A stretch of DNA of 63,391 nucleotides from the NCBI GenBank assembly GCA_000310025.1, contig FN649750.1, forward strand, positions 315,581 to 378,971, written 5' to 3'. Source of the DNA: Ectocarpus siliculosus (taxonomy: Eukaryota; Sar; Phaeophyceae; Ectocarpales; Ectocarpaceae). Both the position numbers and the translations under genes were made by a program. This document shows positions 1 through 63,391 of the stretch, piece after piece (positions within the stretch are counted from its first letter, which is position 1; the number at the start of each line of letters is the position of its first letter). A model generated the notes under the pieces. The model searched no databases. It had not been told where the DNA came from and was given only the letters and a program-made list of their open reading frames with translations.

Positions 1-177
1 GGATGTGGGGTACATGTACAACAATCGAGTTTTGAACATCGGTCTAAGGGAATGGATGCCATCTCTCCCACTCGTTACGGTACTCGCTACTGTCTGCTGG
101 GCTGGCTTGCGAGCGGGACAAATCAATAAATGCCTTCGTGGGAGCCAGAGGGAGAGCAAACATAAATAATTAAAACA

Positions 178-385
178 ATGAATTCATTGCTAATCTGTCT
201 CTGACTCTTTTCGATAGATAGAGATGGATTCGTGGTGTCATATTAAGAAAAAAAAAAAAAACAGATTGTGGAAATATGTACAGAGCCTTCGCTGACGCTA
301 TGGATTCATTGCTAATCTATCTTACACTCTTTTCGATAGATAGAGGTGGATTCGTTGGGTCATATCAAGAAAATAAAAAAACAGA
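178..385. repeat. Tandem duplication, about 122-bp period
   Basis: Two copies of a block that begins with an ATGRATTCATTGCTAATCT-type start, passes through CTCTTTTCGATAGATAGAG and ends in an A-rich run followed by ACAGA. The copies start at 178 and 300. They differ by scattered substitutions and by the length of the A-run, so the duplication is not recent. Confidence 0.8.
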
Positions 386-1390
386 CAAGAAACTTGACGT
401 GTGTGCCGCTTCCACACAGCAATGGATGTACAACGAACGGAAACAGCAACGAAAACACGAAAACTCTTGTCAGTCGACGTACGTACGTATGCATATGCGT
501 ATGCAATGTAGGTATGCGTAGTACGCATGCATACGTAGCTTGCCGGGTCTTATTTCCATCCACGAACAAAGCGCCCCTCGCAAAGAGGAAAAACCCAACT
601 TGAAAGAGGCGATGGGTGGGTGGGTCTTCGCCTTCGACGTCTCTTCTCGATACTGATCTGCCCGTCGCGTAAGGGTCGTTTTAAACTAAACGCTGTTTTG
701 CTTCCAAATTTCCGAATTTCCAAAATCTGACTTTGCAGATTTCTCTCATTAATATTCAATAATTTTTGGACGCAACTTGTGTTCCAAAATTAACCACTAA
801 AGACAGTATGTAGCAGTACGGAGTACGGAATTCGTATGTAAGCAACCGTTCCAGAATTTTCGGTGCCATCATCAAACTTTCCAAATTCCCCAAAAAAAAA
901 ATTCTCGGCCGCAAAAATTGAGGTTCTATACAAAAACGATCTACGGATTTGGAAATTGGAAGCGAAATTACGGCCCTAACCGGGCCTCTCTATCGGAGCG
1001 AGCGTAACTTATTATCAGCTTACGGTATTTTCTTGTGTGCAGGTGCGCTACTGCTGGGCACCAGCAGCGGGGAAACAAGGTGACGATGGGATGGTTGGCG
1101 AGCAAAAAACTTGCGAATACACTTCCCAGATCTGCATACAAGGAACGAAGCGGGGTGCTTGAGTACTGCTGTACATATGTGGTACAAGCAGTATATCATA
1201 TGTATACAATTGTATCAGGATCGTATCTTACAGGTGGACACGAAAAGGGGCAGCTGTTGTGTGCGAGAAAAATAAAAAGTAAAACGATGAGGGAAGAGGG
1301 GGAAGATCGATTGGCTCCGGGAAAAAAAAAGCAACTCCGAGTATATCTACGAGTGTCACACGTCCAAAAAGAAGCATAATTTTATACTTC

Positions 1391-1618
1391 GTATACCGTA
1401 TATGACACAAGATAACACACCCCCTGGACCGATTTTCAAAGCTCGATTACTCCACGACGAAGAGGATGCATAAACGAAACAATACATTTTCGAAAACCTC
1501 TCGACGAGACGGTTCCAACGCCGCCGTTTTCGGCGCTGTGACTCTTCCTGCTGTTGAGAAATCGATCTTTGAAAATCGGCCCAGGGGGTGTGTTATCTTG
1601 TGTCATATACGGTATACC
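1391..1618. mobile_element. MITE, long terminal inverted repeats, copy 1
   Basis: Foldback element of 228 bp. Its two arms of about 58 bp are reverse complements with only two mismatches, running inward from GTATACCGTATATGACAC through a CACACCCCCTGG core to a CGATTTTCAAAG block. The spacer carries no ORF. Related copies lie at 40819, 47305 and 49823. The size, long arms and lack of coding capacity fit a non-autonomous DNA transposon. I could not call a target-site duplication with confidence. Confidence 0.85.
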
Positions 1619-2115
1619 TGTACATCAGTACAGAGGAAGAGATCGAAAGGGCGTGTAAGTTGGGGATTGGTTGGTTGTCCGCAGCTTCTTGCCAACCATC
1701 AAACACCGATGTCAGTGCGAGCAAGCCCCCCGCTCCGATATGTTGATTGATCAAACGGTCGAGCTGGCTGTAAACTATTTTTATTTGAATAGTTGTGCGA
1801 AGAAAACATCAACACCTGTTGCAGCTCGTGCGTATCTAGGCACAAAAGAAGAAAGCATCGATCTCTGACAAGCTGCGACCTGTGCATTGTAGACCGCGCT
1901 AAAAGCCAAAGGGCGGCTTTTCCCCCGCACGGATGGGCCTAAACGGCCCCACCCATGCATAATCCCTTCGTACACCAACAAAACAACAGCAGTCGCAACC
2001 ATCCAAACCTACAAGAGCTGGTGTGGGGTGCAGCTGTTTTTCTCTACGATTTTTTATTGGTGTGGTGTGCGGAAAGACTTCGTGTGCGAACCATCCACCA
2101 CACATAACCAAAAAG

Positions 2116-2119
<4 letters not shown>

Positions 2120-2152
<33 letters not shown>

Positions 2153-2168
2153 CAGGAGCAGCAGCAGC
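2120..2168 (+). repeat. GCA/CAA microsatellite
   Basis: Impure run of GCA units with CAA interruptions. It makes poly-Ala, poly-Gln and poly-Ser shadow frames on both strands that should not be read as genes. Confidence 0.9.
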
Positions 2169-2185
2169 CAAAGGCGAGAATGACG

Positions 2186-2816
2186 CTACAATGCATAATA
2201 GGTATCTACGAGATGCGGGCTCTCGCCTGCTGTTCGGAATAACGGGTCAATTAGCGCCGGGATCATCACGCCCTGACCAAAAAAAAATCTCTCTGTTGTA
2301 TGTGTATGAAACCTTTGCGGCAAATCACAGCAGCAGGAAAACGGAAAGCGTTGGCCGGCCGAAAGATGATTGATTCCGAACGGCTTATCCACAACTCATG
2401 ATATATGATAAAATAATGTTATATAATCGAAAAGTCGGAGAACAGCAGTACGGACGTCAGCGCGACCAGAGAGAGAGAGAGAGAGTCGTCTGCTGCCGTA
2501 CGCAATTCGAGGCGCCGCAAAACCACGGACGACATTGCATGTGGTTCAGAGACCAGGAGAGAGATGAACGAAAAAAAATATTGAACGACAACAAGAGCGG
2601 GTTGGTGCGATGAGCGGGGGCGAGGGCAAAACAACAACAAACAACTCGGTCTCCGCCCACCTGCTTCTTGGTCACGTACGCAATCTGCACGTTGTTGACA
2701 CGGCCTTCGGTCAAGAAGGCATCCATGTCCGCCTTACTTCCCTTCACCGTGACCTTGGAGAGGATGTTTGGGGACGCAAGCCCCGACCCATCCTCCACGC
2801 TGCTAGAATTGCCCAT
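2186..2816 (-). CDS. Small two-exon protein with MGNSSS N terminus (hypothetical)
   Basis: I do not recognise the family. Proposed exons on the minus strand are 2816-2661 (156 nt) and 2272-2186 (87 nt including the stop), giving 80 aa. Exon 1 begins MGNSSSVEDGSG, with Gly2 and small polar residues that suit N-myristoylation, and ends ...YVTKKQ at a good donor (CAG followed by GTGGGC). Exon 2 follows a poly-T tract and TCAG, starts GVMIPALIDPLF and runs to a stop; phase 0 matches on both sides. A longer unspliced reading starting at 3020 also exists, but it lacks splicing and its N-terminal part looks like 5' UTR. The start is 536 bp from a candidate gene on the opposite strand. The role is unknown and any membrane anchoring is inference. 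Confidence 0.4.
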
Positions 2817-3352
2817 TATTAGATTGTCCCCTCCCTCCCGCACAGCTCGGCGGTCTTGTTTTTCGCGCTCTTCTTTCTCCCCGAGAGCACAGCTCTCTGC
2901 CCTCACGCCCTGCTCTCCTCTCGCACAGCGATCCCGCCCACGGTTGCAAGGCGGCAGACCGGCGGCGGCGCTGGCCAAGGAAGACAAGAGGGGTCTCTGC
3001 CTGATATATACGTTCAGCACGAAGAGATGATGAAGGCCCTCCTCATCGCAGAAGCATCTGCATCAGCGGAATGAAGATGGACTCACGTGCGACTCGATAC
3101 CCGCTCCTGTTGACCCCCCCCTACGACCCCCATCTCTTGTGCCCCCCTTATTCAGCCGTCAAGGCCAACAGCAAGCGTTGTTGTGATGTGGTTGACGCGC
3201 CAGGAGCGTCTGGTAAGTGAAGTCGGGTGGTGTGGAAATTTGCACGCACGGACGAACACGCACCACCTCGAAGGTCCACACTGTGCTTGGGTGGTGGGCG
3301 ATACCACGGAAGCTTGGGAGCAGCAGTAAGGCGTAAGAGACACGTTGACGTC
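2817..3352. promoter_or_regulatory. Candidate head-to-head promoter region
   Basis: Space between the divergent start codons of the 80-aa gene (minus) and the presequence exon (plus). It is pyrimidine-rich on the plus strand near 2820-2950 and near 3105-3150. No core promoter element is certain. The call depends on both flanking gene models, which are themselves weak. Confidence 0.25.
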
Positions 3353-3584
3353 ATGTACATGCGAACGGCATTCGCAAGGATAACGAGCGCTCGCCGGGCT
3401 GCCGCTGGGGCTGCTCGGGCGGCGATCGCCACGGCTCCTCCTCTCGCGAGGCCACCGCCATCGCCGTCAGACCGCTGCCTCACAGCAGCCGCCGGACTTC
3501 TTCTAGGTGGCTTCGCTGCGGTGGCGATTGATCAGCAAACCAGCGCACTTGCGGACGAGGATCCTGGGGCAACTCCTCCTCCAG
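3353..3584 (+). CDS. Candidate first exon with mitochondrial-type presequence
   Basis: The open frame starts MYMRTAFARITSARRAAAGA. It is rich in Arg, Ala and Ser with no acidic residues, as in mitochondrial transit peptides. A hydrophobic segment LTAAAGLLLGGFAAVAI follows, then an acidic, proline-rich tail ending at a consensus donor (CCAG followed by GTGAAT). Presequence plus membrane anchor suggests an inner-membrane or intermembrane-space protein. I could not find the following exons, so the family is unknown and this may be a fragment or a chance frame. A second in-frame ATG lies two codons in. Confidence 0.25.
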
Positions 3585-5849
3585 GTGAATGTTGTACATT
3601 GCACAGCAGCATTTGCTGCTGTTGACAGCAGTAGTCGGTATAGTGAGGTGAACGAGAACTTGCCTAACAAGATGTTTGTCGATTACGTGGAGGTGCAGAA
3701 CGACTCCTGTCGTTCTGCCTTCAGGACGCCATCTGATAATCTGTGATGTGATACGCATACTACATAAGACTCTTTGAAAAATGGATTTGAATTTTTTAGC
3801 ACCAGAGGGTGGACCGCAGAGAGTCCGGCAGGCGGGAAGACGCGTAGCTCTTGCTATTATAGGCAGCATCATGGTCTTGCAACGTACGGAGTATGCTTCC
3901 CGTACAAGCGCTCAAGTTTGTTTCTTTTACTAGGGTGTCGACCGCACAAACGACTGGCCAACGAAAGCCGACAATCTTAATCTTACAGCGGGACAAAGAA
4001 CAGCGCGGACACGATGATGTTTTCGTATGTACAGCAGTAGAAAACGCTACAATATGCGTACGTTTTCCGACGTAACATTGTGCGGCTCTTGGGAGACGAA
4101 GCTCTGCATGGAGTGAGTATGTGTAGCGCTCATGGTCCTTTCATTGCCGAACGCAGCTGCGAGGAGAGTCTCAAGCTCGATCGTGACAATGGGCATGTGG
4201 TTGTGACGAAATATGACCATGGGGGCGATCGCCAAGGCGTGCATGCGTAGTGCCAGTCCCATCATGTTCCGGTCTTTACGTATGGCCTTGGAAACGACCG
4301 AGATAGCATGTGCAGAACAGCAGTTGCACACATACGAAACATTTTCTGCATCGGCTTGAATAGCATGCAAGTACGTGAGACCAGATAAACCAGTTGTCCG
4401 AAACGGTAATCCGTCGATTGTCGCACTAAGCAGCGGTTGAGGCTTGTCCCCACAAGCATGTCAAGCGGTCTGTCTACCTCCGAACACCATCTTCGAACCA
4501 AGACAAACACACATTCCGCCATTTCCGCCTAAACTAAATTCAAGACGAACAGCCCACCGTCGGGGATTGACAAGAATAAATATCACTTTTACCGCACGGT
4601 TTGTAATTCCGTATTCCCCCCCTCGTTAACTCTGGGGTGGGGCAGGCGCCCTGCGGAAGTCGTCCACTTTCCCGGCTTGAACATCTCGATTGTCCGGGTT
4701 GAGTGCGGTCAACTCTCATTTGCGTCCAAAATTGTCATCTCCATTCCTCAGGTTGGTTTCTGCCCACAGTCGAAAGGGTCCCACCCGTTACTGTTGTGCC
4801 AGGGTTGGTTCTACATGCAGTGCCTGCACTGCAGAACTTGTCAGTCAAGGGCTTCAAGCTCAATATTATATTGTATCAAACATAAGCACCTTGAGCACCG
4901 TTGAGTGAGCCCGGTCAAGGACCCCTAGACTAAAACCAGAACAATATGGCGGCCTTTCGTGGCCCGAACGAGGAACCCAGCCTCAGCCAAAGTAGCTGTT
5001 GTTTAGGACGCTATCTGTAATCGAAGCGCGGGCTTTGGAATGCGCTCTCTCTTCGATAAGCTTTTCCGGCGTTGTTTTGCTCATGTCATCGATATTGAGC
5101 GGTGGAGCGCCGTGTTGGTAGGGCCACACCTCCGTTGAGAGAGCAGTTCTTGCTGATCTCGGCAATAGTCTTCCACGCTGAATCCAAGATAATGCGAGGC
5201 CAAGAAAATATTTATGAGGGTCATCTTGGAGTATTAAGTAATCGAACACGACCTTCCGGCTTTCGGAGTCCGTACTTGAGCGTCTCACCAGTAGAGGACA
5301 TCATGGAGCATCGACTTCACATGCGCGTTTCGGCACGCTCAAGATCTGTTGCTGGACCCGAAGAGTTCGCAAATCTGGGTCCATACCGTGGATCGCTTTA
5401 CACGCCGTCACAGGCCCAATCCCCCGACCGCGGTTACACAAGCAGCAGCTGTTTTTAGACCAGCATTCCGGGTGGTTTGGTCTGCGACGGCGTGTGTAGC
5501 TAGTGGATCGTGCACGGTATGGACCCAGAGATTGCGGGGTTTCTTTAGCGCAGCTGCAGCCCCAGCGGTAGATGTGGGGGTGCCCAACGCGCATGGCGTT
5601 GCTCTATGGCGTCCTCCTCTAGTTTAGATGTTGAAGATGGAACTTCGCAACGCAATGGCCGTATTCGAACACCGGCTGTGTCACCTGGTTTTGTCTTGGA
5701 ATTACACTGGTGGAATTTCTGTCTTGGTTCGAGAGTAGAAGTGTGTGAAGGTCGATCGACATAGTGATTCGCTGGTGGAGACAAGCCCCAACCGCCTCTC
5801 TGTGCCATAATGACGGTGCTACTTCTTCCGGGAGCGTGGCCGGCACCCT
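3585..5849. other. Region with no gene I can support
   Basis: Only short frames without motifs. One minus-strand frame from 5594 to 4983 is open for about 200 codons except for a single stop at 5301-5303; it could be a decayed coding exon, but I recognise no family in it. Downstream exons of the candidate gene at 3353 would have to lie here if that gene is real. Confidence 0.4.
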
Positions 5850-6345
5850 GACCGCACTGCCCCCCCCCAATCAATACACGGATACGCCGGGATTTCGTAT
5901 GGTATATCGCAACAACACGTAGGCACCACATTCCTCGGAAAAGATTACCAAGTACCAAGAAGTGGTACTTTTTGCGGCCACCCCGACCGCACCTATCCCC
6001 AATCAACACATGGGTATGCCGGGATATCTTTTGGAATACCGCACCACAACGCGCAGGCACCACATTCCACGGAAAAGATTACCAAGAAGTGGTACTTTTT
6101 GCGGCCACCCAGACCACATGTATCCCCAATCAACACACGGTTCTTCCGGGGTATCATATGGAATACCGCACGACAACACGCAGGCACCACAGTCCACGGA
6201 AAAGATGATCCAAGTATTTCTTGCTGCCACCCTGACCGCACATGTCCCCCCCTGCCCCCCCTCAATCAACACACGCTTTTTCCGCGATTTCATGTGGTAT
6301 ACCGCAACAGGCACCACCGTCCGCGGAGAGATGACCAAGAAGTGG
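5850..6345 (+). repeat. About 127-bp tandem array running into the PRPP synthetase start codon
   Basis: About four units, each with CCCAATCAACACA, a GGAATACCGCA-like block, GGCACCAC, and then ACCAAGAAGTGGTA followed by CTTTTTGCGGCC. The unit phase recurs near 5954, 6081, 6208 and 6334. The last unit contains the ATG at 6331 and the first codons of the gene: ATGACCAAGAAGTGG lies where the earlier units have ATTACCAAGAAGTGG. The array therefore looks like repeated copies of the promoter and start region. Confidence 0.8.
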
Positions 6346-7061
6346 TTTTTCTTCAAGGGAAAGCCGAGCACTGCCGAGGGAGTGGAACACCTGCGCATCT
6401 TCGGCGGTAGCGTCTATCCCGAGCTCAGCCAGGACGTGTGCAAGCTCCTCGGCATCGCGGAGGGGAAGATAAACCTGGGAAGGTGAAGTGGGGGTGTCGG
6501 AGGAAGATAGGTCGGCCTGGAGACGAGAGTGTACAGGATGGTGGTGTTTTCGTGCTCTAACGTTCGTTTCATTGATGACTGCCCATATTGTTTTTTGTGT
6601 AGGATTTCGGATGTTAATTTTCTTGTTTTCCCTGTAGTGCGTGTGCTGTGCTCTGCTCCTCTGCTGCACTTTCGGCTTCAAGAAGACCAACATATTCCAT
6701 CCAGAGGTGGCAACCCCGCATCGCCCGCCTGTGCTGCCGCAAAAGGTACGCTGATGGGGAGTGCAGCGTGACCATCGGAGAGACTGTCGTAGGAAAGGAC
6801 GTGTTCATCGTCAGCCCGACCCACTCGAACGACAGCCTGGTCGAGATGCTGCTAACGATAGCGGCAGCCCGAAGGTGCATTGATTATACATGGTGTCATG
6901 TGTTTGGACCCTTGTGGTGGTGTTCCCGATACATCGCGGTGTAGTGGATTTTTTTTTTTTGTTTCGTTCAAGAAAGGTGTCGGCATCGGCTGGACCGGTA
7001 CGGACATTAGAAGGAACCGAGCGGAGACCGGAACGTTTCTCAATGTGAAGAAAGCAACAGC

Positions 7062-7093
<32 letters not shown>

Positions 7094-9014
7094 CTCCCTC
7101 CATTCACTGTAAAGACTTCGACACATCCCGTTCGGCTGTGGTCATATCTCGAATGGGCAGTCTCTCTGTGTTTGTGTTTATGTTTCCTAACAAGTACAAC
7201 GACAACCGGGGGTCGCATTGCTGACGTCATCCATCACGCAGGTCGTCTGCCGAGCGCATCACGGCCGTGATTCCGTTCTACGGCTACTCGCGACAGGATC
7301 GGCGCTTTCGGAGAGAGCCCATCGCCGCCGCCGACGTGGCGCACATGCTGGAGGCGGCGGGAGTAGACCGCGTCATCACCATCGACCTTCACAGTGGACA
7401 AGTACAGGTGATGATGACGGAAATGCGGTCAGTCCACCACGGTACAGCAGGAGCCTAAAGCGAGGATGTTTACTTGGTTTTAGTAGGGTTTGCAGGGTTC
7501 GGGGTTAGGGATAGGGTTACGAAGCCCCTTTTCTCTATTTCACGGATGTAAACTTGGTTTTAGTAGGGGTTACGGGGTTCGGGGTTAGGGATAAGGCTAC
7601 GAAGCCCCTTTTCTCTATTTCACGGATGCAAACTTGGTTTTAGTAGGGTTTACGGGGTTCGGGGTTAGGGATAGGTTTACGAAGCGGAGCGGTCCCCGCA
7701 GAACGAGCGGGCGAACACCGTACGTGGCGTGAAGATACCACCACTCCTGGACAGATTTTTCGATTTTTCAAAGCTCCGGCCTTCTGCGGCAGAAACAGCA
7801 GTGACTGCTGTGCCGATAAATGTCGGCGTTACAACGCCCCGCCTCGTGATACGCTGTGCCTCGACTTTTTTGCTCTCCGGAGAACGCGCCTGGGGGGCTC
7901 CCTTGGGGGGTCTATTTATTTGTAACTCCTACCGGGGAAGTTGTAGCCACCCCACGTTACCTTTTCGGGATTGCTTTATTGAACTCCCCTGGGGGCGTTT
8001 ACTCCGTGCTACACGGAACCCCCCCCCCCCCCTCCCGCCAACAGGGATTTTTCAAGCCCACCACCCCAGTGGACCACCTAACGCCAATGGGGGTGGCAGC
8101 GGCGTACCTTGGGGAGCTCGTGACGGAGGAGCTCAAGGCCATGGCCATCGAAGACCGGGAAGGGAAAGGAGGAGCGGCCGGGACAGGTGGTGGCGCTGTG
8201 GCGAAACGATTAAGCCAGGCGAGGCCAGAGGAGCCAACGAGGATCGTCGTCGTTGCTCCGCAGGAGGGCCAGGTAACCCCCCCCCCCCCCCGTGGGATAG
8301 CCAGGAGAAGATGGTAGCTATTTTGGGGCATAGGAAGTAGGCCGAAAAGGCGGGAAGTGATGTCGACAGGATGGATGGGGCCAAAATATATTTATCGTTA
8401 ACTTTGGCGAAGACGAAGAAGGGAGGAATAATTGGCCATCGGCGATCCGTCCTGTGGGAACAAATGCTCCGTCCCCTCTCTCGAGGACGCGTGGTCAATG
8501 GTCTAACCGCTAAGGCATGCAAATCGGTGCAGGGCATCCTGCTCTCTGCGTCGACCGTGCTTGCGTGCTTTCAGACGGGGTGTTGTTGCCGTTGAGCAGC
8601 AGGAGGGCTAGGCGAGCCCTGCCTAACCTCGCTTGTCGAGATGACACCATGGGCCTCATCTAAACCAACGAACGGTGTGTGCTTGTCGTTGCACAGCGGC
8701 AGGCCAGGTGCTACTGCCAAGTTTCATCGATTGAGATGACTTGACACGGTTGTGCCCCACCGAAATCGCCGACACCAACACCATTAACATGAACAAGCGC
8801 AACAAAAGCGAGAACAGGTTCTACAACAACACCAACGCCAACAACTCCCAACAGTATGAACAGTCGCGACAATAACGAGGACAACAACAAGGAGATCAAC
8901 AATTACAACAATAACGAGAACAACCACGACAGCAGCAGACCAGAACGAACGAGCTTCATAGCTACACACCAACAACTCCAGCAGCATAAACAGGGGCAAC
9001 AACGACTAGAACAA

Positions 9015-9045
<31 letters not shown>

Positions 9046-12000
9046 AAGACCTATGACAAAACAAAAACAAGACGAACAACAAAACGACGCGCAGGTGGGA
9101 AGGGCGAACGCGTTCAAGAGCCGGATAGAGCAGTACGTGGAAACTGAGACTAACCCGATAGGACTGGCGTTCATCGCCCGCAGCAGCACCAAGAAGGAGG
9201 ACGAGGAAGAGGAGGTGCACAAGCACTGCATCGGGGATGTCAAAGGGTGAGTTGAGACGCTCCGGCAGGGTTATCGCCGGCTCTTCTTTCATTTGGATGT
9301 TCTGGCCAAGGTGAGCACGAAATATATTGCTATTGCGTCCCCATAACTGAAAACAAAAAAAAAAGCACACCCAACCAGTTGCCTGGGTCCTCACACATGT
9401 GGGGAGAAGCTACCGCGCATACCTCGAACACGTGGCATACGGCACGAAAAGAGGGCTCACCTTTTTTATCGCTCAGTAGGGGCCCTCGCGGTTGACGTAC
9501 TTGATGTTGCTGGGGGTGGTGGTGGTGGCGTAAATGTTTTTCGTTCCATTTTGTGGTTGCTTGTGTCGCCATTGTCGTCGATGCTGGTGCTGGTGTTGAA
9601 GCTTGTGCTGTTGTTTCCGATGCTGGTGGTGCTGGTGTTCGTGTTGTTGTTGGTGTAGCTGCTGAAGACACCGACAAGGCATCATGCAAGGCCAGGATAG
9701 GATAGGACGCGCCCTTGCACTGCCGAACGTATTGCTACCCCCATCCGTCTCGATCTATATATCGATAGGGTAGGAAATACGATTTTGATCCACCTTTGAC
9801 AAAGTAGGAACGAACGATTGGCCCGGTCCCGTGGGAACAAGACTCCGAATCACTAGCAGAAAGCATAGTCAATGGCTCAAAAACCGCTAGGCATGCAAAA
9901 CATGAGTACACCGCCCCCTCCCTCAAGGTAGCGGAAAAGGGCAAAGCACGAGCAGGGAAGCTGCACCCAATACTCGCAAACCGGCACCTCGATACACGCA
10001 TCAAATTGACGGTTTTGAAGAGCGCAATCGTACCGCCGCTAGAGTACGCCAGAGAAGCATGGGAAGGAAATAAGAAGGTAGTGAAAGAACTCGAGGCGGC
10101 GCAGATGAAAGCGGCGAAAATCATCCTAGGATGCTCCAAGCGCACAAGTAATGCAGCCGTCAGGGCAGAATTGGGGATCCAATCCCTACGGTCGGGAAGA
10201 GGCGCAAGGAAGCTGACATGGCAGTATCGCATGTGCGGGATGGGAGAGGAGAGGTTGCAGAGAATAGTATGGGAGGCGAAGTGGGCAAACAAAAAGAGGG
10301 GTAGACAACCCACGGAATGGGTCAAGGTTGTAGAGGACGTATGGAAGGGGTTAGACATCGACGAAGATGAAACGCTGGAAACGGAGGGTCTACAGGGGTT
10401 CAAGGAGAAGATATCTGTTGCTTGTGCCGAGAGAGAAGAACATAATCTAAGGAAAGAAACCAAGGATAAGGAGGGTCTAGAAGTGTACGGAATGTTGAAA
10501 GAAGGAATAGGGTTCAAGGATTACCTACATGGACCAATGGATGCAGGGACAAAGCTTAAGGTCAAATTCAGGACCGGGGACATAGGCCTTCGAGAACGCC
10601 GACGAAGACATAGGACGGTAGACGACGAAGACGACAAGTTCAAATGTGGTTGCGGCTTCGAATGCGAAGACCGTGTTCATGTAGTGGCGGATTGTCCGTG
10701 GTACGGAGAGGAGAGGGAAGTGTACATGACTGAGCTGGGAAAAATACAAGGGATGTACAGGGAGATGCTTGAGGCATAGAATAGAGAGGAGAGGACGGTA
10801 GCTGTACTGGGGAGTAGGAAGTGGTTTGAAAAGGCGGGAAGGGATATCGTTAGGATGACAGACTAGGGAAGACATTTTTGAGCCACCTTTGGCAAAGTAG
10901 TAAGGAACGATTGGCCATCGGTAACCGGTCCTGTGGGAACAATGCTCCGTCCTCTCGAGGACGCGTGGTCAATGGTCTAACCGCTAAGGCATGCAAAACA
11001 TAAGAGTACGCCCCCCCCGCCCCCCCCCCCCCTTNNNNNNNNNNNNNNNNNNNNNNNNNNNNNNNNNNNNNNNNNNNNNNNNNNNNNNNNNNNNNNNNNN
11101 NNNNNNNNNNNNNNNNNNNNNNNNNNNNNNNNNNCCCCCCCCCCCCCCCCCCCCCCATCCCTCCAACCCGAGTGCGGCATTACCTAAGACGCGTTCCAAT
11201 GGTTCCAAACATTCCAATAAACATTTTAGCCTTTTTACAATTCTATTTGATGTTTCCAAGAACGACTTCGTCCTTTAGCTTTGTGAGTGAATCTTCCTTT
11301 TGGCTATATATTTAAAATTTATTTATTTGCTACGAACCTCGAATGCTCATTCAAAGCTTTTTAATGATAGGAGCTTGCTTAATCAAGCCAACTGATAACG
11401 TAGGTTTCATCTTTGTCTCGAACACCAGCTTCCACTCACCCCCCCCTCCCCTCCCTAAAATCAGGGCGTTGTGCATAATCGTGGACGACATGGTTGACAC
11501 GGGAGGGACACTCGACAACGCCGTGCGATTGCTGAAGGGGGCCGGAGCTAGGAAAATCCTGGCGTTCGCGACGCACGGCAGGTTCTCCGGCGGGGGAGAG
11601 GCGCGGTGCGCCGAGATACCGGGCCTGGATTGCCTTGTCATCTGCAACACGCTGCCTCATAGGTACGCGGCGCTCGTGAAGGGCGGCTACAAGAAGCTGT
11701 TGTGTGATTCCACCAGTCCGCGAGACTTTCCAATCGACGTAAACAGACGCGACACCCTGTCCTTAGGTACCTTGGCGTCTTGCCTCTCGCGATCTGATTG
11801 CCCGATATTTTGGTGGTTGTGATTCCCATGGAATCTTGAAGGTTGAGCGGCGAACGAGCCATCACTATGAATATGCACACGAGGTGTTTGTTGAGGAATT
11901 GGCTGATTTTTCTGGTGTTTTCGGTCTTGGTGCGGTTCATGTTGGAGAAAGTGTGTGTCTTGCTTGTAGTGTATCGCAATTTGTGTTTTGGTGCTTTATT

Positions 12001-12675
12001 CGGGCCTGCGTCCCCTTTCATCGGTCACAGTCAAGCCATACTGCACCCATCATGATCTCGGTCTACATCAGTGCGTTATCAAGAGTCTGTGTCCCGAGTT
12101 TGCGTTTGCTCAATATTGAAGGTTCAGTTATTTTTTTCGGGCTCTGTTTTCTGCTCCATTGATAGGTGTGCGGGAAATGCGCCTTGCAAAGGGTGATTCT
12201 TCTCTGTTGGCTTGTGCATTCCCTAACACAGTCAGTGGGCGTCGTTCAAGCCGCTGCAGCATAACCCGTGCTTGTGTTGCAACGAAATTTGTTCATCTTT
12301 CAGCGTTTCCAAGCACACACGCCTTACGGCAAAGCACTGCTATTTTCAACAAGCGCAGGTTTACCGAATTACAAGTACTCCAAACACCCCCGACACGCTC
12401 ACTGGCAACCCCAAGTATGAGTCGTGAAGCACATACCGACCTCACCCCCTCCTCTTCCATCTGCGTCCCCACCGGTTCACCCGCCGCCCAGAACTGAGAC
12501 CGGAGAGATCAAAGACCGCTCTAGCTGCACCAAGATCAGAGAGCTCAGCGTCGCTCCTCTGTTGGCAGAGGCCATCTACCGCGTCCACAAGGCCATGCCC
12601 TTTGCGGAACTCTTGACATGGAATAACCCGGTAAGCGAAGAAAATACATACGGTAGCTTTGTTTCCTGCGCTTAA
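6331..12675 (+). CDS. PRPS: Ribose-phosphate pyrophosphokinase (PRPP synthetase) family, seven exons
   Basis: The family makes phosphoribosyl pyrophosphate from ribose-5-phosphate and ATP for purine, pyrimidine, His, Trp and NAD synthesis. Exons: 6331-6482, 6746-6874, 7242-7407, 8045-8272, 9095-9246, 11465-11662 and 12492-12675. Phases close to give 402 aa. Visible motifs are an N-terminal RYADGE (family RFSDGE) near residue 51, [19 protein letters not shown], the metal/ATP motif [11 protein letters not shown] near 145, and the PRPP loop [10 protein letters not shown] near 282-291, then ATHGRFSGG. Two oddities: the PDAGG region reads APQEGQ, and the flexible catalytic loop, normally with an invariant Lys-x-Arg, is [11 protein letters not shown] Gly-rich insert lies near residues 190-210. 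It may be a divergent enzyme or a regulatory, PRPSAP-like subunit. A consensus donor (CCG followed by GTAAGC) near 12631 could add another 3' exon, so the C terminus is the least certain part. Confidence 0.88.
7048..7093 (+). repeat. CAA trinucleotide run in PRPS intron 2
   Basis: Near-perfect AAC/CAA repeat of about 14 units inside the intron between exons 2 and 3. Confidence 0.95.
7472..7686 (+). repeat. 80-bp tandem repeat, about 2.7 copies, PRPS intron 3
   Basis: The unit starts ACTTGGTTTTAGTAGGG, contains GGGGTTAGGGATAGG (telomere-like) and ends CTATTTCACGGATG. Units begin at 7472, 7552 and 7632, an exact 80-bp period. The core resembles the dispersed repeats at 45906, 51556 and 53794, which share TTAGGG-type runs followed by TACG/TGCGTA-CCCC and TTCTATTTC. 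Confidence 0.9.
8292..8535 (+). mobile_element. LINE 3' end fragment (copy a), PRPS intron 4
   Basis: A 5'-truncated piece matching the end of the LINE at 9914-11034. It starts around the region matching TAGGAAGTGG...GGCGGGAAG, continues through ATTGGCCATCGG, CCTGTGGGAACAA, GAGGACGCGTGGTCAATGG and TCTAACCGCTAAGGCATGC, then ends. A poly-C run directly precedes it. It lies in the sense orientation of the host gene. Confidence 0.85.
8765..9045 (+). repeat. CAA/CAG-rich simple sequence, PRPS intron 4
   Basis: Long impure stretch of AAC, CAA and CAG units ending about 50 bases before the exon 5 acceptor. Asn/Gln-rich and antisense Leu/Val/Cys-rich frames here are artefacts. Confidence 0.85.
9505..9670 (+). 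repeat. GGT/GTT/GCT-rich simple sequence, PRPS intron 5
   Basis: Impure trinucleotide tract on the plus strand, the strand complement of the CAA/CAC class seen elsewhere in the window. It has no coding signature. Confidence 0.8.
9750..9913 (+). mobile_element. LINE 3' end fragment (copy b), PRPS intron 5
   Basis: Matches the LINE 3' UTR from the CACCTTTGRCAAAGTAG block to CATGCAAAACATGAGTAC and a C-rich tail. It is more diverged than copy c, which begins directly at its tail, so two LINE pieces lie head to tail here. Confidence 0.8.
9914..11034 (+). mobile_element. 5'-truncated non-LTR retrotransposon (LINE, copy c), PRPS intron 5
   Basis: The longest LINE copy. It has the C-terminal part of the reverse-transcriptase polyprotein (ORF to 10779), then a 3' UTR of about 210 bp shared with copies a, b, d, e and f, ending CATGCAAAACATAAGAGTACG and a poly-C run that enters the assembly gap. 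The endonuclease and most of the RT are missing, as expected from 5' truncation during target-primed reverse transcription. Confidence 0.85.
9925..10779 (+). CDS. LINE polyprotein C-terminal remnant (post-RT region with zinc-binding motif)
   Basis: Uninterrupted frame, open from the truncation point to a stop. It reads [17 protein letters not shown], then [15 protein letters not shown] and [14 protein letters not shown], the pattern that follows the RT domain in many non-LTR elements. A terminal Cys/His motif follows, [20 protein letters not shown] (C-x-C-x3-C-x4-H-x4-C type), typical of LINE C-terminal zinc knuckles. There is no native start; the frame simply enters from the truncation. It is not a host gene. 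It is intact enough to suggest a fairly young insertion. Confidence 0.82.
   Translation, partial: KVAEKGKARAGKLHPILANRHLDTRIKLTVLKSAIVPPLEYAREAWEGNKKVVKELEAAQMKAAKIILGCSKRTSNAAVRAELGIQSLRSGRGARKLTWQYRMCGMGEERLQRIVWEAKWANKKRGRQPTEWVKVVEDVWKGLDIDEDETLETEGLQGFKEKISVACAEREEHNLRKETKDKEGLEVYGMLKEGIGFKDYLHGPMDAGTKLKVKFRTGDIGLRERRRRHRTVDDEDDKFKCGCGFECEDRVHVVADCPWYGEEREVYMTELGKIQGMYREMLEA
11035..11134. other. Assembly gap of 100 N
   Basis: A run of exactly 100 N flanked by poly-C on both sides (about 11010-11034 and 11135-11156). The true sequence is likely a long C homopolymer and possibly more LINE tail. It lies inside PRPS intron 5 and does not break an exon. Confidence 0.99.
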
Positions 12676-13089
12676 GAAGACGTCGTTGGAAGACTCGTGA
12701 ATACTTTTACCCGGTATTTCTTTGTTTCAGTAGTGAACAGTTGATTGATTTATCAAGGGTAGGATTGTGTTGTTCATATCCCGGCCAACAGAGTCGATTA
12801 CTTTTTAGTTGATTTCGTCAATTTTGATTCTTGGATCTTGGTTGTCTCTGTGAGTGTACCCCGAACACTCTACCTTTCACCCATTGTTCCACTTTTAGTT
12901 GTCTGAACAGAGGTCCCGTCTCTCCGTGTTCGCCCCCCCCCCACCCCCCGTCTCTTGCGCCCGGCCCACCGTTCGGGGGTCGTAAACGGCCTTCAACCCC
13001 AACGGTCTACAACATCTGGCCGCTCCGAAACGTGCCGTCGGATGCGATGACCGTTACGGTTGCATCCTGCACATGTCCTGTCTGCGTTG

Positions 13090-13175
13090 CGACGTCTCGA
13101 ACGAACACATTGGGATGTCTCTGACGACCACATCATGGATGTCTGACGAACACATGGTGGATGCTCTCTGATGTA
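13090..13175 (+). repeat. Short degenerate tandem repeat
   Basis: Three diverged copies of a unit of about 28 bp containing GATGTCTCTGACGAACACAT-like sequence. Confidence 0.6.
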
Positions 13176-13359
13176 AACGTTCTGGGTGGCCTGTATCATT
13201 CGCGTTGATGGGATAACCAATATTCCCGTATGGTTTGTGCACGTTTTTTTGTTTTTGGAAAAGACGTCCAAGGGCCTGCCGCCCCGAACGTTGACGCGGG
13301 CCAACCTCAACGACCCGTCTTTTGCGAAGGGCGATGGTCCCCGGTGGCCCGGGGGTGAA

Positions 13360-13600
13360 CCTAGATGACCTGAGTCGACGTGATCAAGGTCTAGACTATA
13401 AGGTCTAAAGATTGGGGTGGTCGAGGTGTGAATGTGGCCATGATATCGATTTCGAAGTGGCGATTCCGAGCCAAAATGACCTAAGTCGAGATAATTACGG
13501 TGTAGACCGTTGGGTCTAAGGAATGGAGGTGGCCTGCGAATAGGTGGCCAAAGTGTGGCCATGATATGGATTTCAAAGAGGCGGTTCCGAGATCTAGATG
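13360..13600 (+). repeat. Degenerate tandem repeat, 110-120-bp unit
   Basis: Two full units and part of a third. Each has a TGACCTRAGTCGA start, a GTCTAGACY-AAGGTCTAA block, GTGTGGCCATGATAT, GATTTC and a GGCGRTTCCGAG end. The many short inverted GTCTA/TAGAC motifs could form stems, but no gene is evident. Confidence 0.7.
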
Positions 13601-14439
13601 GATCGCCAAGATGACCGGGTTATCGGGGCCGCGTGTTGCGTGTTATTGGGATGTTCTCGGACAAATTTAGAGCGATGGGTACTTCCATGCGTAGAATTCA
13701 ATGGCCCCGAAGCTTGCCACCGAGACAACTTTTCGTTTCTTTGCTGTTTTCTATCGTAGTAGGAGTATTTGCAACATGTGGGCGGCGATGTCCACTTGAA
13801 TGAGGTGTAAGGGTCCAGGTCGTGGTGTTTTGCTTTTCAATTGTTGTACAATTTTGCCGAATCAGTTGTACGCCTCTTACGTGACCGTTAGGCAATTTTC
13901 GCCTGCGATCTGCGTCGAACCGCACAATCTTCCCCGTTTTGGAATAAGAGTGTTTCACTCAATGTCCGGTGTTGTAGAACGGTACTGTGGATGAGCCTTC
14001 CTGTCTTCATGGCAGAAAAACGTTTGGAACCAACTCGACATCCGAGGGCCCTGTTTTAAGCAAAACCGTTCGTGAGATTTCTGCTGAACCTGCAGTTGTT
14101 GGCGGGGGGTTGTGTCTGGCGTACCATGGTAGACATCAATGTATTGTTTACGTTATTTGATGCTGGTTTCGGTATGCCGTTCGCTCTCTTGCGTGCTCTC
14201 TGACTGGAGCATGTCCCGATCCGAGCTGGATGGAGCTCTTTCGGACATTGTTCAGTCTTTGCATTTTTTTGTGGAGGGTGAGCTACCTCGTTTCTTACGA
14301 GTTTGTGCAATCACAGTGGTCCTTGCGTGCTTGATACGCAGCATCGAGGTAAGGAATTTTGACCTTCATTGTAGACAGGCGATGGGATGTGTTCATGTCT
14401 CTCACGGGTGAAATATCTCGTGGTTGTCTGGGACGGGGA

Positions 14440-14640
14440 GGGGGGGGGGGTACTCATGTATGGGAGCCTTAGCTGTTAAACCATTGACCACGCGCCGTCG
14501 AGAGGACGGACAACTGTTCGAACAGGACCGACCACCAAACCTTCCTACTTTGCCAAAGGTGCCCCACAACTTTTCCCACAACCCATCCTTGTCACATCTA
14601 GCCTGCTCAGGCCACTTCTTGTTTGAGGCGGATATGGGGT
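14440..14640 (-). mobile_element. LINE 3' end fragment (copy d)
   Basis: Antisense copy of the LINE 3' UTR. The tail is at the left as a G-run followed by GTACTCATG, then CCATTGACCACGCG, GAGAGGACGG and CCTACTTTGCCAAAGGTG. It continues to a region matching the GGAAGTGG block of copy c. Confidence 0.8.
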
Positions 14641-14696
14641 GTGTCACAATTGGAAGGCAAAGGTGCTATGTACCTTTCGTGTACTTGTTTTTCGCA

Positions 14697-15431
14697 ATGA
14701 CAACTACAAGTGTGGTGGGAAAAAAAAAACATTTCCTAGGCGGCTTCGCCGGGACACATCCGTACAATCGCGCTGTATTGTCGTTTCTCTCGGCAAAACT
14801 CGGTATAGGTCTGCCAGAACGGCTTAATGAGGCTGCGGTGAGTCTTTCCTCTTACTCAGAGAGATTAACAGATAAATTGAGAGCCCTGGCGTCGAGGCAA
14901 GTGGCTCTGGGAGCACAGAAACTGAAGGGGCAGAAAAGTGCAACGAATAACGATGCCCATGAAAAGTGCATGTTTGGCAAACGCTTGAACGACTTCTATG
15001 ACGTCAGACTACCATTTCGCGGGTCCAAGTTGTTTCGAACAAGTCCTATGACGTTGGACCACCACGACGTTTGTTTTACGAACCAGATAGTTTCACGTAT
15101 CGAAAGGGCCTCGGATTTAGTGTTTCTGGTTAAGGTGTTTGCGTTTGGGAGGGTCAATCGTCCGAGACTGCTAATTCAACAGTTTCACTCTGACTTATCT
15201 GGTGGAAGTACGTGTAGGAGGGGGGTATTGTGTTTTGGTATAACTGACACGTTAGCATACCGCGGAGACCTCGAAGGCTTGTTCCGCGTGGAACGTAAAT
15301 GTTGTTCGTGTGGAAACTCCCTCCATATGCACCGAAAACAACAATCAGACAATAATAATAAAGAAAAATATATATTGAGCTCCTCGATTTCTTACGGCAT
15401 TATTTCTTGTGAGGGCGTGGGCACCGCATGA
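14697..15431 (+). CDS. Unidentified long open frame (hypothetical)
   Basis: Part of a stop-free frame of about 335 codons (14424-15431) whose first 70 codons lie over antisense LINE sequence. I give a start at the internal ATG at 14697 (244 aa); one at 14634 is also possible. The length is well above chance for this base composition, but I recognise no domain. Visible features are a basic patch early (VVGKKKHF), an Arg/Ala/Leu-rich possible helix (LRALASRQVALGAQK) and two Cys near the end (CCSCG). It may be an old element-derived exon, an unrecognised single-exon gene or a chance frame. Confidence 0.22.
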   Translation: MTTTSVVGKKKHFLGGFAGTHPYNRAVLSFLSAKLGIGLPERLNEAAVSLSSYSERLTDKLRALASRQVALGAQKLKGQKSATNNDAHEKCMFGKRLNDFYDVRLPFRGSKLFRTSPMTLDHHDVCFTNQIVSRIERASDLVFLVKVFAFGRVNRPRLLIQQFHSDLSGGSTCRRGVLCFGITDTLAYRGDLEGLFRVERKCCSCGNSLHMHRKQQSDNNNKEKYILSSSISYGIISCEGVGTA

Positions 15432-16025
15432 AAGAACGGCTGGGCGGGAGAAAAAGGGGAGAAAAACGAACCTATTTCGCTAAACCAGCTATGGACTAGC
15501 TCCGACACTTACTAGCTGTTCCGCGTAACTTTCCAAGTGCTACGTTCTTTTCTACGTAAATGCTCCCCACACGTTTGGACTTGATGCAAAGCGGCGCTCA
15601 TCTACCACACTCTTGTGGCAGGAGCGAGGGGGTGTCCAAAGGAGAGCACCAATGAGACTCACGTCTCGAGGACCCCAGAAAAATGAACCAACTCTCCTCG
15701 GAGGCGGTGCAATGGTCACGTGTGCATCGGCCTATTCTAGTGCTCCCTTTCCACAACAAAGTATGTTCGGTCGACGACAACAACAAACAACGCTTATTTT
15801 CCGCCGTATGCATACCTACAGCTATTGTTCTTTGATTTGATGCCGCTGAATGCAATATCGTGAGTTCTTTGTCGCCAAGCTTTCGTTGCGAAGGGAGACC
15901 ATACGCATAGTGCGGTTTCTGCGTGGACCCCGGGTGGCCCGTGCTTCGCCACCCGTCCGCATGCCCGTCTGCTTATATTATGCTACAACCTGAGTTTCTG
16001 GTAAACGCGTCGATGTTCGGGTGGC

Positions 16026-19000
16026 TCATGCTCCACCGCCGGCCGGCTTACTCTTCTGCTGGTTCCACAACCTAGCAATTCAACGTGGCGAATTGAAATG
16101 TTTTTGCAAACAAACGGGGAAAGGGGCACCATCACAAGGAGGACAGGGAGGTTCGGAGAGGGAATGAGAAACTTTTCGCCGCGAGTATCGTAAGGATAGG
16201 GAGTCAGGGGACCTTTTTGAAGATGAGATTCTGTCTGTGGAGAAACAGAGTGTTACTTCTGTAGAGAAAGCGGATGCTAAACCGGCACAGAAAACGTGTT
16301 AGTTTCTCGTTCGGAAGGTTGCGGCAATAATGCTCGGGGTGTTATCATGTGAAGCTGTTCCCGCAACACTAAGCATGATTGTAGCCGATAAGCCACAGCC
16401 AACGAGTGTACACGTGAAAAACGCCCACGACAACAACAACCGCTGCAGCAACAACAATCTCTTCATGAAATGCTAACTTACGTGGAGTACAAGCCCTTGA
16501 GGGCCAGCAGCTCGTCGTGTGTGCCGAGCTCCTGTACGCCCCCGCCGTTGAGCACGGCGATCTTGTCGGAGTTGCGAATCGTGGTCAGGCGGTGCGCCAC
16601 GGTAAGGGTCGTGCGCTTCTGCTTCGCCTGCAGCTGGTCAAGGGCCTCTTGCACCTAGGCACAAGTGAGAAAAAAATCGAAGTTCCCAACACGGCATAAG
16701 TAGAACTCGGAGGATGATGGTGGAAGAACACTGACACGTGTTTCATGCGATATCCGGTATCGCCGGCAGCAGTGCCAAATCCGGTTTGTTTGGCTGCTGC
16801 TGACAAAGAAGGTTGATTCAAGCTTACCACTTTCTCGCTTTCGTTGTCTAGCGCCGACGTAGCCTCGTCGAGGAGCAGAATCGGCGGGTTCCGTAGGATG
16901 GCCCTGGCGATGGCGATTCTCTGGACACGAGAAAACCAACACAATCGTCAGCACGTCGTTCACGGAGCAGCAAGGACGCGTATGCACAGCACAGTACAGT
17001 CGTTCACTTGGTGACAGTCGGACGTACAGTCGATCTTCCAAAATTCGTGCGCGTGTGACATCGCGAAGGATGCATGTACAAAGTCGTTTCTTGGCAACAT
17101 AATCGACCTTCCAATAAACAATCGTAGACGTACCCATAGTCTATGACATCGGAAAGCTTTCGTGCGCATTCGCTTTGTGAAGGTGCCAGCGTGTTTCGCC
17201 ATTCAAATTATTGGCAGGTTACCTTGGGTCCTTCATGTATGCACAGGAGTGCTTCGTTTTGAAGTGCTCGCCTTAGCTCACTGAAGGAGTGCCACCGACG
17301 AACAAGGCGACTGCTGCGGTGCGTAGAACTAGCTGGAGTTAGGAATTTCATACAACACACAGCGTATATTTCGCAAGTCTTAACTGCCCCTCAATGCTCT
17401 CACTTGCTTCTGGCCGCCGGACAAAAGAGCGCTCTTCTCTCCCACTTCAGCCTCATACCCTCCCTGGAGGTAACGTCGTAGAAAAAAACGTTGCATGACA
17501 AGTTAACCTCCGACCTTGGTATTTTGATGGAGGGAATCAAACTTTCGACATCCCTCTGAACGGTTTACTAGATAGTGTGGTAGATTGGAGCGGAACTGCT
17601 GCAAGCGAGCACCCCTTCATGCACGTTATATTCCAACTAAGAGTCTAGGTTTTGAGAGAATCTCCTCTCCTCTTCGGTCTCGCACACGTTATTGGTAACA
17701 CCTATGACTTCCTCTTCGTTTCGATGTCGCCACGTTGACAGACCGCTTGCAAGGGCATCCAAACACTCGATGACTTCAAAGCGTACAGGGTGAGGAAGAA
17801 AGAAGATAGCTCGAGGCAACGTGGTTGCGTAAGACAAAATATGCAACTATCATAGCATTGTCTTGTGTCTAGAACAGCAGGAACTTTTTCATCGGCAGGA
17901 TTGATCGCCCCGAACCTCTTCTCCAGGGTTAGCTTAACAGCCCTCCTTTCTAATCCAGTACGTTTCGCGTCGCAAAGTCGGGGTCTGGGTCTTTCGACTA
18001 ACCTGGAAGTCGCGTAAGATGAAGTCGTGGGCGTTGGCGGCCTTCGCGGCCTCCTGAATTCTCTCATCGCTTGCGCTGGGGTCGCCCTTGGCGATATTTT
18101 CGCGGATCGTTCCCTGGAACAGCACCGGCTCCTGACCGACGTAGCCGATCTTTGTGCGGTTCGCGTTGTAACAGAAACCGAGGCGAAATTCAAGCACTCA
18201 AAACCTCCGATAGTGGACATTCTTCGCTTCACGGCAATCGAGCACTGGGAATCCCGGGAAGTTGAGAGAAGCAACCAGAGTATCTCCAACGCACAGTCGG
18301 CGGGGGGAAACAACTACTGTAAGCACTGAGGAAGTGGACTGATAGAAGTACCCTCTCAACAGAATCAAGCTCAAATTTCGCCTTGGTAGGGAAGAGCGCT
18401 CCATTGAATAAATGTCAGTGTGTCGACTTTACAGCGCGTTTTATCAAAAGAAGCGGGGCGTCCTGAGTGAGAAGCACAGATCGTGCAATGTCCACCTCCT
18501 CCATGTCGCTGTGACGAGAATCAACCAGAGATACTCTTGTCCAGGGCATCCCATCCTTCCTGAAAAGTTCTGATATCATTCCGATACCGTCCTGATATAA
18601 TTCATCGTGTGGTATCTACGTGCGCCACGATCAAGAATGCAATCGAGTATCACCAACGCCAATTTTACCATTCGAAGGCAAGCAACGCATTTGTTGCATC
18701 CCGCAACAGAACTCGAGTGTGTACTTGGATCTACACGCCAACAACGCAAGTGAGGCATTTCATGCTGCTATCGGCACCTGCGAGCGGAGCCACGTGACGT
18801 TGACTTCCGTGATGTCGCGGCCATCGATTGTCACGCTTCCCTTAGAAGGCTCATAAAACCTGAGTAAAAGCCCCATGCAGGTGGACTTTCCCCCTCCGGA
18901 GGGTCCCACGAGCGCCACAGTCTCGCCCGCCGCGACGTTCAAGCAGAACCCTTGGGGGTACTTGTCCGATCCGTAGATCTGGTGACCGCAGGAATTTGCG

Positions 19001-22000
19001 AGACGTCGGCTTGTTGCAGTGTTCATCGGTGTGGCTGTGTTTTGGCTTCTGAATGTACTCCGAGCAACATTGTGATGGTGTTAGGGCCTTGAACGATCTC
19101 AACGTGGGTGGGGTTCAAAGCGTCGTCGTGGCACAATGGAGACCATTCCGTGACAACGGAGCGAAATGTATTGAGAACCAGTGTGCCTGCAGAGCACGAC
19201 CCAACAGGCAGGCATATCTTCGGCCCACCACACGTTTGTTTTCGTGCACTCTCGGCCCCCGCACTATCTATGTCCTACAGCCGAAGGTGAGTCCAGTGAC
19301 ACGCTAGACCTATGTATTAGCCAACGAGCGCGCCCGGAAGGAAAGGTAGCTGAGTACCATGCAGAGTATGCATGGAAGTTCAGGCTTGCCAGGCGACCCG
19401 AATGCGATCAGGGTGGAAAACCCTAGAATGTGAGGAATCCCTTATGACTTGGGGAAAACGTTTGCGAAAGCGACTTGTTATGGTGCAAGCATTCAGGACG
19501 TAGTTCACTAAGATAACACCAAGCAGGCAATCGCCGAGAAGAGCTCAGGAAGATATTTTCGAAGTCCAGACTGGCCAATAGATGGGAATATGTGCGTGGA
19601 CAATAATGAGAAGTTCGAACGTGAACGTTTTGCATCTTGACACTTCGTACGACATCGGGTACTTAAAAGATTACCGCCACGGAACGAAAAAGAAGGAACC
19701 AACAAGCAAAGTACCCCAAATCGATGCTATGGTAGGGGGGTGCACTTTTGGGGTGAAATCTTCCACTTCTGGGAGATAACGTGGAGTCCTGTTTCGGCTA
19801 TCGTACGGCGAAATAGGACGCCGCCAACAGGTATACGTAGAGTGTACGTCGCTCCCTACCCGAAAGTGTAACGCGAGGTGACCCCCTATACCGTAGCATG
19901 ACTCCCCAACCCACCTGCATGTTGGGCCTGCAAGGGTAGTTGAAGAAGATGTTCTTGAATTCGAGGGCGCCCTTGGTTTCTGAGGGTCTAGCCCCCTTCT
20001 CGGAAAGCGGGTCGATGTTCAGAGGCTCATCTGATGCATCGTTCAGATGGTGCGATATCGAGAACGCACAAAAAAAACATTCCAACCAGATGGGGATAAG
20101 AGTTTAGGAAGCAGTACAGGATCGCCCCGTCAACACCTGCCACTTCGATTCCATGTTTGGGGGTACCGTCCATTTTTACATCACTAGCGTGATACTTCTA
20201 TGGAAATAAAAAATATGAATTCGAAGGGGAGAGCTATTGATAATACTCAAAAGTTTCCGGTGAGAGCGCGCTGAAAACACTTTCAGACCGCGGGTATCCT
20301 TCAAGTTGATGCGAGTTACAATAATAGCATTGTTTCGCGGTGTCAGCAGCCCCCAAGTACACCACTTCTAGTTCAAGCTCCGGTCGACAGACCTAAGGGA
20401 TAGCAGTGAAAATACCCACAACAGAATCAATCCGACGGTATTGTTCAGTGCTAATAGATGAATCGGAAAAGTAGGTCGCACGAGCGGCGGGCGGCGACAG
20501 CAGAAGGACATAAACAGAACATCACAGAACATTTCACCACCTGTGAGACGGAAGATCTTTGCAGCCGCCTGTTGGCCTTTCCCAGCGTCCTTGAAGTCCC
20601 CGGTTATCTGTAGACAAAGGTTAGCGATGCTTAGCGCTCTCGAACCGGTAACAAAAAAAAAAGCGAGTCGGTAGGCTTCGAGAAAAATGCCAAGAACGTC
20701 ACCGTTTCTATCCGAACATGGCGATCATCGCGCTATCGTGGCGATAAGTGTCGTAAACCACGGAACATGATTCTTACTGGTGGAGCTATTCGCGAGGTGA
20801 TTGAAGTTCAATGCTAACGCGCTAGTAGCTGCTTACTCTTGAACCAACACCAAGCAAGGTCAGCCTGGCAATGTTGCGTCGGTCGAACGTCGAGCAACCC
20901 GCCTCAAATGAAGGAGTCGGTGTAGCAGTCGGCGTGACTTTGTTGAATCAAGCTTTATGATCAACGGGTCGATACTGTGTCGGACTCGTGGAGAGAGACA
21001 CAGGCCACCTTCGAATCGACATCGCCGAGAGTTACACGAGGTGGCAACCTCGTTTTTGTTGCGCCGAATATTCAGAGAACAAACTTCGAGAACTACAAGT
21101 CTTGACCAAAACGACATGGAGCTGGTCGGCGTCTAGATGCAACCCTCAGGATCAGACAGTTGCAGATATCTTGTTGGCCTCACAGACCCTGAAACTCGTG
21201 TGACTATTTCTCCTGTGGCAGAAGGTGGGCGGGGCCACCAATCGTACCTGTCCTACCCCGAAGGCTCCGAAGATGACCGCGAACATGGCTGTGAAAAAAT
21301 CTCCGTACTCGACCTGACCGTTGTCGACCATGATCGCCCCGACGTAAAACATGAGCGCAAACACCCAGAAGGTGATGCCCTGGCTGTAGCCGAAAGCCGC
21401 TCCAGCGATCAAGCCGCGCTTCCGTCGAGCATCGAGGGAGCCCTGACGGCAGCAAGCCAAACATGATCGAAAGGAGACACACGCACGCAACCACCACCAC
21501 CGCCGCCACACCAACAACAACAACACCAACAGAGAAAGCCACAGTGTAAGCGCCCGGGTTAGCGGCAACCCAAACATGATCGAAGAAAGACACACGACCA
21601 TCATCACAATGACAGAGCAAGCCACACGGCGTAAGCGTCCGGGTTAGTTAGCAGTACGTGAAGTCGTCCTAGCATACAGCAAACGGTATGCTTGGGCACG
21701 CCCTTTCGGATCGGTCGGAAGAGAAGCAAGAGAACCACACCTGAAAACACGAAGCAGGTGGTGGAAGAGTGGGAATATTGTGCAGATACAGACCATACCC
21801 GTTCCGCGGGACTACACCACTGTACAATCATTTTCGACACGTTTTTGTGTTGCCCATCGCCCAGGCTGCTGCTCCCACTACCGCGTACATCTCTCCACGA
21901 CCGGCGTTTCAATATTCTTCAAAGGACAAGCCGTCACCCCTCGTACGGTTGCGAATCCAAACGGTGAGCGTGGTGGGCGGGTTGCGTATCCTTCCTTGCC

Positions 22001-25000
22001 CTCGGTTGTGCTTGAAGCGAGCTCATCATAAATGGCTATGTTCCCCAAACAAGTAGGGAGTAGACGTTTCCGGCTACTACTTAGTATTACTTGAATTATC
22101 GAACCGACGGCTCTCAATTTTCAGTACCTCCGAGGCTTGCTTGTATTCAGCGGCGAGCCTCTCCTGCATGTTGAACGCGGCCACGGTGCTCATTCCCTGC
22201 AGGGCAGAGCTCAGCAGACCCGCCGCTTTGCCGCCGCCGTCGAGACCCTAAAAAAACGGTAGCACAACCCGGGGACCAATAACCGGTCAGCTCAGTCGAC
22301 TAACAGACCAGCCAGGCCCACCCTGCCCCTACTGCGTCTACTGTGAGCACAATTTGGCATCCTCTCAAGTATATCTGGTCACCAATCGGAGCGTGTGGAC
22401 ACAGTGTCTCGATTGGGAACACGAAATGCTCGGTAGGGGTGTGGCACAAAAGATCACGATGTGCTGCCGCTGCCGCCAAAACAACGAATCCTCACGTCGT
22501 TGTCCCCGTATCCTCCCGTCATCATTGCCATCTGAACGATCCCGGCGACCGCTATCAGGGGAATTGTCGCGATAGCGAGCAAACCTGGCAAAAGAAATAG
22601 CAACCATCAACCGTCAGGGTCTGCGTGAAGGTTGTAAGGAAAGCATGGCAAGGTGGTGTAAGGATGCCCAGTCTTTCCCAAAGCTCATAGTACGCAAGAA
22701 ATCGATTGTTCGAACCGAGTTACCGATCTGCCATGTACAGGATCAAAGCTAGTGGTTATTCGAAAAAACGACATGACACGGTGTTCAAGATCTCACCGAT
22801 CTGCCATGCGAAGGCAAGCCCGATGAGTGTTCCCACCGTAAGGGTCATCATCAGCTGGGTCGCGTGGGCAACGTTTCCTCCAGTCGCTTTTCGAACCTGG
22901 TCGAACATTCGAAATTTGATACAAGGGAAGGACATCACCAGTGTCGGCCCCGAGATTTTCTCAGCAGATTCGAATGCCGATGGCCCCACGTATTCCACCG
23001 CAAAGCATCGATCTAAGGGCTGTGCTACAACTGTTCTCGACCATGAGAAATTGCATTGAGTGACGCCCGTACTCAACGCGGTCAGTCAGGGCGATAGCAA
23101 GAACTTTCTCGGCAGAATCGGCCGGAATAATTGTTAACGCTACGCGACAGCAACGGCAACATTAGCAAACCACAACAACATACCCACCACCACCACCACC
23201 ACCACTACCAACAACAACAACAACAACAACCACGGCGAAGGCATCAAACACGACAACAACAATATTGGCAACGAAGACGACAGCAACGGCTCACCATAGA
23301 GGCCTCTGCCTCTAGGCGGGTTGTAAGGACACCAACTGCAGACGATTCTTCATCAAACCACGCGATGTCATGCCGCACCTAGTAAAAGGAGGTAGGGCGA
23401 AGGGGAAGGGCCAAAGAGAACATCGCGTGGGGGGTGGGACGCTAGCCTCGCTTGCCGCACTTTTATGGGTTGGAATCGCGAACGAGACGCAAAGTGAGGA
23501 ACAGTTTCATGTTTTCCGAGCGAAACGATGCGCGGGATGAATATTGAAGGCAGACGTTCGGGGGAAGCCGTCAAACGTAAGTGCATGATCAACCGTGTTT
23601 CCGAAATTGGAGAATCTGGTCCGATCATACCTCTTGTGATGGGTTGCGATTGAAATTAAAACCAATATCGAGGATGTGATGGGTTGCGAAAGCGTTTAGC
23701 ACGAACTTATGTAAACGCCTTCTATCCTACCCAGTAGGACCCACTCATGCATGTTCCCAAGCTATTTTACGATGGTTCGTTCGAAGGCACCTACAACTGG
23801 CTTCAGATTGGGCATGAATGATGGAAGTGCCAACACTCAAGTTCTCTCGTAGCGATAAACCCGGCTCGACGACGGTGCTCTCGTGATTCTCTCTCGGAAA
23901 CTCCTTTTCTGGATACTGACACAACGTTCGGTTTCAAGGGGTTAATCCCTTCGACCGCTCTCAGTCACCGCCGACCAAGAATTGTCAAGGGACTACTACA
24001 GTAGCTCCTTCAACCCAGCGAAGAAAGAAGTGTGAGGTGGTCGATTCCCGATGCATCCCCCCCTTGCCATGCGCCGCTAATTGCACATCAAGAAGGTGAG
24101 TCTTCTACTCGATTCCCAGTTTATGTGGTGCGGAGGGTTGATGCTTGGTCTGCGTGCATGGCAAATTCCCAGTTTATCTGATTCGGAAAAGTGCAATGAT
24201 TCATGCTTGTCGAGAATCAAACCCGTGATCATTCTTGTGTAGGTTTTAACGGGCCGATGTCCTTACAGACCGTCTCAAGGTCTTGTGCTAGGTTCTACGA
24301 GATCTAACCCCAATGTCCACTGACTGTGTCGTCTTAGGGTTTAGCACCCTGAACCTACACTTGACTTGTATTTAACTTCCTCGAAGCAAACAAGAGCAGC
24401 GGCATTCACGGGGTGCGAGCTGTATGCCCCAACTTACACAGGCTTCTTACATGCACTTGGTTTGGGTACCAGATCGACAGTATCCCAGGAGCGCACATGA
24501 CAAGAACACCCGTCACTACATAGTTAGACGCTTCCGAACAGTGATGACTTGAGAGGTGTCAGCCTTACCATAGCCTCGAACGCCATGTATCGCAGAGTCC
24601 TCGTCAATCGTTCGCCTGACACGGTGAATCCAGTCGACAGGGCCATGTTTCCCACTAGGTTGAGGAATCCGAGCCCCACGAAGCCGAGTGCCCAACGGTT
24701 GCCGATCTTGCGCATTTGTTCCGTGTCTTCCAGGTACAAGTTGCTCTAGTTGAAATGAGGAAGACGTTTGTTTTCGGACAATTGGATGGGTACAGCACCC
24801 GCTATGTGGAAAAGGTGTCGGTTATCCTTGAGGTCATGGTAGTTGTAGAGGGAAGTACGTGCGGGTCAAGAGCCAAAACTGCCCTCAACAAGCGATATTT
24901 GGTGTGTGTGCCATCCTAGTTAGTCTGGACGTCGATGGTTACACTTTTGTTTCGGCATTCGTTTGGACACACCAGCTGGGGTTACACAGGAGGATAAGCA

Positions 25001-28000
25001 GCACAGAAGCTTATTTCTCTCTCCTCCTTTGTGCGGTGTTTTTGCCTCTACTTTGGGCACGAGAAGGATTAATTCGTTCCTCTTTCTCGTCGATCTTGAA
25101 GTCGAACGTTGTTTACACGCCACTCAACCGTTTACCGTCCGTGTTTGGGCATGATACGAGAGGGACGCTTTGGGGCATGTGAATGCGCATAGACTAACAC
25201 TCACATCTCCAAAAGCCGGAAAATTGGGAGGTCATGCAAATGAACCACCAGGCCGATGGGCGCGGCTACTTACAATAGTTCAGTCTGGACATACACAAAC
25301 GATGGAGGAGGCACCAGAGCATGAGACTCTGTACCACTGCAAAGAAGGCCGCAAGAACAGGTTATATCGCAACCTCTGCAAACGACGTGGCAATACACCT
25401 CCGCTTATTCCATCTAAATCCTCTGCGACGTGAAGATGTCCCATTGACTGTTCCAGGTTCTTGTTTTCGCAACTCTTGTATCCGAACAAGGCGACGGAGC
25501 TTCAGAATCTATCGGTTATCTTAATCTTCCCATTTGCCCAATGGTGTCACCTGCCCTTGCGCGAGGAACACTCCCTCGCTGGGAGCACAACCTCCCGCCA
25601 CCACCGCGCCCACGAATCCCATGAGCAGCCACGGCCAGTCTCCCTTGTTCAGCGCCCACATTCGACCACTGCGAGAATGTTGCCGCGGAGACATAAGAAG
25701 GGCAGCAAACAGAGAACCACACGTAAATCACACCCGTAGTGTGGTATTGGGGTCGATGGAAATCAGTAGCGGAAGCCGTGAGCTAGGTAGTTTTCCGCAC
25801 ACACCTAGCGGGCGCGGGAAGCTTCTCTTCCTGCTCCTCTTTGCTCTTCTGCTTGTCCGCTCCCGAAGAGCCGTCCATCGGAGCACCTCCGGGGGTGGCG
25901 TCCTTGGGGCTCCCTGATTTGACATCGCCCGCGCCAGACTCGCTCGCGATGTTTTCATCTGCTCACCCCGACCGCATCAATCGTTGTGAATATCCGAGTT
26001 AGATAAGTTCACAAATCAACCAAGTTTTCCCGTGTTGCGTGCTCGCTCTCGCGACCCAATACCCCCTGGAGGGCGCGTCGGATGTCAACGCTTTGATAAC
26101 GCTTTTCAAAACGTTGAAAAGGTGCAGGTGTGCCTCTCTAGCAAAATGAACGTTCTGTCGCTCATTCCCGAGAGATGTTGCGGCTTTTGTCAGAAACGTT
26201 TTTTTTGCTACATAGTCGCCGACGCGACGGCATTTAGAGAAACTCGATTTAGCCGGGAAGTGAGAGTGATGGTCACAGGCACCCCGCAGCCACATAGGTC
26301 AATCCAACCAGAGATCTTCTACTAAAGACTCCATAGCCACCCACCAACGACGACACGACGCGGTACACTTACTCGAGGTTCTGAGTTCCATGGCATTGTC
26401 GCCGCCCGCGAGCCCCTCCGTCGTGCCGCCGGTCTGGAGGAAACATACAAGTAGGAGGAAATTCCATCAGGTTGAAAAGTGGAGAGGAAAGCTGTTCCTG
26501 GAATCGTCCGACACGTAGTAGTATCCTTTAAGGCGCATGGGTACACAGGGCCCACACCAAACGGCATTATTTCCCTCTTCTGGGCCCTGTCGAAGGACGG
26601 TGAGTTAAGGATGGCCCTTCTACACTCTACAAAGTCCTGTCGGCAATACGGAAAGGGGCACACACCAAGTTTGTTAATATTCCACGGCCGTAGTTAGTTC
26701 ACCTGGCTGGAGCAGAGCGTATGGTAGACGCCGTTGAGGGCGAGGAGCTCGGAGTGCGTTCCCAGCTCGACGACGCCCTTGTCGATAACGGCGATCTTGT
26801 CGGCGCCTTGGATGGTGGATAGACGGTGCGCGATGGTCACGGTCGTGCGCGGCTTGTCCTTGTGGAGCTGGTCCAGGGCGGCTTGTACCACCTATTACAC
26901 GTGGAGTAAGAGTCAAAGACGACGAAAAAGTACAAGGAGTTGAGGATGGGCATGGGTTCCACACGTGCTCCGTCCAAAGTTGACTGTAAGTTCGACATCA
27001 GAAAGACTTGGCAACCGAGTAGCTGCTGTTGTGTTGCAGCTTGGACGGCAGCTGGCCGTGCTAGTTTGTTTACCTTGGGAACCGATTCCACAAGCTGGTG
27101 GATTCGAAAAAGTCGGTTTTCGGTACCCGTTCGATCTTGCGTGTTAGGCTGGACAAGGGTGGCCTTACCATCTTACGTTTGACGGTACATCGACACGAAA
27201 GCAACAACAGCAGCAACAACAACAACAACAGCTAACGACAGTATCAACGCAACTAATTATAGCTAACCTTTTCGCTCTCCGAGTCGAGCGCGGACGTAGC
27301 CTCGTCGAGGAGCAAGATGGCCGGGTCCTTGATGATCGCACGGGCAATTGCAATGCGCTGGATACGAATTTCACAGCACAACAAGAAGAATAGGTTATCT
27401 CAGTTAAAAGGAGCCAAAGCACGCGTTCTACAGACCGAGACAAAGTCGCCAGCACAGCACTAAGAAACAAGAGTGTTGGTAGAAGTCCGGTTGTGTGTTG
27501 TGTTGGTAGGTGTAGTTGAAGGGCTCATGTCAGAGTTTGTCGAAGGTCGAGATCTTTCTCATTCCCTGTTTCTTAATGTCCTGACGGACCATCCTTCTGC
27601 CGACGAAGCGATTAAGCCTCCCTGCATAAATCATGCCGGAAAGATAGGTGCGCGACGGAAAGCGGTCGTTCTACTACCACAAATACCTGCTTCTGGCCTC
27701 CGGAGAGCTGGAACCCTCCCTCGCCCACCCCAGTGTTATATCCATCAGGAAAGCTCTGCAGAACACGGACGCGCGACATCAGATGCATGGGTACGTGGTG
27801 CACGTCCATTCGCTCGGTTACAAACGGTACCCAATGCAGGAAGCTTGATGATATTCTGCGTGTTGTTCGAGATGTCACAGTTGACTTGACTGGATCTCAC
27901 AGCAGTTGACTTGATTGAGAAAGGTCGGCTGGAATGCATTTTTTCTGTCCTCAGCAATGCTGTTTCCTAGGTGGCAGCATCGTAATTGCTTGTTGTTCGC

Positions 28001-31000
28001 AATAGGATGCCCCAATTGCACTAGTAGCTCCTGACAGCGAAAAGCAACAATCGCGCCCACCTCGATGAAGTCGTGCGCGTTCGCAGCCTTTGCGGCCGCA
28101 ACAACTGCAAAGTTCGGGACGGTTTCCGATGGAACCAACAACAGCAGGGCAGAAAGATCAGTCGACAGCGACACGTGGTATGATTAGACGAGGTGACGTC
28201 ATGATGGATAGGATAAGGGTCAAGTGTTCGAGGTAAACCTCCGACGGTGGTAGAACGTTCTTGACTTCTTCGAATCGCTTCGGCCGACGTTTCACAGAGA
28301 GACACCTTTAATGCTATAGATACCAATAGAGACGTCAGATCTGTAGATGGATTTATCTTCGGCGTGCTTCAGCCCATAATAACCGGACGAAACAAACCAT
28401 AGCTTCAAGCCAATTAATAAAACCGCCCTACGACGCCACGAAGACTGTTCGGTAAGCATAAGAACGTTACAACTTGTTGACCAGGCGAAAGGTTCGGAAT
28501 GTGTCACTTCCGTGCTGTGGATGCCCTGGAGGTGTTTTGATGGCCAAGGTGAGGGGTGCAATCCTGGGGTAGCACTGTACTGCGCTTGCTCGAAAAATCT
28601 CAGAGTTCCATTCATCTATCAGGTATTTACGAGGCAAAAATGAATGTCAAGCAGATCGGGAAAAAAATACGGTATAAGAATGTCAAGCAGATGGAGTATT
28701 CTTTTTGACCCCGAATGGCACCTCCCTCGTACAGAAGAGAGGGTAAATGCGTTGGATAAACCCGCTAGAGCGACGGTCCGCTGGGGGAAAATGCGCAATG
28801 AAATGACAATCACACACCCATTCAAACACGGTTCCTTACTTTCGTCCTGGGTGGCGGCCCCGTGCTTGCCGTTGGCGATGTTGAGCCCGATCGTTCCGGC
28901 GAATAGCACCGGCTCTTGCCCCACGTAACCGATCTGACAAACACACACGGACAACAAACTTTAGAAATGAGCCGCCAGTGTAAAATCTAACTTGCTTCTC
29001 GGATGCGGGGCCATGGGCACTCATTACACGAGCCCAAGCGATTGCTCTAGCTCCAGATTCCTCGTCGAACTGAAACCTGCCACGGTTCCCAGTTCGAGAC
29101 GTGTGCTGACGGGATAGCAGGTGATTGCACGAAACAAGGTCGATTACCATCGAGCTCAGGATGTACCTACGAGAGAAGGTGGTCTCAGTCTTCTGATTCG
29201 TCAAGGAAAATGATCTCACAGCGGCTGCCGCACCTGCTGCCTGTACCAGGCGACGTTGAGAGACTTGATGTCCGTGCCGTCGAGACTGACACTCCCGGAG
29301 GTGGGGTCGTAGAAACGCAGCAGCAGCTTGGTTACGGTGGACTTGCCTCCGCCGGACGGCCCGACGAGGGCGAGGGTCTTGCCGACGGCTACCTCTAGGC
29401 TGAGGGAGTTGTACACCACGTCGTTCGGCCTAGCCGGCTGTCGCCCGCCGTCGACGCAGAGACAGAGAAGAAATATAACTTAGAGTCGGCAACAAGGCTG
29501 AGACGACCCTAGTCCTACAGCGCACCTGCGATTGCACCAACACAGAGGGAGATGATACAGCACACCTTCGCATTTCCACGCGGCCCTACTGCAAATTCAA
29601 AGCACCCCCAGAAGGATCGAACACAGTGGAGGGGCCCACTCACGTAGCTGAAGCCCACCGTGTGGAAAACCACCTTCCCTTCCACCTTGTCCGGCTTGAG
29701 TCCGTCCTTCGAAGACGAGTCGATCGGGGGCGTGCGCTCCAAGGTCTCGAACACCTCCACGGCGGCTCCGCGAGCGATTCCGACGGCGGTGATACCCGGA
29801 GCGGTTTGGCCCAACATCATCGCCCCCATAAGAACGGCAAATATCGACGAGAGGACTTCGCCGCCTGTACGGCCGCCGCCGTCTGCAACCTGTTCACAAC
29901 CAGAATCGGCCGGGAACAACAAGCGAGGAAGAAGATGAGTGACGGCGAGCGTTCCAATGTCCTCGAGCAGGTCTTCCCGGCGCTGTGACCAACAGCAACG
30001 CAGACTTTCTTGAGTAGGATCGGAGCGGAATGTGAGGAGGTGCCACGATAGAACGGAGGGTGTAATTGAGTCAGGACACAATTTTTTTCGGCAACAACAA
30101 AAATGCCAACAATAACAACAACAACAATGTAGAAAACAACAATGCCACATAAAAGGGCTGCATTGACAAGAGGCTTGCCTGCTTGGTGCCGAACCAGAAG
30201 GCGAGGCCGTAGCTCGAGTAGAAGGCCATGAACAACGCCCCGTTGCCGAGGCCCGTAGACACGCCCTCCTTCACCCCGGCCGCGTACGCGCCGTCCAGGT
30301 GAGTGGAGTAGCGCTTGAGCTCGATCTCCTCCGAGCCCAGGGAGGCCACCGTGCGGATGCCACTGAGGACCTGGTGACACCACAAGCAACAACCCGCATG
30401 TTGAAGCATTAGACGACGACAGAGATTGAACCTGGTGACACCACAAGCCAGAATAGAACCCAGATATTGCAGCAATAGATAGGGAATGGACTTCTGAGAA
30501 CCTGGTGATACCATAAGCACGAACCCAGATGTTGAAACGTTAGACGACGACAGCGAATGAACCTCGTGGCACCACAAGCCTAACCCCAACCAAGATGTTG
30601 AAGCAATAGATGGAGAATGGGCTACTGAGAACCTGGTGACACCATAAGCAACAATCCAGATGTTGAAGCGTTGGGCGCCGACAGAGAATGGGGCTGCAGC
30701 ACATACGGGCGGGGCGGGCGCCACCGAGAGGTTGTGAACTAACAACCAACAGCAACCGAGATCCACCAAAGAAGCAACCTGATCATACAGTATTTGTTCT
30801 TTGCCGACTGCGGCGTTGGTGGGGAGTCCTTTCCACGATCAATGACAGTTATTTGGAGCGGGCCAAGGGCTACGTTTGAGAAACAGCGCAACAAATAACA
30901 GCTCCTTCGAAAAAACAAATTTACTCAGGCTCGGGCTCACTTCTGTTACATCAATGTCAACCCTGTATACGCAATGTTCAAACGCGTTGGGGCATGTTAG

Positions 31001-34000
31001 GGGGCCTCCGCGCCTTCCCGCTGAGATTGGGTGTTGTTTCGGGGGACAAGGTTGACCTAGGACGGATGTTGATGACGTAAACCTTGATAACCGCATCGCA
31101 GTGCTCCTTCCAGCACACAGCACACACGTACCAGTACAGACAAAAACTATTTTTATGCACACGTGCGTGCTCTCTCTCGAGAGGCCCCGCACTTGGACCC
31201 CCAACAGCATACCCCCCAAACACACGTACTCTCCAGATCGAATCTCGTATCCAAGAACCCCAAACCGAGCAGAACAGTTGATGTGAAAGCCGAGGTACCA
31301 GCGAAATCCACGCGAACAAGGAGGACGAGGAAACGTACGTGGTTACTACTGGTCATTGGAATTACTTTACTTTCATGCAAGGTAAACATGCACACGGAAT
31401 CCACTGCGGGCGGGCGCGAGAGAGGTGCTTCTATGTTCAAATCTCCTTTTTAGTACAAACATAGAGAGAGAGGTGGAGCCGGTGAAGGTCATCATGCAAG
31501 GTCAGCGAACAGGATAACAGCTTCGTAGCCACACCGCCGACTCTTGAGTCGCGGAGAGGCAAACACAGTTGAATGCTTTAGGCGGGGTGTGAACGCTACT
31601 GTCGGGGTGTGGTTGGTTATTGCCTCGATGGCTCTCATGGTGAACAAGGTATGAGCAAAGACTTGTGCACACACCTCAGTGGCCACGCCACCGGCTTTTG
31701 AGTAGTGACTGTTGCCCTCCTGGAAAAATAATAACAAGAGTGACAACGGGAACGATGTGCGGTAGGGCCGACGTTAGTTCTCATGCTTTTTCCAGGTAGG
31801 TCTGAGACCAGAAATACCGTTGAAACGAACGTATAGTCGGGGACACGAGGCCCGAAAAGTGTTTTTCAGCGTCAAGAATGTGACATCAACGACAACGACG
31901 ACAACAACAACAGTAGCAACAACATCAACAGCAACAACAACAACAACAACACAACACAACAACAGCAACAACATCAACAAAAACAATAACAACAACAACA
32001 ACGGACGACGACGACAACAACAACAACAACAACAACAACAACGACGACGTTGAACACGAGACCTGGGTGGTGCTTGACATGAGCTGGGTGACGATGGCCA
32101 CGGTAACGCCAATCAACGGAACGCAGCCCAACATAATCAATCCGAGTTGCCAGTTCACCACCATCGCCGTGATCAGCAAGGCAATACCTGCGATTGAGGA
32201 CGGCCCACCAAATAGAAATGTGATTTAAGTGTTTTCGCCTGGCCTAAGGGAGTACAGGGGCAGGTTTTTAGCTCCATCGCTCGAAATTAGAGGATCGCCA
32301 GCGCCAGTATATTATCTCAATAAATCCTTCAGCAAGACCGTACGAAAACCCACGATGCTGACAGCCCTGCTTGTGTGGAACCATTGACAAGGCACATCGA
32401 CCAAGTGTGTTTCGTGCGCTACTGTAGATCGTAGGCGGCTAGCATGACAAGGACGGTCAATACTTACCGCCAAGACCGTTGAGGATAGAATCCCCGATCT
32501 TCCTGCCCAAGCCGTCCTGCACCTTTGCCATGTTGGCGGTGACGGCCGTGGGAAGCTGCCCCGCGGGGTGCTCATCGAACCATCCGATGTCCTGCTTCAG
32601 GATGCACTTCACGTATTCCCTCCGCATGCGCAACGCCTAAGAGGTACGTACGACGATGTTGCCATGCGTTGAGGCCTCGACAGCAGATGTGGTGGGTGAT
32701 TTCTACATACCTGTAGTCTCAAACCCATCCCGTCCAACAGATTACGACGAGAACCCTACAGGCAGCCAACCGGCCCCAAAGCTTTGGAAGGACTACAGAG
32801 CGGACGTGCAAATTCGGAGAGAGAGCTACCTGCTCGGACAACAAATCCTATTCCTTGTTTCCATCAAGTTGACTCCCTGGGTGGTTTAAGTTCGACAGAT
32901 TGAAAACAAGACCATCAACCCCTACCCCGCCGGGACATAGACACGTCCCTGCACTTCCCAAAATCAATGCAACACCCACACATGCGCGTCTACCCACCTG
33001 GCACTCTCCAGCAATGCTCCAGAGAGAGACCATGGCGAACCCAGACACCCCGGAGAGGACTCCTATCACGCCGAAGAGGACAACGAACTTCTGGACGGTT
33101 TCTGCTACCGAGGAAACCTCGCCGTCCTCAGTCGGCTGTCCAAGACCATCGAGCGTATCCCCGAACGTGGTCATGAACAGAGGCATTGTGCTTACGGGAG
33201 CGACGGAAATAGAGAGCGGCGGCGGTGGCGGCGAGAGCGACAAACTCAGGCAACCTTAGCGCGTTGGCGAAGGTAGCCCATGGATCGCGAGATGTCCCTC
33301 TTAGGAGTGGGGAGAGAGGAACGACGTAATGTGCGATGTTACACACGCATGGCTTGCCCTCCAAATCTGCCCAGAATCGATCGATCACGCACGTGCGATT
33401 TGGGCCATCGACGAACGGCAACCGGTGCAACATCGTCGTCGGGGCTAGCGCGCCGTTCAAGTGGCACAGGAGATTAAACAGGCTCTAGACAAATGTTTTT
33501 GTAACTTGTAAGCCATTAGCAACGCAGCTCGCCTCAGGCAAGCGTCCTGGTCCCCAAAGAGATCCTCGGCAACTTTTTTTTCTTTGTGGTGGTGTCGTTG
33601 CCGTGATGCGGGACGGGCTTTCGAAAATTTCTTGTGAAGGCGAAAGAAAAATGTGCATTATATAGACCGCAAGTGCATTCCTCACCAGGCTTGGACGCAC
33701 GCTGCGATCGTTCCTATGAACATGAAAAGCATATCCCTCTGGTCTGCGAAGGTGAAGAGCTTAGAGAACGGCACCTGTCGGGATTGCATCGAGTCGTGGA
33801 AACGTAGGACGGAAGAAAGAGCAAGGCCTGCATCTGAGCTCTATGCTATTCGGAGCAAATTTTCTGTGGGCAACACCGAATTTGCTCCATACCAGTACCC
33901 TGGAACGACGGGCGTAACTCATACGGGCCGCGCATTGTGTGTACCAACCTGAGGCTTAGGTTCTTCTTTCGGTTTATCGCCTTTTTTCTCGGTGGAGGGG

Positions 34001-34131
34001 TCAGGTTTGGCGACTGTGTTGGCCATCATCTTCTTGCTCTCCGCATCGGTGGTGTCTTTCGCATCAGGGAGACCAGCCTTGGGGAGCAATGCGTCCTGTG
34101 AGGACTCGTCTTGCGGCACCAGGGTGGCCAT
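16026..34131 (-). CDS. Full-length ABCB/MDR-type ABC transporter, 32 exons
   Basis: ATP-driven export pump of the P-glycoprotein class (TMD1-NBD1-TMD2-NBD2). Exons in transcript order: 34131-33949, 33774-33686, 33190-32998, 32636-32468, 32187-32063, 31719-31675, 30370-30179, 29889-29644, 29437-29234, 28933-28840, 28104-28061, 27755-27687, 27357-27268, 26891-26703, 26433-26373, 25958-25805, 25668-25551, 25284-25274, 24743-24569, 23378-23295, 22896-22797, 22584-22496, 22247-22128, 21442-21248, 20607-20541, 20030-19915, 18978-18778, 18149-18003, 17463-17404, 16920-16828, 16654-16482, 16071-16026. Phases close to 1313 aa. NBD1: Walker [10 protein letters not shown] (about residue 439), LSGGQKQ (545), [12 protein letters not shown] (565), AHRLST. 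NBD2: GPSGGGKST (1099), LSGGQKQ (1204), ILLLDE (1224), AHRLTT. All catalytic motifs are intact in both halves. The N terminus is charged ([12 protein letters not shown]) and the linker is acidic. Intron 7 uses a GC donor. Substrate is unknown. A paralogue lies at 56605. Confidence 0.94.
20031..20540 (-). other. Paralogue-specific intron (intron 25 of the first ABCB gene)
   Basis: Splits the codon for Asp in ...[11 protein letters not shown] in phase 1. The second ABCB gene encodes the same stretch in one 183-nt exon (60098-59916), exactly equal to 67+116 nt here. Boundaries are CACAG/GTGGTG and CATCAG/ATGAG. Confidence 0.85.
23158..23280 (+). repeat. CAA/CAC microsatellite, ABCB intron
   Basis: Impure CAA and CAC trinucleotides just downstream (in transcript sense) of the exon at 23378-23295. 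On the sense strand it is TTG/GTG-rich. Confidence 0.9.
25274..25284 (-). other. 11-nt micro-exon of the first ABCB gene
   Basis: Sense sequence ACTGAACTATT, preceded by TTTGTGTATGTCCAG and followed by GTAAGTAG, so both splice sites are strong. It supplies TEL plus two bases of a Phe codon between ...FLAQGQ and NLYLEDTEQ. With it, the spacing from the first helix of TMD2 to the next helix is nearly the same as in human ABCB1; without it the segment is four residues shorter. Confidence 0.75.
27195..27232 (+). repeat. CAA microsatellite, ABCB intron
   Basis: About a dozen CAA/CAG units in the intron between the exons at 27357-27268 and 26891-26703. Confidence 0.9.
30371..30720 (-). repeat. Tandem array of copied 3' splice sites before ABCB exon 7
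   Basis: On the sense strand the true acceptor of exon 7 is TTGTGGTGTCACCAG followed by GTCCTCAGTGG. Four further copies of this junction lie upstream in the intron near 30432, 30502, 30562 and 30632, spaced alternately about 60 and 70 bp (a 130-bp higher-order unit). One copy reads CACCAG/GTTCTCAGTAGC, keeping the first four codons (VLSS against VLSG). Confidence 0.8.
31520..31560 (-). pseudogene. Decayed tandem copy of ABCB exon 6
   Basis: Sense-strand reading [10 protein letters not shown] lies in the intron just after the true exon 6, which reads [11 protein letters not shown] (31719-31675). Several of the base differences are third-position transitions that leave the amino acid unchanged. 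No acceptor AG lies at the matching point, and the donor position reads CT rather than GT, so the copy cannot be spliced like exon 6. Confidence 0.6.
31888..32047 (+). repeat. CAA/CGA microsatellite, ABCB intron 5
   Basis: A 160-bp run of CAA with CGA interruptions directly after the donor of exon 5 (sense strand TTG/TCG). Confidence 0.95.
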
Positions 34132-36752
34132 AGTGGTCGGAACATCACCACCAGCCGCACCGCCCTGGGTATGCAAGATCAAACGAAGTGCAGTGGGAGG
34201 TCTGTATCGCGAGCATCTGCAGTAGGAAAACTCAAGACCTGCACGAACGACGCCCGAAACCAAAGGTCCTACAAAAGACCGAACAAGCGAGCCGTGGCTG
34301 CAAAAAGCGTGTGGGGACAATACTCACGATTGATCTTTACTCTCGGACTCTACGATACAACCTCGATACATAGGCATTTCGTGCTGGCGAACATGTTTCG
34401 GTAACATGTGAGCTACTTTACACGCCGGCAGACATGTAGATCCACTGACCGCAGACGCGGCTTCAACTGGCACCACCGCCGCCATGGCCGTTCAGCGCGC
34501 GAAATCTCGAGAAGAGAGCGCACAGCAGCAGATGCGACAACCCTTTCCCCAACGGTTGGTCGTTGGAGGGGAAGGCACTGAAAACTCTCCAACCGTGCGT
34601 CCACGGCACGGGCAAGTCGTAGGTAGCAACATAGCAACGCCTGTTCCCGTTGTAGAAACGTCGAAATGGACGGTTACGGATTACGAATGGCTGATGACAG
34701 CGGTCGAACTTCCACGAGACTGTCAGCCCTACATTACAATGTCCAATCGATACCGACTTGTAGGTGGCCGAAATCGCACGGCGGGGTGCCACACTTTTTC
34801 ATCAACAGATCACAGCGCATGGTGTCGAGCCTGGCTTGCGAAACCAGCATGAAAGCTGAACGGGGTACAGACGTCACACTATGCCTTCTGCCCGCGTATC
34901 ATCGGGGCATCAACGTCCATGCACAACACACAGCAAGCAGTTTTGCCCATCTACTGTAAATTCTCGTGTCAGATCTTGCTGAGTTCTCGCGGAACACAAA
35001 TATTTGATGACCCGCTCGCCATGTGCTCTGCCCACTCGCTATTGCTAGAGCCGTAGGAACGCTCAACGCAAGGCTGATACATCGGCCACCTCCCCGGAAA
35101 ACCAGGCTTGAGGCGAGCGCTACGCTGAAATCGGTGGAAGTTGGGAGGCTGCTTGCTGCCGTTTTCTTTCAAGAAATTGACGCGAAGCCGCTACAAGTAT
35201 ACCATGGTATGTATCTTCGAGGATCTACATATCGGATCTACGTATCTTCTCGCATTAAAACCCGAAGGCAAAGTACCGCAGGGGTGTGGGTGGAGGCAAA
35301 CCCTTCTGTGTGACCATGGGTTGGAGTAAACGGCACAAGTGCTCAACACAGGCCTGTGGAGCAGAGGTGGACAGTGAAATTGCGATGTTATGTTTCTGCT
35401 GCAGTGTAGTGTTGAGGAGGAGCCGTTCGAGTGATGTCACCGGGGGGTCGAGCATTCTGGACAACGGCCTCCACTAGCGGCTCCCTTCATGTGGGTGCAT
35501 GGCGCTCAGGAATCACGGTCATACCGATAGCGCCCGCACTACCTCCAGTTTTGGCAGAGGCTCTGGGCCTCTAAATTCCTCTTGGGGGCTAGTCTACATC
35601 GGTCATGTGCAGTTCTTGACAAGGCTCACAAGTGAAGCTCAAGTTCCGATGTTTCGGCACCTTAATGTCGAGCATGAAGTTCTTAGCTCCCACGTTCGCA
35701 AGTGCGAGCCATCTGTTGTCTACTGCTGTATGTATACATACATGTACTTTCGCCGGAGCTAAGCTTTTGTGGCACTATTATGCATCGTACATCACGAAGC
35801 AGGGTTTGTACAAAGGTATCTCACCCCAACAGAACAGCAGAGAGCATTCACTCTCTCTGTCGCTCGCGAGCTCCACGCGCACAGCTCGGGAAGTGGAATG
35901 CAGCAACGAAACCAAGATAGGTAACAACAGAACGTCCTCGAGGCTGCTGAGGAACACTCTTGACTATATGGGCGGAGAAAAGGCAGTCTCTGTAACCGAT
36001 GCTGCTGCCTGAAATGCGTGGCATTTACTCTCTATTTTTCTCTAGACTGTTCGAAAGATTAGCCGTAAGGGCAGTTCTACTAATAGACGTCGAACCCATT
36101 GGCGTCCACGTTGCCGTCCAACGCACGTAAATTCTCCCGCACCCCGCCCTAAAGAGCAGACGACAAAACAAAGAGAGAACTCCCTGTAGAAAGAGCCGTT
36201 CCCGGGTGAATACCTGGGAAAGAACAGATCAACACGCAGCACCACTCGCCCACGCGGGACCTTTTTTCCGAACGCAACAACACTTGAAAGGTCAAAACAG
36301 TCGAGGGCTCATTGAACGACCGCACCAAGAAATCAGCACAACACCACCACCCGACGCACACGACTATCGCCTATTTGATGTACCCTGCAAGCGCCAACAC
36401 GTCGCTATTAGTTTCTATGGTGCCGAAAACAGCTAGTAAGGGTATAGAGGGCGTTTTGGTAGCACAGCAACAACGCAGGCATGCACACCAAAGACGCGCA
36501 TTCTTTGCTCAAAATGACCCCAGACGAGGGATGCTACGGTAGGGGGCTCACCTCATTTTACACTTCCGGGTAACGAGACACAATCTACGCAAACCTTTTG
36601 GACGCGTTCTATTTCGCCGTACGATCACCGCAACAGGACTTAAACTTCCCGAAAGCGTAAGATATCACCACAAAAGCGCACCCCCCTACCGTACCACCAG
36701 TCAGACAGCACCATGAAGACGGCCTTTCGCAGGGAAACGGAAACATTCTGTA
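34132..36752. other. Intergenic: upstream of the first ABCB gene, downstream of ZNF598
   Basis: No supported gene. It should carry the ABCB promoter and the ZNF598 3' UTR. A SINE fragment lies at 35253-35350. A 122-codon plus-strand frame starting at 34484 has no motif and I do not call it. Confidence 0.6.
35253..35350 (+). mobile_element. SINE fragment, 3' part
   Basis: Matches the SINE at 49469 from the GCATGAAAA...GGCAACGTACCGCAGG block through CCCTTCTGTGTG-CCA-GGGTTG to GGCACWAGTGCT. Diverged and without the tRNA-like head or poly-A tail. Confidence 0.7.
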
Positions 36753-39700
36753 CTACCGGAATCCAAACGCCATCCCTTTCAAGGCGTCCTTCTCCATCTT
36801 CTGCTTGTTCTTCTTCTTCGTGCCCTTGCCGCCGCCGCCGCCCGCACCCCCACCCCCACCCACCCCCCTCTGAGAACCGCCACTATGTGCGGAGCCCCCC
36901 CAGTCCACCTTCTCCATCCCAGGCATCACCGAGGAAGACGCCGGCATCGGCAACCCCGGGAAGTCGTCTCCCGTTGGCGGCCTCTGTTGTGGGGCGGGTG
37001 GCGGAGCCTTCGCCCTCGGCTTGACCTTGAACGCGGTAGCGGTAGCGGTGCCGCCCAGCCCCCGCATGCCCGCCCCTTCCTCGGGGAGACTCGGGAAGTC
37101 GGCCCGGTTTGCCCTCAAGGCGGCGGCGCCCCCACCCCCCCCCGGGAGGCCCGGGAAATCATCCCTGCTGATCTTGGTTTTTTCGGCCGCAGGTGCTGCT
37201 GTTGCCTTGCTCGCGCCCTTGAAGCCCGAGCCCCCCTGAGTAGCCCAGGATGCCCCCGCCTGCCCGATTCCCCCGACGAGCTCTTCCTCGTCCCGCCGCC
37301 GAAGCGGCGCGCCGGGGGGCGGAGACTCCGGCCTCGCCCTTACGCCGGGGTTGCACTGCAGCCTGCTGCCGCTGTAGCCGCCGGCGACGGCCGTAATGGT
37401 AGAGCTCGCGTTGGGAGCGGTACTGCCGCCGCCGCCGCCGCCGCCGCCGGCCCTTGCAGACGGTCGCACGATGGAAATCCCGGTGCCCCCGGTCTTCGCA
37501 CCCCCCCCCGTCTTCGTGCCCATGGCCTTGAGCCAGGTGGCCGCGCTCCCCGGCGTCTTAGCGCCGGCAACGGTCGACGGCGACGTCTTGGATTTTCCTC
37601 CTCCTCCCCCTCCTCCACCCCCCGCCTTGCCTCTGCCGTTCGAAGCTGCACCGTTGCTCTTGGCCTGCTTGCCTCGGGTCTTCGCTTTCCCGCCGGCAGC
37701 TCCCGCGGAAGAAGAGTTTTCACCGACCTCCGGCCAGCTCTCCGCCCCGGCAGCGGTACCTCCGTTTGTCGTTGTTGGTGGTGGTGGCGGTGCGGCGGCT
37801 GGGGCGGTCGCAGCAGGGGGTGGCGGTTTCTTCTTGGGCTTCTTCTTTGCCGCGGCCTTGGCCTTGACGGACCGGCTTGCCGCGAGCAAGACCTGCATCT
37901 CTCTCCGCTTGTCCTGGTCCGGCAGAGTCCCGATTAGCCCTTCGAACAGCTCTCTGAAGACAAGACGAGAAAATACGTCACAGAAAAGACACGAAACGCT
38001 GGATGAGCGAGGGCATCACTAAGAAGAAAGAGTCGAAAGCAAAAAAAGCATAAAAAAACGTCAACAATGGTGAGGAGAAGGCGATGCAACTTGGAAAATA
38101 TTCGTCGCGCAGGGGGAAGGAAGGCCAAGGCCTGCCAACGAAACATTGCTGTGCCTGTGAAAGCTCCTCCAAAAAAACGCTGATGTTGCTTGTCTTGGCA
38201 ACCAAACGTGAAGCAAAAACAGGTTGACCAACCGAAACCGAATCGTCAACAGTAAAGCCGCTGCCCTGCCAACTAAACTGCCGCGCCGGAACCTACCCGA
38301 ACCGCTCTTCCGGCAGCCGCTCCTCCATGGCCTTGAAGTACTCCCCAGGCATCATCCACCCCGACCGGTAGGACGCCGAGATTTCCTTCACCTCCGCAAA
38401 CACCTCCTCGCCGAGCAACTCCTTGAGCTCCATCACTACCGAAGGCGGCCCTCCCCCTCCTCCAAGTTGCTCCTGCTGTGGCTGCGGTTGTTGCCGTGCG
38501 GCGATAGACTGCGCTAGGGTTGGACCGCTGGAGTTGGCGGCGGCGATAGGGCCGGCCTGGGCTGAAGGAGGTGGTGCTCTCATTCCAGGCGCTAGCGGGA
38601 AGTCCTCGACTACTACCGCTTCTGCCTCAGCAGGAGGAGGAGGAGGAGGGGGTGACGGTGATCGAGCTGGGTGGTGGGAGGCAGACGAAACCGGGGGGGG
38701 TGAGGTACCTCTCGCCTGCTGCTTTGACGCCGTCTGCTGCTTGCCTGCAGCGGCGGCGGCGGCGGCGGCGGCAGCTGCGGCGGCCTTCTGCTTGCTCCTC
38801 TTCGCCGCCTTCTTGTCCACCTTTAGCTTCATGTTCCCGATCCCGGCAACTCGCCCCCTTCCCCCGCCGCCTCCTCCTCCCGTCGGCTCCGAGGGAGGCA
38901 TGGGGTAGTCGAAGCACCAACCACCTTCCCCCGCCCCCGACATGGCAATCTCCTGCGCCCTGGTAGGATACGCCTCTACGGCCGACCTAAACGTCGACCC
39001 GCCACCACCACCTCTACCCCCCCTACCCCCCAGTGCGGGAAAGTCTTCCGCGCGCGGGCGTGTTGAGCTCGCAAGGCCGGCCCAACCCGACCTAGACCCT
39101 CCCCCCCCTCTGCCGCCGCCGCCGCCCCCGCCGCCGCCGCCGCCGGAGAGGGTCGGGAAGTTATCGGCAGCCGCGGCGGGGGCGGGGGCGGGGGCGGGAA
39201 GGCCGATCATCCCGCCGTCGCGGGCGGCCCGGCGGGCAGCTTCGCGCCTCGCCGCTAGGACCTCTGGGGGCTGCGTCTGGTCCCCGATCTCTCCCTCATA
39301 GGTCCACTCGTGCACCTTCCGGACACGCGAATTGGGTCACGAGAACAAGGTGCAATGAAATGAATTTAATGCAGGAGTAAAATGTTCGTAAATTGAACCG
39401 CGCAAGGGTTCTCAAAGTCACGCGTCGGGGCGCGCCTCCGAATGAAATCTTACAACAAAAAAAAGGCGCTTGGTGAGCTTCAGGCAGCACCTGTAGCAAC
39501 TGCCTTCGTTCGGCTGGCGATAGTAGGTCGAAAGGCAGTGCTCCTGAGCTTGAGATGGAGGGCGCACGTCGCACATCAGAAAAAAGTGAACCTATTAACC
39601 TGTATTGCTACTACGGTCCGCGGCGAAACGTCAACTTTTGTACTACCTCCTCGTCCTGCTTCTTCTCCTCGGCATCCTTCTCTTCGTCCCCGGTGCCATC

Positions 39701-40454
39701 CCAGTTAGACCTCTTCACCTTGAAGTTCACCTGCCAAAAAAGCAGCAACGGGGATAAGGAGCCCTGTTGAATGGGGCGCTTTTTTCAAAGTTGGGGGGGA
39801 ATTGGCGAAGCGATTTCGAAGGAGAGCGTGGGCGGTGTAGATACAGGTATCGCCTACCAAGAACATGAAGCAGAACCTTAACACCACAATTCTTGGGCTG
39901 TAGACGAGACCACCGGCGAATTCGCCTTCCTGGGATATTGAAGAGCCCACAGGCATATGTATCGCATGGACCAAGCTATCATACCTTCGCTAAATACTAG
40001 GCTCAAAAGGTCCCCGCTCGAGCGTACAAGATACAACGCTACTTCATGGTGCGACACGGCATCGTGGGCGCGGCTATCATATGCCCTTGAGCAGGATAGA
40101 ATAACGGGAAGAGTTACTGGAGAGCCAAACGGAGGCCGACTCACCTGTATCTGGCGTTTGATCGGCTTGTGGGGGTGCATCTGAAGGGTGTGGGCGGCGA
40201 GGTCGATCTCGCTGTCGAACACAACAAACTTCTTCTGCAAGCATTCTTCCTGTTAAGAATACAAAACAGAGACAAAAACGAAGAATAGGAGCTGAGGTGT
40301 GCGGTGTGCGAACATGTGCGAGAAGTTGATCGTGCAACCCTATCGAGTCTACTGGGTACGTGACGTGATATACCTGAGGTGTGCGGTGTGCGAACATGTG
40401 CGAGAAGTTGATCGTGCAACCCTATCGAGTCTACTGGGTACGTGACGTGATATA

Positions 40455-40510
<56 letters not shown>

Positions 40511-42110
40511 GCTCGCTGGTTCTATCTCTATTTCTCTGTCTCTGTCTTGCTCCCCTGTCTCTCTCTTCGTACCCAGCTGGCTCCGTATCTCCGCCTCTGC
40601 GCGTACTGTCTCTCCCCCACTCTCTCTTTCTCTGTGTGCATCTTATCTCTTATCCCTCTGTCCCTGCCTCTCCCCGTTCTGTTTCTATCCCTCACGTATC
40701 CTCCTCCTCTGGATCTCCCTATCCACTCTCGCCGGGAAGCACTTACTCTTATCAACGCAAACCCTTTTAGTATAAAACCTCTGTCAATACATACCCATTC
40801 GTTGCAATACCAACAACTACCGTTACGACACAGATAACACACACCCGGGACCGATTTTCAGAGCTGGATTTTTCAACAGCAGAAAGAGCAGGGGTGCCGA
40901 AAACGGCGGCGTTGAAGCCGTCTGGTCGAGGGAGAGCTCTCCGATAACGTATCTTTTCGTGTATGCATCCTCTTAGTCGCGGAGTAATCGAGCTTTGAAA
41001 ATCGGTCCAGGGGGTGTGTTATCTTGTGTCGTTTACGGTGGGTCGCACAAGCAACGCTCAGCGCGCACCTCTTCGCACAAGAAATGCTCCGAACGAAAAT
41101 GCCGCTCGAGGTCCGTGTAGTCCCTGTAGTACTTGTGCAGGATGCCTTGCTTCTCGCAGATGTGGCACGAGTAGTGGTCCTTCACCAGGTGGTCGTGGAG
41201 TTGCGCCGCGTCGTAGAAGCGAGTCTTGCAGAACTCACACCGGGGGTGTCCCGACTGTCCCAGCTGCGGGTCCCCCTACAAGGCGGGTCAAGGAAAACAC
41301 AGCGACAACACACACACACACATCCAAAAATGGCAATTAGAAGTGTAACTTTTTTTCACCCGCACTGAGACTGACGTCTTTTCATTGGTCAGTCGGCTAG
41401 CGCGGTCGATGCTCATAACAAAAACACAAACACATCCGCACGTGTACAATTCCCGTCAACACCACCTAAAATAGCCAAAAAATGCAGCAGAAAACAGCGA
41501 GAACACCCCCCCCCCCCCACGGAGTGCGTACAATTCCGAGCCTCAATCAACGCCACCGTCGCCACTGGCCTTCCGCTTGCGAACAGCAGTGTCACTGTCT
41601 TTCTGGAGGCAAAGCTGCTGGAGCCGTGCTAGCCGGTATTGAAACGAGAGTCCGAAACTGTTTGATCCTCCTACATACATACATTCTTGATCATGAGGGA
41701 CCAACGAGGGGGAAGGCAAGGACAATGGAGACATGAACGACACACGAGGGGGGGGGGGCAAAGTTCGTCCGGTTTCTAGGCCGCCGTCATCAAGCATTCA
41801 TTGCTGCCACCCGCGGGTTGCCATTGCTACCACCCGGGTTGCCGTGTCAGCAGCCTAGTACTGAGAGGCGCATCAACACAACGCCCGTTGACATTCCACA
41901 AGAGAAAAAAAACGCCAAACGCAGCCTGTTGCTAGGACGCGCTCGGTTTGGTCGTTCGCCGAGTGTGAGCCGCTTACCGACACGATGTGCTGCTGCAGCT
42001 CGAGGTTGGTGTACCGGACCTGCTCCATGATAAACACCTTACGGTTCTTGAGGCAGATCTGTCCAATCAATCAATCACCCACACAATAGAGACAGAGAGA
42101 CAGACATTGG

Positions 42111-42196
<86 letters not shown>

Positions 42197-45100
42197 GATA
42201 CAAATAGAGAGAGTGTGTGTGTGAGAGAGAAACAGACACAGACCCAGACAGACAAACAGAGATACAAACAGAGAGTGTGTGAGAGAGACATCGGTAGTTC
42301 TTGCTGAAAGAACTTGGAGACTTGTGCACATGCGGAGGAAAGGAGCACGAGGCTGCACCTCTGCCAAGAACAACAAAATGTATTGTAGCTACAGGAGTCG
42401 CCGCCGGCGAATATTTCGCGAAAGGACAGCGGAATAGCAAGAAAATGACAACATTGTAACACTCGAACACGGTGATGTGTGAGGGGGGAGAGCGCCATCA
42501 AGACCCATGGAATGAGGGAAAGTCGAAACAAGGGCCAATCACCGATACCCATCTCCGGTATCGATCTCCGACCGCGGCCTCCGACGCCAACCAATCTACG
42601 ACTTCGGCGTCCCATACTGATCTCCGATACCAAGCTCCGACCCCGATCTCCGACCCTGACCCCATCTCTGGTATAAATCTCCGACCGCGACCTCCGACGC
42701 CAACCAATCTCCGACTCCGGCGTCCGATACCAATCAACGATACCAATCTCCGACCCCGGTCTCAATCTCCGGTTTCGATCTCCGACAGCAGCCTCCGGCA
42801 CCAATTTACGACTCCGGCGCCCCACACCGATCTCCAATATCAATATCCGATACGGATCTCCGATACGGATCTCCGATACCGATCTCCGACCCCGGCCTCC
42901 GGTCCCGACCGCACCTTGCAGAGATTTAACTTGTGCTTCTCCCGAAGGTGCTTCTCGAGGGCAAACACGTTGTTGCACTTGGGCTGGGGGCAGTTCTCCA
43001 CTCCACACCGGTGTTCCTGGGCGCGCAGCGCAAGGTAGGAAAATCCTAAGACAAAATCCCTCTGCAGGTGTTCGTGGGTTGAAAAACACGCGGCGAGACT
43101 ACCTGGCTTGTGGCCCCAGTCCAAGAGCAAGGCTTGGTGGGTACCACACGCAACTCAGTGCGGCTGTACTGGGTAAGCAGGCTCGTAGGGTTGACCGACT
43201 GGAACCGAACCATGCAGGTTTCCAGGTGACTTGATTAACTCCCGATGCCTTGGTGGTAATTAGTGGTTACGCTTGAAACGTGCTGTTGCTGCGGACCCCG
43301 ATGACGCGATTACTCTGCCACGCTTTGCAATCCCCCGCCCTGTTTTTGTGTGCGGAACCTTGGGGCGAGTTTCGCCTTGGAGACCAGCATGCCAGATATA
43401 CCATGCTGGCGCTGGTAAACAGACCGAGCAGACTACGTAGGGTGGTATGGAATAAGACAAAAGTTCCAAGACTGGCCGAACGCCCCATCACGGCAGCTGC
43501 ATGACCGCCACAGACTGTACATGGATCAAAAACGTCCCCATCATTACAGCAACAGCATGGTGACGGTAGCAGGGCGATATAATGAAATACCTGTAGAGGC
43601 GTTACGAAGGCCGCAATAGAAAACGCCCCCATCACGGCAGCTGCATGACCGCCACAACCTGTACACAGATAAAAAACGTCTTATCATTACAGCAACCGAT
43701 TTGATGACGGCAGCAGGGTGATATCATAGTATACCTGTAGAGGCCTGACGAATTTTTTGTTGTATGCCTTAGGGAGGAAAATTCGAGACTTGTCGTCCCA
43801 GTCGTACTCCGGCCCGGCGTTATCTCCCCAAATCTGGAACTCCTCAAAAGGCCTAAAACGGAAGAACGCGAAAAATATGGAACGGCACAAAGCGCGGGTG
43901 GTTGGGGGGGGTAGTTGTCCTGGCGGGGGGCAGAAACGCCTTCAAGTGCCAGTCGAAACCCCTTCCTCCTGCTACCTCTAAACAAAAGCTGGATAGAGAG
44001 AGGCTTGGGTGTACTCATAGCCGTGCATGTCGTAGATATCGTTATACCATTGACCTCGCATCCCTACAAAGCCGGGACGAAGGTCGCCGGGTATTCACCA
44101 GACCAAACTAGCACATCACCAAGCAAGCGCTGGTGAGGGGGCGAGGGAGGGGGGGTGCTCCTGGCGCAGGCAGAAACGCCTCTCAGTGCCAGCACAAAAA
44201 CCCTCCTTATTGCTACCTCTCAACCAAAGCTGGCTTGAAGAGAGGGGGGTGCTTCCTCATGTTCTGCACGCCTTGGTTCTTACACCTTTGACCGCGCGTC
44301 CTCGAGACGACGACGAAGTATTGTTCCCACAGGACCGAGCACCGATGATAGCCAATCGTCCCTTCCTACTTCGCAAAAAAGTGTCTCAGAAATGCTTTCC
44401 CCTGTCCTGTCGATATCACTTCCCGCCATCACAGCCCATCTCTTATAACCCAGAGGCTGTGTGGAGGGCTTCAATCGTCGACGTCGGGCCGATGCCCTCA
44501 GCAGCGGTGTGTAGTGACACACGTGCACTTGGGTGCGCTCAGCAGGGTTGCGTGTGGGGTGCACCCTCCTGCTGGAACACCTCGGAAGTATTGGCAACAG
44601 GGCACCGTGCACGTGGACCGGAATGCATGCACCCCCGCACCGCCGTTTTGGCAAAAACTCGCACTTCCTTACGGATGGAGAAAAAACCGCCAGCGTCGCC
44701 AACGGTCGCAACGGGTTTACGGCACACGCGGATCGCACCTGATGTTTTCCGTCTCGCAAACGATGACCCTGTCCATTACCGTCTTGCACAGCACGCACGT
44801 GTCCTCCTTCATGAGCTTCCTCAGACGCAGGTAACACAGGCTGCCGAACGGAAATCACGAGCAGGCGAGAAAAGGCGCGACGCACGTGGGACCGGAGATG
44901 GTAGCGTGTTCCATTTAAGCTTTCCATGTGACGTCCATGGTAGCGTGTTCCGTTTGACTTCCATTTTGAAGTTTTCCATGTGACTTCCATGGTATATAGT
45001 GTTCCGCCTGACTTCCACGGTAGAGCCTTCCATCTGGCTTCTATGGTACTTTTTCCATCTGACTTCCATGGTAGAGTATTCCACTGCAAATGATGAGAGT

Positions 45101-46702
45101 GTTCAATCTCACGTCCATGGTTTCTGTGGTCCGTCTCCTCTCGGGAGAGGAACGAGGTAGCGTCACTGCGGGTTGCTTTACGGGAGCTGTCTTTCTCATA
45201 ACCTAGGTTTGTTTTCTTATCCGAGTACAACAGTACCGCGGACGACAGGCAAGACACAAACCTCAAGTGGTTGAACAAAACAAGCACTCGCTGTTGCAAA
45301 AAACACTTTGGGCACTGACGGCTGTGGCCGTGGTGCGTGACAGCGACATGAGAGAGGACTCCAGTATCGGAAGGCGTTTGAAACTGCTGTGCCAGTCGAA
45401 GCGGCACCTAAACGCGGTCCAAACCACGGGATCAGTCCCCCGATGCGGAAAGCGAGAGAAGAATGCGGTGCGGCCAATGTATTCTGTACAGGTATCGATG
45501 GATGGCGTTGCTCCCCATACCACACGCCTCGCGGTTGGTTCCATGGTTTATATCATACCGGCCAATGAAAACATGATAATCGGTTGCGTCGAATGTTTGA
45601 CAAGACGAAAGAGTTCAACATACATATGGCTCCTTGCGAGATACAAAGGCAAGTGGGTGCACCACACCCTAAAGCCCCCCCCGTAGCCTTCGAGGCCATC
45701 GCAGCATTTTTTTTTTTTTTTTGTCTTCACTTCTAATCAGCGCTCACAGCACTAGTAGTGCCGTTTACTCCAACCCGTGGTCACACAGAAGCGCCCCTCT
45801 CTACCCTCTACCCTCCTGCGGTACTTTGCCTTCGATTTTTAATGCGAGAAGAGTTCAGCACTCTCTTCCCTCTGTGTACACACGAACTAGCGCTGTCCAC
45901 TACATTATGGCGGATAACGCATGCAGTCGGGCAAGTCAGGTTAGGGTTTTAGGGGTAGGGTCTGCGTAGCCCCTCCCCGTTCTATTTCCTCAATAACCTT
46001 TAATTTTCTCGCGAAGGCACCCCCCTAAAGGCCTCAAATAAGTTACAAGTATGAGCACATCCTCAGGAGGGTAAGTTGAGATTCGATTTCATTCAGGGAG
46101 TCACGCACATCGCCTGGCAAAAACGGACGGGGGGGAACCACAACCCGATTCCGTCGATTGTGACATGTTTCGGGGGTGGAAAATACGCAGCTTACACAGG
46201 GCGTCAGAGAAAAGGCGACCCCGGTTGACGCGTGATGATGTCGGAAGGGAGAGATGTGTGATTGGCGTGATTAAGTGCAAGTGTGTCAAGGTTGTCAGGT
46301 GTGGGGAGTAACGCCGGGAACGGTCCACGGGATGGCGCAAGGCGGACATTCGTTTCTTCCGACTGTACATTACAGCAGTAGTCTACGCCGCATGAACCGT
46401 TGTCCATGTATCTCTTGTGGCGTACATAATTCAATCTAGCTAGACACCTCCGTAAATAACACCTTGCACTGACTCGGTACCGCATTCCTCAGCACGTCGC
46501 AACACGACGCACGTGTCATATGCAGTGCTAATTGATGATGTAGCAGCCAGGCAGCGAGCTGCTGCTGAAGTAATCAAAATCAATACCTGCACACGCCCAA
46601 GTGATTGCACGGCCCGAAGGCATGCAGGCGCTCCTTGCCATCGATCTCTTCGACACACACTACGCAGTGTGTGTGCTCCACGCTTAGGCCCTCCTCCGCC
46701 AT
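36753..46702 (-). CDS. ZNF598: ZNF598/Hel2-type RING E3 ubiquitin ligase, ten exons
   Basis: This family ubiquitylates 40S proteins on collided ribosomes and starts ribosome-associated quality control. Exons in transcript order: 46702-46587, 44840-44739, 43852-43735, 43016-42915, 42058-41978, 41275-41069, 40249-40145, 39730-39647, 39315-38297, 37953-36753. Phases close to 1044 aa. The N-terminal RING is split by intron 1: C13-VV-C16, C32-N-H34, C38, C41, C54-VL-C57. Cys/His zinc fingers follow from about residue 115 to 265 (for example CGVENCPQPKC, CEFCKTRFYD, CHICEKQG, HFLCEEEEC). The long C-terminal part is low complexity (Gly, Ala, Pro) and carries repeated acidic-FP motifs (NFPTLSG, DFPALGG, DFPGLPG, DFPSLPE, DFPGLPM), also a feature of human ZNF598. 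The last two exons end with MAFGFR. The gene is divergent from the SEC14-like gene across 250 bp. Confidence 0.93.
40292..40455 (+). repeat. Perfect 82-bp tandem duplication, ZNF598 intron 6
   Basis: Two identical 82-bp units starting CTGAGGTGTGCGGTGTGCG and ending GTACGTGACGTGATATAC, at 40292 and 40374. I see no mismatch, so it is either very recent or an assembly duplication. Confidence 0.92.
40457..40507 (+). repeat. CT dinucleotide run, ZNF598 intron 6
   Basis: About 25 CT units directly after the 82-bp duplication, continuing into a CT-rich stretch to about 40700. Confidence 0.97.
40819..41039. mobile_element. MITE copy 2, ZNF598 intron 6
   Basis: Arms start ACCGTTACGACACAGATAACA at the left and, as reverse complement, ACCGTAAACGACACAAGATA at the right, sharing the CACACCC-core and CGATTTTCARAGCT block with copy 1. 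The interior lies in the opposite orientation to copy 1. Its right end is 30 bp from the donor of exon 6. Confidence 0.85.
42113..42195 (+). repeat. GACA tetranucleotide array, ZNF598 intron 4
   Basis: About 20 perfect GACA/CAGA units, flanked by related GAGA and GTGT sequence. Antisense frames read Val/Cys/Leu/Ser repeats and are artefacts. Confidence 0.97.
42537..42905 (+). repeat. Minisatellite based on TCTCCGATACCGA-type units, ZNF598 intron 4
   Basis: About 25-30 diverged units of 12-16 bp such as ATCTCCGACCCC and ATCTCCGATACC. The array starts within about 10 bases of the exon 4 donor. Confidence 0.88.
43484..43771 (-). repeat. 144-bp tandem duplication that includes the ZNF598 exon 3 donor
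   Basis: Two copies beginning CCCATCACGGCAGCTGCATG at 43484 and 43628. The right copy contains the true end of exon 3 (sense KKFVRPLQ then GTATAC). The left copy, in the intron, reads AAFVTPLQ then GTATTT, so a fragment of exon plus donor has been duplicated. Confidence 0.8.
44245..44440 (-). mobile_element. LINE 3' end fragment (copy e), ZNF598 intron 2
   Basis: Antisense copy: a G-rich tail, then TCATGTTCTGCACGCC, a CTTTGACCGCGCGTCCTCGAG block, TGTTCCCACAGGACCG and CCTACTTCGCAAAAAAGTG. It ends at a region matching GACAGGA...GGCGGGAAG of the LINE. Confidence 0.8.
44920..45130 (+). repeat. Minisatellite, TTCCATSTGACTTCCATGGTA unit, ZNF598 intron 1
   Basis: Seven or so diverged units of 20-35 bp. 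Minus-strand frames read repeats such as MEVRWK and MEGSTVE and join with exon 2 out of frame, giving a long false ORF. Confidence 0.85.
45706..45905 (-). mobile_element. SINE fragment with T-run (antisense), ZNF598 intron 1
   Basis: Reverse complement of the 3' two thirds of the SINE at 49469: a T-run, then CTTCACTTCTAATCAGCGCT, CCCGTGGTCACACAGAAG, TTCAGCACTC and CTAGCGCTGTCCACTA. The tRNA-like head is missing. Confidence 0.82.
45906..46020 (+). repeat. Dispersed repeat with telomere-like core, copy 1
   Basis: GGATAACGCATGCA, then GGTTAGGGTTTTAGGGGTAGGG, TCTGCGTAGCCCC, TTCTATTTCCTCA and a CTCGCGAAGGC end. Related copies at 51556 and 53794, and the 80-bp tandem at 7472. Confidence 0.75.
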
Positions 46703-46952
46703 GAGTCTGCTGTTGCTGCTGTGTACAGACTACTGCCGTGTGTGCGGGGTGTGTGTGGCCGCATCTCGCCGCTCTCAAGAGAGGCACGCTGGATGAGAAT
46801 CGTCAAGAGGACGGGGGGGGGGCGAGGGATGACAGTTGAGCACACCAGCGCCACCAGGCACCAGGCATGCAAGCCTTGCTGTGCCCGGACAGATTTGTTC
46901 TTGAGACACTGACTGCTGCAGCTGTGCTGTACACGCACTAGATTAGGAAAGC
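46703..46952. promoter_or_regulatory. 250-bp shared promoter between ZNF598 and the SEC14-like gene
   Basis: The two start codons (46702 minus, 46953 plus) are head to head with only 250 bp between. It has a G-run near 46814 and several CACCAGGCA/GCATGC-like words. No clear TATA box. Both 5' UTRs must also fit here unless non-coding first exons exist. Confidence 0.55.
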
Positions 46953-49900
46953 ATGTCTCCAGGGGCCATCACAGATGAGGAAGCGAGCTTGATCAGTCAG
47001 GTCCGCGAGGCTCACTTCCCCAGCGGGACCGAGTCTTATGGGCTGCCACTAGATGATGCCGTGTTGGTGAGGTACCTCCGCGCAAGGGAAGGGAGCATCG
47101 AGAAGGCGGCAGCGATGCTGACAGCTACGTTGGAGTGGAGGCGCGAGTTCGGTTTCCCCGAGGCAAGGCTTGATGGTGCAACATTGCGCAATGCGTTGGG
47201 TGTGTAGGGCTGTGTAACTGCTACTGGTGCTGTGCTGATGTCATCGATGAACGGCAGTTGCATGTACATATGTCCAACTGCTCCCGCTACACCGCTGTAC
47301 ATGTAGGTTGCGTGAGCTTCCGCCACGCCCTGTGCCGATTGCTCCTCCACGACGAAGAGGATGCCGACGCCAAGTGATATATGTCCGGGAAGCTCTCGAC
47401 GGAGACGGTTCCAACGCCGTCGTGTTCGGCACCGCCACATTTTTTGCTGCTCAAAAGCAATCAAGCTTTGAAACCGACCCAGGGGGTGTGGTATCTTACA
47501 ACATACCGTGCCGATGCCGCTCAAATCCAGCTTCTCCTTAGTATTCTATGTACCCGTATTGTAGGTGTTTGATCCGTAGGCCATCGCGAAACACCGCCAA
47601 AGTTGAGCTCCTTCGCCTAGAACGTTACGATGTGTTTGATTGAGTCGCTTAGAAGACAACCACGGCTCGCCCAATAGCGGCGGGAGCCTACAAGTAAATT
47701 ACCCGCTTTCTTCCCCGCAGGCCGCAGGCGGGAAATGAAATTTCTCCGCTTTGTTAAGCACCCGAACCATGGTATTAATTTTCCACACACACACACCCCA
47801 CCTTAGATCCAGCAGCACAACAGCAACACTCTACACCATCTGTACGTTGCACCCAGCACACTACGTATGACGGTCATGGTCGCCCTGAAAAAAGTCGTCT
47901 ATAAATCGATCCAGATTCACTTTGAGCGCAAGTACTTCAATTAGAATAAGCCCAAAACCGCTCATATGTACACGCTTGCGACAGATCGCAAATGCGTCTA
48001 CCTCCGACGAGCGTATCGTAAAATGCCGGATGGTGTTTCCACCTGACCGAAGTTTTTGCCAACAGACAACCCTCGTAATGCGACCCACATCAGCCAGCAC
48101 TTGGCGAGTACACAGCTTGGTGCCCAAGGAGCGTACATATGGTGCCCCATGTCTGGAGCGCTTGAGAGAACCATGTGTTTCCTCCGCATATGGAAATCGC
48201 TTCAGGGGGCGTCCGTGCCAAGACCTATTTTGCGCGTATTCGCATGGTATGTAAAAACAAGTATCGCGTTTTTCCAATAGGGGGCAACACAGGTGACCAG
48301 GGTCTGTTCAAAGGTTCCGGTAGGGTTTCGGACTTGTCCAAGAGCTCTGCAGATACTGTAGGGTTTAGGAAGTGTCACAGAACGGTTACAAAGTAAATCG
48401 CATCCGGACCAGAGGTTGCGGGGAAATGGCATCGAAGCCCTTCATTTTTCAGCACCAGAAAGTTCTCTAACATTCTTGGCACTTTATTTTCATGGTCATC
48501 GCGGACGAAATCACGAAATCGTACATAGTGCCAGGCTGTTGCTCCTCGATTGATGCGTTTGCCCTGCTTCGATAGGCGGTGCGCGCGAACATGTGTCGAC
48601 TCAGTCTCAGGCCAACGCAAACGAACGCTCGTTGCCACACCACAAGACAGTTCGTCAGTGAAGTATGCAGTAATCGCCCGCTAGTTTTGACCGAGGCGGT
48701 TGTTCTTTCTGTAGTTCCTAAGGGTAAGGCCATGAATGGCCGCTAGAATATATAGTTTTTAGTGTAGGGGTCCTTAACCGAGCTCACAAATGTTGTTCAA
48801 GTTCTTTCGACGCTCCATTTTTCGACTCCTAAGTTTTTCGCGCTAACGGTACTCCTGTTGTACACCCAATGTCTGTGCTACAGTCTGTGTGTGCGTTTTT
48901 ATTGTTTGCGTCGACCGCGCTAACCGGCTGACCAATGAAAAGGCGTTAGTTTCAGTGCGGTTGAAAACACAAAACACTTGTAAGTGCCATTAACTGGGAC
49001 GCCGTGAGGGGGCGGCATGGGGGAGGCCGAGCCATTCTCCGGATGAATGTGTTTGTGCGTTCGTCCCATCTGTTCTGGCGCAAGTTTACAGGCCCATCGG
49101 CGTATATACCTGACGTATCAACCGGAGTCACACAATGTCACGCAGAAGCTTGTTTTGTTGGCCCACCTTTCCCCCCTGGGGCGCTTGCCTTGGCTCTTTG
49201 TGTACTAACTACTGCTGAACCAGGTTTTTTCCAAGGAGATGGACGTGATAAGGAAGGAGAACTCAACGGGTAAGAACTACGTGAGCGGTTTCGACAGCCA
49301 CGGCCGGCCGATCCTCGTGCTGAGACCAAGATGTGAAAACACTACCGACCACGACGGAAACATCAAGCACATCGTGTACCAGGTATGTATGACGTCACAC
49401 GTCGTTCTCGGAGATGAAAGGAACCGCAAAAACTTTGCGGAAAAAATCATAATGACTACGTAAACCGGTCGCCCCTGTGGTCTAGTTGGTATCCTCGAAA
49501 GCTTGTAAAGGTCAGGTCAGGGGTTCGAATATCGGCGTAAGTGAGCTTTTCTTGCAAAGCGAGTTTTTCTCTCGCTTCCGCTCTGGCCTAGTGGATAGCG
49601 TTAGTTGGTGTGTACTCAGAGGGAAGTGAGTGCTGAACTTTTCTCGCATGAAAAATCAAAGGCAACGTACCGCAGGAGGGGAGGGTAGAGAGGGGGCCCT
49701 TCTGTGTGGCCACGGGTTGTAGGAAATGGCACTAGTGCTGTGAGCGCTGATTTGAAGTGAAGCAAAAAAAAAAGAAATCAAGGTTGGCACCATTCTGTGT
49801 GTGAACGTGTGAACTGTGTACACCGTAGGTTGCATACGTAAGATATCACACCCCCTGGACCGATGTTCAAAGGTCGATTATTCGGCACGAAAAGCAGTGA

Positions 49901-50869
49901 CGGTGCTGAAAAAATGCACCGTTGGAACCGTCTCATCGAGAGCTTTCCGCAAACGCATCCTTTATTTTCGGCATCCTCTTCGTCGTGGAGTAATCGAGCT
50001 TTGAAAATCGTTCGAGACGGTGTGGTATCTTCCGTCATACAACCTACGGGACTGCTGTACTGCTGTACACGCGTCAAGTCTCTTTGTACCCAAAGAGCGA
50101 CACTAGAAGTTCAAAGAATGACCGATCCTCTGTGATCGTCTGGTCCTCTGTGATCGTCTGTTTTGGCTCTCGTTGAGCAGTCTGCGAAAACCCCACGCCA
50201 GAGATGTTGGATGCCGGCATGCCATAGTAGTCGCCCACTGCACGCAATGCCTTGTGCCGCTGTTTTCATCCACCACTGCTATCGCTGCCGGTTGGACTCT
50301 TCATACTACCTGACCCAGGGTCTGCTCTATGGTTGTGAAATGGTCTCGCAGAAGATGACCGCTAGAATTTCATGGCTGGATGTACGAACAACGACGTACA
50401 CCTCCGATCAAGATTGGGATTCCCGTTGTGTCTCGCGTAGTGCGAGCCCTGCGCATTAACTATATTTTTTCCCTTGCCTTTGTATTTACACAATAACGAC
50501 CGCGGTTGTCTTGGTACTACTGCGACTGCTGTACTCGAAACGCGCGAGGGCAGTCTTGGCGACGACACACATCCTGTGCCATGTCCTTTTGTGTCATGCA
50601 TTATGCAAGCCCTGCGCATTACCCAGCTGTTCCCCCCTGCCTTTCATTCTCCATTACGACCGCGGTTCTCTTCGTATTACTACTTCCACTACTACTGCTA
50701 ACTACGCCGAGCCCTGCGCGCTAACCATCTATTTCCCCTGCGGTTCTATCTTCGTAACGACCTCGTTTGTCTCAATACTACTACTACTACTGCAACTACT
50801 ACTACTGCAACTACTACTACTGCAACTACTACTACTGCAACTACTACTACTGCAACTACTACTACTGCA

Positions 50870-50902
<33 letters not shown>

Positions 50903-52466
50903 GTAGTTGGAACGCACGAGGGCTATCTTGCAGAGGACGTCCGACGGTTTGGGCAAGGCCTGCGTAATCATCGACTACGTCGGCTTCACTCTCCGGAACG
51001 CCCCGAAGATGAAGACAAGCATGGCGACCCTCAACATCCTGCAGAACCACTACCCGGAGACGCTCGGACAGGCGTTCTTCATCTCGCCGCCCGTCGTCTT
51101 CAAGGGCTTCTGGAAGGCGAGGAAGCTCTGTATCCTGTAGTTAGTTTTGGAAAGCCGCTATTGTTGTAACTTTTCCGTTAAACCTCCGGCTGCCTTTTTC
51201 TCGGCTATTGAAGCCGAAATCAAACCACTAGACTATTAGTCAGCCGCCGTTGTATGCGACGTTAAACCTCCTATAGTAGCCTATCTTCCTTGTATTTTCC
51301 TCGGCTATTGAAGCCGGCATCAAACCATTAGATTCCATAGCCAGCGCATGTTTGATTTCCGCTTCGGGTCCGAATGACCCGGGCGAAGCACGGCGAAAAA
51401 CCCACGAGCTCCCCGCCTTCCGATGGCCGGTACTAACAAAGAATAGACGGTGCACACGCTACTTAAGCGACACGCGTTATGATCGGCGATGCAAGGTATC
51501 TTGTACCCTATTGCTCTTGAGTGGCCTTCGCAGGTTTTTCGTCTTAAGCAAACATGGTGGATAAAGCATGCAATCGGGGAAGTTAGGTTAGGGGTAGGGG
51601 TAGGGTTATAGAATATTGTCTGCGTCCCCCCTCCCTGTACTATTCCCTCATTCAATTATTAATTGCGCGAAGGCGGTCCTTGCTCTTTGGGCCCGCTCGC
51701 ATGCGTCACGACGCGTTGTTTTTTTCCGCGGCTTGTTTAGGTGATCTACCCGTTTATCGACAAGGACACCAAGGAGAAGTTTACCTTTGTTCCGGGCAGC
51801 GCGACATCGCCGGCCGCGCAAGAGGTCCTCGCCAAGAACTTTGACATGGATGTGCTCGAGGAGGTGATTTGGCAGCCATCTGTTATTCTGTATCGCCTCC
51901 AAAGTAGATGCATGCACTGACGAATTAGCGAGAGGAAAATGGTGTGGTTGGTTCTGAAATTTGTTCTTGGTTTGCTTGGGTTGTTTTCCGCGAGCGATCT
52001 GGTCTTCCTGGTCTGTCCCGAGGATGCACTGCTCAGATGCCGATACGAGAGCAACAAGCACCTCTCTCGTCCCTCTCCTCTCCTGGCCCACCTTCCTTGC
52101 CTCATGGTTTTCGCGTTACCGCCTACTGCTGCATACTCGTTTCGCTGCCCACATCCTCAGACGTACGATTACATCCCGCCACTAAGAGGCCTTTGACCCC
52201 CTTTTGCAGGAGCCACTTGTGGCAAGGTAGAAGGGCCGATTGGCCATCGGTGATCGGTCCTGTGGGGACAATGCTCCGCGCTCTCGTGGTCAATGGTCTA
52301 ACCGCTAGGGCGTGCTAAACATGACTACCCCCCCCCCCCCGCTCTGCAGGGAATCGGAGGAAAGTACGCAACAAAGTTTGACTCCTCGATCTACCTGGCG
52401 GCGCCGTTGGATCAAGACTACCGGGAAGCCCTCTTGCTAACAAATTCAGGAACAGGGGCCAGCTAA
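46953..52466 (+). CDS. SEC14/CRAL-TRIO lipid-transfer protein, five exons
   Basis: Cytosolic proteins of this family bind and transfer phosphatidylinositol or other lipids. Exons: 46953-47201, 49224-49382, 50907-51116, 51741-51863, 52350-52466, all phase 0, giving 285 aa. The CRAL-TRIO N region is LVRYLRAREGSIEKAAAML with TLEWRREFGFP (residues about 39-70). The lipid-binding domain starts with ENSTGKNYVSGFDSHGRP and RPRCENTTDHDG. It continues with ACVIIDYVGF, MATLNILQNHYPETLG, FFISPPVVFKGFWK and VIYPFIDKDTKEKF, all typical. The C terminus is short (SIYLAAPLDQDYREA). The exon 3 donor appears to be GC (TGGAAG then GCGAGG), which restores FWKVIYPF. The exon 1 end is the least certain point. Introns contain two MITEs, a SINE and a LINE tail. 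Confidence 0.88.
47305..47512. mobile_element. MITE copy 3, SEC14-like intron 1
   Basis: The interior (TCCACGACGAAGAGGATGC, then ACGGTTCCAACGCCGTCG) matches copy 1 in the same orientation. The right arm, CCAGGGGGTGTGGTATCTTA, is clear. The left arm is strongly diverged (starting near GTAGGTTGCGTGAG), so this copy is probably old. Confidence 0.75.
49469..49776 (+). mobile_element. tRNA-derived SINE, nearly complete copy, SEC14-like intron 2
   Basis: The 5' head resembles a tRNA: TGGTCTAGTTGG fits a Pol III A box and GGTTCGAATAT a B box about 40 bases later. A second A-box-like word, TGGCCTAGTGGATAGCG, follows near 49586. The unrelated body contains GTACCGCAGGAGG, CCCTTCTGTGTGGCC and GAGCGCTGATTTGAAGTGAAG, and the element ends in an A-run of about ten. 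Antisense or partial copies at 35253, 45706, 61072 and 62705 share the body, which defines it as a family. Confidence 0.8.
49823..50049. mobile_element. MITE copy 4, SEC14-like intron 2
   Basis: Left arm ACCGTAGGTTGCATACGTAA then GATATCACACCCCCTGG. The right arm, reverse-complemented, is CCCGTAGGTTGTATGACGGA then AGATACCACACC. The interior lies opposite to copy 1 (TGGAACCGTCTC). The outer arm sequence pairs it with copy 3 rather than with copies 1 and 2. Confidence 0.85.
50775..50905 (+). repeat. ACT trinucleotide / 18-bp compound repeat ending at an acceptor
   Basis: Units of (ACT)4-GCA, about six in number, then a pure TAC/ACT run that ends in ACTGTAG, the 3' splice site of SEC14-like exon 3 (exon starts 50907). 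Confidence 0.92.
51556..51677 (+). repeat. Dispersed repeat with telomere-like core, copy 2
   Basis: GGATAAAGCATGCAATCGGG, GGTTAGGGGTAGGGGTAGGG, GTCTGCGTCCCCCCTCCC, CTATTCCCTCATT and a GCGCGAAGGC end, in SEC14-like intron 3. Confidence 0.78.
52190..52340 (+). mobile_element. LINE 3' end fragment (copy f) abutting the exon 5 acceptor
   Basis: Starts near AGGAGCCACTTGTGGCAAGG, passes ATTGGCCATCGGTGATCGG, CCTGTGGGGACAATG and GTGGTCAATGGTCTAACCGC, and ends AACATGACTA plus 14 C. Only GCTCTGCAG separates the C-tail from the exon 5 start at 52350. Confidence 0.88.
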
Positions 52467-53793
52467 CTCTGTGCCGTGACGTTTGACGAGCCTTACAGCG
52501 ACGGGTGGCGCGGGACCCTGCGTTTTCGGTTAGCGACGGGTGGGGTCGGGCCCTGGTCTCGGAGAAAGGGCACGGTGGCCGCCTGCCTCAAAAAGTAACA
52601 TTCCTGGACAATTCTGTGGCCACATTTTTGGTGATCACGCCGCATCACTTTTCAGCCAACGTGGTCATTAAACTGATCAAACAGCACAGTTGGAACACGA
52701 GTGGCTTGTCGGTGGCAATTGAGGACGTGTGTGTGGAGTCAGTTCAGTAATATTGCTGACGAAGGTGCTGCTATTAGTTTGGGCGGAAGAGCTGCGGTTA
52801 CTACCTGTACGTTACCGCCTCGACTTTCGGTCAGAGCGCGGATTTGGGTGTTTGAGCGGGGTGGCCAACGTGGTGTTTACCTAGCTTCCGTCGTGAGCAA
52901 GGTCGGTCTGAAGCTTGTTCAGGCCTTGAGTTTGGCTCTTCGTTTGTGAAGCGTCACACGTTGCGCCGCCGATTTTCTCAAATAGGAACGTAAGGAGTGT
53001 TGGGTGTTTTTGACCTTTTTTGTTTTCCTCGGTGAGTGAACCCGAGGCCTGCATAATGTACAGCAAGTGAGGGAGATGATTTTTTCCAGTCAATGCGTGT
53101 GTGTTTAGATTTAAGGGTCTTGAGCGTGTGCGATTTAGTTTGGTTGCTTTCTGAGCAGTGTTGCTTGTGAACAAAACGGCATGGGACCGTTGGGCGTTCG
53201 TTGTAGGCGGCTTGATCAGCGGTGCCTCCTGGCGCCATATTAGCAACGATTTCCTGAGTGACAGACGTACGATGTTTTATGTTTTCATGTTTGGGATCTG
53301 GTTTTGGCTACACAGAGGAAATCGTATCGTTTCTTCGTATGTTTGCAGTATGTGGCAACTCGATCAATCTTTTGTACGCCAAACGTTGGATACATGTAAT
53401 TTATCATTTGTAGATTTGGAAGATTCTAGTGTCTGCTTTGCGTGAGTAATTTCGGGGTTTGGCTTCGATTGGGCGCGAAGAGACTTGTAACTTAGTAGTT
53501 GGGGTCAGTGTTGGTCCTCTCTGCTGCAAGTTAATTTTGACCCATGTATTTTTTTGTTTGGACCAAGTCGTGACCACCTCCTTAGCCACTTCGAGCTCCC
53601 ATCAGGTTCCTCCCATGGCGGGCGTGCTCGTATTTCACATGTTCCTTGCTCTCCAGAACGTTGTGGCCCGGGGGAGAGACAGACGACGTTCGTCGAAGGT
53701 GCCTGGTGTTGCTTGCCAAGCAACCGACATCTCCTATTCGTTGCAAAGCGCAGGCGGTGTGCCCAGTAGCCTTCGAAGGGTTTTTCATGTCGG

Positions 53794-53930
53794 ATAAAGC
53801 ATGCAAAGGGGGAAACAGTTGGGTTTAGGGTTAGGGAATAGAGTCTGCGTACCCCCTCCCTGTTCTATGTCCTCAAAAACTGAATTATTTTTTCCTCATT
53901 AACTTAATTTCTGGCGAAAAGGCGGTCCAG
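53794..53930 (+). repeat. Dispersed repeat with telomere-like core, copy 3
   Basis: GGATAAAGCATGCAAAGGGG, GGGTTTAGGGTTAGGG, GTCTGCGTACCCCCTCCC, TTCTATGTCCTCA and a GGCGAAAAGGCGG end. Confidence 0.78.
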
Positions 53931-55146
53931 GCGGTTTGATGGGTATGAGGGCTTGTGGGGTGGGTGTAGACGGGATGGCCATCCATCCACCACCCCTGTG
54001 TCTCAGTTGGGACTTCCCGTTTCCCGCAAGATAGAAGATAGCCACCCATCGACGATGTTTTGACAAGACTGGTTTCGAAAAGGGTCGGCATCGAATCAAT
54101 ATGTTAATTGTGTGCTGGACGGCACGTGGTCCACCCGAATTTTCGCAGGCAGCGCTTCTCGCCCTGACGCGTGATACCTCCGCCACCCTTTCGAACCAGT
54201 GAGGCACACGAAAAGAAAGCATCAACGCAAGGCTCGCTATTTGACAATTGTGAACATGTTGATCCTATGCATAAGCGCACAAGGACCCCCGCCCCCACCA
54301 CTATATGTATCGCGAACTTCGGAAGGAGGTAGTATCTAGGATTAAGGATTTGCGTACAGTGTACAGCAATAATGATCAAGATGGAGGCAGGGAAGCGGCG
54401 GGGTAATGCACTACATCGAGGACCACTCTCGAAGAGGTGCCACGGAAACTGGGCGGTGAGTGTGATTTACGGTGGAAATATGCCCTTGGTTCCCTTCCTG
54501 TGATACTTGCAGTTCTGGGTCTGGGGTGTGTGGACGTTGGCGCGCCCCCAGGGCGACAAGACAAGGTCGGACTTAAGTCGAGCGAGGTTAAAGCTGCAGT
54601 GGCGTTTTGAGCAAGAGAACGACGCTCGCCCAACCAAAGGAAGACATTCATAACAAGTTTATTTAGTGCAAGAACAAAAGACGTACAGGTAGGGTGTGTC
54701 GCTCCAGTGTCAGTGTTAGATACATCGAGCCTCAAAACACATGCACGCATACATACTCCGATCGAAGCGCGATGCACAAACGATTTCCTGCCTTCATCGA
54801 TGATGCTAGGCGGGCTCGCTCTCTCCTGCTGTCTGCACTGCAACACAACAGGCTTGAGACAGCAACATCCGCAGTGTTTGCTCCCGTGTGAAAGAAAGTT
54901 GTACGGAGAAGTCTCGTGTGTATTCTCTTCCAAACAGACATACATGGCTCGTGTACCTACAGCAGCATACATTTTTCGACAACGCCACCTTCTACAAGCA
55001 AGCCTGGAACGGAGTTCGATAATGTCTCGTACCACCGCCTTTCTACAACCCAACCACACAGCGTGAATCTGATCGGCTATGGGGGGGAAACTACTGGTAC
55101 AAAATCACCCAAATCCCCGGCATATCGCATACGCCTCGGCATTGTA

Positions 55147-55253
55147 AGAATACGAGGCGAACGGTCTAACGACTACAGCATGCGTTTACATGAATAAATG
55201 TAGCATTTTAAGAATGCGAGGTCCATATTCTGACCACTACGGCATGCGTTTTC
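55147..55253 (+). repeat. Imperfect 64-bp tandem duplication
   Basis: Two diverged copies of AGAATRCGAGG...CTGACCACTACGGCATGCGTTTT-like sequence starting near 55147 and 55211. The YTAACSACTAC-GCATGC part faintly resembles the LINE 3' tail, but not enough to assign it. Confidence 0.5.
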
Positions 55254-56604
55254 AAAGATACACCCTCCCTAGGCACACGCCAAAGTGTAGAAACAAGAAA
55301 CAAAACTCCAGCGTGATTGAAAGCGAAACAAGTCCAAAAGCGCCTCCCGCTCATCACTCCAAGCGCGTTTCCTGTGTGTGCAAGAAACAGTCAAGCGCAG
55401 CACCCTACGTAGTGAAAGTTGGTATGGTACAACTATATCTTGCCATGCCTGCCTGTGTTGCCGCAAAACACGTAATAGTAGTCCACGTGTAGTGACGAGC
55501 AACTCCAACGAACTACAGGGACACACACATACGACCGTCGACGCGGCGCCAATTCCGCGAGATACAAACAAGCCTGGCGCCCTTTCTCCAATCAGAGAGG
55601 AAAGAAATAAAAGCAGTCAACAACAAATGCCGAAAAGCCATCGTACGTGGCAGGAAATATTTGCCAGTCTCGCTTATGCACTGCCTTAAGAACGGTGTCC
55701 TCGGTGCATCGACACAAAGAAATGACTTTCGCACCCGTCGCCCATCGCACCCTAAAAACAAAAAAGAGGAAAATCTCGTTGAACCCCGATTTTCATTAGG
55801 CTACGCTGGAAGCAGCTCATCTCCATTGCAGACATAATTACCCCTTCAGGAAGCCCCTTGAGGACATTCTTCGTGGAATGGCTAGATTGAGCTCGGAGTT
55901 TTCTGGTGGAAGCAAACCAAACGGAGCCCGAAGTTGCGTAAAAGACAAAAGAACACACACACACACCCAAACGCAACGGAAACAAAAGTAAGTGGCACCG
56001 AAAACGCCCATTCCGGCAATGGCTCCCGGCAAACCAGCCGTTTCGGATAGATATATGGCCAGGAGAGCAAACACACCCACCCGTTCGTACTGCGCTGAAA
56101 ACGCACCCCATCACCTTGCAACGCCTTGTGTCGATGGGTCAGGAGACCGGCGCCTGTTCTAGAGTTTCACGAAAGTACCGATCGCACCTGTCTTAGGAAA
56201 ACAAACAACCGATTCCAGCTATCCCATCTTCCAAACATTGTGTACGGCGAAAACGAGCCCTCTCTGCACATGGGACTGCATGCAGTCTTGAACAAAACAA
56301 TCATAAGGGTCAAGCCCCCCCAGAGAGCAGAAAAAAATCCACGAGAGCAAGAACTTAGCAGGTTGGGCCCATGTGAAATTGATCACTGATAGGCAAGTCC
56401 GTGAAGCTGATAAGGATAGGCTTGGCTTTCTCTATCCGGTTGACCAAACCCTCGCCCTACCCGTTTTCAATTTTGCGATCGTGGGAGGCGACGGTTTTCT
56501 GCAAACAACAAGAAAAAAGCCTACAAAATTGGAAAATCAGCATAATGACAACACCCCAAGAGAGGCGTTAGAAGGCGAGAGATGATTCCGAAGCCGTCGC
56601 TCTG

Positions 56605-59600
56605 TTACTCGCCCGTGAGCTTGCTCGTCTGCTGGTTCCACAGCCTGGGGGTTTCCAAACAAGACGGCGTTGTTGGGAGACGGAAGACGGCGGAGAAAAC
56701 GGGACGATGAGTGAACCATAAGATATTCCGAGAAGCAAACGGAAGAAAGAATTGTACCACGTTCGGAGATGGGGAAGGAGTCGAAAATGGGACGATGAGT
56801 GAACCATGCGGTATTTCCGCCCAACAAAAAACGAAGCAAGAATTGTACCACGTTGGGAGACGGGAGAAGGGCTGTAAATGGGATGATGAGTGAACCATAC
56901 GGTGTTCCGAGCAACAAAAAAGGAAGCAAGAATTTTACCATGTTGGGAGACGGGAGAAGAGGGGATGATAAGTGAAATACTTTTTATGGTATTCAGAGCA
57001 ACAAAAGGGCTACAGAAAGAGGTGTTACGGTAGCATGAAAAAAATCCAGAGCCAATGAGTGTAGCATAAAACACGTCCACGAAACCGACAACGGCTGCAG
57101 CAGCAGCAACAAGCTCTTGGTGTGAAACACCAACTTACGTGGAGTACAAGCCCTTGAGGGCCAGCAGCTCGTCGTGTGTGCCGAGCTCCTGCACGCCCCC
57201 GCCGTTGAGCACGGCGATCTTGTCGGAGTTGCGGATCGTGGTCAGGCGGTGAGCCACGGTAAGGGTCGTCCGCTTCTGCTTCGCCTGCAGCTGGTCAAGG
57301 GCCTCTTGCACCTGGGTGCAAGTCAGAAAAAAGATCGACGTTCCCAAGACGGCGGAAACAGAACTCGGACAATTAGCAGGTGGAATGATGATTGATGGGT
57401 GGTGGTGGAAGAACACGACAACTTACGCTGTTTCATTTTGTAGTGCTGGTGATGGCGCCAACTCCGGTTTTGTTTTGTTGACTAGTTGACGCTGGCAAGG
57501 AAGGTGTGCTTCCTTCAACCATAGGATACCACTTTCCTTGCTCTTGCACTGAATGACCGACTCACCACACTCACCCTCACTGACCGACTCACCAAGTTCT
57601 CTCTCTCTCTGTCTCTCCCTCTCTCTCTCTCTCTCTCTGTCTCTTACTGACTGAATGACCAGACTCAAAACTCGCTCTCTCATTGACTGATTGACCACGT
57701 CTGTCACTCTCAGAGTGATTTCACTGACTCAAGCTTACCACTTTCTCGCTCTCGTTGTCGAGGGCCGAGGTAGCCTCGTCGAGGAGAAGGATCGGAGGGT
57801 TGTTGAGGATGGCCCGGGCGATGGCGATTCGCTGGGTGAAAGAGGGACGACGCGAACAGGCAAAGAGGGAGAGGAGGGTTCCGCCGTCAGCTACTTGAAC
57901 ATACAATACGGTACAATGTACTCCAGGAAAAAAACTTGAAACCGTCATGACGCAAGCAAAAACTTCAAAACCAGGTACCTTGCGTAAGCATAAGGGCAAA
58001 CTAAGTCGGAACTTCGTACGCTTCGTGTGAAGCGAATATGTACGTGCTAGAGTGTCCGTAGGAAACTCCGTCCAATTTTCCCACATCGCAGCATATGACC
58101 ACACGATCTACAGTACTTCTGTTGACATGATTGGTAATCTTTCGACGCACCGTGTTTTATATTTTACTTTCCTTGGAAATCGATCCAGGTGCGTGACATC
58201 TTAGGTAACCTGCGATACTCGAGGTGTTTTGATGTTACCTGCTTCTGGCCCCCGGACAAGAGAGCGCTCTTCTCGCCCACGTCAGCATCGTAGCCCTCCT
58301 GCGGGGCACCGTAACATCACCAGACGACCAACCGGTACGGAGGCACGCACACCCGGGAATTGCCGATTGTGTGCATGCAGGACCCAGCATGCCGAGCAAA
58401 ACGACACAACAAAGGCCAAGGGGTAAGTGGTAAAGGGAGACATTAGTGAAGGGACAAATGACACCCGTGCACCACTGGCGTAACTAACGCGGACGGGATC
58501 TACGCTGAGTCGCATTTTGCGATCAGCTGCCCGTACCAGAAGTCTACCTCAATCCGACAACAAGATTGCCAGGTGAAATCTAATCAAAAAGAAAAGCGAC
58601 GCACAAACAAATGGTTGTAACATTGTAACATCGCGCTTCAACTAGCCGTGGTACCTGCCGCAGGTGGACAGTAACGAACCTGGAAGTCCATGATGAAGTC
58701 GTGGGCGTTGGCGGCCTTGGCAGCCTCCTGGATTCTGTCATCGCTTGCGCCGGGGTCCCCCTTGGCGATGTTTTCGCGGATCGTTCCCTGGAACAGTACC
58801 GGTTCCTGACCCACGTAGCCGATCTGGGCAGCAGGAGGATGAGGAGGAAGGGGAAAGAGCCCAGCAGAGAAACGAAAGGAAGAGGTCATGGATCGGTACA
58901 GACGAAAAGAGCGTAGGCGCAGCCGAGGAGTTGGTGTAACTCAAACGTGCGTGGTCTTTGGGTGCGATAAGCCAGCTCTACACCAGGTAAGCAGGTACAA
59001 CAACACCGCCATCATCAACCACAAGTGTACCCACAGCAGGAACAACAACAACAACAACACTACGCCGAGCGAGAAGCACAAAAGACTGCTACAACCAAAA
59101 CACAACCAAAACAAACAACACAAAATACTCATGTGCATGCACACCTGCGAGCGGAGCCACTTGACGTTGACCTCCTTGATGTCGCGGCCGTCGATCGTCA
59201 CGCTCCCCTTAGATGCCTCGTAGAACCTCAGCAGCAGCCCCATGCAGGTGGACTTTCCCCCTCCGGAGGGCCCCACGAGCGCCACCGTCTCTCCCGCCGC
59301 GACGTCCAAGCAGAAGCCTTGGGGGTACTTGTCCGATCCGTAGATCTAGGGTTAGGATTAGGATTAGGGTTAGGATTAGGGTTAGGGTTTGGGTTAAAGT
59401 TAAGGTTAAGGTTAATAGGGTTAGTTAGGAGACCCATGGAATTTACGAGGAGACTGGTGAGTAAGTGGGCTGTCGGGACTGTTCATCGATGCGGCGGTGT
59501 CTTGACATCTCCTTAACGTACTCCGAGCAAGATTGTGTTGGTGCTCGAGGCTTGAACCATCGCAACGTGTCATTTTTCGTTGATTTGCCCGATCACGAAA

Positions 59601-62600
59601 GTGAGCGGATTTAGACGGTTAGCCAGGGAGAAACAGCCGGGGGCACGCGGAATATATCGGCGGCACACGGGGGGTAACGTAGGGGACTCGCCTTGGTTTC
59701 AAGTGCAAACCTCGGCGTTGTTTGTTAAGCACATTCAGCATGTGGCAAGAAGAAATTGTCCAACATGGACACCGTGTACAGCAGTAGCAGCAGTAGCAAC
59801 AACACCAACGACCAAGCTACAGAACAATCGGCGCCAGCTGCAGTACCCGCAGCAGCACCAGCAGCACCAACAACAATACCAACCAACCAACACTACCACC
59901 TCCATCACCACGAACCTGCATGTTAGGGCGGGAAGGGTAGGCGAAGAAGATGTTCTTAAACTCCACGGCGCCGTTGGTCGTCGCGGGCCTGGCTCCCTCC
60001 TCGGACAAGGGGTCGATGTTCAGGGGCTCGTCCGTGAGGCGGAAGATCTTTGCCGCCGCCTGTTCTCCTTCCCCGGCATCTTTCGCGTCAGAGCTGATCT
60101 GAAACACCAGAGAGACAAAGAGAAGAGGGGGGGGGGGGGACGTCAGAGGACAGGGCCCTGGGTTTCGAAGGCGGGAACATCTCTATCGGCGTGGAACATC
60201 TCGCCGTCCCCTGTGCTCTTTGTCTCTCTCTGTGTGTCTCTTCTCCCGCTCTCTTCTGTCTCTGCCTCTTCCAGAACCTGTCTGCCTGTAGTTTTCGTAG
60301 CTGTCTTTCTTCACCTCTCAGCACCAAGAAAAGATACCGATTGTTTCGCACACCGCTAAACACGCTCAGGCTGCTTCCTCTCCACAAAACTATTTATCCG
60401 AAGGATAGTGTCCCCCCACACTACCAACGTGAAGTACTCCCTCCCGGCAGTATCCCGCCAGCAGTATTGTACCGTGGCACCGCTCACCTGTCCAACCCCG
60501 AAGGCTCCGAAGATAACCGCGAACATGGCCGTGAAGAAGTTCTTGTACTCGATCGTACCGTCATCGACGAGCACTGCTCCCACGTAGAAGAGAAGCGCGA
60601 ACACCCAGAAGATGATGGCCTGGCTGTAGCCGAAAGCCGCTCCGGCGATCAGGCCGCGCCGTTTGCGGGCGTCGAGGGAACTCTGGGGCGGGGCGGGGCG
60701 GGGCGGCGGGAAAAAACAAAGCACGTACGCGCAAAGGAGTTTCACAGGAGGTAAAGTGGGGCGTTCAAGCAACATGGAAGATAAGGCGAAAACACAAACA
60801 CGTAACACGCACAGCAGTATCGCTGGAGAAAACGGATGTTGTTGTTGGTGTTGCTGTCTTCACATTGGAAATTGTTCCGGTCTCTGCTCAGAAAAGGTAG
60901 GGCTAAAAACAAAAAAACAAACAAAAAACAAACAAAAAACGTCCCGTGGGAATCTATGTGACCCCGGCTGATGCGTCACACACATACTAGAGGAAGAGGG
61001 GTGTCGACTGGCACCAGAATAGACGGGAAGGAGCACACACACAGATGGTGGTCGCTTCTTCGATGCAAACCATTTTTTTTTTTTTGTCTTCACTTCAAAT
61101 CAGCGCTCACAGCATTAGTGCTGTTTACTCCAACCCGTGGTCACACAGAAGAGCCCCTCTCTATCGTATGCATAGCAACAGAAAATAGTGAGCCAACAGT
61201 TCCCAGCTCTCGTCAGATGACAGATGTGATTTTAGATAGATGCATACCTCGGACGCCTGCTTGTAGTCCTGTGCGAGCTTCTCCTGCAAGTTGAAGGCAG
61301 TCACCGTGGTCATCCCCTGAAGGGAGGAGCTCAGCAGACCCGCGGCACCTCCGCCACCGTCAAGACCCTGTCAACAACAAAACAACAAAAAAGCGATTGT
61401 TTTCACCTCCGTCAATACGGTCCTCTACTGGCCACACCGTTTCGTCGGCCAATCAGGACGACGCGCGGGGCATGCGGCAGAGCAGCAAAACGGTGTGTTT
61501 GAGCTAGCCTGGAGTCCGAACACATGTGAGTCGTGGATCAAAGTCAACCGAACATCCTGTCCTTGAGGAACCGGCCGATCGAACACAGCCCTGGTCGGCC
61601 GCGCACTTGCCATGCGGCGCACCATAAACCAAACACAACGGTGCACCATAAACCAAACACAACGGTGTTCAATAAACGCAATCAATTGTATTCAGATACT
61701 CGTGTGGATGTATTTTTGGCTTTGGGGACGACAAAGACGAAAAGACTGCCGAAGCATAGAGGTTGGTTTGGTCGGGTTGATACCAAGCACAAGATAAAAC
61801 ACCCACGTCATTGTCACCGTAGCCTCCGGTAAGCATCGCCATCTGCACAACTCCCGCGGCGGCGATCAAGGGGATCATGGCCATGGCGAGCAGTCCTGCG
61901 GGAGTAGGACGAGGCCAGCATGACATGCATGGGGTCGGATGAAATCTCCGACAAATGAAACAGAGTGCTCGGCAGGGACTGGCCCACGATGGCCATTATA
62001 GCCCAGATATTCACACATACCAGGTACATCGATCACACTAAAAAAAACGCAGATCGCGCTTAGTTTAGTTGGATAGTACCTGCAAAGGTACACACTGTAT
62101 CGGGAATAATTCTTGTTCGTTTCTCGTTCCGTTCATCGACTGGCGGGACCACCAAAACAACAACGAGGCCAACAACACCGCTTCGACAGGACCCGGGCTC
62201 TCCGCTGCTATTAATATAATAGCTCTCATCTCAGCCCTGACCTCCATCCCATTGCGAAGTACCTCTTACTATCTCTTACCGATCTGCCAGGCGAAGACAA
62301 GACCGATGACGGTACCGATGGTCAGGGTCATGATCAGCTGGGTCGAGTGGGCAACGTTGCTCCCGGTCGATCTCCGCACCTGGGTAGGGGACACACCGTG
62401 AAGCATCCCCGGGTTTGCCATGAGAAACACATGTAATGTGTGTCTCGGGCGAGGATCGTACCTCTGAAGTAACTCGAGAGTCGGAGAGATGGCACCACCG
62501 TGCACTAGTAGCGCTTATCTGCGGCGCACTTCTCCACAAGTAGGAGGGTGCGAACATCAACCGGTACCTCTCAGGAAAGCCCTCGACGACATGTTTCCAA

Positions 62601-63220
62601 AACTACAGTACCCTTTTCGGCATTGATTGTGGAGAAATACGCCACAAAACAAATGCTGACACGGGGGTGCCATCTCTCGAATATTTACGGTAGGCTTTTA
62701 TATGCTCATCAATTACTTTGCATCAGCGCACACACACAGCTTTTCTGATGGACGAGAGCTCCAATCCGTGGTGGTCACTCACACAGAACGGTTCCTCTCC
62801 CCACCCCTCCCTCCTGTGCTGTTTGCCTTCGATTGTTTACTCGAGGAGAGTGCAAGCAGCACTGTCTTCCCAAAAAAAAGCAAAAGATTTTTCGCAAATC
62901 TGCAAGCTAACAGGCCGCCAACCGTTCGTCCCGTACGAGCACGGCGTACCACGGGAAAAAGGGTTGGTGCTGGTTATCGTGTGGGAGGCAAAAATAACCA
63001 GGATACAAGCAATATACCAACCCCGGGTTTTCTACCACCATACTTCTCGCTTGCTCACGGAAGCCGCCCGAGGCAGTTGGACCAATACGGATATTAGAAG
63101 GTAAGGATTAGAGACAATAACGACAACAACACTCACCATGGAAGCTTCCGACTCAAGACGAGAGGTGAGGATGCCAACTGCGGAGGATTCCTTGTCGAAC
63201 CACGAGATGTCGTGCCGCAC
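56605..63220 (-). CDS. Second ABCB/MDR-type ABC transporter, C-terminal half (partial; continues past the window)
   Basis: Twelve exons in transcript order: 63220-63137, 62379-62280, 61895-61807, 61367-61248, 60682-60488, 60098-59916, 59345-59145, 58823-58680, 58298-58239, 57831-57739, 57311-57139, 56644-56605. Phases close; 493 aa are visible. It starts inside TMD2 ([13 protein letters not shown]), passes the membrane and coupling segments, and ends with a complete NBD2: Walker [53 protein letters not shown]. It terminates [13 protein letters not shown]. Exon lengths match the last exons of the ABCB gene at 16026 except that one intron is absent here, one exon is a codon shorter (HDFIMDFQ against HDFILRDFQ) and the last exon is shorter. 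All NBD2 catalytic motifs are intact. TMD1 and NBD1 should lie to the right of the window. Confidence 0.93.
56672..57000 (-). repeat. 90-bp minisatellite, about 3.6 copies, last intron of the second ABCB gene
   Basis: Units begin GTTGGGAGACGG at 56672, 56761 (variant), 56852 and 56942 and contain GGACGATGAGTGAACCATA and AGCAAGAATTGTACCAC. The array lies about 30 bases upstream (sense) of the final exon. Confidence 0.9.
57597..57645 (+). repeat. CT-rich dinucleotide stretch, second ABCB intron
   Basis: Interrupted CT repeats with GT substitutions; the sense strand is GA-rich. Confidence 0.85.
59346..59425 (+). repeat. Interstitial telomere-like array at a 3' splice site
   Basis: About 80 bp of GGGTTAGGATTAGGATTAGG and related 6-7-bp units decaying to GGTTAAGGTTAA. 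On the sense strand this reads CCTAACCCTAG and runs straight into the exon at 59345, so the acceptor AG and pyrimidines belong to the array. Confidence 0.9.
61072..61170 (-). mobile_element. SINE fragment (antisense), second ABCB intron
   Basis: T-run, CTTCACTTCAAATCAGCGCT, CACAGCATTAGTGCTG and CCCGTGGTCACACAGAAG, the reverse complement of the 3' end of the SINE at 49469. Confidence 0.82.
62705..62860 (-). mobile_element. SINE fragment (antisense, diverged), second ABCB intron
   Basis: CATCAGCGCACACACACAGC, CCGTGGTGGTCACTCACACAG, then CTCCTGTGCTGTTTGCCTTCG and a GAGAGTGCAAGCA end follow the order of blocks in the other antisense copies, but the T-run is lost. Confidence 0.65.
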
Positions 63221-63391
63221 CTAGGGGGGGACGTCAAACGGGACCGAGAAACCGGGGGGTGGGGGTTAGCCTGTGGCGCACGATCAATGTGGGGAAAGCT
63301 CGACATACGATATGAAGACAGAACGAGGTCGTGGTGGTGTCCCGAACACACGCGATATCGCCCCCCTCACGATAACGCTCACACACATGCT

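Follow-up and report, generated by a model that had tools for sequence, protein, structure and literature searches.

In Ectocarpus siliculosus, the intron that precedes the Walker A exon of one ABCB-type transporter gene ends in an 80-nt degenerate telomere-like repeat, (CCCTAA)n, which is absent from the homologous intron of its closest paralogue. The locus is real, and it is most simply explained as a telomere-like insertion that arrived by chance at the end of the intron, in front of an acceptor AG that was probably inherited, and that is tolerated by splicing. We give this reading a probability of roughly 0.6.

The insertion and the paralogous introns

The window, i.e. the whole stretch of 63,391 nt that was analysed, covers positions 315581-378971 of contig C25, whose sequence extends to position 4345011 or further. 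On its minus strand the window carries three ABCB-type transporter genes, with a fourth (g4) just outside; g1 (~16.4-23.4 kb) and g2 (~57.0-63.2 kb) are the closest pair. A protein search with the g2 Walker A exon gave 12 matches in all, four of them close together on C25, at 100, 94, 63 and 62% identity, and the remainder, which are weaker, elsewhere. Together with the exon that follows it, the Walker A exon matched ABCB1 chains with an E-value of 1.9e-58. The search of the window against Rfam gave no matches above the gathering scores.

From the letters of the DNA alone it had been claimed that about 80 bp of repeats sit exactly at a splice acceptor of the second gene, between the exon and intron sequence shared with the first gene, whose own acceptor is normal. 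Alignment of the two introns, which had been proposed as a check, bore this out: the 80-nt insertion is present in g2 and absent from g1, and was placed between CC and AG, directly against the acceptor AG (Table 1). The g2 intron ends ...CTAATCCTAATCCTAACCCTAG/ATCTACGG (the slash marks the splice junction), and the g1 intron before the homologous exon ends ...TGCGGTCACCAG/ATCTACGG. The sequence on both sides of the insertion matches g1 up to the junctions, and the alignment revealed no telomere-like seed or repeat remnant at the homologous place in g1. Where the introns can be aligned beside the insertion, the two genes share 82% identity, and the blocks GGAATTTRCGAG, GTTCATCGRTG and TACTCCGAGCAA, named in the original claim, were found in both; the remainder of the two introns gave no convincing alignment. 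The homologous exons of g3 (~29230-29440) and g4 read through this intron position, and the two genes are therefore unusable as an outgroup for the insertion.

No other stretch of the window is nearly as telomere-like as the g2 array, which has a local score of 58 against a perfect array, compared with 25 for the next independent site. Tandem Repeats Finder delimited its core at 59347-59414 (period 6, 11.3 copies, score 80), and CCCTAACCCTAA, allowing at most one mismatch, has 9 matches in the window (0.16 expected), 5 of them inside the array. Aligned to a perfect repeat over 83 columns, the array departs from it by two gaps and 9 mismatches; the variant unit TCCTAA occurs three times, and CCTA is present at both ends of the insert. 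As expected of a short interstitial telomeric sequence (ITS), the array is a tandem telomere-type repeat away from the chromosome end, at a site that is empty in the homologue (here the paralogue g1), with flanks little changed.

Table 1. Features of the g1 and g2 introns and other telomere-like arrays (L numbers are surveyed loci)
Feature	Position	Strand	Basis or description
g2 predicted acceptor AG (CCCTAG/ATC)	59346..59347	minus	top AG by weight matrix; frame and paralogue agree
g2 telomere-like insertion, degenerate (CCCTAA)n, 80 nt	59348..59427	minus	alignment to g1; 3' end of g2 intron
g2 inherited 3' intron part, homologous to g1 18981-19110	59428..59570	minus	102/125 aligned columns identical
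g2 Walker A exon, ABCB-type (...WLRSQ)	59145..59345	minus	Pfam ABC_tran, E 2.1e-12
g1 homologous exon	18778..18978	minus	94% protein identity to g2 exon
g1 acceptor AG, GGTCACCAG/ATC, no array	18979..18980	minus	alignment
L119, putative acceptor side			main run 77 nt, then TATATTCAG, then FANCL exon; PDB E 6e-7; Pfam 0.027, below cut-off
L013, putative acceptor side			102-nt decayed array, GCAG, SNF2-like exon; PDB E 7e-4; Pfam 0.0026, below cut-off
L110, putative acceptor side			18-nt array, 25 nt before CCP5-like exon; PDB E 3.5e-6; no Pfam match
L042, putative acceptor side			array, CCCCAG, then open frame without believable family match
L061, L101, putative donor side			array from second base of possible intron (G/TAACCC, G/TAAGCC) after open frame without family support
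L121, putative donor side			array ~36 nt into possible intron
L072, putative donor side			G-sense array 12 nt after exon of dihydrolipoyl dehydrogenase / mercuric reductase kind; PDB E 2.7e-12; Pfam 2.1e-7
Largest repeat family, members in window	45941-45960, 51585-51607, 53823-53838		
Largest repeat family, members outside window			L015, L017, L026, L029, L033, L037, L046, L048, L050, L068, L092, L108

Divergence between g1 (16390-23382) and g2 (57043-63224) at four-fold sites falls in the 3' direction, from 10/17, 11/15 and 12/21 in upstream exons to 8/36 in the exon next to the array and 3/33 in the last exon, which suggests a later exchange in the 3' part of the genes. The two genes also differ by an intron of ~510 bp, found in g1 (20031-20542) between KIFRLT and DEPLN and absent from g2 (~60030-60036); this difference is a gain or a loss between g1 and g2.

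Predicted use of the acceptor next to the array

The AG that adjoins the array is very probably the acceptor of the g2 intron, as judged by a small weight matrix for which 19 further g1 and g2 acceptors were used: it scored highest of the 21 AGs between 59285 and 59899, and the next upstream AG starts 110 nt from the exon (33 nt in g1). Its score of 3.8 is low compared with the 19 training acceptors (1.1-13.7, median 9.4, not leave-one-out), the lowest of which is an acceptor of g1. The AG stands at the exon boundary, in frame, after pyrimidine-rich sequence that contains no AG. The reading frame continues after CCCTAG in agreement with the paralogue, and the predicted spliced junction reads ...AACATGCAG/ATCTACGG...; upon retention of the intron, the TAG before ATC would be an in-frame stop.

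Two further parts of the sequence-only reading were confirmed: the acceptor CCCTAG is now part of a telomere-like unit, with its AG adjoining the array, and CTAAC motifs are present in the array, repeatedly. CTAAC fits the general branch-point consensus, which may not be that of this organism. The proposal that the array became a splice site fared differently. An AG occupies the corresponding position in g1, so that of g2 is probably inherited, with the change confined to the upstream sequence. The array sits between inherited intron sequence and this probably inherited acceptor.

The orientation of the array is compatible with splicing, as the transcript would carry the C-rich strand: of the 20 nt preceding the AG, 14 are C or T, and the 80-nt insert contains no AG, the strand being AG-free until its last unit. 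The G-rich strand of the repeat has one AG per unit. The branch point may lie within the array or at an older site upstream; because the C-rich strand lacks AG, the old AG would be the first to be met from either position.

Short tandem repeats immediately before a 3' splice site have been described in other systems, and the g2 array resembles them in this respect. The UG-rich/T tract before CFTR exon 9 is reported to affect splicing (PMC12171016), as is a GTT repeat near the acceptor of Arabidopsis NTM1 (PMC12177298); CFTR, like g2, encodes an ABC transporter. The g2 array differs from both in its telomere-like unit, a possible source of branch-point-like motifs, and is not known to affect splicing. 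Plant telo boxes likewise are telomere motifs within genes, some of them in introns, but the work on them concerns isolated short motifs in the context of promoters and 5' UTRs (PMC3022908); neither "splic" nor "acceptor" appears as a term in the main text of that paper. Among the papers listed by searches of open-licence PMC literature, no title or abstract opening reported telomeric repeats as splice sites, which is a weak negative.

Telomere-like arrays elsewhere in the genome

In the 189-Mb genome (492 contigs), the 18-mer (CCCTAA)3 has 692 matches, compared with 5 for a control pattern. For the survey, 40 regions were fetched around 100 of these matches, together with 51 of the 58 sites of CTAACCCTAACCCTAG (30 loci, and 21 sites in 20 regions) and 20 of the 50 sites of a pattern fixed at the array start. 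This gave 111 distinct arrays, with the g2 array left out; comparison of flanks was done on these and five window sites, 116 in total. A (TTAGGG)n telomere has been reported in Ectocarpus (PMC11541908), as has a subtelomeric satellite with TTAGGG in each monomer. The satellite, like the g2 array, is a case of a telomere motif embedded in brown-algal repeats, but according to that report it is tandem and located at chromosome ends (PMC11541908), whereas the g2 array stands alone in an intron.

Nine families that share flanks hold 48 of the 116 arrays. The largest comprises 15 arrays, of which three lie in the window; in its members a short telomere-like run lies in a common context (e.g. GGGAGGGGG.ACGCAGACC...CCCTAA...). 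Telomere-like runs also occur in a satellite-like family (GTGACACGTGACAAAA...GGGGGCCCTAACCC) that accounts for 12 compared arrays, including L019, L030, L045, L063, L077, L097 and L102, and in every unit of an 80-bp tandem repeat (2.8 copies) at 7464-7685 of the window. At L095 (~110-150), (TTAGGG)n and (CTAACC)n stand head-to-head as an inverted telomere-like repeat near an open reading frame, and at L074 (~1390-1520) an 18-nt telomere-like run falls within a MORN-repeat exon (Pfam MORN, 6.9e-6) or immediately behind it. The EsV_1_7_cys family has at least 150 matches (150 scored of 880 candidates) and none in 14 control genomes; the domain is reported to have proliferated in brown algae and to be known otherwise mostly from giant viruses (PMC12477816), and its abundance here points to a brown-algal genome.

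Other arrays do occur at splice sites (Table 1), so that the survey for telomere-motif acceptors suggested by the sequence-only reading turned up further cases; it gave no enrichment on the acceptor side. Scoring as an acceptor required an AG no more than ~45 nt from the array, together with an open coding stretch that was 60 nt or longer and exceeded a fixed score. The coding model, trained on 874 codons, has low power and misses L013 and L042. With this test, acceptors were found at 2/111 arrays in C-rich and 0/111 in G-rich sense, compared with 1.4% and 2.7% of 1088 control positions, a result limited by the small sample and the weak coding model. These counts agree with arrays falling at random in a genome rich in introns; introns are reported to make up ~46% of the Ectocarpus genome, with an autosomal median length of 524 bp (PMC12477816). 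As the acceptor-side flanks are at chance level, chance placement together with tolerance explains the arrays at acceptors.

Donor signals were found at 3/111 arrays in C-rich and 2/111 in G-rich sense, compared with 0.55% and 0.64% in controls. The signal at L119 was dropped as the antisense of its own acceptor exon, which leaves four believable cases against ~0.6% per side in controls. This small excess is not predicted by plain chance placement.

The acceptor cases with homology support (L119, L013 and L110), as well as L042 with its open frame, all have the C-rich sense; L110 comes from the sample drawn with a pattern that ends in TAG, a choice biased towards this orientation. In G-rich sense, none of the 111 arrays had an acceptor with a coding flank. 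Perhaps the wrong orientation is removed at acceptors, on the strength of three or four cases against none, one of them from the TAG-ended sample. Three candidates were rejected as acceptor cases: L069, with a short-chain-dehydrogenase-like match below the Pfam cut-off (E 0.0025) and a downstream AG that could be the real acceptor; L123, an array-filled stretch between two possible exons with no consistent frame by eye; and L055, whose array lies ~60 nt before the likely acceptor.

Origin of the insertion

The insertion most likely came to the g2 acceptor by chance, as one among several hundred arrays scattered through the genome. It could have been made by telomere-type repair or by a microhomology-guided insertion at the CCTA of the acceptor, and would have been retained because in C-rich sense it does little harm. 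Break repair of the telomere type, the origin suggested in the sequence-only reading, is a plausible source. According to Nergadze et al. 2007 (PMC2246262), the short ITS of mammals arose by insertion at double-strand breaks, and at 31 of 130 rodent ITS loci the flanks are described as unchanged, with the bases of the break site in register with the repeat (PMC2246262). The g2 array is similar in being a short internal telomere-like array present in one of two homologues, with unchanged flanks and site bases in register; it differs in that the comparison was made with a paralogue and not an orthologue, in that the array abuts an acceptor, and in that an origin by break repair is putative here. 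The CCTA that flanks the insert on either side is compatible with telomerase or break repair but also with slippage, and is not diagnostic. This ambiguity counts against the chance-insertion reading, as do the low acceptor score, the donor-side excess and the extent of decay of the array, which allows an origin before the duplication.

A possible, if unlikely, alternative is that the ancestral acceptor already had one or two telomere-like units (e.g. CTAACCCTAG) which expanded by slippage in the manner of a microsatellite, with neither telomerase nor break repair involved. Slippage would copy variant units, as seen for the three TCCTAA units, and in g2 a (CCCCG)n tract at 60685-60706, which is missing from g1, lies right against another acceptor (exon start 60682). 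Against it, g1 has no telomere-like seed at the same place, and tandem repeats in general are without clear enrichment at g1 and g2 acceptors: 3/20 acceptors have one within 30 nt, compared with 11% of random positions, and 3/20 within 5 nt, compared with 8%.

It is also conceivable, but doubtful, that the array was present before g1 and g2 split and was then deleted from g1. The decay of the array bears on its age: 9/83 columns is of the order of half of the local divergence accumulated since the split or the last exchange (23/125 intron columns and 8/36 four-fold sites of the exon), and is thus close to the divergence per copy, which makes an origin before the duplication possible alongside the insertion after duplication proposed in the sequence-only reading. 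A deletion from g1, however, would need to be precise to the base and to leave a working AG, and no remnant of the repeat is seen there.

That the array breaks splicing and g2 is becoming a pseudogene is very unlikely. The low score of its acceptor would agree with such a fate, but one g1 acceptor scores even lower, at 1.1, the g2 exons that were compared are open and in frame, and the changes between the two genes (those of both copies being counted) are concentrated at four-fold sites, 66/153, compared with 63/666 at codon positions 1 and 2. Delivery by a mobile element containing telomere-like repeats, for which the flank-sharing families could be a precedent, is hardly credible, since both flanks match g1 up to the junctions and those of the g2 array are common to none of the 115 other arrays compared. 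None of the nine families therefore brought the array in, and a dispersed repeat element was rejected as its source on this ground.

Under the favoured reading of a chance insertion tolerated by splicing, the g2 locus alone is a neat curiosity and probably neutral. More generally, telomere-like DNA in C-rich sense may be suited from the outset to serve as a 3' splice site, an attractive idea with a handful of further examples, but not an established one. In its full form, in which the C-rich strand is a recurrent ready-made 3' splice site in this genome, tolerated near acceptors only in that orientation, so that scattered telomeric DNA is a standing source of new or length-variable acceptors, we regard it as speculative and rather improbable. 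If the orientation rule did hold genome-wide, telomere-type insertions could remodel intron ends without breaking the gene, and splicing could be tuned by the length of the array.
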